Below the pieces are notes generated by a model, which ran no database searches, had not been told where the DNA came from, and saw nothing but the letters and a program-made list of their open reading frames with translations. A stretch of 64,000 nucleotides of DNA from Tetracentron sinense (taxonomy: Eukaryota > Streptophyta > Magnoliopsida > Trochodendrales > Trochodendraceae): NCBI GenBank assembly GCA_015143295.1, contig CM026571.1, positions 10,668,501 to 10,732,500 on the forward strand, read 5' to 3'. Both the position numbers and the translations under genes were made by a program. Below, piece after piece: positions 1-64,000 of this stretch. Positions within the stretch are counted from its first letter, which is position 1, and the number at the start of each line of letters is the position of its first letter.

Positions 1-2656
1 GAGTCGCCTACCTTCTTTGCATTGATAAGGAAATCAATTCCTTTTTTAGGTTTCTGATTAAAAATTGATATACCTTCCTGCCAGGAGTTTTACATTAGAT
101 CTCATGGACAATAGGCAGGTGAAGAAATAGTCAGAACATAGAAATGCTACCATCCAAAACATTGAAAATATCTACCTGAAGTTCAAGCTTGTAAGCCCGG
201 CGCTGCTCAATTGTCGAAACATCAGAAACTTCACTAGACGATTCAGAATGAGAATCTGATCCTTCAACAGGCTCATCAACATTCCCATTAGCCATGGGAA
301 GACTGACAGATTCAGGACTGCTATCAGATGCTTCTAATTTCTTAGGCGAATGAGGATCTGGAATTCGCAACTGCTTGTTCATCCAGTCTCCCATTGATCT
401 CAAAATAGCCACTAAGCACTTCATTGCTTCAAATTTCATGGTGGTGTCCTGAGGTGGCAATAGGGTAGTGGCAGCACCAGGAGGAACACCTTGAGCAGTT
501 TTGAGAAGTCCATTGACCATCCTGTTAGGAGACTCAAAGAAACATATAAGTAAATTTAAGAATTAAAGTGAGTCAATCATGGTCAGAATGTTAAGTGGAT
601 AAACAATGTGGTCATGAGCTTGGTCCAAACATAAATACTTAACTGCCAAGATTTGAGTTTCATAAACAAATATAAGAACTGTACACCCAAGAACAAAAAC
701 AGCATACCTCTCAAATATGTTTGATGAATTGACATCACAGTCGTAGTTAATGAAAATATCTACCAAAATCTGTGAATCAATACAGAGCTTCTCCAGAAAC
801 CGAAGCACTATCATCTTCTGCTGAAAATTAGGTTGAGCAACATTTTCCAAAACTCTGAGAACAATCATAGGAAAGAATACTCCAATCTCTGCCTTCAATC
901 CAGCTCTAAATCTCGAAACCAGACTAATGAAAATTGAGCAAGAAAGCTGAAAAACAATCATAAGGGTCGAAGCGCTGTTCTTCAACAACGACAAACATAA
1001 GTATTGCTTAATAGCACCCAAGAACCTGTTGCAAGCAAACTCATCAGATTGTGAATAAAAATTTAAGTGACTCAATTAGTACAAAATAAGAACAAACTTT
1101 CAAAGCAGAGAAAAAGGTTGTAAAATGCAAAAACAATCAAAGAAACGACAACTTTTTTTCCAGGGCAACGAGGGTGTCCAGGCCTCTTAGAGCACCTGAC
1201 TAATCCCCCGGACACGTGCCAACCCCCATTCCCAACCACACAAATGACAAAACCTTATGAAAGGGAAATTTATTGTCCATCATGGGCACGTGAAATCATG
1301 AGATATGCTTATAAATATATACAATATGAATAAGTGCTGATAAAAGAAGGAAGAGAGACACAATGTAGGTGATTGTTATATAAGATTGAATTGAGTTGAT
1401 CAACTAGGATATTTACACAGCCACATCTTTGCGGCTTTGCGCCATGACATCAGATTGAGGCGACTTGGATTCGTTCTAAAGAAAACAAGGAATTTACATT
1501 CAGTCGAACCAAACAAACAAATTTAAACACAATAATGCAAGAGTTCCTTCCAAAATGTGAATTTATATGTGATAGAATTTCTGTTCAGCCTTTTAAGGCA
1601 TTTCAAGTGTCAGCATTCCTAGCCCTGCGACGGCATATTATGAGTAGATTGATTAGTTAGATTTCTTGCAATGGTTTTTTTACTATTTTAGGAGAGAATA
1701 GGCTAACAACAGAACTGGCACCAACATATCAAGATTAAAAAAAATATATATGGTTCCACACAAGAATACTGGAATTCCCTCTGAAATTCGGATTTCTACA
1801 TGATAGAATTTCCAATCAGTCTTTTAGAGCAGTTCAAGAAGAATTCGTTAGTTAGAGTGCTTGCCATGATTTTTAATTATTCTATTGAGAGATTAGCCTA
1901 ACAACTGAATCAGCACCAGCATATCAAGTACGTGACTTGAGGTATATACTCTAGAAAGAGAGAATGAAGAATGAGCTCTAAGGAAATTGTCAATAGTTTG
2001 AACAAAGCTGGTGAAAATATATAGAGGTACCATTTTGCTTGAGCTGATGAAAAATACTGTGGATGGATATCATACTTCTGGACAAGTGTAATCAAATCCA
2101 TGGCTATTGATGCTCAAGTATTCTCTTGCTTCCACCTAGCAAGAGTTGCATCCTGGTATTATTTGTTATGTCAATGTATTATTTTGATCAGTTTATCTTA
2201 TGTTCAAGATATTAGAATCGACATGGGTTGACTGCATATTGTTTGTTCGGAAGAAGAAATGAACACGTGGATATGCATTAACATGGCAACTAGGAAAGGA
2301 CACATCTTTGAATTCTAATATATGATAATGAAGTCAATAGTGCATGATATACTCTTTACCAGGCAACTAGTAAAGGACACATCTTTGAATTCTAATCTGT
2401 GATAATGAACTCAATAGTGCATGATATACTCTTTACTAGAGAATCAATATTCCAAGGGCCAGTATGTAGCTTGACCAGAATTTATTGCATAACTCATCGA
2501 TATATTCACAAAAGAGGAAATTACTGGTCAAGAAAGGAATCTTCATACAATCAATCCATGATTCGCTTTACATGGCAAGTCTCACTTACCAGGGTGCAAG
2601 TATACAATGATAGATAAATACAGCACGCGCATGCACACAAGCACATTGGCGTGTAC

Positions 2657-2687
<31 letters not shown>

Positions 2688-4933
2688 CAAATGCAACATA
2701 TACAAATAATAAGTATAAAATTAAAAGGTGACAAACTCAAATTGCAAAATACTAAAGGGTCGTTTGTTTCGGATTATCGGAACCTATTTAATCACTTATA
2801 ACAGCTTATGGCAGGATTATGACGGAATAATAGTGTTTGGTTCGACCCGTCATAAGCAATTATAAAACAATCGGTTATGTAAATAACTAGTGGTTCCATA
2901 ATCTCGTTGGCGATGATTATGGAGCAGCATAAGCACTTATGCATTATGTGGGGATTACTGTAAGCACTAAGCATAGTAACAAAGTTGGGGTTCAGGAAAA
3001 ATTCAGCGGGGGTCAAGTTCAAAAAAATTCAGCAAAGTTGGAAAAACTTCGGAAAAAAAAAAAGAAAAAATTAAAAAATAGATTTAATAATTAAAAAGAG
3101 AAAGTAACATGATACCAAGTACCAACAATATTTATCAAGTCAGAGTTCAGGAATTATCATTGTAGGGAAAATTTCAGAAAAATAGGCAAAATTCAAAAAT
3201 AAATTGAAAAAAGTGGGCAAGATACGAAAAAAAATATATAAATTAGATAACTAATTATGAAATTATAATCAAACATATTTATAAATTCCATATTTATTCG
3301 GGAATTTTTCAAAAAGTTTTTTTTTTAAAAAAAATTGTGAATACTTCGTGAATTAGTCATTCGACGAAAAAGTCTCATATTATTCGAGACATTTTGAAAA
3401 AAATTCGAAGAACTTTGTTCATATGATTGCAAGCACCCAACTTTGCACTCCCATGAAGCCTACAAGACCCCTTAAGCTTGAAAGAAAGAATTTTCAAAAT
3501 ATCATTTTCTTTTTCAAAATGACCAAATTACATTTTTTTTTGAAAATACAAGATAATAGCTTATAGACAGAGTGCTAACCAAGCAGGATGATTTGTGCTT
3601 ATTCATGACAATGCTTATTGTGTTAACAATTATGACTACAATAATCCGAATGGAAAAAAAAGTTTCTAATTTTTTACACTCATTGTATAACGAGAAAAAA
3701 AGTACAGATTACCATACTAAATGTGATATACAAAGATTTCAAGATAGAATACCTCTCACTAGTCCTAAAGATAGCCCCAGCATTCTCCAGCAAAATCTTC
3801 AGCAGCTCCAACGCAACAATTTTTCCACGCATCAACTGCGGATCGGCCAAAGCCTCCTTGGGAGGCGTCTTCATTGAGAGCTTACAAAGCGCTCTAAACA
3901 CCAAGAATGCATCCCGACGTAGCTTATTACCAATCTGAACTTCCAAATCGTCATCTCTCTCCGCCTCCCCATCCGCCAATTCCCCCTTCCTCCCTTCCAA
4001 AGCAGTCTTATACATACTAATCTCCCAATACTTGGCATCCAACATGTCCTTGTCCGTCGAATCCAGCAAATCTGCTGGATTTGTGGTTTCAACCGTTGTA
4101 GTCTCGAAAGCCCCATCATGCACAGCCAACGAAGCCTTCCCTGGAGTCATCGGATTCAAGACCACATCAATGTCTTGCATAATTTTAGTAATGAACCCCT
4201 GGACAAACTGTGTCATGCTTCCATCTGCATCAGACTTCTCCGCAGGCTCCATCAGTTCAGCGACCACAATCGGCTGGACAGGAACAGTAGATGAATCTGC
4301 CTCCATTCTCCGGAACACAATAACCAGCATCTGGATCAAAGAAGCCTTGGCAGAGGTCTGATTAACAACATTTTTGCTTTCCAAGTAAATATCATAGCAG
4401 GTCCTAACAATCTGCAACAGGCAATCTCCATGGATCCGCAAAGAGATTGAAGTAACAGCCGAGAGCAGCGTCTTAAGCACCATGAGCTCAACAGCATCAT
4501 CCCCTAAATCATAACACTTACAGACCGATTCCATCAAACGAGAGAGAAGCTTAGCTTCAGGTCCTCCAGTAGGGTCTGCTTCACCGCGAACATATCCATG
4601 AGCAATAAGCTTCTGGATGGAATCAAGAGCCGGATCTGCAATCTTCAGAACTCCCGATCCGCAAGCAGCGATCAGAGGACTGAGAATCGATTCGGACTCC
4701 GCAAGAGAGAATTCAATGGAGCCACCATCATGCAAAGGACCGGGAATTGAATTATCCGATTCGGATGCGTCAGGAGTAGATGGAGACTTATCGGGAGAAG
4801 CTAATCTCTCGATTACAGATTTACATTCGTTAACAAGCTTTGAGTGTTTCCTCCATGAACCGTTCTTAATAATCTTCTCTAAAGCTGGAGTTATTACCAG
4901 ACTCAAACGGGAATCGGCTTCCGAAGAAGCCAT
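1..4933 (-). CDS. BIG2: BIG2/3-type ARF guanine-nucleotide exchange factor, N-terminal exons (partial)
   Basis: Large brefeldin A-inhibited ARF-GEF, which activates ARF GTPases at the trans-Golgi/endosome for vesicle budding. Four exons can be joined in frame with GT..AG borders: 4933-3753, 1025-708, 521-176 and 77 to beyond base 1. Phases match (2, 2, 0), giving about 640 codons before the edge. The start MASSEADSRL and the following NGSWRKHSKL stretch match the N-terminal DCB dimerisation region of this family. Exon 2 (FLGAIKQYLCLSLLKNS, FINYDCDVNSSNIFER) and exon 3 (MVNGLLKTAQGVPPG, MGDWMNKQLRIPDPHS) cover the region up to the HUS box. The catalytic Sec7 domain lies beyond the left edge. 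Intron 1 is 2.7 kb and holds repeats. I see no break in the frame. BIG2 versus BIG3 cannot be settled from the N-terminus; the family call is firm. Confidence 0.93.
1556..1928. repeat. degenerate direct duplication in BIG2 intron 1
   Basis: About 180 bp (from 1556) recurs in diverged form from about 1770. Both copies contain TGATAGAATTT, a TTAGTTAGA block, GAGA..AGGCTAAC/AGCCTAAC and CACCA.CATATCAAG. It lies wholly within intron 1. No coding content is seen. Confidence 0.6.
2285..2438. repeat. 77-bp tandem duplication in BIG2 intron 1
   Basis: Two adjacent copies begin at 2285 and 2362. Each starts GGCAACTA(G) and includes AAAGGACACATCTTTGAATT and CAATAGTGCATGATATACTC, with only a few differences, so the duplication is fairly recent. 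A (TA)n microsatellite follows at about 2659-2688, and a hAT-like repeat beginning GGGTCGTTTGTTTCGGATTA lies near 2758. Confidence 0.8.
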
Positions 4934-5099
4934 TCCCGACCTAGCCTAGCAGGAATTCAGATCTGAAGAAATGAAAACAACAAAAATAGGGTTTTTTCTC
5001 TTTTCTTTAGACAAGCAAGCAAGCTTACCAAGTTCGTTAATGGCTGCTCTGTTTCTCGAATCAGCAGAACGACATGGCTGCTCTGTTTCTCGAATCAGC

Positions 5100-5133
<34 letters not shown>

Positions 5134-5220
5134 GTGGATCTTTGAAAACGGCGTGTGAATTGAAACTCTGAGGAGAAACTAAAATCGGGGAATTCAATCT
5201 AGCAAATGACTGAAACACCC
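4934..5220 (-). promoter_or_regulatory. BIG2 5' leader region with (GA)n tract
   Basis: The stretch just upstream of the BIG2 start codon carries a tandem 34-bp-period duplication (ATGGCTGCTCTGTTTCTCGA at 5040 and again at 5074) and a GA/TC microsatellite at about 5099-5127. CT-rich leaders are common in plant housekeeping genes. No convincing TATA box is seen, so the transcription start is not assigned. Confidence 0.45.
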
Positions 5221-5275
5221 CTCCATTTCTGGATAGTAATAGTAGTCAGTAGAGCAGACATCGAGAGAAATCAAT

Positions 5276-5560
5276 CCAATAAGGAAAATATTCACCTCCT
5301 CGGTAGGTGACGCAAATAGGGGCGTCTTAGGTCTCCTTTTCATGCCACGTTTCCCTCTTTAAACTCTATTTAACTATGGTTAAGATTCACTAACCCCTAG
5401 GGTTCACCCATCTACCCTTTTTTTTAGAAAAATAAAATAATAAAAAACTTAGCTTCAGGGTTAGAAATTAACCTGAGTCAAGGTAGGGTAACTTTGTGAG
5501 AGCAAGGAGCAATAGTTCGCTCCTCACCGTGGAGCGAACTATTGCTCGAAAGTATTAAAA
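5276..5560. mobile_element. Mutator-like MITE, subfamily with CACCTCCTC terminus
   Basis: Begins GGAAAATATTCACCTCCTC, closely matching the ends at 57827 and (inverted) 59445. It contains the shared arm (TTAACTATGGTTAAGATTCA, CCCCTAGGGTTCACCCATCT) and ends in a strong palindrome at 5507-5547 (GAGCAATAGTTCGCTCC and its complement). No matching target duplication was found on the right, so the end is approximate. A second diverged arm lies at about 5800-5960. Confidence 0.55.
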
Positions 5561-6030
5561 AGTAGAAAATAGGGGTATTTTCGGTATTAAAATTAACAAT
5601 GAAACTGTTGTAAAGAGCTGGTATTGGTGTTTCTTTTTGTTTTTGGTAACTGCTTCATGATTAACGATTTTGTTGATGTTTCCGTTCTCATGGTCACGAT
5701 TTACGTGAACTCCTCTTCTTCCCGTCAGAGCTCTGCTTCACAACCATGATTGCTAGCCGAATGACGGTCCGAGTGTACGTTTTAACACCCTTTTAATTGT
5801 GATAAGTTTAACTAATTCAAAGTTAATATTTTTTATTTTTTTATTTCAAAATCATGGTTAAATGAATAAACCCTAGATGAGTGAATCTTAACAACCGTTA
5901 GTGAGTGTCCAAAGAGATGTGGGCCAATGAGGATAGACATCGAGCTAGCTAGTCGAATGCGCAGTCCGTTATCTATTTCCCTAAAAAAATCTTCATAATT
6001 ATAAGACCATCGATTTCATGGGAAAATAAT

Positions 6031-6509
6031 TCACACTCCCTTAAAACTCGTCATCTTTTTTAAAACTACCAGTTTATTAATAAGAGGAAACAATTGGGGG
6101 AAATAAATCTTAGCCCTACGGGGACACAAAGACACTGGTCTTACTAGAGAAGTAAAACTATTCCTTAAATCAAGTAGGTTTTCTAACTTTCCTCTTCGGT
6201 CTGACTTGAGAATAGTCACTTGTTGATGTTTTATTCTTCTTTCTATTTCTCTTCGAAATCACGGGTTGAAAACCATCTTCTTCTTCAGATTCTTCCATAG
6301 GAATTTCATCACAAACTTGCTTCGGCTCATCTAATATGTTTCTCTTGGCAAAGAAAATCTTTGTATAGCTCATACTCATTGATCGTAGCAGAAGCACCAA
6401 CTTCTTTGCTTACTACGACGTAAGATTTTGGCTTAATGGGAGCTCTTTTGCACATTCTCTTCAAAGTCCTCCTCATCGAAGTTTTCCTCATCATGGGTTT
6501 TTGCTTCAA
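6031..6509 (-). pseudogene. unidentified broken coding remnant
   Basis: Overlapping minus-strand frames read a Lys/Arg- and Glu-rich protein (for example EEDGFQPVISKRNRKK) that shifts frame near 6360 and ends in stops. The composition resembles the linker of a retroelement polyprotein, but I recognise no domain. It may be spurious. No promoter or splice structure supports an active gene. Confidence 0.25.
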
Positions 6510-6894
6510 GAACTCTACCGGTAAAGAGAGAACTCAAACCAAGAATATGATTACCCACCCCATAGGTGTTCAACTTCTTTTGATCGATATAGTCTTAGGC
6601 TTAGCAAATAACAACTGATCAAAAAGAAAACTATGATCTTTCGACACGTTAGATTGAAAAAGGGAAAAAAAATCCATTATCATCCAAAACATAGTCAGAA
6701 TTTTTAGCGTCATCTCTCCCGGATAACCTAGTAACTATGTTATCTTTTTAACTCTCTTCTTTACTATTATAATGGGAGAGGCAAGCGTAGCCTGATTTTT
6801 CCGAAATTCCTAAACTACCCTTGTATAAAACAAAACTTTGATTTAATATTTTACTTTAATTCCCAAACTACCCCTTGCTCATTTATCTATTTAA

Positions 6895-7150
6895 ATAATA
6901 GAATCACAGCCAATTGCAATTGAACTCAGGGAGAGTTCAATCGCACATGCGGGTTAACACGTGTCCCTTTTAACTCTTACTAATTGTGGTTAACTCTTTC
7001 CCTAGACTCTCACGTGCATCACACATGTCACCCGCTAGTTAATTATGATTAAAATTTCCTAACATTTAGAAATAATATTTTTAACAATAGTTTTTAGAAA
7101 AACAAAGTTAAAAATATTAACTGCAATTAAAAAGAGTTAATCACGATTAA
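6895..7150. repeat. diverged Mutator-like MITE arm
   Basis: Contains the family arm in decayed form (ACACGTGTCCCTTTTAACTC, TTGTGGTTAACTC) and a loosely inverted copy near 7030-7140. No target duplication is seen, so boundaries are approximate. Confidence 0.4.
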
Positions 7151-7744
7151 AAAACCATGTTTTGAAAACTGGACAAGGCCAACCGGTTGAACATCCAATC
7201 ATTCAGTCCCTAAGGGCCAGATTGGCATCACTCCTGGGGAACAATTCTCTATTCCCCCCGGGAATAGAAACCAAGAAATACTGTTTGGCTGGCGCAAAAA
7301 TCGGAATTGTTCTGAGAAACATGAGCAAGAATTGAGGAGTAAAAAATTTTCAAAACTATTTCTTTTAACAAGAACAGAAACACGGATTCTCTCCTACGAG
7401 ACACTTTTAGAGCTCTCCTTAGAAAACATGAAAACCAGCGCCGTTCGAAACCTGCGGTTCACTGCTTCTCCGGTGGCCCCCTCTCCGGCAAGGTATGGCG
7501 CATTGCTTCTCCGACAGCTCTCTCTCTCTCTCTCTCTAACTGCTTCTCCGGCGGCCCCTCTCCGGCAAGGTGCGACTCATTGCTTCTCCGGCAGCCCTCT
7601 CTCTCTCTCTCTCTCTTCATCCCCTTCTTTCTCCCTCCCTCCCCCTCTCTACAGTCCTGGTTATGCAATTAATGGCCGGTATATATGACTTTCTCCTTTT
7701 TGTATTATAAAAATAAATTCATCAAATTTCTAGGTGGGTTGCAG

Positions 7745-7840
7745 ATGTGGACGGATCTTATTCAGAAGACCAAAGATGAAGGTTTGGATAGCATCTGGAC
7801 CTATGTTTTCTGGACTAGACACGAGCATTCTCAGGGCAAA
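7745..7840 (+). pseudogene. captured exon of a plant beta-galactosidase (GH35)
   Basis: A 96-bp open segment of 32 codons starts [13 protein letters not shown] and continues [19 protein letters not shown]. It corresponds to the GH35 segment written MWPDLIQKAKDGGLD..TYVFWNGHEPSPGK in plant BGAL proteins. It is flanked by AG on the left (TTGCAG) and GT on the right (GTAATG), as an internal phase-0 exon would be. Several conserved residues are changed (NGHEPSPG to TRHEHSQG) and no neighbouring GH35 exon is present, so it cannot encode an enzyme. It sits inside the hAT-like element 7212-8688, which suggests transposon capture. Confidence 0.75.
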
Positions 7841-8085
7841 GTAATGGAAATGCTCTTTTTTTATTTGAGAAAAATGTATTTAAGTTGTTTGATGAAATGC
7901 CTCTAAAAGAGTACTGTGGTGTGGTGAGGTGCTCTACTTTGGTTAAATACACGAACATAGGGAGGTGGTCTACTTCATCGATTGACAATGATTAATCTTA
8001 GCAATTGTGGGGTTCCTCTTAAAGAGTATTATGACCGTAATCCATGTTGATAATATATCCTTGGAGCATTTTTTTAAGAGTCCCG

Positions 8086-8335
8086 ACAAGGGATCGCAAG
8101 GTCCCCTTCCTAGCTGACCGCCATGTCCGTGTGTCCCTTTTAACACCCCGTTAATTATGGTTAAGCTCAACTAATGGGTAAGTGAATCTTGGTTCCCTAA
8201 AAACCAAGGTTAAATTGCTTAATCCTAGGGGTAAGTGAATCTTAACCATAGTTGGTGGGTGATAAAAAGGAGGTGTGGACCAATGAGATAGTGCGGAGCA
8301 AATTGCGTGGTCCATTTTCCATTTTCGTTTTTCTA
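8086..8335. mobile_element. Mutator-like foldback MITE nested in the hAT-like element
   Basis: Two inverted arms are seen: GTGTCCCTTTTAACACCCC and TTATGGTTAAG on the left, and GGGGTAAGTGAATCTTAACC with AAAAAGGAGGTGTGG on the right. They face each other around AACCAAGG. The arms belong to the same family as the element at 20300. Ends are approximate. Confidence 0.5.
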
Positions 8336-9187
8336 ATGACAGTGCATCCCAAAATTCGTTCAGTGCGCCTTAACACTTACATTTGTGTTCCCATGTGACT
8401 GGGAGTTTGATTGCACTATTCTTTGATATTTTTTAAGTCATTTATGAAGGCATTTAAAATTTAGGTAATATTTTAATTAAAATTTGATGAATTTATTTTT
8501 ATAATGCAAATAATTTTTTTTTGTTCCCTCTAAACATGATTTTGTTATTTATGATCTTTAGAATAGATTCTGGTTGAATGTTGCCAAACGGGTTTTCAGG
8601 ACAAAATTGATCTTCAGAATACTTCCTCAAGAAAAACAATTTTTTTTAGAACAAGAGAATCACAAGAATTGATGCCAAACGGGGTCTAAAACTGCCAAAA
8701 CTGGACCCTTTTCAAAACCGGCCTGAAAACCGACAGAACCAATCGTTTCAACTAGAGAACCGGTGATAAAAACTAGTAGAACTAGAAGAATCGACCAAAA
8801 AAAGGGGAAAAGAGGGGAAAGGAAAAAAAATTAATATATAATAAAAGGTCACAATCGAACCGGTCAACCAACTAGTTCAATCGCTGATCCAATTATGGAA
8901 ACATTGCTAAAAAGGTTGATTACCGATCCAATTATGCAAACATTGATGAAAAGGACGCTTGGTGAGTATTAAAGGGTCAAGATGCCTTCCACGCCACCCT
9001 ATGAGGAGTGGACTATTGCTCTTTCACACATGACGAGGAGCTCTGCTCAAAGGTCTTGAAACAGAGCTCTGCGGCTCCATCTCATATTTAAATTCTTAGT
9101 TTATATGTGAAGGATGGTCATCAAGTCGAGATTCACTCACACTTAACACAATTCTTTACACAATGAGGAGTGCTTAGGCCTTTCTTA

Positions 9188-9452
9188 TGTTGGGGAAAAA
9201 ATAATAGACCTGACGGAAAAGATCAACAAAGCACACACACAAGAGATATACATGATTCGGCAATAACCTGTCTACCGTTTATGGGTCAAAATCCGATTAC
9301 TTCATTCTTATTCAAAGAAACTTTGAGGAACCAGTACAATAGTACTCAACTCACCTTGTCAATGAAACCCAAAGAAGAACCCTTATCTATCATCCCTTAA
9401 ACTTTTTCCAAGCCCTAGTATGCTTAACACTTTCTATTATCTCCCACTTTCG
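9188..9452 (-). mobile_element. copia LTR fragment, inverted
   Basis: Reads as the reverse complement of the 3' part of the copia LTR seen at 23994-24509 and 26265-26780. It begins exactly at the LTR terminus (TGTTGGGG) and keeps ACGGAAAAGA, GAGGAACCAGTACAA and TTTCTATTATCTCCCACTT. Similarity stops near 9452, so it is a truncated LTR and shows that the family had other copies here. Confidence 0.8.
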
Positions 9453-9611
9453 ATGCCCAAGCTCAGCCCAAGCAGTGGCCTCTGGAAATTTGAATACGAG
9501 CCAAGTCTTTTCATCTTACTATCATCCTGATTCAACCATCTGTCCATTTTCACTATAAAAGTAAACATTTTTTAAGTGGTTGTAAATCTGCAATGCTTTA
9601 AGTAGCTATGT

Positions 9612-11761
9612 TGTAAGAACCCGAATTTAATTCCTCGGTTTTCACGCTATTTGGTATAATTTCTATAAAAGTGTGACTAATGTTAATGCATTATTGCTAT
9701 GAAAATTAACGTTGGATATTTAGAAATAGAAAAGACATTTATTTAGTTCATTTTAACTAGTTTTTATGAATAAATTGCGTGAAATCAAAGATAACAAAAA
9801 GTAGCAAAATGTTTTTTTTTTTAAAATCAGCAGATTGGTCGATCAATCGCCACACAGTGGCCGATCGATCCCCCGTGCGCTGATTTTTTTGGGAAACTTA
9901 GAGTTTCGACCTTTTGACTTCTCTTGCGTCCCAAACTTTATATAAAGCCTCTATTTCGTGAGTTTAGGGTTCCAAGAGTCTCCTAAACCTAAAAGAGAGA
10001 GAGAAAATAGAGATTTCTAAGAGATCCAAAGGGAGAAACCTAGAAACTTCAAGGATTCGATTAGAGAAGAAGGACCGACTTGAAGATCGAGATCGAACCC
10101 TATTTCGCAAGCGTAAGATCGTAGGGAAGCGATCGAGTGAGGTAAATAACGATCCATAGTTCTCAATTTCTTGAATATTAATCTAAATGAAGAGTTTAGA
10201 ATGATAGATCTAAGTAAAAACGTGAATATAAGTAAGACCTATGAATTTGAATTATCCCTTACGTATCGTTTCATGAATGGTTAAAATAAGATGTGAATAA
10301 TCATGTATATATTTTGTTTATTCTTCAACTAGGGATTGAGAATTTATGATGGAGGTATATGAATATATGAGAAGGAAGGGATGAATTCATAGAGTTGAAT
10401 AAAATGTATGAAATAATTGAATGATGGATGTGGACGATTCTTTGTGATATTAGGATTACATGTTAGTGTGGTTTGTGGATATGCTCTATGAGTTGATATG
10501 ATTGATAAATTATGTGGCGTATTCATGATATTAATTTTGATTAAAAAGGTGTTGTTAATATTTAAATTAAATTGTGAATTATGCATATTGAAATAAACTG
10601 TGATTAAAACATGTTAAATTGTTGGAACTATGAATGTTGTTTTATGTTTATTTTATATTATTATACTTGATCTATTCTTGGGTAAAGGAACATTTGATGA
10701 GAGTCTTGTTTGTCTAGGTCTGTTAAAATAGTGGAATGGGACGCTATGATGAAATTTTTTATGACCCTTGACTGATAGTCTTAGGTATAATTTAACCAAT
10801 GGTGTATCACTGTGCACTCACTGTTATAAAACATGCACATGTATAAAGAAAAAATTAAGGGCACTAATAAGGACACAAGTAAAACCAAAGCAAAGTAAGT
10901 AAGTAAGTAAGAAAAAGATACACGAAAGTATTGATGCATGACGAGTTTTGCACGGACCAACTACCATCAGAATAGTCCCAGGGCACAAGTAAGTCATCGT
11001 ACCGGATAATGTACTAAGTAAGCCATCTGTGCTAGATAATTTACGAATGGTGGTACCTCGGTAAGTAAAGTATAGTAACCCTTTTCTATAATAGGTAAAA
11101 TGATATATTAAGTTATTGCACGATGCATGTTGATGTATGCTTACAAAACAAGAAAAGTGAGGAAAGTAAGAAAAGAAAGAAAAAAAGAAAGTAAATAACA
11201 TAATGTACATACTCGTTTTCCGCACTCTGATTTATGTATGAGAACTGAAGTAGAACTATCAAATGTATGCATGCTAATGTTTAAGATATTGTTTACTATG
11301 ATTTGTTATATATGCGGAGTAACTTGTTACTCTACCGATAACTTTGTTGTTGGCATGTTTTAGATACGATATTTGCGAGCCCGGACAGTGGGTGGAGGAA
11401 GAATGTATAGAAGAAACAGCAAGTGACCATCCAAAAGGAGAACGAGACATTGATCGATGGTCCTACTATTGAAATTGATTTATTAGTTATTTAAATTTCA
11501 GGGAGACTTTAATTGACTTTATGGAGAATTATGTTTTGTTTTGTTTTATGGTTAAGGATCACGATGGATGATCAATTTTATTTATGTTCAATTGATTATG
11601 AATTTTTAATTGGAGTTTATTGAGGTATTAAATGTTAGTAAATGAAGGAAAAATATCCAGGTTCATAATTTAATATGTCTTAAATGCTTCTAACAAGATG
11701 GTTTGATAAGTAAGTCACGCGCCAAGATCTCACATTCTCCTAGGTGTGATTTTAGGGCGCA
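9612..11761. mobile_element. probable solo LTR, about 2.15 kb
   Basis: Starts TGTAAGAACCCG and ends TCTCCTAGGTGTGATTTTAG..GCGCA, the style of end found in plant chromovirus (Tekay/Del) LTRs. It is flanked by TATGT (9607-9611) and CATGT (11762-11766), four of five bases matching. A TATA box (CTTTATATAAAG) lies near 9938 and a purine-rich leader follows. No gag, pol or primer-binding site is present, so a solo LTR is the simplest reading. The family name is inferred. Confidence 0.6.
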
Positions 11762-11766
11762 CATGT

Positions 11767-12425
11767 GTGCTACAGGGTATGTGTTTCCGTGTGATAGTGT
11801 GTATGTTATATTTACAAATATTAAAAAAAAAAACTCAAAACTTTAGTCCCATATTAGTGGATTAGGTATTTTTGGGAACCCTTATAAAACACCACCTCCC
11901 TCTCTTTTTTGAGAGAGTTGTATGGGAGTGAAAGTGTTGTGTGGGAGCAGTACTTGTATAGGGTGTGTGTTTGCATGTGATAGTGTAAGTGTGTTAGGTT
12001 TACAAATATCCAAAAAAAAAAAAAATTGGAATGCTTTAACAGTGGGAATAAACAGTTGGTTGGCTCAGGTTGAGAGTAGAGCTAATACTCTTCTTTAACA
12101 CAATACTCTCATTGGAAGTTCTAGTAAGTGGCACCTCTAAAATATTGACCCTAGCTAGACTGATTGTTAGACGTCAAAGTGAGTCAATGAAAAACACGTG
12201 GCATAGAAATAAGTTGATCGATCATCCAATGTTTTTTTTTGAAGGATTAAAAATTTCCAATCAACTTCATCTTTTGTAACATTTCAATCTTACTCTTTCT
12301 TTTAGAGGGTTGTGTGGGTGCACTAGGCTTTGTGCAGTGTTTGCAGGGTGTGTGAATTGTGAAGGGTGTGTGAGTGTCTGTTATAGTGTATGGTTGTGTT
12401 TGTGTTAACAATAAAAAAAAAGACA
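11767..12425. repeat. three related GT-rich, A-tailed repeat units
   Basis: Related units with a run of A at the end lie at about 11767-11838, 11935-12026 and 12315-12421. They share GGGTGTGTG..GTGATAGTGT..TTTACAAATAT-like stretches. The A-tails suggest reverse-transcribed (SINE/LINE 3'-end) origin. Between them, TAGTCCCATATTAGTGG and TTATAAAAC resemble the spacing of plant snRNA promoter elements, but no snRNA body follows. Confidence 0.4.
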
Positions 12426-12630
12426 TCGAATAGCATAACAAGTGTTCTTTTTTCATGGGCTGCTCATGAGCACCACCCACTAGAAAGTAGAAATGTCATC
12501 ATGTATACGTTCTTTGGTTAGTAATTCACTAACCTCAAACCATCATTTGGTGGGCCTCTTTGTTTGTGGAATTATATTTTTAATCCTCTAATTAGATATT
12601 TACATCTATCAAGCCTTCTTTTGTTTGCAT

Positions 12631-13215
12631 CAATGTTACCTGGTTCGTTGGTTCAAATTCGAGTTCGCAATTCACAGCTCACCACTTTAAAGTGAACCCG
12701 GTTCGCTAGGGGTAGGATGAGACAATTCATTTCTCGGTTCGCTTATGCTATATTTGGTTGTCAACAAAATATGTGAAAACATAGAAAAGAAAAGAAAATT
12801 TTGGATTTTTAATACAAATTTTAGTTGTGTTTTGTCCAATTTTGTTTTCTTTTCCATATTTTTACTTATTTTCTCAGCAACCAAACATAGCATTAGGTTC
12901 TTTAGTTTGGTTCGCTTATATAATATCAATATACATATATTTTAACATGTAAATAAATATATTATACTTTTTTTTAAAGCATTAAAATAAGGTTTTTATG
13001 GTCGTTTCGCGAACCCATAAGACAAATTCATCGAAGTCAAAGTATAAGTTCGTTGAACTTAAAGAACAAATTCGTCGAATCCGAACAAAAAGTTTGCCGA
13101 ACTAAATCTATTGGGTTCACTCATTTTCACTAACCCAAAGGAACCGAACCACGAACTTGTTCGCTTCGAACCGGTTCGTGGTTCGTTCTAGTAGGTAGCG
13201 AACTAGGTAACACTG
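12631..13215. mobile_element. hAT-type MITE with GTTCG-rich interior
   Basis: Flanked by a perfect 8-bp target duplication GTTTGCAT (12623-12630 and 13216-13223). Inverted ends are CAATGTTACCTGGTTCG and CAGTGTTACCTAGTTCG. The interior is dominated by GGTTCG/CGAACC permutations of the terminal motif. A separate MITE is inserted at 12748-12893. No transposase is present. Confidence 0.85.
12748..12893. mobile_element. 145-bp MITE nested in the hAT MITE; sister copy at 29757
   Basis: Inverted ends are TATATTTGGTTG and CAACCAAACATA. The body is nearly palindromic (AAATATGTGAAAACAT / ATTTTTACTTATTTTCTC). A related copy occupies 29757-29903. It interrupts the GTTCG-rich element, so it is the younger insertion. 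Confidence 0.75.
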
Positions 13216-13814
13216 GTTTGCATACAAAAGTTTTTATAATGCTCTACATCATTTTAAAGAAAACTGAACAATAAACGGCTTAACAAGCATTAATCTCACT
13301 TTAATCTCACTTGCTATGTGATCAACCATCAGAGGTTGTAATTGAGACCAATGAAGAGAAGAGAGTCAAAACTTAGAAGAACTAGTGATTTTTACAACAA
13401 TTTAATCATTGAGCAGTTTTTGGCAAAAAAAAAGAATTTTCAATTGAACGAGTTTTCCCAAAAGCAATTTTACAATGTTGTAAAAAAAAAAAAAAACATT
13501 TTTAAAAGGAAAATGGTTTTACTTACTCTCTTTTGCATGAAAATAAAGAATTTGTTGCATTGTTGTCCTTTTTGTGTCTTAAGAAAAATAGGCCCATCCT
13601 TTTTTGATGTGGGGTTCATTATTGTTGAATGTAGGGCCACCTTTGTAAGACACAATGAAGCAACATCACAACAACGTGCACACACTATTGCCCATCTGAA
13701 CTTGGAAATAAATAGCACATATTGCATGCAAATAAATTGAGCCCAAGAGAAAAATAATGAAAAATGTGCGCAAAAATTCCTTATATCAAAGGGCTATGGG
13801 AGCATAAATTACAC

Positions 13815-13905
13815 ATATCTTGGTAAGGGAGCATGGTGGTTAGTCGGGTAGTCTGTTAGTTCAAACCAGATGGATGGTTTTGACAGCCAACAACTTTACC
13901 ATCTT
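13815..13905 (+). repeat. SINE-like or tRNA-derived sequence
   Basis: An A-box-like GGTGGTTAGTCGGG and a perfect B-box consensus GTTCAAACC are spaced as in tRNA-derived RNA polymerase III promoters. No tRNA cloverleaf can be folded by eye. The tail is not clear. Confidence 0.35.
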
Positions 13906-13962
13906 AGCAAACTGGACCGATTCTAAGGCCCATAAAGGTAAAAAAAAAATCCATGAATGTAA

Positions 13963-15634
13963 TCTATACTATAATATAAAGAAATAAGATTCTCCTCCCT
14001 GTTCTCCAAATTCCAATCCTACAAATCCTACACATTCTATCCTAGGGATGCCATGTGGCCACTTTATTTAATTCCCACCGTTTGATAAAAAACTTTAATA
14101 AACAACTCTCACTCACGTCTCTCTCTTAACCAGTTTCACTCATGCCTCTCTCCCACTCAAAACCTATCATAGGGATGTCATGTGGCCTCTCTATTTAATC
14201 CTACCGTTTGATCAAAAAATTTAACAAACAACTCTCACTCACTCTTTCTCCTAAACTGTTTTACTCATGTCTCTCTCTTAACCGGTTTCCACTCACGCTT
14301 CTCTCCCAAAAACTCTTCCCAAAGGATTGCCTCTTCCATAAAAACAATCCTACATATTGGTAATCTATTTATTCTGCATTCTCTAGGATATTTGAGATTT
14401 ATTTTTCATCATTCTCATTTATTCTTCATTTTTTGGACGACATATTTGTGAATTTATTTGAATCAAGGCTGTAGGTTGATTAAATCAGGTTAGTTTCCTT
14501 TATTTTTAACATCTGAAATTTAATCTATTAATCTATAATTTCATTCAATTTAGTAGTTTCAATTATTTTTAATATATGAAATTTCACCTATCTTCATTAA
14601 AGGTTCTTAGTTCCAAATTCTACACCTGCAATTCAATTTAAGAACTGAACATTCTTAGTTCCAAATTCTAGACTTGCAATTCAATAATTTAAGAACTAAA
14701 CATTCTTACTTCCAAATTCTAGACCTGCAATTCAATTCAAGAACTGAATACGAAGAAATTCACATATCTTCATTAAAGGTTCTTAGTTCCAAATTCTAGA
14801 CACAAGTCAACTCATGAACTGATCATGAAGAAAAGAAAGAGAAAACCCTAATTCACTTTAGATAATAATCCTAATTGGGATAAGCGGGTTGGATGAATCT
14901 ATGGTGATCAATTGGGGCCATGTGGGGGGTGGCCATGAGGCACCGATGGAGGTAGTATAGAACCGCATTTTGTATGTTCTACTAAGACCTAAAATCAGAC
15001 AACTGTAATTTCATGATTGAGTTGCAGATTAACTCTCATGAACTATAAAGGAGAAAAAGAAAATATTTCTCTAAAGTGAATAAGAAGAGAGATAGAGAGA
15101 GAGAACCCCACAAACCGGCCATTAAAAAAAGTATCTAAGGAAAAAAAAATGAGATCAAAACACCAATTTATAGAAATATCATCTCCTTCCTGCAAAAGGC
15201 CCATGAAGAAGACGATGAACAATGCTTGAGGATGAGTTAGATTAAACAGATCAAATCCATATCCATTTCCTAAAACTAAATCCGTTTTCCTATACCCGTT
15301 TACAAATTAACCGGCTCCCTTCAATGGTACATATGTTAATTATTCTTTAATCCTAAGGGTTAGTAAATCTTAATCATAGTTAATAGAGTTAACCAGTTCC
15401 CTTCAATTGTGAGTCTAGCCTTTTTATAAAACTCTAAGGGTTAAACTCTTTAACCCTAGGGATTAGTTAATCTTAACCATTTATTATGATTGAATTTGCG
15501 TCTATCATCAACTTGAAATTCATCGAATTAATGTCTTCCACTTTTACTAACATATAACTACTTTATATTCTAACCTTTTAAATATTATTTGCTACCGACT
15601 TATTATTCCGTGCATCGCACGGGGTCTTTGCTAG
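13963..15634. mobile_element. non-autonomous Helitron
   Basis: The 5' end TCTATACTATAATATAAAG follows an A, as in plant Helitrons. The 3' end carries the hairpin CCGTGC-ATC-GCACGG (15608-15622) eight bases before a terminal CTAG (15631-15634). The base after the end is A instead of the expected T, a small flaw. The interior has two to three repeats of a GGGATGTCATGTGGCC..CTCTCACTCA segment (14040-14330), repeated TTCTTAGTTCCAAATTCTA blocks (14600-14800) and a Mutator-like arm (about 15330-15490). No Rep/helicase frame is present. Confidence 0.85.
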
Positions 15635-15675
15635 AACTCTATATGCATATGAGTTGTTCCCCTACACTCTTAGTC

Positions 15676-15899
15676 CGTTTAATTGAGTTCTATTATGAAT
15701 CTAACAATTCTAGTGTAAATTATTATCATTTCGGAATCCTTGATGCCAAAAGTCTTAGGTATTCGTGGTGAAATCCCCTCTAAAGCCCACTTAATTGGGT
15801 TTTATTATGAATCTAACAATTCTAGTGAAAATTATTATCATTTCGGAATCCCTGATGCCAAAAGTCTAAGGAATTCGTGGCGAAATCCCCTCTAAAGCG
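15676..15899. repeat. 112-bp tandem duplication
   Basis: Two adjacent copies contain TCTATTATGAATCTAACAAT, TTATTATCATTTCGGAATCC, TTGATGCCAAAAGTCT and CGAAATCCCCTCTAAAGC, with few differences. It lies just beyond the Helitron 3' end. No coding potential is seen. Confidence 0.8.
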
Positions 15900-16364
15900 A
15901 TATAAGTAAGATTTTGGACTCCTCCATATGCTAAAAGCTGTTAAATGCTGTGTTTTCACGACACTAAACTTTGTGAAGCCTAGTGATCGAAGGACGAACC
16001 GTAAACCTAAGGTCTCGAGGTCAATTCCTGGGCTTCCCTCAATATCGGTTGTATGGAGGTGGGGTTATTCCCTACAGCACGTGGGACTAGTCTAAGTCTT
16101 CAAGGCTAACTCCAGAATAAACCAAGTATAGGTTCTTAAATCTAGATCCAGTTGACCAAAAATCAACAAAGATGTCAAGGCCCATGACAATTAGCGTTTT
16201 ACTGGGCTGCTGGTTAATAGTTAGGTTGGTAATAATGAATGGTCTGTTGCTTGCCACATTATATTATTGAGGGAAATTTTCCCTTCCTAGGACTCGATCC
16301 CAAGCTACCCCCATGAGAGAGGAACACCTTGCTATATGATTTAGCGGCATGATAAATTGGTAAT

Positions 16365-16767
16365 TAGGAATGGCAATGGGGTGGGGCAGGTTTCTACCTT
16401 CCCGGCCCCGCCCCAATTATAAAGCCGCCCCGCCCTGCCCCCGACCAGGACTTATATATGGTGAAACTGTCCCCGCCCCGCTTATAAGATCCCCGGCCCG
16501 CCCCAACCCACCCTGCCCCTATTGCCTTTTTTTTTTCATATATATATATATATATTTTTTTTTTCATTTATATGTGTATATATATATAAAGTGATTCCGG
16601 GGCGGGGCGGGGCACCAGAGTGGGGTATACTAAAACCGCCCCTGCCCCGAAACCGAGTTGGGGCTTGATATTTTATACCGTCCCGGCCTCGTCCCCGATT
16701 TATTTGATAAAAAATTGCCCCTATAGGGGCGGGGCCTCGGCGGGGGCGGGTCATATTGCCATCCCTA
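16365..16767. mobile_element. hAT-type MITE with GGGGCGGG interior
   Basis: Perfect 8-bp target duplication TTGGTAAT at 16357-16364 and 16768-16775. Ends TAGGAATGGCAATGGGG and the inverted ATTGCCATCCCTA. The interior is almost entirely CCCCGCCCC/GGGGCGGGG permutations around an AT-rich centre. Related to 58463-58785. Open frames through it are composition artefacts. Confidence 0.9.
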
Positions 16768-17529
16768 TTGGTAATGGGACTTGTTTCTTGCTACCTCTAT
16801 AAGGGTTTGGGTTGCACTATTTACCCCATGGGCCGGGCTTGAGTCTGGTTTTCAGGTGCGATTAGTCAACAAGCTATCTCAGGTTGGACTGATATCTTAG
16901 CCCAATAGGTTTGTACAACAAGGCAACGACAGCCCAATTCAATGACAGAAGTGAAGTCATATTTTACACTAACAAGCAAATTTCTTTCTTCTCCCTTCAA
17001 ATCCAGATTTTGCCGTCAGCCCATTCAAAGCCCAAAATCACTATATCAACCACTTGCTTTTTCTTGGTTGTTTTTTGGGTGGAAACTCTCTCCTCCCTTA
17101 CCTACTCTACAATCGCATGTTAGATTTAAAAAAAAAAAACATTCTCATCCTCATTAATGAAAGTTATCCATATATAGTCCTCCATGATCTAGCTAAGTTA
17201 CAAAAGAGACCCCTATTTCCTGACTAAAATTGGAAAATTTCAACACCTGCAATTTACATGGAAAAGAGTTCATACGCATAGGCAACGATGCTGTTGCGGA
17301 CAGAAGCATTGTTCCTGTGTTCATCCAGAGGGTCCCTGATCAGATGAATGGTCTGAATCCTCCATGTACAACAAAACCAGTGTTACAATAGGCAAGGCCC
17401 ATTGTGTCAATTGTTTTTTTTTAACATTTGCCCTACTAGAAAATATCACCCTTAGGTGGTGGCATTAGCCATATTAGAGAAATGCTAGCCCAGCCCCCCA
17501 AGTGATATAATAGTATTTATCTGCCAACA

Positions 17530-17650
17530 CCCCCATGGAATGGTGGTTGAGGGCATCATCCCCCACTAGGGAGCATTGGGTGGATCTTGGGTTTAAATCC
17601 CCAGGTATAAAAAATGTGCAAGCCTAGTTGTTCTTTACCAAGAAAAAAGA
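17530..17650 (+). repeat. tRNA-derived SINE candidate
   Basis: GGAATGGTGGTTGAGGGCAT resembles an A box and GGGTTTAAATCCCC a B box about 45 bp later, followed by an A-rich tail (CCAAGAAAAAAGAG). This is the usual layout of plant SINEs. No target duplication was identified. Confidence 0.5.
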
Positions 17651-17950
17651 GATTTATTTGTATTTAATTTGGTTTTTCTTATCAAATTGATCACATCTGT
17701 AGCCCATGTGAGAAATATTAAAACATGATTACTAGTTTTGCATCTCTGTTAATATACAGATCCTGGTAGGCTTAAGGTCCCACTTCTTGTCGCAATCTGA
17801 ATCGACCGCATTGAGATTCTCTTGATCTGAATCTGGATCCAGTGGTGCCTTATAGATAATATTAATAATAATAATGTATTAAAAGGATAATATATAAGCA
17901 AATAGATAATTAATATTTAGATAAAAATATGTAAAAACATGGCTGTACAA

Positions 17951-17956
<6 letters not shown>

Positions 17957-18001
<45 letters not shown>
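17957..18001. repeat. (AT)n microsatellite
   Basis: About 45 bp of uninterrupted AT dinucleotide lies about 300 bp beyond the stop codon of the PSI-like gene. Confidence 0.95.
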
Positions 18002-18004
<3 letters not shown>

Positions 18005-18314
18005 CAAGAGCCTATGAACCTCTATTGTGAATTACTCATATATCTCATTTACACATATCTATATATACTACCACAGCATTACAAACCTCCATATAACTCA
18101 AGATCAGCTCATGGGGGTGATCCCAGATCAAGTTTCAAGGAGGGAAGCTTTCACAGACCAGGAGTCCACTCACCATCACCATTTACTAACCCAATACTAA
18201 CAGTACTGGGTAAGATCAATCTAACTAAAACAAAATAACAAGAATTTAAAAAGGAACAATTAAAGGGTAATTAAAAGAAAAAAAAAGATCGAAGAAGAAA
18301 AAAAACCCATCTCC

Positions 18315-19733
18315 TCAACCAGACTTGTGCAAATTCAAGAACCCATTGAAGTTTGAGAATTCCAACAAGGCCTTAGCATTCATCTCCCTCTCAAATCTCC
18401 AAATATAGTTGAGACCCACAAGTAACTCACTAATGGCGGCCTCCGTCTTCGCCTGGTTCGCAAAGTAGAGTGTCTGTAGTAGAAGAACATTTGTCTTGGG
18501 CGTCAAATTCTGCTGTTCGAAGCTCCGTTCACCCTGCCATTTTATCATGTTATGTGCTAATGGAGACAACCAGTCCAAGATCCCTTCCAAAGCATCCATC
18601 CACTCTTTGGCAAGCACCGGGTCACTCGCTGAAAATCCAACCCCTCTCAATCTAGCCCTTAGTGACAATCTTAAACTAGTAGGCAACATCGCATAGAGAT
18701 CATCCCTGGCATCGACACCGACTAGTTGAGGTGATTTGATCATCTTTTCTATCACTATGATTAAATTAGCATAGTGTTGTGCAAAAGCAACCCCTCCCAA
18801 AGTAGTCGGTGGCGGTTTAAGTAGCTTCAAGTTGGACTCGAAGAATCCGAGACTGAGATCAGTGAGATCTTTCTTCTCATCATGTTTGGATTTCTTCAAG
18901 GGCCCTGATATAAATTCACAAGAAGTAGAGTTTTCAGAAGGGTAGACGGTAGCCGATAGGGAGATGCTTCGGGGTAGAGAAGCTGGATATGGGTATCCTT
19001 GTCCAATTCCAAAAACAAGCTTGATTCTTGCTACAATGGTGAAGAGAGACCTTGCTAGTAACAAGGTGACTGTGTCGAAACTTCGACACCATAGTGAGGT
19101 GGCTTTGAGATGCTTCACGTCCTGTCTCTGCAAGAAGAGCTTCTGTTTGAGATTAACAATCTTCTTCTCTTTGATCAACAGATCGTGATCACTACGTTGT
19201 AGTAGTTTTCTTAAACTATGCTCTATCTCAGAAAGCTCATCGATCTCTCTATAAAGTGTCGCGGTTAGCGTCACATACCGATCCATCTTCTTTTGCTTGG
19301 CTTCCATTTCCTTCCTACCCAAGACCCAACAATGAGGATCATGGCCTGAGTTTGCGAATTCTTCAAACAAGCGATCAAAAGATTGGAGACCCGAATCATC
19401 ACATCGCTCACCGAGCCTAGACACAGACTTCGCAACAAGCCTCAAATTCTCAGAGATTTCGGCGCAGGCAAGACCCAGGAGGAAAGCTTCATCATTGGAG
19501 ACGATCTTGCGTACTCCCTCGAGATAAATCGATTCATGGCGAAGATGAACGATGTTTTTATCTGAGAGGGATTGCCAGAGATGGAGTAGCTTTGACATGA
19601 TTCCAGATATTTCAAAGGCCAAGACACCAATATTAGATTTCTTGGCCTTGTTGTTTGTTGTAGTCGTTCGAACAACATCTAAACCATTTGAGATGGTAGT
19701 CTTTACCTTAATTAGCCATGTCTCAAGAGCCAT
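18315..19733 (-). CDS. PSI-like protein (DUF3475 + DUF668), single exon
   Basis: A 472-residue protein starting MALETWLIKVKTTIS, the usual N-terminus of this plant family; an in-frame ATG five codons upstream is less likely. DUF3475 spans about residues 33-90 (IGVLAFEISGIMSKLLHLWQ, IVSNDEAFLLGLACAEI). A helical, charged region (about 145-210) follows, then DUF668 at about 312-400 (LGGVAFAQHYANLIIVIEKM, YAMLPTSLRLSLRARLRG). PROTEIN PSK SIMULATOR genes with these domains promote growth downstream of phytosulfokine, but the single-exon subgroup is less studied, so function here is inferred. The frame is intact with no intron. The purine-rich stretch 19735-19990 is the probable 5' leader. Neighbours are all transposons. 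Confidence 0.93.
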   Translation of the reverse strand: MALETWLIKVKTTISNGLDVVRTTTTNNKAKKSNIGVLAFEISGIMSKLLHLWQSLSDKNIVHLRHESIYLEGVRKIVSNDEAFLLGLACAEISENLRLVAKSVSRLGERCDDSGLQSFDRLFEEFANSGHDPHCWVLGRKEMEAKQKKMDRYVTLTATLYREIDELSEIEHSLRKLLQRSDHDLLIKEKKIVNLKQKLFLQRQDVKHLKATSLWCRSFDTVTLLLARSLFTIVARIKLVFGIGQGYPYPASLPRSISLSATVYPSENSTSCEFISGPLKKSKHDEKKDLTDLSLGFFESNLKLLKPPPTTLGGVAFAQHYANLIIVIEKMIKSPQLVGVDARDDLYAMLPTSLRLSLRARLRGVGFSASDPVLAKEWMDALEGILDWLSPLAHNMIKWQGERSFEQQNLTPKTNVLLLQTLYFANQAKTEAAISELLVGLNYIWRFEREMNAKALLEFSNFNGFLNLHKSG

Positions 19734-20299
19734 GGATTTGATGAACAAGAAGAAGAAGAAGAAGTGAAGTTATAATCTTCTGTTTCTTCTTCTTCTTTTT
19801 CTGTTTGTTGGTGATGGGTTTGATGAGAGATTGAACGAAGAGAAAGGTAAGGAGAGGAGACAAAGAGAGAAATAATTGAAGAGTAGAGTTACAGAGATAA
19901 GGATAAAAGAGGAGTTTGAATATGCAGGCCTAGCCTCGTGGGATGTTTAAAAGCTTTACAAATAATCTAAGAAGAGAGAGAAAGAGAGAATAATGACTTG
20001 GAGATGACCCTTTTTTTCTTCCCTCTTTCTCCCCAACTCCCCAACTGGGTAAAATCAGTATTCAAAAGATGGTTAATTGATTATCAGGCTGGATTAGTAG
20101 GTAAAGCAAGTGCAGGTCTTTGATGTAGATGGTACAAAGCATATAATATGGTGGTACTTTGCACCATGGAATCATACAACACAAGTACAATTGCATTGTA
20201 TTGAGAAAGATAGGAAACCCCACTAACTCAAATCACATGGTTAGTGGGAAAATTTTGTTGCGTTGGCCATGGAATTGAACTCAACCATGGTTAGGATGG

Positions 20300-20693
20300 G
20301 GAGTCAAATCCTCTACGGTGATAACCGGATTTGGCAAATCCGGTTATCACCCCTAGAGGTCGCCACGTGTCTCCTTTGACACCCCTTAACCATGGATAAG
20401 GTTCACTCACCCCTAGGGTTCACCCACCTATTTTTGGTTTTTTTTTTAAATATTAATTCTTTTTTTAAAATTAAAAAACTGTTTTTAGAGTTTTTTTAAT
20501 ATTAAAAACAGTTTTTTTATTTTTAATAAAAGAATTATTATTTTTTAAAAAAAAACCAAAAATAGGTGGGTGAACCCTAGGGGTGGGAAAACCTTACCCA
20601 CGGTTAAGGGGTGTCAAAGGAGACACGTGGTGACCTCTAGGGGTGATAACCGGATTTGCCAAATCTGGTTATCACCGGAGATGATTTGGCTCC
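20300..20693. mobile_element. Mutator-like foldback MITE
   Basis: Perfect 9-bp target duplication TTAGGATGG (20291-20299 and 20694-20702). Both ends start GGAG.CAAATC and each end contains its own palindrome (CCGGATTTGGCAAATCCGG on the left). Arms of about 170 bp are nearly exact inverted copies (CGCCACGTGTCTCCTTTGAC, CACCCCTTAACC, CCTAGGGTTCACCCACCT) around an AT-rich loop. It is the type copy for the arm family found across the window. Confidence 0.92.
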
Positions 20694-20761
20694 TTAGGAT
20701 GGAAGGGGATTTTTTTCATTAAAACAAAAAAAAGGATGGAAGGGGATACCATTTCTTAAAA

Positions 20762-21630
20762 GGGGTTTTGCATATCAACTGCTAGGTTCTTCCTTAGTTT
20801 GCAAATACACTATCATGTGTAAACCTTTTGTAAATTAACTCATTCTTTTCCAACAGTTAGACAAATACCTTCAAACCTTACTTCCGTTACACTTTCATTT
20901 GAAATTGTTAATAAAATGACTCTTATGCCCTTAACAGATTTCATAACCTCAATAAGTCCCTTTAATTGCTCTTGAACCATGGTTAATAAGTTTTTAACTC
21001 ATATGATAAATTTTTTTATTTATTTCCTAAAAACCAAGGTTAGATGTTTTAACCTTAAGGGTTATTGAATCTTAATCATAGTCAAAGAGAGTTAAACGGG
21101 AACAAATTGATTTTTTTTTTTTTAATTCAAAAATGAAGGTTAGATGCGTTAGTGAATCTTAATCATAGTTGAAAGGGGACACATTTTTTTTTTTCTAAGA
21201 AACAAGGTTAGCGGCTTTAACCCTAAGGATTATTGAATCTTAGCCAAAATTAAAGGGAGTTAATAGGGACACCTTAATTTTTAAATTTCTTTTCTAAAAA
21301 CCAAGGTTAGATACTTTAACCTTAAAGGTTAGTGAATCTTAACCACAATTAAAGGGAGTTAAAAGTGGACATATTAATTTTTTAATATTTTTTCTAAAAA
21401 CTATGGTTAGATGCTTTAACCTATAGTTTAGTGAATCTTAACCACAATTAAAGGGAGTTAAAGGGACACTTTAATTTTTAAATTTTTTTTCAAACGAAAG
21501 TCTCATGAAAGTAAGGCTTGAGGGAATTTATCTAACTGTTGGAAAACCATGAGTTAATTTACAAAAGGTTTAAACATATCAGTGTATTTGCAAACTATGA
21601 AGAACCTAGTAGTTGATATGAAAAAACCCC
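20762..21630. mobile_element. Mutator-like element with five tandem arm copies inside
   Basis: Perfect 9-bp target duplication TTCTTAAAA (20753-20761 and 21631-21639). Terminal inverted repeats of about 110 bp start GGGGTTTTGCATATCAACT and include CTAGGTTCTTC. The interior carries about five direct copies of a 75-115-bp unit (AAAACCAAGGTTAGATGCTT, TTAGTGAATCTTAACCA, AATTAAAGGGAGTTAA) that matches one arm of the neighbouring foldback MITE. No transposase is encoded. Confidence 0.88.
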
Positions 21631-22419
21631 TTCTTAAAATTAGGGTTGGGTTTCACTAATCTTCTCTATTTTAATTTAGCTTGTCTTTGCCTACCCTTAG
21701 AAAGGTAGTTAACGAGATCCTCGTTTTTTTTTCCTTTTTTCCTTTTGACTTGTCTGAAAATGGAGGGTAATCATCCTCCATTTTAATATCTTAATATAAG
21801 TGCTTCTAAAACAAATTATGTGACACCCTTTTAGTTGTAGCAGTAATATTACTAGTTTTTTACTCTTCCATTTTCCATCCTATAATCATTTTAAGAAAGA
21901 AAAAAAAGCCTTGTTTGGCAATTGTAGTCATTGACAATGCTGATTTTTTTAATGAAGAACTCAACCCTATGTTGCGAAAATCAAATGGTTGTTAATTGGT
22001 TTGCAAAATCGAAACCACAAACATTAAAGGATCTGATGAACCATGTGAAATGCATGTAGCTAAGTTGTGAAAATCAAATGGTTGTGAATGGGTTTGCAAA
22101 TTCGGAACCACAAACAAAGGATCTGAACCAAGTGAAATGTCAAGAGGAGAGGAGGGGGGAAATCTAACTTTTGTATATAATGGTTCCTAAATTAAGATCT
22201 AATTGTTGATTATGTGGGAAGTTTGTCCCTCTAAATTTTGTAATTTTTTTAATATGTATAACATATAAAAAAAATGACATGCATAATAATTTTTTTTAAA
22301 ATATAGTTAATTTTATTTATATACTGGCTCACTCAAAAGGGAGGGCATTTGTTTTTCTTGTGTACCCGACCTTGAAATGCAACATTACCAAATTTTATGA
22401 CCACGATGGACATAATCCT

Positions 22420-22452
<33 letters not shown>

Positions 22453-22739
22453 TGGGGACTATGTCCCCAAGCATAATAATATTTTGTAGACGCTGATCAT
22501 TTTACACAAAACCTTAATTTTTTTGATTCGGCTTAAGGAAAAATTCCTGACTCCACCCTTGAAAGTCAAATCAGGTAAATAAAATGCCTTCACTCATAAA
22601 CATGTGTGACACACTCCTTCCACTTCACAGAAGTAAAGATGAAACAACTGTTAGAAAGTCGTGTGCTAAGTGATGAGTTTGTAAAATTCAAATGTGCATG
22701 ATGGAGTATCTCTACATTTAACTATGCTGAAATCAATTT

Positions 22740-23565
22740 ACATAGGGCGGTGACAGATAGCCAAAGTGCGCGCGTCTAAATATCCTTGTCCTGAGCTCAG
22801 CCAAGTATCCTCGTATGGACGACAATGTGACAAGTGGTGCACATATACAGGTAACAAGCGGATCGGTATATAGACCACGGCACCTTTGGCTTATCTAATT
22901 CATCGAAGAATTAGATGCATCCATGTCAATGTGGGGTGCCGGTGTTCACCATGACACCGAAACCACCAACCAACTAGGACTTGATTTGGTGGGACAAAAC
23001 CTAATGTTTGACTGGGCAGAATTCGCCGATGTTACTCTAATTGGAAGTCCGACATGGCGCATTTCGCCAGGTCGAATCGACCATCATGTCCATGACCTCC
23101 TAGAAGAGATTTTCAAACACTTGAAGAAATGAAAGGCTCTCATTTCATGTCAAAGCACTCTTTTTTGCCTGCTCTCATAGCCCCATCCCCACACACCTTA
23201 CTTTGATGGGGACCTAAATGTTAATTACTTGGATTCCACTGAGAATTAGGACTTTAAAAAGGGGGTTTTGTAGTGTGAGAACGACGTATAATGAGAGTGG
23301 CTACAAAAGTCGTGGGCTTTTAGATGCTGCATTTTCATCTCGCAATGGAAGGAGTTTGTTCCACTTTATGTGGACATGCCCCAAAGAGATGGTCCCAAAT
23401 AACAGCTAGAAAATCTAAATCATGCCTCCTTCAGTAGCCCTACTGATCGGCTTTGCGCGCGTGTATATCATCACCCTACTTACGTGGAAGACCCTATCAT
23501 TCGCTTCACACACGCGTGTGCACACATGTAGACAATCTCACAAGTAGTACCCTCCCCAATAAAAA
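22740..23565. other. unassigned segment with higher GC, no recognised gene
   Basis: This stretch is less AT-rich than its surroundings and has CG-rich words (GTGCGCGCGTC, TTTGCGCGCGTG). It contains a 69-codon plus-strand frame at 22923-23132 that I do not recognise. Organelle-derived DNA or an exon remnant is possible. I see no splice structure or conserved motif. Confidence 0.3.
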
Positions 23566-23993
23566 GGGGGGCGGAACCAGGTAGCCAAGCATGTACCCTG
23601 AACCTTTGAAAAACAAGATTTTCTTACGGTATAGTCATGGGGTACGGGGACAGCTGCCCCCACTTCCCCGAACTTAAAAAAAAAATTATATTTTATTGTA
23701 AGTTGTTTAATTATTTAATTAGACATAATCATGGGATAAGAGAGCCGTTATCCCCTAAAAAAGTTATACTATATTATTTAGTTGTATAATAAAGTATAAC
23801 CATGAGGCAAGGGGGTAACTGGCCTTGAACTTTTGAAAACAAAATATATCTTTTACACCATGTTATTTAATTAACAGGCCATAACCATGAGGTAGGGGGA
23901 TTGTTTCGTAAACAAGGAGAAATAATACCAGTAAGATATGCACGAAATGGCCCGCAAACTTAATCTTCAAATTTTTTAGGGGTAGCCCCCAAA

Positions 23994-24509
23994 TGTTGAA
24001 TTTGGCTCAAATTAAAAGAACTCCAGAAGGGGCGATCGATCGCCCACCATGGGCGATCGATTGATGGGCGTGCTGTTTTTCTGAAAAGTACAAAATTTAG
24101 TTTTTTATGCTTTTGGAAATTGCTATTCTGATTGGGGGACTTTCTACTTATATAAGGCTCTTGTTTAGGCCTATATATACTTAGTTATAGGTCTAGGGTT
24201 TGTGATCTTGAAGATCAAAGAATGCTTTTGCATTGAAAGTGGGAGATAATAGAAAATGGTTAAAGCATACTAGAGCTTGTAAAAGGTTTAAAGGAGGATA
24301 GATATGAATTTTTCTTTGGGTTTTTATTGAAAAGGTGAGTTGAGTGCTTTTGTACTAGTTCCTCAAGGTTTCTGTGAATAAAGAAGTGATCAGATCTTGA
24401 CCCATGGACGTAGGCAAGTTGTTGTTGAACCACGTATATCTTTTGTGTTATCTTGTGAGTGTGTGTTTTGGTTTATTCTTTTTCGTCTGGTTTTATTATT
24501 TCTCCAACA
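23994..24509 (+). repeat. copia 5' LTR
   Basis: TG..CA-bounded LTR followed after two bases by the Met-tRNA primer-binding site. It holds a GATCGATC dyad module (about 24033-24085) and a TATATATAC promoter-like stretch near 24171. It matches 26265-26780. Confidence 0.92.
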
Positions 24510-24511
24510 TT

Positions 24512-24523
24512 TGGTATCAGAGC
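24512..24523 (+). promoter_or_regulatory. primer-binding site for initiator Met-tRNA
   Basis: TGGTATCAGAGC, the standard plant copia primer-binding site, begins three bases after the 5' LTR end. Confidence 0.95.
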
Positions 24524-24543
24524 TTCAGGTTAATTATTTTTCA

Positions 24544-25926
24544 ATGGCTTTAAAAAATTCTAGACAATTTTGTCCGAGAAGTTTGATGGAAAAGAGAGTT
24601 TCAATCTGTAGCAAATGAGAGTAAAGGATATCCTATCTCAACAGGGTCTCACAAGGGTGTTGAATGGGGAATTTGGTAAACCAGAAAAGATGTCTGATAC
24701 AGGTTGGGAAGACATTGAGGCGAGGACAGTCAACACAATACGTCTCTGTCTTACTGATAACATGATGCATAATATTATGGATGAGAAATCGGCATCAGAT
24801 CTTTAGAAGAAGTTGGAAACACTCTACATCAAAAAGAGCCTTACCAACATGTTATATCTGAAAAAGGAGTTCAATACCTTAAAGATGGTGAATGGTGCAG
24901 ATCTCATAGAGCACATTAATGTGTTCAACCAGATCTTAAATCAACTACTGAAAGTTGATGTTAAGGTGGATAAAGAAGACCAGGTCGTGGGGCTTCTTAC
25001 ATCACTTTCAGACTCATATGATCACTTGGTGACAACCCTCATGTATGTCAATGAGACATAACTGATGGAGGAGGTCACGACAGTGCTACTCTCTTATGAG
25101 ATTAGGCGGAAATCATCTCATGATGGGAATAATCATGTCATGATTGCTCGAGGAGGAGGAAGGGACTTGGAGAGAGAATCTGAAAAAGGCAGAGAGAGAT
25201 CCCAATCCAAGGGAAAAGGCAGGGTCCAGTGCTATCATTGCAAAGAATTATGGCACTTTAAAATGGAGTGTTCGAGGCGTGTTGATAGGAATAGAGATTC
25301 TTCCAAAGGAGATTCTTCAGCGGCAATAGCGACGGAAAAGGAGGAATGCATTGAAGATGTTTTCACAGTCTCCAAAGGTATGAACAATTCTTCCGGTGAG
25401 TGGATTTTAGATTCGAGGGGGGGGGGGGGTTTCATGCTATATTTGTTCAAATATAGAATTTTTTGATACATTCTAAATGGGGATGAGAAAAGTGTTCTTA
25501 GGTGATGGATCTAAATGTGAAATCACAAAGTTTGGTAATGTAAATATATGAATGTTTGATGAAGCTATTCGGACTTTGAAATGGATAGCTTGTGTCCCTA
25601 AGTTGCGAAGGGCAATTAGACTACAAGGGTTGTTGCTACACAGTTACAGGTGGAGTTATCAAAATAAAGCAAGGAAAGCATGGATGTTTGGTTTTGATGT
25701 AGGGAAAGAAGTGTGGTGGTTTATACTCCTGAAGGGGAATACGGTGGTAGGTGAAGCAACTACAAGGTCTGTAGAAAAACGAAAGTCTGATGTTGTACAG
25801 AAGGTAGAATGCTCACCTAAAGTCTCTTTCGCAATCGGTGCAGAGATGAATATTCCGGTAGGTTTTCGTAAGGGTGAAGATGGTGATGATGTGCCTTTGA
25901 CGGAGATGATGGGCCTATGTCCTCGT
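24544..25926 (+). pseudogene. decayed copia gag / protease / pre-integrase polyprotein
   Basis: The frame opens MALKNSRQF and shows the gag (UBN2-type) fold region (DLIEHINVFNQILNQLLKVD, LLTSLSDSYDHLVTTL) and a CCHC zinc knuckle CYHCKELWHFKMEC (about 25231-25272). The protease region follows at WILDS, where the catalytic DSG motif is disrupted by a G-run (25419-25430). It has in-frame stops at 24804-24806 and 25059-25061 and further frame changes. A remnant with LLKGNTVVGEATT marks the pre-integrase domain. Everything from integrase to RNase H is deleted. Confidence 0.88.
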
Positions 25927-26264
25927 CCCGGATTCTTCTAGATTGGAGAATAAGTTTTCAAGCTACACATGAGTTTTGGTCATGTTTCATTGAATCCAGT
26001 GGAGTGATTTCCGGGGTGGATTCGAGGGTGTGTGTAGTTGGTGGGTCTCTTTCGCTGATGGGGCAGAGGCGGACAAGGTTAAAACGGGTGTTTACGGTAT
26101 TGGAAAACGGGGTTACAAAATTTTGAGAGAGATTTTGGTTCGAGGTGGAAGTGCTTCCCGGATGTGGGTGATGCGGTGTTCTATCGTGAATGTTTGCTTG
26201 GTGATTAACAAATTGGTTCTCTTGGTTGCGGGGGTGTCGCATAATTTTTGCCAATATGGAGATT

Positions 26265-26780
26265 TGTTGAATTTGACTCGAATTAGAAGAACAACAAAGG
26301 GGGCGATCGATCGCCCACCAAGGGAGATCGATCGCCAAGCGCGTTGTTTTTCGGAAAAAGTGCGAAATTCAGTCTTTTATGCTTTTGGAAACTCCTATTT
26401 TGATTAGGGGACTTTCTAATTATGTAGGACTCTTGTTTAAGCCTATATATACTTAGTTATGGGTCTAGGGTTTGCGGTCTTGAAGATCAAGGAATTTTTT
26501 TGTATTAGAAGTGGGAGATAATAGAAATGGTTAAAGCATATTAGGGTTTGAGAAATGTTTAAGGGAAGATAGATAGGGATTCTTCCTTGGGTTTTCATAG
26601 AGAATGTGATTTGAGTGCTTTTGTACTGGTTCCTCAAGATTTCTGTGAATAAAGAAGTGATCGAATCTTGACCCATGGACGTAGACAAGTTGTTGCCGAA
26701 CCACTTTATATCTCTTGTGTTCTCTTGTGGGTCTGTGTTTTGGTTTATTCTTTTCCGTCTGGTTTCATTATTTCCCAACA
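26265..26780 (+). repeat. copia 3' LTR
   Basis: Same length (516 bp) as the 5' LTR, preceded by the purine tract TATGGAGATT. Its GATCGATC dyad differs from that of the 5' LTR at several positions. The next base starts a 110-bp copy of the 5' flank. Confidence 0.92.
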
Positions 26781-26890
26781 ATGAGGCAGGGGGATTGTCT
26801 CGTAAACAAGGAGAAATAATACCCGTAAGATATATATGTACGAAATGGCCCGCAAACTTAATCTTCAAATATTTTTTAGGGGTAGCCCCC
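26781..26890. repeat. 110-bp copy of the copia 5' flank
   Basis: ATGAGGCAGGGGGATTGTCT..GGGGTAGCCCCCAAA repeats 23888-23993 with a handful of differences. The left copy ends exactly at the 5' LTR and this copy begins exactly at the end of the 3' LTR. Confidence 0.9.
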
Positions 26891-27687
26891 AAACCCCATC
26901 CCCTTAGACCAAGAATATTTTGTACTCGCCTAATCATTCTCTACAAATTCATCAACAATATCTACCATTTTCAATCAACCATCGTGAGCACCCACCAGGA
27001 AATCCTAGCTCCGCCCTGCTCACAAGCATGTATTGAGAAGTCCCCAAACATGTATAGCCATGAATCATGCCTTACAACGCCCATCAAACTATATTTGTGC
27101 ATGCCATGTCTAGTCCTAGTTGCTATTATATATGCAACGAGTATGTCGACCATCAGTTGGCCAACCGCCTCTTCGATGGGCCCTAGCCTAAGACTAATAT
27201 AGATGGGATCATCTAGACTCTCTGATCAAAAGACAGAATTTGAAGGTTACAAAACCAACCATAATACATTTCGACGTGTACCTGATCACCACCAATGTGA
27301 TGATTGTAACCACTTACTCGCAGAGAATGAGATCCATCCAAGAAGGTTCCTCTATTACTTTAGTTTTGCTTTACAAGGCCCCTTTATGATAGCATTATCT
27401 GCAAAGATGCTAATCATCTCATATGGGAAAGTTTCACATATTTTAAACATTGGCTGAGCAGTGAATAGTGATCAATTGTTTCAAAGCAGAGGGTAATCTA
27501 TAATTATTTCCTTTAGTTAGTCGTTAACTACATTTCTAAAAACCACAATTTGAAGTCATCTACACCCTCCCTTTAGGGGGTGTTTGGATATAAGTTTTCA
27601 TGGGATGGATATATATGTAGAAGAAACAATGAAAAATAAAAACAAAAAAAGCAAAGATTCACACATAGATTACGTGGTTGGGCAAGG

Positions 27688-28073
27688 TAGGGTTGTAAAC
27701 GGATCGGATTTGGACTTGATCTGCCTAGATCCGAATCCGATCCGATCCGATTAAGAATCCGACAGATCCGAAATCCGTCAGATCATGAATTAACCAATCT
27801 GAATCTGATCCAATTACAAATCCAAGACCCGAATCCAATCCGATTAACATTAATATATTTAAAAACTAATATTTTAATTTTAAAAACTATGATTAGTATT
27901 GTAGTATATTTGTAAAATTATATAAATATTATTATTGTTATATATAATTTAATCATATCGGATCACTATAGATCCAAACCCGATCCAATTATAATCGGAT
28001 TAAAGATCTCGGATCCGATGGATCTATAATAGGATTAGGATACGGATCAAGATCCGATCCATTGACAGCCTTA
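27688..28073. mobile_element. hAT-type MITE with GATCCGA interior
   Basis: Perfect 8-bp target duplication GGGCAAGG (27680-27687 and 28074-28081). Ends TAGGGTTGTAAACGGATCGG and the inverted TAAGGCTGTCAATGGATCGG. The interior is built from ATCCGA/GATCGG permutations around an AT-rich centre. Confidence 0.9.
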
Positions 28074-28081
28074 GGGCAAGG

Positions 28082-29756
28082 TGCCTACATCCACGACTGC
28101 AGAGAGATACAATCACTAATCTCATGTGGAAATGGGTTATAATTCTCTTAGCTTTCCTTTTCTCTCATTTTTTGCGTAACGAAGAAAACCTAATCATAAT
28201 TTATAATTCATTTATAATATACTGAACAATAAAGTAAAATTATGACATTGCCATTGCGTAACCCTCTAAAATATTAGGGGCATCCTATGTCGGAGAACAA
28301 AAAAATGACTTTAACAGTAATATGGTTATTCAAGATAAAGAAGGAAAAGCGCTCGAAAGCACGCCTTTGAGGAGAAGCGGATTCGGCACTGGGGAATGCA
28401 TTACTACAACTTCATCATGAATCAAAATGGAGTAACTATTGATCGGTAATGACTAATATCACAACTACAACTGCTTGTAGCACCTTTGTTATTACTCCTC
28501 TTTTGTTTCGACGTAAAATAGGGGAAAACAAATCAATTCAATAGAAAATGTTAATTATGTGTGTTTGTTTATACGTAGAATCTTTCGTAAGTGAAATGTT
28601 TTATGGAAAAAGAACATTTTTTCCGGAAAATGACTTATATTTCAAAAATCCGTAAGTTATTTTCCCGTAAAATACCAACCTCTTTAAAAATATTTTAAAA
28701 ATTACAAAAATACAATTATTCATAATTTATTTTTTAATTTAATTTATTTTACAAAAAAATTCCGCCTTATTTTCAAGAATGTAACCAAACAACAAGAACT
28801 GAGTGAAAAATTCATATTTTACGGTAAATGTTTTTTCTTCGTAAATGATTTACGTTGTAAAATCATTTACTGTTTGCACCGAGCATATATTAAATTAGTC
28901 TCACAACAACCAAATCACAACCTTAAACAAAGAAGGACATTGTGGCCATTAGCAAGGACTAGGGTGGTCCTGTCAATACAGGAATTTAACTTAAAATTGG
29001 GCTCTCCACCACTTTCAAGAGTGAAACAGACAAATGGGGAACTTTTGCTCCATCTTAATTTGAAAGATTTATCCACACGAGGGAGTGCAACAAGCCTTTT
29101 CATTTCCTTCAAAGCCAAGTATAAATAATTTCATCTGTCAGTATTATCTTAAGAGTAGGCTTAATTTCGAGTCTTGCTAATGGTGGTGTCTCCATGAAAA
29201 GAAAAGGGAAATTTGAGGCCAGTCGTATCAAAGCTCGTTTGTACTAGCTCTTGATGTTTCAACTAGCTTTGAAAATGGTATAATCTGAAAACAAAGGAAT
29301 AATCGATGCATGTACTTAATAATAAGCTCCAGTTTGTATGGTAAACCAAAATTAAAGTATCCACATTTCTCCTCTCCGCTTTTATAAATTCATGATTTGT
29401 TGTTTCTTTAATTTTTCTAAGTTTCGGTATTAATTACAGCTTTTATACGCTATTTTCTATCTCTTTCTTTCTCCCTATAATGGTGATAGTCTTTCCATGC
29501 ATTGTTGACAATTTCTCATTAGTGCTTTTAGTCTTGCAATTTGACAAGCTATTTGCAAGTTTATATTCCCTTGCTTCATCAATTTTTCTTAGTCATAATG
29601 GTTGTGCAGAGGTGTCTTGTATTCAGTTTGTGACCGACTGATCCCAATATGTGTCTACTTCTAACCGGATTTTCGGGTGTAATATATTTTGTACAGGGGA
29701 AATATTTGTATTTGGCTAAAGTATATAATGTTGATTAGGCCTAGGTTTTCAGTTAT
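28082..29756. other. intergenic DNA, no gene recognised
   Basis: AT-rich, no supported coding region. About 28548-28878 looks like a foldback repeat (GTTTGTTTATACGTAGAAT near its start, GTAAATGATTTACG near its end). The frames at 28874-29128 overlap on both strands and match nothing I know. Confidence 0.5.
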
Positions 29757-29903
29757 ATATGGTATATTTGGTTGCCGAGAAAATACGTGAAAACATGGGG
29801 GAAAAAAGAAATTTTGGATTTCCAATACAATTTTTAATTGTGTTTTGTCTAATTTTCTTATCTTTTCCATATTCTTTACTTATTTTCTCAGCAACCAAAC
29901 AAA
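29757..29903. mobile_element. 145-bp MITE, sister of 12748-12893
   Basis: Ends TATGGTATATTTGGTTG and the inverted CAGCAACCAAACAAAG. The body matches the copy at 12748 (GAAAACATGG, TTTTGGATTT, ATTGTGTTTTGTC, TACTTATTTTCTCAGC). It lies 59 bp left of the gypsy element. Confidence 0.75.
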
Positions 29904-30284
29904 GGATTAATGAAAACATGAGAGAAAGGGAGGGAGAAGCCCTTTTTATCCTTGTTTGTGGTTGTAGGGGGTATTTTGATCTTTGAAGAAATGGGGTTTA
30001 CTGCAACCTCAATCTAGCCTAAATCTGATATCCAGACCGTTCTAAATTGAGTTATTTTTGGAAGAAATGATTCAAAGAATACAAGAAAGAAAAAGGAGAA
30101 AATAAGGAAATGATTCAGAGGGAGAGAAGAAAGAACGATGAAGAAAAGTAGTGACAGAATGTTTTTCCTTGATGAATCCTTTACTTTCTCTCTCTGTAAA
30201 TTCTTTTAAAAATCTGGTTGTTCTTGGGAAATCTTCTGGGAACTCAAGGAAAGTCTCTTCTCATCAACAAGGAGGGGTCACCTC

Positions 30285-30292
30285 TATTTATA
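30285..30292 (-). promoter_or_regulatory. TATA box of the 3' LTR
   Basis: TATAAATA on the minus strand, the equivalent of 42873-42880 in the 5' LTR. If active here it would drive transcription out into the left flank. Confidence 0.55.
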
Positions 30293-30697
30293 GGTGATTA
30301 TCAAAATTGTAACCAACTTGTACAGCTGTCATAACCGTTTTTGTAACCGACTTTTAGAGAGAAAATATTGGATTCCATCAAGATAAAGGCGTTTTGTCAC
30401 CATACCTCCTTTAAGCTTTTATGACCAAAGCTTTCAGATATTTTCTTCAAAGGTTAAAAGCGGTATTCATAATATCCATCTTTTAACAAATTCTATCTAA
30501 GCCCTCCAAACCACAACTCATCATCCTCCCCCAAAAGCAATTGGTAACTACACCGTGAAGGCGGGTCATACGCTTTCATGGTGTACTGTCCTGCTGAGGT
30601 AATATATTAGTGTTCAGACAGCAACACTCCTCTAGAGTAATAATCATGATAATATTAATAATAACGATGATGATAATCATCTAATAATCATCTCAAG

Positions 30698-31007
30698 TCC
30701 AATAGGGAAATCATAGGTGTTGGACGAGGACACCCTTCCCGTAACTCAGGTCCAATAGGGAAATCATAGGTGTTGGACGAGGACACCCTTCCCGTAGCTC
30801 AGGTCCAATAGGGAAATCATAGGTGTTGGACGAGGACACCCTTCCCGTAGCTCAGGTCCAATAGGGAAATCATAGGTGTTGGACGAGGACACCCTTCCCG
30901 TAACTCAGGTCCAATAGGGAAATCATAGGTGTTGGACGAGGACACCCTTCCCGTAGCTCAGGTCCAATAGGGAAATCATAGGTGTTGGACGAGGACACCC
31001 TTCCCGT
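30698..31007. repeat. 53-bp tandem array, six copies (3' LTR)
   Basis: Units start at 30698, 30751, 30804, 30857, 30910 and 30963, each containing TCCAATAGGGAAATCATAGG and GGACGAGGACACCCTTCCCG. The junction variants (AACTC, AGCTC, AGCTC, AACTC, AGCTC) are in the same order in the other LTR at 43286-43595. Confidence 0.97.
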
Positions 31008-31285
31008 CAGGCCTTAAGAGAAACTGAGGAAAAATCCATCCTCAATGCTTTCTCCCTGACTGTCAGCCCAGGAAGTAATCCATGCTTCACTGGAATAGGT
31101 GATGAGGGGAAACAACCACACTCATTCCCACGGGGGAGGTACCAATCCATACCGTTCACCCCTGACAAAACAAATCTCCTTTCTGGCAGAAGTCCTCAGA
31201 AAAGCATACAAGGAGGGTACAAATCTATACCACACCTATCATCATAAGAAAGGCGTTGTAAACCAGAGCGAGGCACTGAAGTCAT

Positions 31286-31455
31286 ATAGAATATCCGAAG
31301 GCGTTGAAGTCTGAATCAACATCAAAGGCGTTAAAGCTTGAAACAATATCCAAAGGCGTTAGAGCCTGAAACAATATCCAAAGGCGTTAAAGCCTGAAAT
31401 GATATCCAAAGGCGTTAGAGCCTGAAATAATATCCAAAAAGCGTTAGGACTTGAA
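31286..31455. repeat. 28-bp tandem array (3' LTR)
   Basis: About six copies of AAAGGCGTTAGAGCCTGAAA plus eight bases (CAATATCC-like), with variation at the edges. The same array is at 43874-44043 in the other LTR. Confidence 0.93.
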
Positions 31456-31771
31456 TCTGTGCCAATAGCGTGAAAGGCGCAATAGTTTCATCTTTCATTA
31501 GTGACATAAGGGTAAAATTGTCATAAATGAGCAAAAAAAATCCTTTGTATGAACTAAAAACATAAGAGCTTAAAATCATTGATCATTAATGACTAGAATC
31601 ATTTTTATCAGATAAACATGGAATTCTGTTAATCAATTCCCAAAAGGATTTTAGTATGTGTAATATGCTAGAACGTCCTTTGAGCCACGTGTCATTATTT
31701 TATTGAATTATGAACAACGTCCTTAAATTCAAAATTTCACAAATCAAATTTTTCAATAACCATCATCAACA

Positions 31772-31790
31772 TTTTAGCCCCCTGTCTGTG
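31772..31790 (-). promoter_or_regulatory. polypurine tract of the gypsy element
   Basis: On the minus strand CAGACAGGGGGCTAAAA runs directly into the 3' LTR start TGTTGATG, the expected position for plus-strand priming. Confidence 0.75.
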
Positions 31791-32040
31791 AAGGCGCTTT
31801 TAGGCTTAATCTTACTCTAAAAGCGTCTGAGCAGACAAACCATCATGACAAAAGGAGTTCATTAAATAATATACTATCATAAATTTGGCGTCTGAAAGAA
31901 ACGTCTTTTCGGATCCTGCTTAAAATAGTTTTGCCACATTTATAGCCAATAAGATCATGTAGCCAGCCTGTCAAAGTCATTATGATCGTACCCCTTTTTT
32001 TTGAATTTTGAATCAAAACGTGCTCCTTGGAAACCGCATA

Positions 32041-32519
32041 TCATAAATGTTTAATCATTATAAAAGCAAATAATCAGTTCTTTATTGTTTTACTGTTCAT
32101 CTTCTTCTTCGTGCAAGCATACTTTGAGGTTTTTATCTTTCCTCTGTGCTCGTGTTTTCATTGATCTTATTGTGGTTTTCAAGGATCTTCAATCTTTATT
32201 TGGATTTCCAGGACATCTTCTTAGAATTCTGGTGAGTCTTTGCTTCCTTACTTTTTTGTTTATCATTTCTATTTGATTGCTCATACTTATGCTTGCTGTT
32301 TTTTTTTTATTATATTATTTTTCGTCATTGTAGAAATTTTGATCATCTGTAAATTATGTCATTTTATCTACTTTTTATTCTTTTATTGTTGTTATTATAT
32401 GTATGTTACTGTTTTTTTTTTTTTTTTTTTTGTTTCATCATTCATTTTCATCACCATTTTTTTTTAGAATACACTGTAATTTATTTATTTTTATTTCTGC
32501 AACTTTTACGCTTTCAGCT
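32041..32519 (+). promoter_or_regulatory. promoter and leader of the antisense gene
   Basis: TATAAA at 32059-32064 lies about 460 bp before the start codon and outside the LTR. A good donor (CTG|GTGAGT at 32232) and acceptor (TTTCAG at 32512-32517) frame a pyrimidine-rich 286-bp candidate leader intron, leaving two bases before the ATG. This suggests the gene carries its own RNA polymerase II promoter. Confidence 0.6.
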
Positions 32520-35500
32520 ATGGCATCTTCTTCTCAAAAAAATATTTTAAGTAACGAATTTTGGGATTCAGCTATGCATCATTCTTGGGATACCGCTGTT
32601 CCTCCAGATGGATGGTCATTGCCCTATGGTGACATCGATGGAACTAAAGGATTTTGTCCACCTCCTTTTGCTACTACTATGTTCAGAATAGAAAGAAAAG
32701 ATTTCACGCTTTCTCAGGTTAATTTTAGTTCTCACAGCGGTTGTACCAAGGAGTGGACAGCTTGGTGTGATTATATACTCACTCACCCAGAGTATGGGCC
32801 AAAACTTCATGCAGCTGAGATTTTTAAAGCTATAGAGCTTTCGAAGGATTTTGAGATTAGGAAAGATACAGATAGTTTATCTCAGTTAGTTACTAGGTGG
32901 AACAGTCAAACTCATACTTTTATTACTTCATGGGGAGAAATCACCCCTACTTTGGAAGATGTGATGGCGTTATGGAGATTACCCGTTTTCGGGAATAATG
33001 ACATACAAGACATTGTTTTGAGTAGAGAAGAGATAAAAGCGTCAAGACTTTTGCATGCTCTGGTTTGGGAATCGAGAGTAAATCCAGTTTGGGGAGCTTC
33101 AAAGGAGTCTCATGCAAGGCGGCCAAATTTCTACGGCTGGGTACGCTATTTCTTCAGGGAGAAAGGTCCTGTGAACAAAGAGACAGGAGTCAGAGACTAT
33201 CAATATGGAAAGGAGTACAAGTCTCCTTTAGAGTTGACAGCGTTCATCTGCATGTGGCTGTCTAGATATGTCTTTGAAGGCGCTCCTACTGACAAAGTTT
33301 TGGATAGATTATTTCCATTGGCTTTCCGCCTAGCTGACGGTCAGAGTTTCCCTCTTGGAATTTATTTTTTGGGAACTTTATACAAGAATTTAGATCAAAT
33401 CCATAAGTGTCAGGCCTGGTCAGCAGGTTCTTTTCTCATAGAATCATTTGTTCATACCGCTTTTCTTCAAATGTGGTTATGGGAACGTTTTCCCGGTTAT
33501 GCGCCTTCAGCTAGGCAGTTTTCTCCTTTGCAACCTGATGATACCGCTGTTGAAGATCTCCCAAGTCCAAGGGCATGGCGGTGGAGTAGTATTGCCAGAA
33601 AGAAGGATGCGTTGATCTTTGATTTTATTGACAAGGAGAAATGCTTCTGCTTCAGACCTTACATTGAACTTTCAAGAGGTATTGAAAGATTCTTTTATCA
33701 TTCTGAGGAGCCTTTATCTTTCATAGGCATGAGTACTGAGGAGAGAGCAGAAGTTTCTTTGAAGGATCTTCACTGTTTTGCCATTTTGTCCAAATGTCAT
33801 TTGATCGGTTTATACAGCGTTGATGGCGGTAAAACCAACAGTTTCTGCCTTGAATCTTACAATCCTGATCGGTGTCTGAGGCAATTTGGGCTCGATCAAG
33901 GCGTTCCGGATGGTACAGCTGAATCCTTTTCTCTAAAGAGAACCATGAAGGCTTTCATTCTGGAGAGTTGGTCCTTAAACTTAAGGCCATCTGTTGCCGG
34001 TTTTTACTTGGCTGGGGAGCATAGGATAGGCAGATGTACGAAGAACTACCAGCTTTTCTGGAAAGCTTGCATTGCTACCTTCAAAACCTTTGTTCAGGGT
34101 CCGCCAATGCTCAGTCAAACTGTTAATCTGGCTATGGACAAAGAGAAATGTCTGAAAGAGCCCCCTGGTGCAGGCAAGAAAAGGAAAGCGGTAGCTTCTC
34201 CTCACAAGAAATCTAAATCAAAACCCACTGCTGGAGGTTCTTCAGAAATCCGAGAGGAAAACATTACTCCTCCTCAACCTGCAATTATTACTGCTCCGAA
34301 GGCGGCTACTCCAAGAGCGCCTAGAATCAAAAAGATTGCAATAAAAAAGAAGGCACCTCCTTCTAAGAAGCGAAAGAGCCAATCAGTAAGCAAAGCTTTT
34401 TATAATTAAAGCATTTTTCTTATTCATACGCTTTTCAATTTTTCATTTGTATAATTTTTTTGTCACTTATATATATATATTTTTTCTTGATCTGCCACAG
34501 GATCCTTCTTCTGATAGTGAAGATAACGAGCCTTTGATTGTGCGCAAGCAGAATCTTCAGACTCAACATGAGTTAGGAAGAACTGAGGCTTCTGTCACTC
34601 AGGAAAAAAGCACAGCACCGCTTTCGGATGTTGGTGCAGGGAGCTCTGGAACTCCAACTACTCCAGTGGGACTCAGCATCCCTGAAGATAATGTTGCCGA
34701 TATTCCTTTCCCTCCATCGGCGGAAGCAAGAGTACAAGTTGAGAATTTGGCCAATGTTTGGCCTGAGAGTGAACCTAGTTCCTCTCCGCTTTCTAAAAAG
34801 AAAGATCAATCTGCTAAAGCTTCTGGTGTTCGGAAAACTGCAAATCCTGCCAGAACTATTGACATAGCCAGAGCGTTAACATCTCTGAAGAGAATGAGAT
34901 CGCAAGCTATCAAGGCGAAGTCGCTTCTTCAGCAAAGGACAGCGCAATCTTCATCACCTCTTATGATTGACGCTATTGATGATTCTGAGAGCGTAGGTTA
35001 GTAGCAGTTTAAAAAGTATTTCATCAATATTCATGCTTATATGCTTATCATTACAATCATTATAGTGCTCTAACAGTATGTTTTATTTTGAAGGCCCTTC
35101 TGAAAGCGTTCAAGCTGAAATACCAGAAAACATTGCTCCTGCAACAGTTGAGGTCTTTTCTGATGATCTTCCCAGAGACAAAAACGCTGTTGAGGCTGAA
35201 GTGCATAATTTTTTTGATGAAAGAGCTTCTGGAGTTGAAACCTCAGAACAGCTTATGGATGTGGACCCTCCTTCAGCCAGTGAGATAGCCTTTTTCTCTT
35301 CTGTGGTTCAAAACTCTGAGCAGCAGCCTTCTGAAGATCTTCCTGTAATCATATCAGAAACTTCTACTCCTCTTGACAACACTTCTTCTGTTGGTAAAAG
35401 CGCTCACACACCGATATCTTCAACTGAGAACATCAATGTTCAAACGATTGCTTCTACTGAAAGCGTTATCATCGGCTTTCCAGAACAGTTTGTTGAGGAG

Positions 35501-36274
35501 GAGAATATTAATGCTGAAACTGAAGTTGCTCCAAGAAGTATTCATGAAGATACTTCAGTCATTGGTTCCAGTATGGAGACCGCTTCTTCAGAATTGTCCG
35601 CTTTTGTGGGAATTTTTGTGAGTGAGGATGCTATTACTCCTTCCACTTCAACTGCGCTGACACCAACTGATTCCTCGGATGAAATTTTAAGGCGTTATCC
35701 TGTATCTGAAAGCTCTCTTCCTTTATGGTCAGAAATAGTAAAGCGTTACAAGGATATAACTTCCTCTTGTTCTTTGAAGAACCCTATCATCAGGGCGGGC
35801 TGTATAGAAACAGTGTGCTCTATCATTCGGAACATCAGAGATATCAAGCCTCATCTTACGCCTTTGAGGATGAAGACCTTTGAGGATTGGGGGCAGGAGC
35901 TGAAGGAGTTAGAGGATATTAATGTTAATGTGAAATGGTTAACAGATTTTCTGAGTAGTTTATCTGTTACATTTTTCCAAGCCAAGAGCTTTGCCAGGCT
36001 GAATAGTTCTTATAAAAATAAAGTGGTCAAAGCGGAAGAAATCAAGAAAGCGATATCAAACGATCAAGATAATATTCATATGATTCGTCAAGAGATTGCC
36101 CGCCATCAAGCCATGCTGGAAGAAAAAGAAAAAGGAATAAAAGCTGCTCAAGATAGTCTGTCAGTTCTACAAGAAGAAATCAAAGCAGATCATGAAGAAT
36201 ATATTCGTTTAAAGGCTTCTGCTGAAAGACTTGTATATCTAAATGAGAGAGGCTTTACTGCTGATATTTTGTAA
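32520..36274 (+). CDS. plant mobile domain (PMD) protein encoded antisense in the gypsy element, three exons
   Basis: Exons 32520-34385, 34501-34996 and 35094-36274 join in frame across GTAAGC..CCACAG (115 bp, phase 0) and GTTAGT..TTGAAG (97 bp, phase 1), giving 3543 nt and 1180 residues. Exon 1 starts MASSSQKNILSNEFWDS and carries the PMD (aminotransferase-like) region from about residue 105; RWNSQTHTFITSWGEITPTL and EDVMALWRLPVFG match the family hallmark. Residues about 550-622 are Lys-rich (KKRKAVASPHKKSKSK, KKIAIKKKAPPSKKRKS) and look like nuclear localisation signals. Exons 2-3 are Ser/Glu-rich and disordered, ending in a coiled coil (about 1080-1170). All three exons are intact. Cellular PMD proteins (MAIL1/MAIN) act in gene silencing; a role here is inferred. 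It ends 74 bp from the integrase stop, tail to tail. Confidence 0.88.
34386..34500 (+). other. intron 1 of the antisense PMD gene
   Basis: GTAAGC donor and TGCCACAG acceptor, T-rich with a (TA)n stretch; phase 0. Without splicing the frame closes at 34409. Confidence 0.85.
34997..35093 (+). other. intron 2 of the antisense PMD gene
   Basis: GTTAGT donor and TATTTTGAAG acceptor, 97 bp, phase 1. Splicing rebuilds a Gly codon and avoids the TAG at 34999-35001. Confidence 0.85.
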
Positions 36275-36348
36275 AAGCTTTTCTTTATTCTTTTGTAACC
36301 TTTGAAATTTCATATGAATACAAAAGGAGGATTTTGTTACTTTTCTTA

Positions 36349-38427
36349 TTAAGCATAGTACTTTTTTAACCATTTTACATTGATAGGATCATGTAATACT
36401 TCACCAGATAGTGTAGACAAAAGACAATAACCGCTGTCAAAACTTTGTCTTATCAAGAATGGCCCTTCCCAATTAGGAGTAAACTTTGCCACTTTTGTAC
36501 CATTCCTGATATGAATAGCTGTTCGAAGGACCAGGTCACCCTCCTTTAGAATTCTATGTCGTACTGCTTTGTCATACGCTTTAGCAACTCTTTTTTGATA
36601 CGCTTTTGTCTTTATAGCTATAGCTTCACGCTTTTCATCCATAACTTCTAGCTGAGCTAATCTAGTAGCTTGGAGGCATGCCTCTTCTCCATCAAATACT
36701 TCAATTCTTGTAGATGGTATCTTAACTTCCAGAGGTACAACGGCTTCTGTCCCATATACTAAAGAGAAAGGGGTAACACCTGTTGCAGTCCTTGCTGAAG
36801 TTCTGTAAGCCCAGAGTGCTGTTGGAAGTCTTTCACACCACTTTTTATGAGCTCCTTCTATCATTTTTCCAATTATCTTCAGGATAGTCTTGTTAGTAGC
36901 CTCTGCTTGCCCATTCCCTTTAGGATAATAGGGGGTTGACTTCTTGTGTTTGATATCATATTTCTCCAGTAATTCTCTCACATTAGAATTTATGAAAGGC
37001 GTTCCATTATCAGTGACGACTTCCTTTGGTATCCCAAAGCGGCAGATGATATTTTCTTTAATAAACTTAGCCACCATGATACCTGTAGCCTTTCTTAATG
37101 GTATAGCTTCTACCCACTTGGTGAAATATTCAGTAGCCACAAGTATCCAAACATATCCTTCAGCAGGGGGATTAACAGGTCCAATTAAATCTAGCCCCCA
37201 AGTATGGAAGGGCCAGGGCGTAGAAACATACCGTAAAGATTGTGCAGGTGCATGAATAACATTCCCTCTTATCTGACACTGATGACAGCTTTGAACATAT
37301 AAGTGTGAATCTGCCTCCATGGTAGGCCAATAATATCCCAACCCCAAAATGTGTTGAAACAGCTTTCTTTTTCCTTGGTGAACGCCACAATCTCCACTAT
37401 GAGCTTCATGCAATGCTATTTCGATCTCTTTTCCAGTCAAGCATTTGAGAGCAATACCATTGTATCCTTTTCTGAATAATTCTCCTTTGTCAAAATAGAA
37501 TTTGGCAACTTTCTTCTTAAACTTGAAGGATTCCTTTTGATCAGTAGGCATTATTCCATCTGTGAAGTAGTCATTGTATGGTTTTCTCCAATCTTCCCAA
37601 GAATTTGTAAAGTGACATTCTTTTTTATCTGGCAATATTTGACAAGCAGAACATTCTTTCTGTAACATAGCAGCATCTTTTTCCATTGTTGGCCAGTATA
37701 TTCCAAAACGCTGTAACCTCCTATACAGACTAACAGAAGGATTATACCCACATATTTTTGTGTGGATTTGCATCATTTGTTTCTTAGCTTCTTTTGCTCC
37801 AACACATCTCATCAAGACTCCTTCAGGCCCTTTGAAATACAGATCCCCATTTATCTGTAAGAAATTTTTTAAGACTTTCAGTGTTGTAGTAGGGACCACT
37901 GTTGAATCATGAAGGCAAAAGACATCCTTCAAAATTGGTTCTCTCCAATCTGTTTCTTCTGATTCTGTGTCGCATAATTCTTCTATCAGCGGTGTAGCTA
38001 TTATACGCCTTTCAATTACCACCTGAGAAGATTCTCCTTCAAATATTAACTTTGATGCCAAAGTAGCAAGTGCATCAGCATGGCGGTTTCTTGTACGCTC
38101 TTGATATTTGAATTCTATTTTATCAAAATTAGTCATTATTTTTTGAACCGCTGTTCTGTAGGGAGCCAAACCAACATCTTTTACATTGAATGACCCTTCC
38201 ATTTGACTAATTACCAAATTGGAATCTCCTATTACTTTTATTCTTTTGGCCTTTAACTCTTTAGCAATTGACAAGCCTATGAGAAGAGCTTCATATTCTG
38301 CTATATTGTTAGAGCAAGGAAAATCCAATTTGAAAGAAAAAGACATTACCTCACCCCCAGGAGCTTTTAACACAATACCTGCCCCAGCTGAATCTGCAGT
38401 TTTAGATCCGTCAAATACATGAACCAT
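36349..38427 (-). CDS. gypsy pol: second (archaeal-type) RNase H and integrase
   Basis: 692 residues open. The N-terminal archaeal-type RNase H has all four acidic residues (D6 in FDGS, E44 in AEYEA, D68 in GDSN, D118 in HADAL). Two zinc-binding modules follow, ending ECSACQ (about 221-263) and SCHQCQ (about 340-386). The integrase core has D413 (WGLDLIG), D473 (VTDNGTPF) and E509 (GNGQAEA), with exactly 35 residues between the last two. The C-terminus ends NVKWLKKYYA, usual for gypsy integrases. The frame begins just after a one-base shift relative to RT, so the real product would be part of a longer polyprotein; the ATG at 38427 is probably not a native start. Confidence 0.95.
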   Translation of the reverse strand: MVHVFDGSKTADSAGAGIVLKAPGGEVMSFSFKLDFPCSNNIAEYEALLIGLSIAKELKAKRIKVIGDSNLVISQMEGSFNVKDVGLAPYRTAVQKIMTNFDKIEFKYQERTRNRHADALATLASKLIFEGESSQVVIERRIIATPLIEELCDTESEETDWREPILKDVFCLHDSTVVPTTTLKVLKNFLQINGDLYFKGPEGVLMRCVGAKEAKKQMMQIHTKICGYNPSVSLYRRLQRFGIYWPTMEKDAAMLQKECSACQILPDKKECHFTNSWEDWRKPYNDYFTDGIMPTDQKESFKFKKKVAKFYFDKGELFRKGYNGIALKCLTGKEIEIALHEAHSGDCGVHQGKRKLFQHILGLGYYWPTMEADSHLYVQSCHQCQIRGNVIHAPAQSLRYVSTPWPFHTWGLDLIGPVNPPAEGYVWILVATEYFTKWVEAIPLRKATGIMVAKFIKENIICRFGIPKEVVTDNGTPFINSNVRELLEKYDIKHKKSTPYYPKGNGQAEATNKTILKIIGKMIEGAHKKWCERLPTALWAYRTSARTATGVTPFSLVYGTEAVVPLEVKIPSTRIEVFDGEEACLQATRLAQLEVMDEKREAIAIKTKAYQKRVAKAYDKAVRHRILKEGDLVLRTAIHIRNGTKVAKFTPNWEGPFLIRQSFDSGYCLLSTLSGEVLHDPINVKWLKKYYA

Positions 38428-40058
38428 TCCTCTTCTGCTTCAATAGTCATTGCTTCAGGGAATTCTCCTGGTAATTCTTCTCTTAATATCAAATCATCAT
38501 TTCCTGGGAAATTTGCCAATAGATCTGCTACTGCTTGTCCTTTGATGGCACGAGGGCAAAGGCATGTAATGTCAAATTCTGATAATGAAAGGAGCCACTT
38601 AGCTGCTCGTCCTGAAAGAACTGGTTTTGACATGAGATATTTGATTGGATCAGATTTTGTCATCAGAAAAATCTTATGAGATAGTAAATAATGACGGAAT
38701 TTTTGTAAGGCATAGATCAAAGATAAACAACTTCTTTCAATCCGAGGGTATCTCAATTCTGCATCTCTGAGAATTCTGCTGAGATAGTATATTGGCCGCT
38801 CACAACCAGACAAATCTTCTTGGGCTAGAAGAGCTCCAACAGCGGTTTCTGTTGAAGCCAGATACAGGACCAAAGGCTTCTTGGGGATTGGTGCCATCAT
38901 AGTTGTTGTTGAACTCATCATTTGTTGAAGTTGTTTGAAAGCTTTTTCATGTACTGATTCCCATTTGAATACACAGTTCTTCCGTAGGAGCGGCATAAGG
39001 GGTACTGTGACAGCTGCTAGTCCTGGTATGAATCTTCTTATATAGGATACCTTCCCTAAGAAACTTTTCAACTCTTTGACTGTGCTTGGGGCTGTCATGG
39101 ATGCAATTGCTTGAGCTTTTGTAGGATCAACATCTATACCTTGTCTATTCACAATGAACCCCAGGAATTTGCCTGCAGACACTTTGAAAGCGCATTTTAA
39201 CGGATTCATTTTTAACTGATAATGGCGGCATCGTTGAAAAACTCTTCTTAAATCCTCAACATGACTGCAACGCTTTCGTGATTTAATAACAATGTCATCC
39301 ACATAATCTTCCACTGTATTATGGAACATATCATGAAAAATGGCTGTCATAGCTCTTTGGTAAGTAGCCCCGGCATTTCTCAACCCAAATGGCATAACTG
39401 TATAATAAAAATTTCCAATTGGTGTCCGAAAGGCGGTTTTTTCTGCATCTTCTGCTGCCATCTTAATCTGATTATAACCACTGTAACCGTCCATGAATGA
39501 AAAAGCATCATGCCCTGCTGTTGCATCAACTAATAGGTCCATATTGGGTAGAGGAAATTCATCTTTTGGGCATGCCTTGTTTAAATCCCGGAAATCAACA
39601 CAGCAACGAATTTGCCCATTCTTCTTTTTGACTGGTACAATATTGGCTAACCAAGTTGGATGCTGAATTGGCTTGATAAAACCTGCTTTCAAAAGCTTTT
39701 CAACTTCTATTTTAATTTGATCTTCAATATCTGGTCTGAATTTTCTTGGCATTTGCTTCATTGGTACATATCCTGGCTCAATATTCAATTTATGTGTGAC
39801 CAATGTAGGATCCAACCCCGGCATTTCTTCATAATTCCATGCAAAAATATCTCGGTACTCTTTGAGCAAATTTATCAATTCTTCTTTTTCTTTTGGGGTT
39901 AACTTGGAACTGATAAGTACCGGACGCTTTTCTGATAGACTTTCTACAATGTTTACTTCTTCAAGGCTTTCTTGTACCGCTTTTACACCATCCTGCATCT
40001 GTTCTGGCGCTTCCCCAATTTCGCTTGTTTCTTCTGTTTGAAATATTTGATCCATCAC
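38367..40058 (-). CDS. gypsy pol: reverse transcriptase and degenerate first RNase H
   Basis: RT spans about residues 110-300 with VDFRDLNKACPKDEFPLP, FMDGYSGYNQI, MPFGLRNAGATYQRAM and the catalytic DYVDD (251-255). The following RT-linked RNase H (about 395-520) reads YLASTETAVGALLAQED where active enzymes have DAS, so the first catalytic Asp is absent; ERPIYYLSR and RYPRIERSCL are kept. The frame opens without interruption from the gag stop codon at 40103, so translation probably reaches it by stop readthrough; no ATG is needed. It runs out after EEEWFMY because of a one-base frameshift near 38414. Confidence 0.95.
   Translation of the reverse strand: MMDQIFQTEETSEIGEAPEQMQDGVKAVQESLEEVNIVESLSEKRPVLISSKLTPKEKEELINLLKEYRDIFAWNYEEMPGLDPTLVTHKLNIEPGYVPMKQMPRKFRPDIEDQIKIEVEKLLKAGFIKPIQHPTWLANIVPVKKKNGQIRCCVDFRDLNKACPKDEFPLPNMDLLVDATAGHDAFSFMDGYSGYNQIKMAAEDAEKTAFRTPIGNFYYTVMPFGLRNAGATYQRAMTAIFHDMFHNTVEDYVDDIVIKSRKRCSHVEDLRRVFQRCRHYQLKMNPLKCAFKVSAGKFLGFIVNRQGIDVDPTKAQAIASMTAPSTVKELKSFLGKVSYIRRFIPGLAAVTVPLMPLLRKNCVFKWESVHEKAFKQLQQMMSSTTTMMAPIPKKPLVLYLASTETAVGALLAQEDLSGCERPIYYLSRILRDAELRYPRIERSCLSLIYALQKFRHYLLSHKIFLMTKSDPIKYLMSKPVLSGRAAKWLLSLSEFDITCLCPRAIKGQAVADLLANFPGNDDLILREELPGEFPEAMTIEAEEEWFMYLTDLKLQIQLGQVLC
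38411..38417 (-). other. frameshift between RT/RNase H and second RNase H
   Basis: EEEWFMY in the RT frame and FDGSKTADSAGAG in the next frame overlap at TATTTGACGG (minus strand). One base is missing in the T-run relative to a continuous frame. No obvious slippery heptamer is present, so a mutation is more likely than programmed frameshifting. Confidence 0.8.
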
Positions 40059-40091
40059 GGGAATCTGATTTTCTTTTGATGAATCAGTTTC

Positions 40092-40103
40092 CTTTGATTG
40101 TCA
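40092..40103 (-). promoter_or_regulatory. candidate stop-codon readthrough signal between gag-protease and pol
   Basis: On the minus strand the gag stop reads TGA followed by CAA TCA, matching the CAR-YYA context of TMV-type readthrough. The reading frame is the same before and after, with no second stop through the whole RT frame. Removal of the stop as part of an intron, as in Ogre elements, is the alternative. Confidence 0.65.
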
Positions 40104-42503
40104 TAAGATATATACAACCCTTCCATCTGGTTGCACCACTCTTCTACAGCCCCCAGTTCTTGATTCTTTGATAGCATTCCCCCTTAGAATTTCTGTTTTC
40201 ACACTTTCGTCTCGGGGTCTTTTTGAGGCCTTTGAAATTTCTGATGGCGTTAGAATAGTGGATGATGGTAGCATAACTCCTTTGGTCTTTTCAAAAGCGG
40301 TTTCACCTTCTTCAGCCAACTCATCATAAAACAATGCTTCTGAAATATGAGCTTCGGCTTTATCAAATGGTGTGGCAGTTGCTAGTATTCTGATGACTTT
40401 CCCCTTGTATGTTCCTTTAACACATTGATGAAATGTTGATGGTATTAGCTGGAACTTGTGAATCCAAGGGCGGCCAAGAAGAATATGATAGCTTACATTG
40501 GCTTCAATAACATGGACTCTTATTGCTGAATTTATTGGCCCCACTTGAAGATTAATAGTAGCATAGCCAATAGTGTTCTGGCACTGTCCTCCAAATCCTG
40601 AAATTTCTATTGGTTGCTTAGAAATTTTTGAAGGATCTAATCCCATTGCTATTGCTGTTGATAATGGGATAAGGTTCAAAGAAGACCCAGGGTCTATCAG
40701 TGCTCTTTTTGCTTCAATAGAATTTATTAAAGCTGTAACATACAAAGGCTTGTTGTGAGCTAACGATGAAGCTTTCATGTCATCAGCAGTAAAACTCACA
40801 TCTTGAATTTCCGGCATTGCTTTTCTTGTAGCAGAATAGGCAAGAAAACAATGTTCTGAATGAGCTTCTGCAACTGTTGTCAAAGCCGCTGTTGCAGCTA
40901 TTCTTGCCGCTTTTGAGAAATGCATCTGGTCAAAGAAGTTTTTAAACTTTGAACTCTGTGAAAGAGTTTCTATTGCTGACTGATTATTAAGGATGATTTC
41001 TTCTTCAACTTCTTTTTCTGTCGTAATTGCTGAATTATGACAGACCATAGCAACCACATCTTTCGCTTTATGATTTGGCAAAGGATCCTGATGGACAGAT
41101 CCTTCAGGATTAGTTGAGATTTTCAGGTGTCCAGCAGCTATTTTGTCATTAAAAATCCGCCTTAGAGAGAAACAATCTTTTGTTGAATGGCGTATGGTTT
41201 GGTGATACACACAGTATTTGCTGCTTCGTTTGTCTTCTTCTGTAGGCTTTTGGAATGGTGATGGTAAGTACAAAACGCCATCAGCAATCCATACTTCCAC
41301 AATTCGTAGTACTTCAGCCATGCTACAGGGAAAAGGAGGTGGAATGCTTTCTGGGTTGTACTTTGGTTTTTTGTCAGACTGATAAGAAGTATTTTTCTGA
41401 AACGGCCGCCTTCCAGAATTTTCTGCCGCCATTGCTGATTCTCTCTTATCTCTCCTACCATATCTATCTTCGTACCTTGGTAGGGTTGCTCTTGATATGA
41501 CTGTGTTGAGCCTTTGAGAAACATCATAAAGCTTTTCAAAAGAAGGGATAGTAGCTACCTCCAAATAGGCTCTGTATTCTTTTGCTGCTCCATCAACACA
41601 TATTTGTACAAGTTGCTCCTCAGTTGTTGGTTCATGACAATCTAAAACCAAATATCGAAAGCGGCGAACATATTGTGTCAGATCTTCATTAGGTCTTTGC
41701 CGCTCTTTCGACAAGGTATTGAGAGTAACACGGTCTTCTACAGAGAAAAACTTCTTGGAAAAGATAGTGACCATTTCTTCCCAAGAGTGAATAGAGTTTG
41801 GAGCCAAAGTTGTGTACCAAGTGAAGGCACGATCAGTCAAAGATTTAGCAAATTCGCGGAGACGAAGCTCTTCATTGTTAGCATATCTGCTTAATGCATC
41901 AGTGAAGCGCATTACATGCTCTCGAGCATTTCCAGTTCTTCCATTGTACAGAGTGAATTGGGGCGTGATATATCCTACTGGATATTCCATTCTCATGATT
42001 CTTGCTGAAAAGGGAGGTCTAGCATCGAAAGCATTTGAAAGTCCAGAGCGTTTTGCTTGCTCCTTTTCAAACATTTCAGAGAAATCCTCGGCTGTCATAT
42101 ATGAGGAATGCCTCCCTTCTTGCTCACGATGATTGCAGGGTGGAGAAGAAGGAATAGGATCTTTCCTGGGAGGATTATTGTGCATGTCATTTTCTTCGTC
42201 ATGTTGAGATGGAGAAGGTGTACGCTCCTGCATCCTCTCTGAATTGCGAACATTATCTTCACGATGGGCTTTTTTGAAAAACTCCTGCATTTGTTTTTCT
42301 GATGCTGCTAACTGAGCTGCTACCTGAGTTTGGATAGCCTGCATCTGGGCTTGCATCTGTACTTGAGTTGCCTGAAACTGAGCAAGAAAAGGCCCAAGAA
42401 CAGCAGAAAGATCAGGAACTTCCACTCTGGAAGTATGAGATTCTTCCCTATTTTCTTCTTGAACAACATGCGCTTGGGACGAAGCACCTCTTTTAGTCAC
42501 CAT
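40101..42503 (-). CDS. gypsy gag and protease
   Basis: 800 residues from MVTKRGASSQ. Residues 35-75 are Gln-rich and probably helical. The gag domain covers about 185-340 (REHVMRFTDALSRYANNEEL, FAKSLTDRAFTWYTTL, VRRFRYLVLDC). A single Cys/His cluster CVYHQTIRHSTKDC lies at 431-444 in place of a classic zinc knuckle. The aspartic protease covers about 585-690 with ALIDPGSSLNLIPLS (active Asp 604) and HILLGRPWI. The start lies 27 bases after the primer-binding site, so there is no additional upstream frame. The frame is intact and ends in TGA, followed in frame by pol. Confidence 0.95.
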   Translation of the reverse strand: MVTKRGASSQAHVVQEENREESHTSRVEVPDLSAVLGPFLAQFQATQVQMQAQMQAIQTQVAAQLAASEKQMQEFFKKAHREDNVRNSERMQERTPSPSQHDEENDMHNNPPRKDPIPSSPPCNHREQEGRHSSYMTAEDFSEMFEKEQAKRSGLSNAFDARPPFSARIMRMEYPVGYITPQFTLYNGRTGNAREHVMRFTDALSRYANNEELRLREFAKSLTDRAFTWYTTLAPNSIHSWEEMVTIFSKKFFSVEDRVTLNTLSKERQRPNEDLTQYVRRFRYLVLDCHEPTTEEQLVQICVDGAAKEYRAYLEVATIPSFEKLYDVSQRLNTVISRATLPRYEDRYGRRDKRESAMAAENSGRRPFQKNTSYQSDKKPKYNPESIPPPFPCSMAEVLRIVEVWIADGVLYLPSPFQKPTEEDKRSSKYCVYHQTIRHSTKDCFSLRRIFNDKIAAGHLKISTNPEGSVHQDPLPNHKAKDVVAMVCHNSAITTEKEVEEEIILNNQSAIETLSQSSKFKNFFDQMHFSKAARIAATAALTTVAEAHSEHCFLAYSATRKAMPEIQDVSFTADDMKASSLAHNKPLYVTALINSIEAKRALIDPGSSLNLIPLSTAIAMGLDPSKISKQPIEISGFGGQCQNTIGYATINLQVGPINSAIRVHVIEANVSYHILLGRPWIHKFQLIPSTFHQCVKGTYKGKVIRILATATPFDKAEAHISEALFYDELAEEGETAFEKTKGVMLPSSTILTPSEISKASKRPRDESVKTEILRGNAIKESRTGGCRRVVQPDGRVVYIL

Positions 42504-42529
42504 TTTCTCTCAAAAATTGTTACAGAATT

Positions 42530-42546
42530 CCCCAGCAGAGTCGCCA
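42530..42546 (-). promoter_or_regulatory. gypsy primer-binding site
   Basis: On the minus strand TGGCGACTCTGCTGGGG lies four bases after the 5' LTR. Its TGG start fits a tRNA 3' CCA. Tat/Ogre elements often use a similar sequence; which tRNA it pairs with (probably Arg or Asp) I cannot fix. Confidence 0.85.
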
Positions 42547-42872
42547 AAAATGTAGGGGGTATTTTGATCTTTGAAGAAATGGGGTTTACTGCAACCTCAA
42601 TCTAGCCTAAATCTGATATCCAGACCGTTCTAAATTGAGTTATTTTTGGAAGAAATGATTCAAAGAATACAAGAAAGAAAAAGGAGAAAATAAGGAAATG
42701 ATTCAGAGGGAGAGAAGAAAGAACGATGAAGAAAAGTAGTGACAGAATGTTTTTCCTTGATGAATCCTTTACTTTCTCTCTCTGTAAATTCTTTTAAAAA
42801 TCTGGTTGTTCTTGGGAAATCTTCTGGGAACTCAAGGAAAGTCTCTTCTCATCAACAAGGAGGGGTCACCTC

Positions 42873-42880
42873 TATTTATA
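42873..42880 (-). promoter_or_regulatory. LTR promoter TATA box
   Basis: TATAAATA in CACCTATAAATAGAGG on the minus strand, a strong plant TATA box about 325 bp inside the gag-proximal end. It would start the genomic RNA near 42845. Confidence 0.7.
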
Positions 42881-43285
42881 GGTGATTATCAAAATTGTAA
42901 CCAACTTGTACGGCTGTCATAACCGTTTTTGTAACCGACTTTTAGAGAGAAAATATTGGATTCCATCAAGATAAAGGCGTTTTGTCACCATACCTCCTTT
43001 AAGCTTTTATGACCAAAGCTTTCAGATATTTTCTTCAAAGGTTAAAAGCGGTATTCATAATATCCATCTTTTAACAAATTCTATCTAAGCCCTCCAAACC
43101 ACAACTCATCATCCTCCCCCAAAAGCAATTGGTAACTACACCGTGAAGGCGGGTCATACGCTTTCATGGTGTACTGTCCTGCTGAGGTAATATATTAGTG
43201 TTCAGACAGCAACACTCCTCTAGAGTAATAATCATGATAATATTAATAATAACGATGATGATAATCATCTAATAATCATCTCAAG

Positions 43286-43595
43286 TCCAATAGGGAAATC
43301 ATAGGTGTTGGACGAGGACACCCTTCCCGTAACTCAGGTCCAATAGGGAAATCATAGGTGTTGGACGAGGACACCCTTCCCGTAGCTCAGGTCCAATAGG
43401 GAAATCATAGGTGTTGGACGAGGACACCCTTCCCGTAGCTCAGGTCCAATAGGGAAATCATAGGTGTTGGACGAGGACACCCTTCCCGTAACTCAGGTCC
43501 AATAGGGAAATCATAGGTGTTGGACGAGGACACCCTTCCCGTAGCTCAGGTCCAATAGGGAAATCATAGGTGTTGGACGAGGACACCCTTCCCGT
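43286..43595. repeat. 53-bp tandem array, six copies (5' LTR)
   Basis: Units begin at 43286, 43339, 43392, 43445, 43498 and 43551, with the same order of variants as in the 3' LTR. The array lies upstream of the LTR TATA box, where promoter-enhancer repeats commonly sit. Confidence 0.97.
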
Positions 43596-43873
43596 CAGGC
43601 CTTAAGAGAAACTGAGGAAAAATCCATCCTCAATGCTTTCTCCCTGACTGTCAGCCCAGGAAGTAATCCATGCTTCACTGGAATAGGTGATGAGGGGAAA
43701 CAGCCACACTCATTCCCACGGGGGAGGTACCAATCCATACCGTTCACCCCTGACAAAACAAATCTCCTTTCTGGCAGAAGTCCTCAGAAAAGCATACAAG
43801 GAGGGTACAAATCTATACCACACCTATCATCATAAGAAAGGCGTTGTAAACCAGAGCGAGGCACTGAAGTCAT

Positions 43874-44043
43874 ATAGAATATCCGAAGGCGTTGAAGTCT
43901 GAATCAACATCAAAGGCGTTAAAGCTTGAAACAATATCCAAAGGCGTTAGAGCCTGAAACAATATCCAAAGGCGTTAAAGCCTGAAATGATATCCAAAGG
44001 CGTTAGAGCCTGAAATAATATCCAAAAAGCGTTAGGACTTGAA
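43874..44043. repeat. 28-bp tandem array (5' LTR)
   Basis: Same GGCGTTA(G/A)AGC-based units as at 31286-31455. Confidence 0.93.
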
Positions 44044-44364
44044 TCTGTGCCAATAGCGTGAAAGGCGCAATAGTTTCATCTTTCATTAGTGACATAAGGG
44101 TAAAATTGTCATAAATGAGCAAAAAAAATCCTTTGTATGAACTAAAAACATAAGAGCTTAAAATCATTGATCATTAATGACTAGAATCATTTTTATCAGA
44201 TAAACATGGAATTCTGTTAATCAATTCCCAAAAGGATTTTAGTATGTGTAATATGCTAGAACGTCCTTTGAGCCACGTGTCATTATTTTATTGAATTATG
44301 AACAACGTCCTTAAATTCAAAATTTCACAAATCAAATTTTTCAATAACCATCATCAACAGTGGT

Positions 44365-45032
44365 TAGTGAAGAAGAAGACTGATAGTCTTTCTTCATAGT
44401 CCACACTCGTGAATAACCAAATTCTTGTATTCAATGTCTTTGTTTTAATTTTCTTTATCAGCATTTATTTCAACAACAGTTAGTTTGTGCAATGTTTTTT
44501 CCTTTTTTCTTCTTATCCATTATGGTATTGTGGATACCCTTTTCATTGAATTACCATGAATTTCTTCCTAATGCCTTTTGGATTTTGCGGTTGAAAGTTT
44601 TTTTTACAAATTTATATATTCTTTTCCATCACTCTATCCCAGATTAAGAGTGAGTTTCTCTTTTAAATACGGTTAGTTTGTTTCTCTAGGTGATTTTATA
44701 GACCAGACATTCCTTAAGTACATGAATGAAGAATACATAGACTGTGAATCTGTGTAGAGTTGAGTTGGGTATCATACTTCTATTGAGTTTTGTTTCAGGT
44801 GTCATATTTTGTTCTGTTATATATATATTTCAGACACCTGTGTGTTTTGATACCTATTTTTTTGTATCTATATTATCACGATCAAATCACCATGATATGT
44901 ATATATTATCAAATTTGAATTATCTATGTTATAAAGCAAATTGGGCATATTAGGGTTTTGCATTGTACCTCAAGACTCAATCGTATTATGAATTGAGTAA
45001 GATTTTGAGGCACGACACATGTGTACATAGGG
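44365..45032. other. intergenic DNA, nothing recognised
   Basis: AT-rich flank of the gypsy element. A 69-codon frame at 44744-44953 has no recognisable motif. Confidence 0.5.
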
Positions 45033-45112
45033 GTATAAATGGATATGGATATTATCCATATCCGATTCGTATCCGAATAGTAATTTTACTATCCATTTAT
45101 AACATGAATTCA

Positions 45113-45744
45113 CAGGGGTGGAGCCAGGAATTTTTCATTGGGGGGGCCAAAATATATGTATAAAAAAAATTTGATTTGAGGGTATGGAATTAGGGGGTTC
45201 GGGGGTGCAGCCCCCGAGAAAAAAAATTTTGGATAGTTTTTTTATTTTGGGAATTTTTTTTTTCCCAATAATGCCTTTGAGGTCGCCATGTGTCCCTATT
45301 AATACCCTTTAATTGTGGTTAAGATTCACCCACCTATCCTTGGTTTTAAAAAAAAATATCAACTTTCTTTTCGAACCCTAGTTTAAAATTCACTAAATCC
45401 TAAGGTTAAAATTATTTATATATTTTTTTTCTAAAAACTAAGGATAAATAGGTAAACCCTAAGATTGGGTGAATTTCAACCATAGTTAAGGGGTGTCAAT
45501 AGGGACATGTGGCAACCTTAAGGGCATAAGTGGACTCCATTTGGGTGCCCGCTATATATATGACAAAAAAAATTTGCGGGGGGGGCACTATATTATATAG
45601 TACAAAAAAAATTGGGGGAGCCAAGTATACTAAAAAAAAAAAAAAATTAATTGAGGGGCACACTATTCATACTATTAAAACAAGGATTTACAAAAAAATT
45701 GAGGGGGCCATGGCCATCCCCCGCCCCTCCTGGCTCTGCCCCTG
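45113..45744. mobile_element. hAT-type MITE of the CAGGGGTGGAGCCAGG family
   Basis: Ends CAGGGGTGGAGCCAGGAATT and the inverted CAGGGGCAGAGCCAGGAGG. Flanks TGAATTCA (45105-45112) and CAAATTCA (45745-45752) agree at six of eight bases, a plausible aged duplication. A Mutator-like MITE is nested at 45270-45529. Confidence 0.75.
45270..45529. mobile_element. Mutator-like foldback MITE nested in a hAT MITE
   Basis: Arms GAGGTCGCCATGTGTCCCTA and the inverted TAGGGACATGTGGCAACCTT, with TTGTGGTTAAGATTCACC opposite its complement and AACCAAGG-type loop borders. It belongs to the 20300 arm family. A clear target duplication was not found. Confidence 0.7.
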
Positions 45745-46224
45745 CAAATTCATATATTGATATATTCGATTTGATAAATATTCGACCAATTATATAATAT
45801 ATTACTATATATAAATAATATATTATATTTTTATGAGAGTAAAATAACTTTATAAATATGTATTTTTTATATAATTTAATACATTAAATTATTATTGTTA
45901 ATATAGATAAAAAAATATATTAATTTACTAAAATTTATACATTTTTAGATATTGATTAACAATTTTTAATTTTTGTAAAAGTAATTAGATAATTTGAATA
46001 TTATCTAAATTTGAATACTATCAGCCAGATATTTAATTGAATTCGGATATGTAATCAAATACGAATTTAGATATACCACTATTTGCTCCAAATTCCCTAT
46101 GGAGGTACCATGCCACTCAATATTGTTACTTTTGGTTAGATATGTTGTTGGATGTTTTGATTTTAAGTATGCCCACTGGTAATGTGTTGTTAGATAATAA
46201 TGTGCATTTTGTATAGTACCTTTT

Positions 46225-46258
46225 TTGAGAGAGAGAGAGAGAGAAAAAGAGAAAGAGT
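46225..46258. repeat. GA-rich microsatellite
   Basis: GAGAGAGAGAGAGAGAG followed by AAAGAGAAAGAG. Confidence 0.85.
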
Positions 46259-46312
46259 TACTATATTTGAAAGATTATGCTCTTATGTGCATTTGGTAGT
46301 ATCTTTTTTCAG

Positions 46313-46585
46313 GATCCAGCTCCTCTGCTCGGAAAGCCATGCTTGGGATCTTGCTTGGGTGCTTGGGATCTTGCTTGGGTTTTAACCGAAGCAAGATCCC
46401 AAGCATGGCTTTCCGAGCAGAGGAGCCGGATTTGACACCCCTTAACTATGGTTAAGATTCAACCACCCATCCCTGATTTTTAGAAAAAAATATTAGTTCT
46501 TTTTAATATTAAAAAACTGTTTTTAGGTTTTTTTTTAATATTAAAATATTTTTTTAAAAGAATTAATATTTTTTTTCTAAAAACA
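46313..46585. mobile_element. one-armed Mutator-like repeat with a large palindromic terminus
   Basis: 46316-46432 is an inverted repeat: CAGCTCCTCTGCTCGGAAAG..CATGCTTGGGATCTTGCTT and its complement face each other around a duplicated GCTTGGGATCTTGCTTGGGT. One family arm follows (GACACCCCTTAACTATGG, TTAAGATTCAACCACCCAT) and then an AT-rich loop. The second arm is missing. Confidence 0.65.
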
Positions 46586-47003
46586 TTTGCAATTTGAAGG
46601 ATTCTCCCCAAATTTATGTTCTCTGTTTTGTTCTTTCATTCCTCTAGTACCCTCCATTTCCCACATTTTCTTTATCGTGCATCGGGCATGGATTTGTCCA
46701 TTCAGCAATGTCATTGCAAAAACCTGTTGTCATCTTCCATGGGAGAATCCCTTCTCCCAAAAACCTACAATGTTCCATCCTCTTAAATTGTCTCTCACCA
46801 ACATTAGTAGCTCCCAATGTAAAAGAGATAAAGCCAAAGAAGAAAAGAGACCAAGGTCATGGCAGGTTGCCCAAGACCTGGCTTTTTTTCAACTCCTACT
46901 CCCAATGAAGATGACCAAACCATGTAAGGTCCTCATGAAGTAGATCATCTGTTTTTTCCCCAAGAGATCCCATCTCTCTTTTCTTCAGCATGGTCAATGA
47001 CCA

Positions 47004-47186
47004 TAGTTAGTAAGTTCGGGTATGTAAAAAATATGATACACGAAACATTCCGGTATTATACTTTTTGGCCTAAGAAGTGCGTGAGCAAAAATTTGGTCCA
47101 AATGAACGAAAACGTCAAATAGTCGGATACGGATATATTTGGGTTTAATAGGTTTTTGCTTGAAAAGCTCAAGATCAAAAATTTGG

Positions 47187-47225
<39 letters not shown>

Positions 47226-48044
47226 ATACATTCTGATATAGATATTACTCATGCTATCCAGGATAATTTTTTTCTACAAAATTTACACATGGAAAGCCAA
47301 TGGTATGAGTGATTCTTTTTTTCTTTTTTTTTAAATTGTTCTAGTAAATATAACAAAACAAGAATAGTAAAGAAAAAAAAAATGCAACCTCTTACATTCT
47401 ACTGTATGTGTGGTGTACAAGATAGATTTTTTTTTTTTTTACAAGATCAATAAGTTAGTAAAGCTTAAAGATGAGAATCAATAAATAAAGACCTAATTGA
47501 GGTTAAAGACCATTAGCAATCATTAATAAGTAGAAACTAAATGATAAAGGGGTGTATCTCTCAAGTTAAGTAAAGTAAAGACTAAAGGATATTGGAGGGA
47601 TACGTCCTCAATCCTCACTCCAAACATAACCTCTCCAATGCTCAAGTCAATCTCAATTACGCTAGTCCGAAAGGGAAGTGAGAGCCGAAGACAGAGGTTA
47701 AGTGTTACGTTGCTGTTTATTCCTGGGTTTTAATTGATTTCTACCTGTGTGGAGAGCTTTGCAATTTATCTGGTTCAATGAAAAAGAGTTGAGACTTGGG
47801 AAAGAAGAAGAAAAGATAAGAAGAGATTTGCAGAAATTTTTTGTCTATTTAAGTTTCTTTATTTTAAACGTATTTTAGGTAAGTATTATTAATTATCCGA
47901 TTAATACGGTTTAGATACTACCCTAGACAAATAAAAGCGTATGTTTCCATATCATTTCATATTAATCGTGAAATGGGAGTTTTTTTATAAAAAAATCATG
48001 TAAGCACGTATTATACGCGTACTACACGGATACTTATTAACTCA
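47004..48044. mobile_element. hAT-like element candidate with CGGATA/TATCCG motifs
   Basis: Left AGTTAGTAAGTTCGGGTATG and right (inverted) AGTTAATAAGTATCCGTGTA. GGTCAATGACCAT and GGTCATGACCAT flank it. It contains an (AT)n tract at about 47190-47221. Decayed; low certainty. Confidence 0.3.
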
Positions 48045-48523
48045 GGTCATGACCATGAACCCCTCATTACTGGTTTTTCTCACTAAGCCTAGTGCTGCAT
48101 TTTGTACTAGGAAATATGCATTAATGTAAAGGGACTCCTAATTACTGAAGATCTATGCTTAACACTAGTTAGCAAGCGGTCGTCGTACTCACCAGTCTCC
48201 CTTTAATTGTAGGACTATATGAGCAACCCCTAAGTAGTCCCTACAAAGTACATTTTGAGGTACCCATTAAGGTGGGTTTATATGGATTTGCTGAACATCC
48301 CTCACTATATAGTCCCCTTGAAGTAGTCCACCAGGCCAATTAACTAGCAGATAATGGTCAAGGAATGCAAGACCATGGTACTGCAGGAGGTGTCTTTAAG
48401 AGATCCAACTTTTCAGAGTCTTCCAAATAATGGCCTATTGCCCTTCCACTGATCAAGATGGCATATATATATATATGCTTCTTAAAGATAAGATTGCCAC
48501 TAGCTAGAAGGTATACTCAAGAC

Positions 48524-48903
48524 CATTGTGACAAATCTCTCGAGAAATACCTAGAAAAACATTTAAAGTTTATAACCTCATTTTTATCGCGGTATTTTAA
48601 AAATCTCATGAGAAATACAATTTTATCTTTTTTATCACGTAAATATCTTGAGATTTAGCCGTTATTTCAAAAATATCGGAAAAAATACCCAATATTGTTG
48701 GTTTGATAAATTTATAAATATGTGATATTTATTACTATTTTCTGTAATTTTAATCATTGCTAAATTTTAGGCGATAAATATTCTAAAAAAACTATATATT
48801 TGAAAATCTTTCAAGAGAAATACTCTAAAAAAAACTTCATTTAGAAAATTTTCTAAGAAAAACTTTAGCTAATAAAAACCCGAGAACATGATTTGTAACA
48901 TTG
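48524..48903. mobile_element. hAT-type MITE with CTCGAGAAATAC-type interior
   Basis: Perfect 8-bp target duplication CTCAAGAC (48516-48523 and 48904-48911). Ends CATTGTGACAAATC and the inverted CAATGTTACAAATC. The interior is dominated by GAGAAATAC / TATTT permutations. Confidence 0.88.
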
Positions 48904-48911
48904 CTCAAGAC

Positions 48912-49733
48912 CAAGGTAACAAAATTTGCTTTTCCAGAAGAACCATTGGAAGCCAATATTTGTGATTATAGCTAGATAATTGATGGTTATAGGAAGCGCA
49001 ATCTGTTGTGCGATGCCAAATATACCCCATTAACCATGAATGGAAGAGGGTTCACCTGTGATTAGGTGGGCCTAAGAGTTCTGGTTTACACCACAGCACC
49101 GGCCATCTTAAGTGGGCTGAAGAAACATTCCAAGACATGAAGTAACTGGGCCTGCCATTTGATAGAAAGATCTTATTATTGGATTATCATGGCCTATACA
49201 TCAGAGCTGAAAAGCTGGAGTGCAGTGAGAGTTTATTGAGAGATAGAAGCCCAAGAAATGCATGAAAGGAAGAGAAGAAGTCTCTACTCTGTAGTCTATG
49301 GTGCATTTTTAATACTCAGGCAGCCAACCCGGCCCAACCCAAGCCCAACTTTAATAAGAGAATAGTCCGTTTGTGGCCCAACCCAAAGTGTCCTCCAATC
49401 CAATTTGCTGAACTGGTCAGGATTTATTTAGGCCAACCCAAGCGCAACTTTTAGACTCAAATCGGTCTGATGTGCTTAGGGGTGGGTTAGGCAACACTTT
49501 AGATTGCACGCCGATATGGGAGATAAAGGTCTTCAGAATGTATGATTTTTCGGGCTGTATCAGTAATCCAGTTCTTAATAAGAAATTTTAAAACTCATGA
49601 TTTTAAGAAATAACAAAATCCAAGTCAGCTCACCAATTGCATAAATAACAGGAATTAAGAATAATGGACTAATCTTTATTCAGTAAAAAAAATAAAAATA
49701 AAAGTTACATCATAGGGAGAGCAGAGCAATGCT
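48912..49733. other. intergenic DNA, nothing recognised
   Basis: No supported coding region or structured RNA. A stretch rich in GGCCCAACCC (49320-49450) looks like a decayed simple-motif repeat of the same style as the hAT MITEs. Confidence 0.4.
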
Positions 49734-49887
49734 ACGTTCACTTTTTAGTTGTCCATTCCCCCTATTTTTATACAAGAAAACAAAATAGTATGACACTTTT
49801 ATAGGTTTTATCACTTTTATTTTTTTATTTTTAAATTAGGAAAGACAACCAAGAGTGGACAACCGGAAAGTGGACGTAGCATTACTC
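49734..49887. mobile_element. 154-bp MITE
   Basis: Inverted ends GAGCAATGCTACGTTCAC and GAGTAATGCTACGTCCAC, with AGTTGTCCATTC opposite AGTGGACAACC. AT-rich loop, no coding content. Confidence 0.8.
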
Positions 49888-50452
49888 AAGCAGAGAATGC
49901 ACATACATTCAACTTTAAAATATCTATTCCTTAACTTAAAATCACTAAACTCAATTAGGTTAATTAATCATCTTGAACTCGCCTTAATAACCCAAATCAT
50001 AAACCTTAAACTCACAACACTAAAACCTAATCACCTTAAGAATGTCTTACTTGCTCCGCTAAGCAATCAGAAGTAAAAATAATAATCACTCAAACAATCC
50101 TAATTAATCACTCCTAGGAACCTGTCACGCTCGCGCGCACACACACATATCCATTCATGTAGAAAGAAAACCTAGTAAAATAACTAATCATATAATCAAC
50201 AAAATCACCACTAATCCAAAACATTTGAACTCATATTTAGTGCTTGAAAGTAGTTTTGGCAACAAAACGCCATGGGATGCAATAAAAAAAAAAAAACGTT
50301 TCTGCTTGCAATTCAATTTTAGTGTTTCACTAACCCCTTTAATCAGGCTATATTTAGGCACCTATCCTAAATGTAATATCTTTTTCTTCAATATAAGACA
50401 ATTAAGCACTCCCCCAATTTTAGAGGCAAAAAAGATTAGCACGTTTACACTA

Positions 50453-50591
50453 GGGCATTCACAAGTCATGGGCCACCTGGCGATAATAAAGTTATCAATA
50501 AAGTGGGGGGAGAAATCAAAATCATGGGGAGAAAATGAAATGATCTCCCCCAAATTATCTCCAGGTGCCCCATGATTTGTGGATGCCCCCC
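50453..50591. mobile_element. foldback MITE just downstream of the LBD gene
   Basis: GGGCATTCACAAGTCATGGG with CCACCTGGCGATAAT faces its complement at the right (ATTATCTCCAGGTGCCCCAT, GATTTGTGGATGCCCCCC). Confidence 0.75.
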
Positions 50592-50778
50592 AACGCCGAG
50601 CTCCAGCATCACCGGAGGTAATCTTTTGACAATTTTAGAGGGTCATTCATGAACTAATTTACTATCTATTTCATCTAATCTTTCAAAAAAGAAAAGGATA
50701 AAGTACAAATATACTCGACCGCTGACCCTCTGTCGGATTCCGATCAGTGCAGCCCCAAAGAGTACTACTACCATTCAA

Positions 50779-52756
50779 TCAAGTAAAGTCTCTTTTAGGA
50801 GAACCATCAGTTGAAGTTGCCGAGCCCGACCCCACCATCGACCTTTGTCTGTGGAGAAGTTCTCGTGCCAGAGCTTGAAGATCGCCTCCACCAGATGATG
50901 CTGGATTGTCGGGTGGGCTTCTGAATTGTCCAATATCCATCTGCCTCTGTTGCATTGTCCATGGAGGTTGCACTAGTGGATCAAAAAGAGTGGATAGATC
51001 GAAGGTGGTGGGCATGCTAGAAGCTGATGGGAGGTCTGCTATTGAAACAGGCGGCGGCGTCACTAGTATCGGAGGTGGTGGTGGCGGCGATGGTATTGGT
51101 AGCTCTAACGTTGCAAGGTGGGCTTGCAAGTATGATAGCTCCGCTTGTAAATTTACCACCTGTATTTACATTTTCACAAAAGCTTGGTGAGTGACAGAGA
51201 GAAAGAGAGAGATTATTCTATGTTTTCTACCCAAAATTGCTGAAAGCCATTAGTCCCTTCTTTTGCCAAACTTGCAAAACTTCACAATTTATGGCGTAGG
51301 ATTCTCTCGAGTTCAACTCGAGAGAATCTCTCGAGTTCGAACCCCTAGGGGTCGCCACGTGTCTCCTTCGACACCCCTTAACCATGGGTAAGGTTCCCCA
51401 TCCCTAGGGTTCACCTACCCATCCTTGATTTTTTTTTATATATTAATTATTATTTTTAAAATTAAAAAAACTATTTTCAGAGTTTTTTTAATATTAAAAA
51501 AGTTTTTAATTTTAAAAAAAGAATTAATATTTTTTTAAAAAAACCAAGGATGGATGGGTGAATCCTAGGGGTGGGTGAACCTTACCCATGGTTAAGGGGT
51601 GTCAAAGGAGACATGTGGCGACCCTTAGGGGTTCGAACTCAAGAGATTCTCTCGAGTTGAACTCGAGAGGATCTTGAGCCACAATTTATTTACAGTTTAA
51701 ATATCAAGCAGAGCTCAACATATGAGAGCTTCCTTTTTACACTAGGGCAAATGTGTAATTATCAATAATTACACTTTTGCCCCCATGTAATGTAACACAT
51801 TTGCCCCCATGTAGCGTAAAAAGGGAGCTCCGCATGATGGAGAGCTCCCCATGAAAATTAATCTCTTTTATTTATTTATTTATTTTTAATAGGGGTTATA
51901 GTATGTTAGAGTTAACAACTACACTTACCTCTCTCCATGGGATTGATCGTAAGACCTCTCACCTCCTGTTAAGGGGATACACTATTATTGGGCTATTCTA
52001 GTGTTCCTATTTTTGGGATTTTCAAGTGTCCAATTTTGTGAAGTTTTTTTTTTTTCTCCTGTTTTTTTTTTCTTATTTTTTGAGATGGTAATTCTAAATA
52101 AACTTAAGGCAATGAAATAAAGGATTTCAAGTTTCACAAAAAAAAAATTTGAAAAATTTGAAATATAAAGAAAATTTAATTTATTCAAAGCTTACACTAA
52201 AAAAAAGGGACCCTCATAAAGGCTTATGAGAAAACGACCCCACTAATGAAATCAAAATTCAAGAAGAAACAGACCAACCGCCGTCTCCATTAAAGCAAAA
52301 ACTGCGCAAGTCAGTAATAAACGCCGACCAACCCATTAAGAAAGGAAAGGAAAGGACCCCCAAAAAAAAAAAAAAAAAAAAACGAGGAAGAGGAGGAGGA
52401 CTGTTACAAATCAAACCAAGCACATGATAGCATTAACTACTTGATAATCCCAAAGAATTTCAGCGTACCTGTTGTTGAAGAGCAAAGATGTGAGACACAC
52501 AGCCATAGACAGGATCTCTCAACCGAGCCTGAGCCTCGTAACAGATGGTTACGACCGCGTCAAGACGCTTGTGAATCGGTACATGAAGGAGAAGCTTTGA
52601 AACATTGCTTGCACCAAATACCTTGTGCACAGCTGCAAAGTTGGCTGCTCCTTGTTCGGAGTCGAAGTATGGTGCAAACACACACCCTGTAACGCACCTC
52701 CGCCGTAAGAACTTGCATGCACCACATGGCCCACCACCACTGCTATTTACGCTCAT
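50779..52756 (-). CDS. LBD: LOB-domain (LBD/AS2-like, class I) transcription factor, two exons
   Basis: Exon 1 52756-52469 and exon 2 51159-50779 join at CAACAG|GTACGC and TACAG|GTGGTA in phase 0, giving 222 residues. The LOB domain has the zinc-binding C11-x2-C-x6-C-x3-C25 block ([16 protein letters not shown]), the GAS block ([17 protein letters not shown]), the DPVYG motif and the class I coiled coil ([17 protein letters not shown]). The tail is Pro-rich, then [10 protein letters not shown] near the C-terminus, as in the LBD18/LBD30 subgroup. These are nuclear DNA-binding regulators of lateral-organ, root and vascular development. Intron 1 (1309 bp) contains a Mutator-like MITE and a foldback repeat. 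The frame is intact; assignment within the subgroup is not certain. Confidence 0.95.
51293..51680. mobile_element. Mutator-like foldback MITE inside the LBD intron
   Basis: Perfect 9-bp target duplication ACAATTTAT (51284-51292 and 51681-51689). Ends GGCGTAGGATTCTCTCGAG and the inverted GGCTCAAGATCCTCTCGAG, each followed by a self-palindrome around CTCGAGTTCAACTCGAG. The inner arms match 20300-20693 (GGTCGCCACGTGTCTCCTT, CACCCCTTAACCATGGGTAA). Confidence 0.93.
51713..51850. mobile_element. small foldback repeat in the LBD intron
   Basis: GAGCTTCCTTTTTACACTAG with GGCAAATGTGTAATTA faces ACACATTTGCCCCCATGTAG and AAAAAGGGAGCTCC. Related ends are seen at 56151-56812. Confidence 0.6.
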
Positions 52757-53690
52757 CTTTGTGTGTGTGTTTTTGTCTATGGGGTCCCTGAAATGGAAGA
52801 GAACTTGAGAGCTAAAATTGTGGATATGGGTTTCTATCTATGGTGGTGGGTCGTCTTTGGAGTTTTGTAAAAGAAAATAATTGAAATCTTTGAAGCCACG
52901 CGACGCAGCCAACCCTCTTTAGTTGCTTGCGTGAAGCAAACATGCGATAGGCCTAGCAAATCCCAATCCTAACTGCTTTCGCTTTCCTTTCTCTCGTGAA
53001 TCTAAACGCTAGCAATGCGTCTCTCTCTCTCTCTCTCTCTCTCTCATTCTTACCTCCAAAGACTTAGATTATTGAAGTAGAAACGTGTCGATGGTCTGTC
53101 TATATTTGTCTGCGTGTCTTAAGCTGCTTGGAGAGCAAAAGACGACAACCCTCTCTCCCACTCATTTGCTTTGGTATTTATTAAGTAGGGTGATAATAGA
53201 CTGGCTCGGACTCGAGAGCAAATTCCATGAGGATCCCTCAACCCTAGGGCAGTAAGCATAGCGAATTTAAATTATTCGATAATCTTAATAAAAAAAAATT
53301 TAAAAGAGAAAAATAAAAAGTCTATTATTAAAAATGATTAGTTTATGATTTTATCTTTATTTTTATTAAAAATAATATTTTAATATATCCTACAATCATT
53401 CAACAATCTAAACTTATATTCAGAAATTTTGTTTTAAACAAAATTATACAAGGTTAAAATTTCTTAACACTAAGGTTAATTTTTTTTTTTTAAAAAAAAT
53501 CTAAGGTTAAATTGTTGAACCTTAAGGATCAGAGAATCTTAACTATGGTTAAGAGGGTTTAAAAAGGACACATGTTGACTAGTGGAGTTCAATCCCGATT
53601 GTCTGTGATTCAATCTCTAAATTAAGTCATTTGGGAGACTAGACTAGAGCCCAAGAGACTATGATTAATTAGCATTCCTTATTTTTAAAA
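52757..53690 (-). promoter_or_regulatory. LBD upstream region
   Basis: It contains a (CT)n tract at 53019-53045 within a likely leader or promoter. A diverged Mutator-like arm (AATCTTAACTATGGTTAAGA, AAAAGGACACATGTTGACTA) lies at about 53510-53600. No clear TATA box was assigned. Confidence 0.35.
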
Positions 53691-53692
53691 TG

Positions 53693-54886
53693 GGTAAATT
53701 ATACTGACCTCCCTTGAGGTTCAGTGAAATTACAAAAACATCATCTCTTGTTTCTAAAATTACACTACTCTCCGATTTGGTGAAATTATTAAAAAAAAAC
53801 CTTCCTTATTTTTAAATTACATTGGTTTCCCCTAAAGTTTGGTGAAATTGCAAAAAACTCATTTTTTAAAAAATGAAATTACACTATTCTCCCCAATGAA
53901 GCCCGTCAAGTTGACGTCATTAATGAATGATGCTTTTTACGCTCTTACCCCATAATTTATTTACTCGAGAAAATAATGTCGTATAACCCAGTTCACTGAC
54001 TTCAAAAAGGGTAATTTCAGTATTTTAAAATGTTTAAACTATGACTTCATCAAAATCGACCCATGTCACTAATAACATACAACAAAAGGAGAATTTGTTA
54101 TCGACAACTAGGGTAGTGTAATTTCGGAAGACAAGTGCTAGCCATACTCTTGGGCTTTTTATACTCTTAGTCGTAGTCAACCTAGTGCCCCAAAAGCAAC
54201 ATGTTAAAGCACACACTTTTTCAAAAAGTTGGGACACTTTTTCAAAAAGTTGGGACACTTTGTTGGCTAAGGTTGAGGCAGGGCAAGGTTTTTAATTTCG
54301 AAATTCTCGGCGATTTCGGCCAGCCAACCCGAACCGAAATCCCGAAATATTGCAGGATTTCGACGAAATTTTGAAATTCGAAATATTAATATTTTATTAT
54401 ATATATTAAAAATAATATTTTAATAAAATTTATATAAATATTATTATTTTATTTTTAAAATTAATATATAAATTTTCGAAATTTCATGAAATTTCAATAA
54501 AATTTTCGGAATATTTCGAAAATTTTCAAAATTTTAATAAAAAAAAACTATTTAAAAATAAAAAAATATCAGATTTCGGCCGAAATTCCAAAATCTTTGA
54601 AATCCGAAATTTCACCTGAAATTTTCGAAATTTCGACCGAAATCAAATTTTCGAAATAAACCCAATTTCAATGTCGGTAGGGTTGCCCGAAACCGAAATT
54701 TTAAACCTTGAGGCTGGGAGTAGAAAAGGCCTAAGAGTAGGGCTAACACTTCATTTTGGAAACAATAGGAAGGTTTTTGCAGTTTTACTAAACCTCAAGA
54801 GAGGGCAATGTAATTTCAAAAACAAGATGGGGTGTTTCTACAATTTCACCAAACCTCAAGGGAGGTTAGTGTAATTTACCTGAGAA
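53693..54886. mobile_element. foldback element with internal CTCCCTTGAGGTTTGGTGAAATTAC repeats
   Basis: The left end GGGTAAATTATACTGACCTC has an inverted match at the right (GAGGTTAGTGTAATTTACC). Inside are repeated gAGGTT.GGTGAAATTAC-type units facing each other. A hAT MITE is nested at 54284-54710. A second copy follows directly at 54917-55553. This repeat type is widespread in plants; no transposase is present. Confidence 0.6.
54284..54710. mobile_element. hAT-type MITE with TTTCGAAAT interior
   Basis: Ends CAAGGTTTTTAATTTCG and the inverted CAAGGTTTAAAATTTCG. Flanks AGGCAGGG (54276-54283) and AGGCTGGG (54711-54718) match at seven of eight. The interior is composed of CGAAATTTCG permutations. 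Confidence 0.85.
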
Positions 54887-54916
54887 AATAGATATAAAAG
54901 ATGCTAAGAAAAATGA

Positions 54917-55553
54917 AGGATAAATTACACTGAACTCCCTTGAGGTTTGGCAAAATTACAGAAACCTCCCATCATTTTGTGAAATTACACTACCCTCCCT
55001 TGAGGTTTAGTAAAATTGTATAAACCTCCTCTCTTATTTCTGAAATTACACTGTCCTCCCTTGACATTTGACAAAATTGCAAAAACCTCTCTCCTCTTGT
55101 TTCTAAAATTACACTTCTCTCTCCTATCGGGCTCGCCTAGTTGACGTAATTAATGGATGATGCTCTTTTATGATTTTACCCTCATTTATTTACTCAAGGA
55201 AACGATATCGTATGACCAAGTTGACTGATTTCAAGAACAATATATCGGTCATTTAAAAATGTTTAAACCATAACATAATCAAAGTTCATTTACGTCAGTA
55301 ACAACATACTAGCAGGAGAGGGGGGGGGGGGGGGGGGATTTGTTATCAACAATTGAAGTTGAGAAGAGGGGCAGTGAATTTTTTTTTTAAAAGGGAGGTT
55401 TCTGTAATTTTACCAAACCTCAAGAAACAAGAGTAAAGATTTCTACAACTTTACCAAACCTATGAAAAGTTAATGTAATTTCAAAAATAAGATGAGAGGT
55501 TTCTATAATTTCGCCAAGCCTCATGGGTAGGTCAGTGCAATTTACCCAAAACA
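54917..55553. mobile_element. second foldback copy of the 53693 family
   Basis: Starts GGATAAATTACACTGAACTC and ends TAGGTCAGTGCAATTTACCC. It shares the internal GTTGACGT(C/A)ATTAATG(A/G)ATGATG block and the GTTTAAAC.AT stretch with the first copy, but lacks its nested hAT MITE. An 18-base G run lies at 55320-55337. Confidence 0.6.
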
Positions 55554-55748
55554 AAAATAAACATAGATACCTCTACCATTAACTAGTGCCGCCATGTACC
55601 CTTCGCATGCCAAGACTGCTATCCGAGACATGTTTTCGTTTGGGTAAAAATTAAAGGGCCACGTGTCGGCTCTGTATTATTGCTGGCAGGCTCCCCCCAC
55701 CAGTTAACACTGGAGATGATTAGAAGTCAATTAGTAATAGTAATTGAA

Positions 55749-56113
55749 GACTCATAATCATCTCTAGCTGTAACCAGACTCGGGGGAGTCCGGTTACACC
55801 ACTAATGTAGCCTTGTGTCCCATTTGATGCCCCTTAATTGTGGTTAAGATTCACCTACCCTTAGGGTTTGCCACCTATCCTTGGTTCTTAAAAAAAAAAA
55901 ATTATTTAAAAAAATTTAACCCTAGGAGCTAGTGAATTTAAACTGAGCTTAAATCTTTTTAAATATTTTTTTCTAAAAACCAAGGATAGGTGGGTGACCT
56001 AAGGGTTGGGTGAATCTTAACCATAGTTAAGGGTGTCAAAAGGGACACGTGACAGCATCAATGGCGTAACCAGACTCCCCAAGTCTGGTTACAACTGGAG
56101 AGAATTACGAGTC
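55749..56113. mobile_element. Mutator-like foldback MITE
   Basis: Ends GACTCATAATCATCTC and the inverted GACTCGTAATTCTCTCC, followed by TGTAACCAGACT. Inner arms of the 20300 family (GTGGTTAAGATTCACC, GGGACACGTGACAGC). Nine-base flanks match only six of nine (GTAATTGAA / ATAATTAAT), so it is older. Terminal sequence is shared with 60430-60772. Confidence 0.8.
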
Positions 56114-56150
56114 ATAATTAATTGAAGAAATTAATTTTGAGCCGGGGCTA

Positions 56151-56812
56151 TGTTTCACTCAATTGAAGCAGAACTCCTCTTTTTATACCTTAGTAACCCA
56201 AATCTCCTAACCTGCTACCCGCTCCTGCTCTCAAACCTCGCTTTCACCTCAGGAGCTCGATTTCAACTTTTGTAAATCTCGCTCTCACCTAAAGGTGCGG
56301 TTTTTGTGTAAAGTTTTATTTTTATCCTAATTTTTCATGTAAAATGAAGTGTATTTTGTCATTTTTCTTTGTAGGGTACAAGATTCATATAAGATTTGTT
56401 AATTATTAGTGATCTTGTAATTGAATTTAGAATGATACATTTAATAATTCAATAGTCATCTTATTTGTTGTGATGAAAAATTGAATTATGAATGATTTTA
56501 TCAATTTTCTCTTAGAGTTTAAAAAACTAAAAAAGATATATTTACATCTACAAGTAATTTTTAAGAATATCAATATATATTTTATGTATATATATCGCCG
56601 CTTCGGAGGCACTCCCAACCCCATCCTAAATTGAAATTTGACACTCTCGCTCCTACTTTATGCTCTGGTTACTTAGTTTTATAATATACCAGTGGCACAT
56701 TTGTAATTATTAAAAAAGACTGAAATAATTTTGCAGCATCCATAATTACAAGATTGCCACTATGGTAGTAGAAAAAGGAGAGCTCCAACGTGGTGAAGCA
56801 TAGTTCCCCTTT
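56151..56812. mobile_element. TIR element, about 660 bp
   Basis: The left GGGGCTATGTTTCACTCAA..CTCCTCTTTTTATACC has an inverted, diverged counterpart at the right (GGTAGTAGAAAAAGGAGAGC, GGTGAAGCATAGTTCCCC). No coding capacity. Confidence 0.5.
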
Positions 56813-57574
56813 GTATTATAACTGATTATAATTGAAACAGAGAACGGACTATCTCATTACGTTCAGAGCCAAAACGTGTTGTCCATTAAAGCTGGCCAAT
56901 CAAAGTCAAAAGCCCAATTCGGCGTTTAGAGTATACCATGGGTCCCCCGTGTCCGTCAGCCAACAGATGATAGACACGTGGGAATGGTGCCGCCGGACGT
57001 AACGGCCGGGAAGAGGATGACCTCATCCCATCAAGGAGTGGGGACTACGACGAAGAGATTCTGTAACAGTTCGTAACGGCGCATCGCCGCGCCGTCCGGC
57101 TTTTGTCCAATCCATCTGTTGTGAGAAAAAGAAAGCAAGACAAAACGTTAGGCCCGGATTATGCTGAAACGGATCCAATGCATGAAACCCGAAGTTAGAC
57201 CCATTACCCATATTGGGTTTTCAATTTTCATTGTAGTGTGGGATTGATCAGATGTGGGACTACTTGATTGTAGCTATGTCGATTGTTCATGCAGATGGTG
57301 GTGGGCCCATAATGTTTCAATGGGCCGATTGTTCATGCAGATAATAGTGGGCCCATAATGTTTCACTGGCAACGCACCCCAGTTGTGTTAAACTAGGGAT
57401 CTAATCTTTTAACATAAATGCTAATCCCAGTCTCAATCTTCCACAGACTCATGGTGGTGCAGTGTCACACATCTTCTTGGTTTTTATTTTTATAATCAGT
57501 AAAAAGGGGATAGGTGTTACACCGCCCTTGCGTCTGTGCAAAAAATTAGAGATATTGCGACTGGGTTAGCACTC
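56813..57574. other. intergenic DNA with a GC-rich patch
   Basis: No gene recognised. 56940-57120 is GC-rich with an ACACGTGG G-box (56975) and short GGCGCATCGCCGCGCCG palindromes, possibly a decayed promoter. A 43-bp unit (GATTGTTCATGCAGATGGTG, GGGCCCATAATGTTTCA) is tandemly repeated at 57282-57371. Confidence 0.4.
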
Positions 57575-57805
57575 CAAGGCCGGCCCATCCATTAAGCCAT
57601 CAAAGCCTTTGCTTTAGGCCCCATTAAAAAAAATAAAAAATAATATTAAAAAGGCTCCATTTAAAATATTAAAAAAAATAAAAGGCCCATTTAAAATATT
57701 AAGAAGGCCCCATTTATAGTTAATTTTTTAAAAAATAATATTGTAAAAAAAAAACCTCATTTAAAATTTTCATTTTAGGCCTCCAAATGGCTTGGGCCGG
57801 CCCTG
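57575..57805. mobile_element. hAT-type MITE with GGCCC motif
   Basis: Ends CAAGGCCGGCCCATCC and the inverted CAGGGCCGGCCCAAGCC. Flanks TAGCACTC (57567-57574) and TAGCACTT (57806-57813) match at seven of eight. The interior has AAGGCCCCATTTA repeats. Confidence 0.85.
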
Positions 57806-57826
57806 TAGCACTTCTCAATCTTTTAA

Positions 57827-58053
57827 GGAAAATAATCACCTCCTCAGTCGGTGATGCGAGGAGGTGCTTCTCAGATCCTCTTTTAATGTCACACGTCTCC
57901 CTTTTAACTCCAATTAACTTTGGTTAAGGTTTACTCCCTCCTAAAATAAAAATATTTTAACTACAGGAGTTAAAAAATTAACTAGAGTATAGGCATGTTG
58001 GGTTGGCTTTATGAGAACGAAGAGCAATAATTCGCTCCTCGCCTGTAGAGCTC
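57827..58053. mobile_element. one-armed Mutator-like element with a perfect 9-bp duplication
   Basis: ATCTTTTAA flanks both sides (57818-57826 and 58054-58062). The left end GGAAAATAATCACCTCCTC is the subfamily end seen at 5276, but the right end (TTCGCTCCTCGCCTGTAGAG CTC) is not its inverted match. It has a single family arm (CGTCTCCCTTTTAACTCC, AACTTTGGTTAAGG). Confidence 0.7.
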
Positions 58054-58462
58054 ATCTTTTAATCACTAGTCAGCTTAGCCTTTTTCTGTCAAAACCAGTC
58101 AGCCTTCTTGTTCAGCAATTTGCTTTCCACGGTAAGCTTTTGCTTTATCTTCCTTTTCCAAAGTTATGTTAAAGAGGCGGATTAGCCATTTCAAGCTTAT
58201 GCAATATTTTCATAAGTGAAACTTGACAACAATAGTCTTTAAATAGTCTTTAAAGATATGTTCTTTTCATGAAACTTTCTAAATTTAGAACTTTCATTTC
58301 ACTCCTAATTTTACTTAATATCTAGAACCATATTATGATTGCAAAAGTTCTACAAATATGAAATTCTTAAAATATTTGAAAATTTTAAGTTTCGTACATA
58401 TGGAACTCTTAAATAAATTAAACCTAATAAGAGAGTTAGAAACTCTCTTCCTCTCCTCTACT

Positions 58463-58785
58463 TAGGAATGGCAATGGGGCGGGGCGGGGCGGTTTTCTAC
58501 CACCCCGCCCCGATTATTAAGCCACCTAGCCCTGTCCCGCCCCGTCCCGCCCCCGATCGGGGCATACATATGGTGAAACCGCCCTCGCCCCGCTTATAAA
58601 ATCCCCACCCCGGCCCCGCCCCACTCCGTCCCGCCTGCCTTTTTATATATATATATATATAAATGAAAATATAAAATATATATAAAATTGCAAGCGGGGT
58701 GGGGCGGGGCATCGGAGCGGGGTATACTAAAACCACCCCTATAGGGGGGTGGGGCCCTAGGGGGTGGGTCAAATTGCCATCCCTA
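58463..58785. mobile_element. hAT-type MITE with GGGGCGGG interior, second copy
   Basis: TAGGAATGGCAATGGGGCGG at the left and ATTGCCATCCCTA at the right, as at 16365. Flanks CCTCTACT and CCACTACT match at seven of eight. Confidence 0.88.
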
Positions 58786-59162
58786 CCACTACTCTTGCCC
58801 CTTCTTCCAAAATATTAATGTTCCATACGCTTAAAAAGTTCCACCAAAAACAAAAAAGGGACCCTAATCAATGATGGTCTGATGGCGAGTGAAACTTGGA
58901 AATAATAGTCTTTGTAACTTAAAGATTCCAAAAGAAACCATCGGTAAATAACAGGATAATGACCCATATAGAAAAGTGTGAGATAGCAATGTTTCTAAAT
59001 AATAATCATAAATAAATGCGACAATTTTATTTTTTTTAAGTGTGCATGTTTGAATTTATTGTTGTTGTATGTTCATACAATTGTTTTTTTAATTCCAAAA
59101 ACTACAAAGGCCGTCATTATTGCCAAGTTTCACTCCATTTTTGTACAGCCTTAATGTTGCCA

Positions 59163-59445
59163 CGCTCAAGAGCAATAGTTCGAAACTAGGTCTAATTCTT
59201 GCTGTTGCAAGATTGCTCCTCTCTCTCACAAAGCCACCCTTCAACTGTCATGAACTAGGGTTAATGTTTTTTAACCATGTGGTTAATTTTTTGTTTCTAA
59301 AAACCAATGGTAGATGGGTGAGCCCGAGAGGTGAGTAAATTTTAACCATAGTTAAATAGAGTCAAAAGAGAGACACATGGCAAGAAAAGGGAACCAAGAA
59401 GCCCCTCCTCACATCACCGACCTAGGAGGTGATAATTTTCCTTTG
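59163..59445 (-). mobile_element. inverted copy of the CACCTCCTC Mutator-like subfamily
   Basis: Read on the minus strand it begins GGAAAATTATCACCTCC and carries one arm (TTTAACTATGGTTAAAATTT) and the GAACTATTGCTCTTGAGC end. It matches 57827-58053 and 5276-5560. No target duplication was found. Confidence 0.55.
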
Positions 59446-59979
59446 TTCTTGCTCAACATGTCACAATGTGGCATCTCATTGTTGCAATAGTCTTTAGAGT
59501 CTAGAGACCATGCCATGTGACGTAATCCAGAATCCACTTCTTATCTTCTAGGTTTCCCTGTGACGTTTTTTGCGGGATCTAACGGCAATGGCTATTCATT
59601 CAAGTATTCGGGTAGGCACCCCTTGGGCTGAAACGTCTCTGTTTGGGCACCATTATAGAAGTGGCTATATGTTTCACATACTCTAATATTTTAGCTGCTT
59701 TCTGTTGAAGGAAACGCGTTTTGAATTGCTTGAATTGCACTAGATTGGGGCAAACGAGCATTTATATGATATTAATTAAAAGTTTAATACGGCTTGATAG
59801 ATTATTAAAGAAGTCAAAGAGGGACTTTGGACCATATCTAAAAGGCATAACTTATCATCTCTAAGTAACTCAGTCAACCCAGACCACTAATAGAGCTGGG
59901 AAAAATGGAGTTAGAGTATTCCTACCTCACCAAATTTTACTTTCCAAAATAGCCAGAACTTACATTATTTTATGGCACA

Positions 59980-60127
59980 GGATTCTCTCGAGTTGAACTC
60001 GAGAGAATCTCTCAAGTTCAATCCCCTAGAGGTCGTCGCCACGTGTCTCCTTTGACACCCCTTAACCATGGGTAAGGTTCACCCACCCATCCTTGTTTTT
60101 TTTTATATATATTAATTATTATTTTTG
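59980..60127. mobile_element. truncated Mutator-like MITE (one arm)
   Basis: GGCACAGGATTCTCTCGAG with the CTCGAGTTGAACTCGAG palindrome and the arm GCCACGTGTCTCCTTTGACA equal the left end of 51293-51680. It stops after the AT-rich loop; the second arm is absent. Confidence 0.85.
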
Positions 60128-60229
60128 AGTACTGAAAACTCACCAAACTGAAATGGTTATTTTGAAGAGGCTGGTGGATACCTTTTTTAAGCATTTTTTA
60201 GTACTTTGGTGAGGCTGCTAGGAATGCTC

Positions 60230-60385
60230 TTACGAATGGGCGAGCGCTCGTCCGTGTCTTGAAAAGATGTGGGAGCCCACCCTTAGTTGATGCGGGTCCA
60301 CCTTTGTTGAATGTGGGGGCTTCTTTTCAAGACACGGACAGGCATCAGTGCAATATCGAGCGAGCTTTGTTGCCCATCCAACTCG
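60230..60385. mobile_element. foldback repeat
   Basis: GTCCGTGTCTTGAAAAGA faces TCTTTTCAAGACACGGAC, with GAATGGGCGAGCGCTCG and GCGAGCTTTGTTGCCCATCC at the edges. A decayed relative lies at about 13590-13700. Confidence 0.6.
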
Positions 60386-60429
60386 AAAATATGACATCTA
60401 ATCATCAAAACATCTACCCCCTCTCTATA

Positions 60430-60772
60430 GAGATGTAATCCTATATAACTGGACTCAAGGGAGTCTGATTATGCCCATGAAGTTGCCACATGTCCCTATT
60501 GACACCCCTTACCTGTGGCTAAGATTCACCCAACCCTAGGGTTCACTCGCCTATAGTTTTTAGATAAAAAAATATATTAAATTTTTTGAACGTTGGTTAA
60601 TTTTGAGTCAATTTTTTTTCTCTAAAAACCAAGAATAGGTGTTGAACCCTAGGGGTGAGTGAATCTTAACCAAAGTTAATGGGTGTCAAAAGGGACACAT
60701 GGCGACCTAGGGGTGTAAACCACGTAACCGGACTCCCCCGAGTTCTGTTATAACCGTAAAGAATTACAAGCC
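60430..60772. mobile_element. Mutator-like foldback MITE
   Basis: Perfect 9-bp target duplication CTCTCTATA (60421-60429 and 60773-60781). Ends GAGATGTAATCC and the inverted GGCTTGTAATTC. Inner arms of the common family (TTGCCACATGTCCCTATTGA, GGGACACATGGCGACC). Confidence 0.92.
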
Positions 60773-60781
60773 CTCTCTATA

Positions 60782-61545
60782 TTGTCTATACGTACAATTG
60801 GGGTTCCATCTATCCCTTGGGCCTACATCAACTATTACACATTTTCACATCAGTATGGTCACACTATGGCAGCATTAATACGAATCTCTGAGAATTGTTT
60901 ATGAGCTTAAAAAGCGTTAATCGACCATAAAACATGCCTGTGAGGGTAAAAATAAGTATTTGGGCATAATGATAGCTGGTAGCCTCGGTAGCACGAGAAG
61001 GATAATAGTGTTCCGACCTAATCAGTATATCCCGTGTTTTCGACCCGAGGTGTAGCTCAGAAAGTGACTCTTGGAATCCTAACCTGATTGTCAGCTCGGG
61101 AGGACTTTGAACCTCCGAGCTACCATGCCGAAGAGTCGGTCAAATCATATCTCGGCAAACTGGAATGGGAAGATTTAGGTACCGTTAGAGAATTCAAATT
61201 AAAAAATTCTTATTCTATTGAAGAATTCAAATGGAAGGACAACCAGCTAACCCTAAAGGTCTCTCTATGAATAGAACATGGGAGCATAGGACCAAGGGTA
61301 AGACTTTTCTCTCTCAAAACCCATATACTACTGGTAACTCTACTCGGAATTCATTCTTATTCCTAATCTGAAACTGACTTGACCGTTGAAGTGTCATTGC
61401 TGGTCAGAGGATTGTCACGCCTGGAAGAGGAGTCGTTGGTCAGGTTCAGCCATTTCTCTCAGAGGTGATAGATCAGGTATTTTCCCAAAAATGCCAATAA
61501 GTAAAACCATAGATGTGTATAAAGAAAAACCATTTATGTTTGTTT
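60782..61545. other. unassigned segment, no gene recognised
   Basis: A 60-codon frame at 61088-61270 (MSAREDFEPPSYHAEES) and neighbouring text resemble a retroelement leader, but no domain, primer-binding site or repeat pair confirms this. Confidence 0.3.
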
Positions 61546-61549
61546 ACTA

Positions 61550-61940
61550 TTATAATGGGAGAAGGGTTGATAGCGTTACCTAAAAATATTTCCCTACAAT
61601 AACTCTCAAATCTTTACTATTTCATAGCCTATTTCATAGCCTATTATATCTCCAATATTATCTCTTCTCTTATGGGAAACTGTTTCCTCAATTAAAGCAC
61701 TTTCTTAGCCCACGTTGGGTTGATAGCGTTACCTAAAATATATCTCTAAAATTACTCTTAAATCTCTACTATTTTCTAGCCTACTATATCTCTAATATTA
61801 TCTCTTCTCTTAGGTTATTCATAGCGAGAAGGGTGGATAGCGTTACCTAAAATAAATCCCTAAAATTACTCTTAAATCTTTACTATTTTCTAGCCTACTA
61901 TATCTCTAATATTATCTCCTCTCTTATGTTATTCATAGGT
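61550..61940. repeat. three tandem copies of a 105-160-bp unit
   Basis: Each unit contains GATAGCGTTACCTAAAA, TTACTCTTAAATCT.TACTAT, AGCCTACTATATCTC and AATATTATCTC.TCTCTTA. Units start near 61564, 61720 and 61826. Probably one MITE family amplified in tandem. Confidence 0.75.
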
Positions 61941-63360
61941 AAAAAAAAGATAGAATACGACTCTTTGAATACATCTTTAAATACAGCAGTTACCGCCACT
62001 CCCTACTCAACCCCACTTCTCTTATCTTCCTGGCAGTTATCGTAACTCCCTACACTATCTCCCCTCACCAAACGATCTGCACTTTCTTCTCTCTGTACAG
62101 TTTTCTGTCAAATTGATTTTTATTCTACATAAAATAGGTCGTGGTAAGAGTAGAAGACACCAATGAAGAAGCCAAGAAGGGATTTGGGAATTGTATGGAA
62201 AGAGGCCATCATGGCAAAATATGCGGCAATTAGACTCTTAAGTGCTCGAACCCGAGAAGGTTCACAACAATGAATCAAAGGTCTGAATCAAACTATTCTC
62301 AGTTTTTGGGTTCAAAAATCCATTTTTAGAATATACCATCTCCCTTACCATACCTTATATTCTAATAAGGGCTAGGGAGTGCAAACGTAAGCATTACCGT
62401 TTTTTTTTTTGATAGCATATATAGAACACACACCCTGGAACGCAAGCATTACAGTATAGTGTAAGGGAGGGTAGCCATTAAAAAGTCCAGTTTATTTGGC
62501 TAACTCTTCCTGTAAAGAACACTTTTGAGAAAACTTTTCCTTATTTATAAAATGCGTCCAGTTTATTTAGGCTGAATGCAGAAAATGAGAATGATTAAAC
62601 TGTTCCTTATTGATCCAACTTATTCATGCTTAATGACTGTAACCATTTCCTTTATGGTACTAATTATTACCTAAATTAAGAAAGTGCAGCTACCGTCCTA
62701 TGGTACTATATATTTATCTATTCGTGAAGAAAATATTGTTTGTGTTGGTGTGGTAAGGTTTTTTCCTGGTTAGTAGAATTATCCTTTTAGAGAAGTTTTC
62801 TTTTGTAAGCGGTGGATTGGCCGACAATCATGCACATTGCCTTGCAAAACATTAGATAGTATACAGAGACATCCCTTTGTATGTGTATGCGAGCACCTTC
62901 ACTAAGGGTATCAAGCACAACGACATTTTGAGTTTTCTTTCCTTGATCTTCACCGCCATCACCTTGATCCCTCTCATCAAGTATGTCTTTTTCTTTTTGA
63001 AGGCAAATGACAACAAAGATGGTAAGCAACTTATGTAAGATGAAGAAATATGTATAACAATAATAGGTTTATTTATTTATAGTTAATGGTCATTCTCTCT
63101 AATCCATACTGTTATTGCTTCTTCTTTGAAGGGGTTTCTTAGGTAGAGATTTGATTTACATCTATATACAGTTTACCTATCTCTCTCCCTTCCTGTGTGA
63201 ATTAGTATGACTATTCCCTTCTTATGTTGGCAGTAATTGTTGGTTGAGAAGAATGAGCTCACATAGTGTTAATCGTTTTATTGTGTCTATTTTAACACTT
63301 ACCAACTGTTTTTCCTTGGAAAATAGTTAACATACCTGGGGTTCCCATTTTATGACAGAA
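61941..63360. other. intergenic DNA, nothing recognised
   Basis: No supported gene. The minus-strand 80-codon frame at 62787-63029 has no known motif. Confidence 0.4.
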
Positions 63361-63479
63361 TGGCCAGTCTTAATTGGTCCACGCCCCAATTTCAAATACT
63401 TGCCTACTATGGTTAAGATTCACTCACCCCTATGGTTAAACAATCCAACCATATTTAAATTTAAAAAATAAAAAAATGG

Positions 63480-63675
63480 AACTCATGGGTCCACTCCTTA
63501 CTTTTTAACACTAACTAATTATGGTCAAGCTTAACTCACTACTAGGGTTAAGTAAATCAACCTCCATTATGTATTTAAATGGCCGGACCTCATGGGTCCA
63601 CTCCTTACTTTTTAACACTAAATAATAATGGTTAAGCTTAACTCACTACCAGTGTTTAGTAAATCAACCTTGGTT
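63480..63675. repeat. direct duplication of about 82 bp, decayed Mutator-like arms
   Basis: ACCTCATGGGTCCACTCCTT..ACTTTTTAACACTAA..AAGCTTAACTCACTACNAG recurs at 63482 and 63592. A related arm is at 63400-63440. Confidence 0.7.
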
Positions 63676-63724
63676 TTTAGAAGAAAAAAAGTACCATTCA
63701 TAATTCTCTACGTTTTTATCCTAA

Positions 63725-64000
63725 TATATTCAAACTTTACGTGTTTGGCATGTTGAAGAACGAATTGATAAATTCATAAGAAATATACGTCAAATATTTC
63801 TTAGAATGACTCCAGGTGATAGAGAACAAAGAAATCGTGCACAATCTAGAAATAGAGTACAACGATGGAGGTCTCGATTAACCAGGGAACAAAGGGAGTT
63901 ACAAAGGGAACGTCAACGGAGTGCATACCGTCGTAGACGAGATCGAAATATTAGTACACATTCAGAATCACTATCACCGCAACCAACAAATTTTGGAGGT
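63725..64000 (+). CDS. Arg-rich reading frame entering the window edge, possible Helitron-type protein N-terminus (partial)
   Basis: The frame is open from 63725 to the edge; the first ATG in it is at 63806 (MTPGDREQRNRAQ). Residues are dominated by R, Q and E (TREQRELQRERQRSAYRRRR), then a Ser/Pro/Thr stretch. Such repeated REQR..RRR segments precede the Rep/helicase domains of plant Helitron proteins, but similar basic stretches occur elsewhere and no diagnostic domain is inside the window. It may be an exon, since the frame is open 27 codons before the ATG. Confidence 0.35.

Follow-up and report, generated by a model that had tools for sequence, protein, structure and literature searches.

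Steinbauerova et al. reportedly worked on Gypsy-encoded plant mobile domains (PMDs) in 2011. Retand/Tat elements of the Ty3/gypsy group are described as having ORFs in antisense between pol and 3′ LTR, tandem repeats, and a proposed DNA-related regulatory role, and TRP28 (PF04195) is present in the antisense ORF of 97% of Retand clusters, according to the available text of PMC11963269 (Vicient 2025). Gypsy retrotransposons that encode a PMD have also been published (PMD-A1/A2, PMC5418596). In host genomes, the PMD proteins of the MAIN/MAIL1-PP7L system are linked to the silencing of transposable elements (TEs) and to a promoter motif (PMC7156037, PMC9899485). A TE-borne protein with demonstrated binding and demethylation, VANC, is known from VANDAL, a MULE DNA transposon; its family-specific short motif is over-represented in the TE and present in tandem repeats, differs between related families, and is targeted mainly in non-coding sequence (PMC5735166). 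For the Tat antisense ORFs and the nearby tandem repeats, no function was found in the literature searched, which comprised few subscription papers and excluded preprints.

In this study, we analysed a window of 64,000 nucleotides from Tetracentron sinense (assembly GCA_015143295.1, contig CM026571.1, positions 10,668,501 to 10,732,500), which contains a Ty3/gypsy element with an antisense PMD gene (Table 1). The element is young, as its LTRs differ at only 2 of 1809 sites and it is flanked by a 5-bp target site duplication (TSD; GTGGT at 29958-29962 and 44360-44364). It has a dual RNase H, with RT_RNaseH in the reverse transcriptase ORF and RVT_3 before the integrase (Pfam scan), and the combination of an ordinary and a second, archaeal-type domain is a Tat feature (PMC9289625). 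As in Retand/Tat, the antisense coding region separates integrase from the 3′ LTR, tandem repeats are present, a DNA-related regulatory role is proposed, and the internal region of 10,779 bp is within the reported range of 7,380-12,869 bp. In contrast to Retand/Tat as described in the available text, the antisense gene here encodes a PMD in place of TRP28 and has three exons, the LTR exceeds the reported 315-1,194 bp, and the tandem arrays lie inside it (PMC11963269). The 53-bp array recurs with 2.9-8 copies in seven other LTRs. Given the position of the candidate gag-pol TATA box, both arrays would fall in U3.

Table 1 Features of the antisense PMD gene and its host retrotransposon (window coordinates).
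Feature	Position	Strand	Basis or remarks
Host Ty3/gypsy element	29963-44359	-	paired LTRs and TSD
3′ LTR	29963..31771	-	1809 bp; U3 end adjoins PMD gene upstream region
Candidate gag-pol TATA box, TATAAATA	30285..30292	-	pattern match; promoter use putative
53-bp tandem array in LTR	30692..31007		6 copies
28-bp tandem array in LTR	31290..31438		TRF, 5.4 copies; second array in 5′ LTR
Internal region	31772..42550		65 dispersed ANRGCGK
Candidate TATA box of PMD gene, TATAAAA	32059..32065	+	sequence; kept across copies
Candidate leader (5′ UTR) intron	32232..32517	+	GTGAGT...TTTCAG, predicted; ends 2 bp before ATG
PMD gene exon 1	32520..34385	+	622 aa; PMD domain residues 101-514
PMD gene intron 1	34386..34500	+	GTAAGC...CCACAG
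PMD gene exon 2	34501..34996	+	no Pfam match
PMD gene intron 2	34997..35093	+	GTTAGT...TTGAAG
PMD gene exon 3	35094..36274	+	C-terminal part; weak PEARLI-4 match, 5e-8
pol ORF, second RNase H (RVT_3) and integrase	36349..38427	-	ORF and Pfam scan
pol ORF, reverse transcriptase and RNase H	38367..40058	-	ORF and Pfam scan
gag-protease ORF	40101..42503	-	ORF and Pfam scan
Candidate PBS	42546-42529	-	adjoins 5′ LTR
5′ LTR	42551..44359	-	1809 bp

The three exons join in one frame of 1180 residues across two introns (115 and 97 bp) with GT...AG ends. A sequence-only reading of this DNA had proposed such an intact, intron-containing PMD gene antisense in a young gypsy element and tail to tail with the integrase, and the structure bears it out: the PF10536 profile matches the PMD domain with an E value of 4.2e-47 (161.5 bits, above the curated cut-off of 34.9), and the stop at 36274 lies 74 bp from the end of the minus-strand integrase ORF. 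The novelty implied by that reading has to be lowered, since the antisense position and Gypsy-encoded PMDs were already published (PMC11963269, PMC5418596); what stands is an intact, selected PMD gene with conserved splice signals. No TRP28 match was found in Pfam scans of exons 1 and 3 at E ≤ 0.01, nor when exons 2 and 3 and the first 100 residues were scanned at E ≤ 0.1. Exon 1 has basic NLS-like runs near residues 553-620, and the protein is probably nuclear. A search of solved structures gave a chance match only (mukE, E 0.89), and a single-sequence AlphaFold2 model of residues 81-520 (mean pLDDT 34.3) was set aside.

We aligned 41 copies, namely the window and 40 of 119 matches, which were chosen mainly by score and are thus biased towards well-kept PMDs. 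All four splice dinucleotides of the coding introns are retained in 40 copies (intron 1 in 40 and intron 2 in all 41). The TATA box and leader intron that the earlier reading had assigned to the gene are similarly conserved, with the TATA box, the donor GTRAGT, and the ATG each in 40/41 copies and the acceptor TTTCAG in 41/41. In 21 copies the predicted splicing gives an intact frame; the other 20 are broken. Among the 21 intact copies, dN/dS is 0.16 over the whole gene, 0.06 in the PMD domain, and 0.14 in the last 196 residues; the exon 2-3 part is also under selection (0.21 and 0.27). For comparison, one window-versus-copy pair gave 0.10 for integrase and 0.065 for reverse transcriptase. The PMD gene is therefore under purifying selection, and the dN/dS near 1 with random stops that had been named as counting against the reading was not found, though nearly half of the copies are broken.

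The earlier reading argued soundly that introns on the antisense strand would outlast reverse transcription: the genomic RNA would carry them in reverse, so they would persist. Since this RNA should be complementary to the PMD transcript along its full length, the overlap should be larger than the tail alone that had been described. Such an overlap could yield double-stranded RNA and small RNAs regulating the element, with the antisense gene acting mainly as RNA; tea PMD genes give 21-nt phased siRNAs (PMC10673657), and the expected genomic RNA would cover the PMD gene here entirely in antisense. However, selection must act on the protein to account for the codon-level constraint, strongest in the PMD domain, and for the intact splicing, and we regard a main role as RNA as scarcely credible.

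A short word, ANRGCGK, is dispersed throughout the element, including its coding sequence. The internal region contains 65 occurrences (33 on the plus and 32 on the minus strand) versus 6.4 expected, the LTR contains 12 versus 0.9 expected, and the 4.5-kb antisense-gene region contains 26-37 versus 2.8-3.6 expected in each of the 41 copies. At least three occurrences were found in 13 of 14 one-kb tiles inside the element versus 1 of 48 outside; the density falls at the element edges, and the rest of the window has no comparable excess. Single-word scores are also high (up to z 10.5) in some 3.2-kb tiles outside the element, but these reflect local clusters. In the 28-bp LTR array, all five extracted units bear AAGGCGTT and nearly every unit includes ANRGCGK, which is also present in the 28-bp units of seven copies besides the window; conservation in the unit extends beyond the motif. 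Coding exons have an equal or higher density than other parts. Codon-preserving shuffles matched the observed count in 0/2000 cases each for PMD, integrase, and gag and in 8/2000 for reverse transcriptase, and in 0/1000 for the coding sequences of the window and of each of six other copies. The motif occurs on both strands and in several codon phases, which argues for recognition of double-stranded DNA. No preferred spacing was observed in the PMD element, where the 14 pairs within 45 bp show each distance and orientation once. The motif was found and tested on one related family in one genome, and the copies are therefore not independent. An E2F-type site was also weighed and provisionally set aside.

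The internal region is depleted in CpG (observed/expected 0.45), and CpGs within the motif are better kept than others: 30/32 versus 27/48 were retained between the window and locus L021, with significant retention in four of the seven pairs tested, and in terminal comparisons their decay was roughly half as frequent as that of the others (25/1206 versus 74/1877). A synonymous-site test was weak, with p < 0.05 in 2 of the 13 pairs listed and one pair reversed in direction. The CpG depletion and the slower decay in terminal comparisons would suit a mutational by-product, in which CpGs decay except in certain contexts. We nevertheless consider this origin very unlikely. The effect is about twofold compared with a tenfold motif excess, sequence context still matters three positions out from the core (A 70%), the remainder of the window lacks the excess, and a different word marks another family in this genome.

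That word is ACAACG, which occurs in seven of eight TRP28 loci of this genome with 7-28 copies versus about one expected. One of these loci has a 26-bp array of 21.7 ACAACG-bearing units upstream of the TRP28 match, and distances of 26, 17, and 23 bp between motifs are found repeatedly among the loci, partly derived from tandem arrays. ANRGCGK enrichment is absent in most of the eight. Neither word is enriched in the genic PMD, MULE-like PMD, and two copia loci, and no CG word was found in the RVT_3 matches (L064-L071; retroelements or host genes). Motif enrichment and family specificity thus hold within this genome. The dispersed ANRGCGK and the separate word in TRP28 loci are new here relative to the literature searched, and the available text of PMC11963269 makes no mention of a dispersed motif. 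A protein other than the PMD could bind ANRGCGK, whether a transcription or chromatin factor of the host or some other product of the element, and the PMD would then have a different role; the one link between the two is that the motif occurs in the PMD-bearing family and not elsewhere in the genome. This is unlikely in our view: TRP28 elements in the same host bear a different motif, which element-encoded readers fit better than a single host reader.

In our proposal, a Tat-type Ty3/gypsy retrotransposon carries the PMD as an accessory gene maintained by selection, whose transcript would begin beside the 3′ LTR and be spliced at the candidate leader intron and the two coding introns. We infer that the gene is expressed and that its probably nuclear protein recognises ANRGCGK over the whole element and in the 28-bp LTR array, acting on the element's own DNA and keeping it accessible or active. 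A self-recognising reader working like VANC on VANDAL has, in our estimate, slightly less than an even chance of being correct. Judged from sequence, the resemblance covers a protein borne by the TE, a family-specific motif enriched in the element, its presence in tandem repeats, and the use of different motifs by related families. It differs in that VANC is unrelated in sequence to the PMD protein, the motif here contains CG and is also found in coding sequence, and the carrier is an LTR retrotransposon (PMC5735166). The dispersed, family-specific motif indirectly supports the anti-silencing effect that the earlier reading had suggested and that we suppose.

A genic PMD of this genome is a recognisable relative of the element PMD (25% identity, 564 columns, E 1e-31), and host PMD proteins function in TE silencing (PMC5418596, PMC7156037), so the element's protein could instead be a decoy against host MAIN/MAIL1 and PP7L that lifts silencing and does not bind the element, the motif having another cause. 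We give this possibility little credence, as the identity is low, the selected exon 2-3 part has no counterpart established here, and ANRGCGK is left without explanation. The host DOWN motif (CATGCAGTTT, MORC1 promoter; PMC9899485) is a different word and was ruled out as the target.

TRP28 elements of this genome may follow a scheme equivalent to that of the self-recognising PMD, with another protein and another motif. More tentatively still, each antisense protein of Tat-lineage LTR retrotransposons, PMD or TRP28, may read its own CG-containing, selection-written word, in an anti-silencing convergent with VANC/VANDAL. Such element-wide words would span the sense and antisense coding sequences alike and reach tandem arrays close to promoters. 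If this is correct, the long-unexplained Tat antisense ORFs and tandem repeats gain a first role, and plant LTR retrotransposons encode a counter-defence that is sequence-specific. For PMD proteins, which serve hosts in silencing TEs, DNA recognition would become a role to test. With a word that is kept in coding frames, on either strand, and in the LTR array, the antisense protein gains a concrete partner that can be tested.

In addition to the exon structure and selection, we describe block exchange in the PMD gene. Synonymous change is in excess (dS 0.46 versus an intron distance of 0.13; mean pairwise intron distance 0.12-0.13 among the 21 intact copies). Escape from small RNAs was ruled out as its source, as sliding windows and block clustering showed that old haplotypes had been exchanged. 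The gene is reshuffled between subfamilies in haplotype blocks, which shows how such a module can pass between them.

In the stretch that separates integrase from the 3' LTR, the plus strand of the element carries three exons. Joined, they give a 1180-residue frame with a plant mobile domain (PMD; E 4.2e-47), basic NLS-like runs at residues 553–620 and, close to the C-terminus, a weak match to PEARLI-4. The sequence-only reading had described an intact, intron-containing antisense PMD gene in a gypsy element, lying tail-to-tail with integrase across 74 bp; the gap is exact, and the observation is confirmed by the exons, the PMD match and an alignment of 41 copies. The genome holds at least 119 PF10536 matches (117 of 3521 first-look candidates scored). 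The alignment comprises the window and 40 fetched copies of its family, picked mainly by score order, a choice that biases the set toward intact PMDs. Of the 41 copies, 40 retain the full set of four coding-intron dinucleotides and one has an acceptor deleted; the leader donor GTRAGT, the TATA box and the ATG are each kept in 40, and the leader acceptor TTTCAG in all 41. In this score-chosen set, 21 copies have an unbroken spliced frame and 20 a broken one. The PMD gene is a maintained module and not a one-copy oddity. Its introns lie in reverse orientation in the genomic RNA and could for that reason be retained. On the opposite strand, gag-pol is split over three ORFs (36349-42503), two of which overlap in different frames at 38367-38427.

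Features of the host element, its antisense gene and the loci compared (window positions unless otherwise named)
Feature	Position	Strand	Details
Window	C21:10668501-10732500		1.16-Gb genome
Ty3/gypsy element	29963-44359	minus	LTRs 1809 bp, 2 sites different; TSD GTGGT
Three ORFs		minus	gag-protease; RT with RNase H; second RNase H (RVT_3) with integrase
Candidate gag-pol TATA	30292		in 3' LTR copy
PMD gene exons	32520-34385, 34501-34996, 35094-36274	plus
Mosaic part, PMD-domain types	32560-33950		compared across copies
Mosaic part, exon-3 types	35250-35870		compared across copies
TRP28-bearing loci with own dispersed word ACAACG	L057-L063 and L072		same genome

The dN/dS ratio (NG86, pairs of the 21 intact copies with dS>0.05), for which the sequence-only reading had named a value near 1 as contrary evidence, was 0.16 for the whole gene (197 of 210 pairs). 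By part, it was 0.06 in the PMD, 0.19 in the rest of exon 1, 0.21 in exon 2 and 0.27 in exon 3, with 0.14 over the last 196 residues of exon 3. Selection on the encoded protein therefore maintains the antisense gene. In one window-versus-copy pair, the ratios were 0.10 for integrase, 0.065 for the RT part and 0.15 for the PMD gene.

Synonymous divergence along the PMD gene changes in abrupt jumps, and for the window and L045, another copy, dS is 0.51 in the PMD gene versus 0.17 in pol. Block clustering separated the PMD into two main types and the middle of exon 3 into two main groups, and all four combinations are present (exemplified by the window and the copies L047, L015 and L021). Thus, the accessory gene has been exchanged between subfamilies, with old haplotypes reshuffled, likely through template switching during reverse transcription. 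Two copies about 19 kb apart on C7 (L026 and L027) differ by only 0.1% in their antisense-gene regions, which suggests local duplication.

A short CG word, ANRGCGK, is dispersed over the element, with 65 occurrences in the internal region (33 plus, 32 minus; 6.4 expected from dinucleotides) and 12 in the LTR (0.9 expected). The flanks contain 12 in 29,957 bp, where 17.7 are expected, and 16 in 19,636 bp, where 12.8 are expected. One-kb tiles with at least three ANRGCGK make up 13 of 14 inside the element versus 1 of 48 outside, and 103 of 187 internal CpGs lie within GCG/CGC versus 317 of 1011 outside. In shuffles that kept codon use and protein fixed, the PMD CDS count of 31 (shuffled 6.4, sd 2.3), the INT count of 12 (1.4) and the gag count of 13 (3.5) were reached in none of 2000, and the RT count of 6 (1.6) in 8 of 2000. 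The CDS of six further copies has 26–35 words versus 5.5–7.8 shuffled (0 of 1000 each), and the 4.5-kb antisense-gene region has 26–37 versus 2.8–3.6 expected in each of the 41 copies; since the element in the window served to define ANRGCGK and its relatives were scanned for it afterwards, these tests are not independent discoveries. AAGGCG occurs in nearly all of 44 28-bp LTR units extracted from the window and seven copies; the G of its CpG is altered in 6 of 44, and conservation is equal at other unit columns. A second over-represented word, GTACAA/TTGTAC, occurs 13 times in 31772-42550 (3.1 expected).

Between the window and L021, CpGs were retained at 30 of 32 motif sites versus 27 of 48 others (p 0.0003). 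Among seven diverged-copy pairs, the direction was the same in all, with p<0.05 in four, and pol of one further copy retained 15 of 16 motif CpGs versus 16 of 23 others. For degenerate third-position sites in codons that had not changed, 12 of the 13 pairs that include the window or L021 (among 36 computed) agreed in direction, but only two had p<0.05. In terminal comparisons, whose copies are not independent, 25 of 1206 motif CpGs had decayed versus 74 of 1877 others, one copy supplying 13 of the 74. A mutation-context effect may contribute to the motif excess; at about twofold, it cannot suffice for a tenfold one.

The genic or MULE-like PMD loci (L001-L008) have 1–4 ANRGCGK per 3.5–4.1 kb and no CG word in common, and no CG word stood out in two copia loci. 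Single-word scores in 3-kb tiles outside the element reach z 10.5 (ATTTCG), but the words there bunch within a few hundred bases; local clusters lie at 54121-54694 and 27704-28052 (ATTTCG and ATCCGA). Eight loci sampled from 23 matches to TRP28 (PF04195), about 70–91% alike where alignable, show no general ANRGCGK excess (0–8 vs 1.6–3.7 expected). Seven contain 7–28 ACAACG versus about 1 expected, and the eighth (L056) has 3 versus 0.5. In a 9-kb stretch around L072, where no LTRs were found, two tandem arrays (26-bp and 57-bp) upstream of the TRP28 match hold 34 of the 49 ACAACG; the other 15 are scattered over 1001-5000, with zero in 1-1000 or 7001-9001.

An antisense gene under selection accompanies a family word across the whole element, and another antisense protein accompanies another word. 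Retand elements are described as having antisense ORFs, most of them with TRP28, in the interval from pol to the 3' LTR, and a DNA-binding role is suggested for these ORFs (PMC11963269). PMD-A1/A2 clades are reported as Gypsy-encoded only (PMC5418596), Gypsy consensuses of many plants contain PMD (PMC9289625), and phased siRNAs arise from PMD genes in tea (PMC10673657). Among the non-preprint papers searched, none was found to describe a family word dispersed over elements of this kind.

We propose that the PMD protein, with its NLS-like runs, would enter the nucleus, bind ANRGCGK and, via the U3 arrays and scattered sites, keep its own copies active. Both transcripts could be served by a single set of sites, since the 3' LTR places the U3 array upstream of the PMD gene and the 5' LTR places it upstream of the candidate gag-pol TATA. 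VANC proteins of VANDAL transposons offer a precedent, with a nine-base motif, tandem repeats and family-specific demethylation (PMC5735166). The motif finding raises the interest of the antisense PMD gene. The earlier interpretation, of a spliced antisense PMD gene whose protein could counter host repression, is partly supported, with a gene maintained under selection, and is extended by the dispersed family word; binding of the word by PMD is the weak link.

Elsewhere, the window contains an inverted repeat at 20300-20693 (arms of 179 nt, 87% complementary, 36 nt apart) and a direct repeat pair, 87% identical, at 24084-24433 and 26356-26704.
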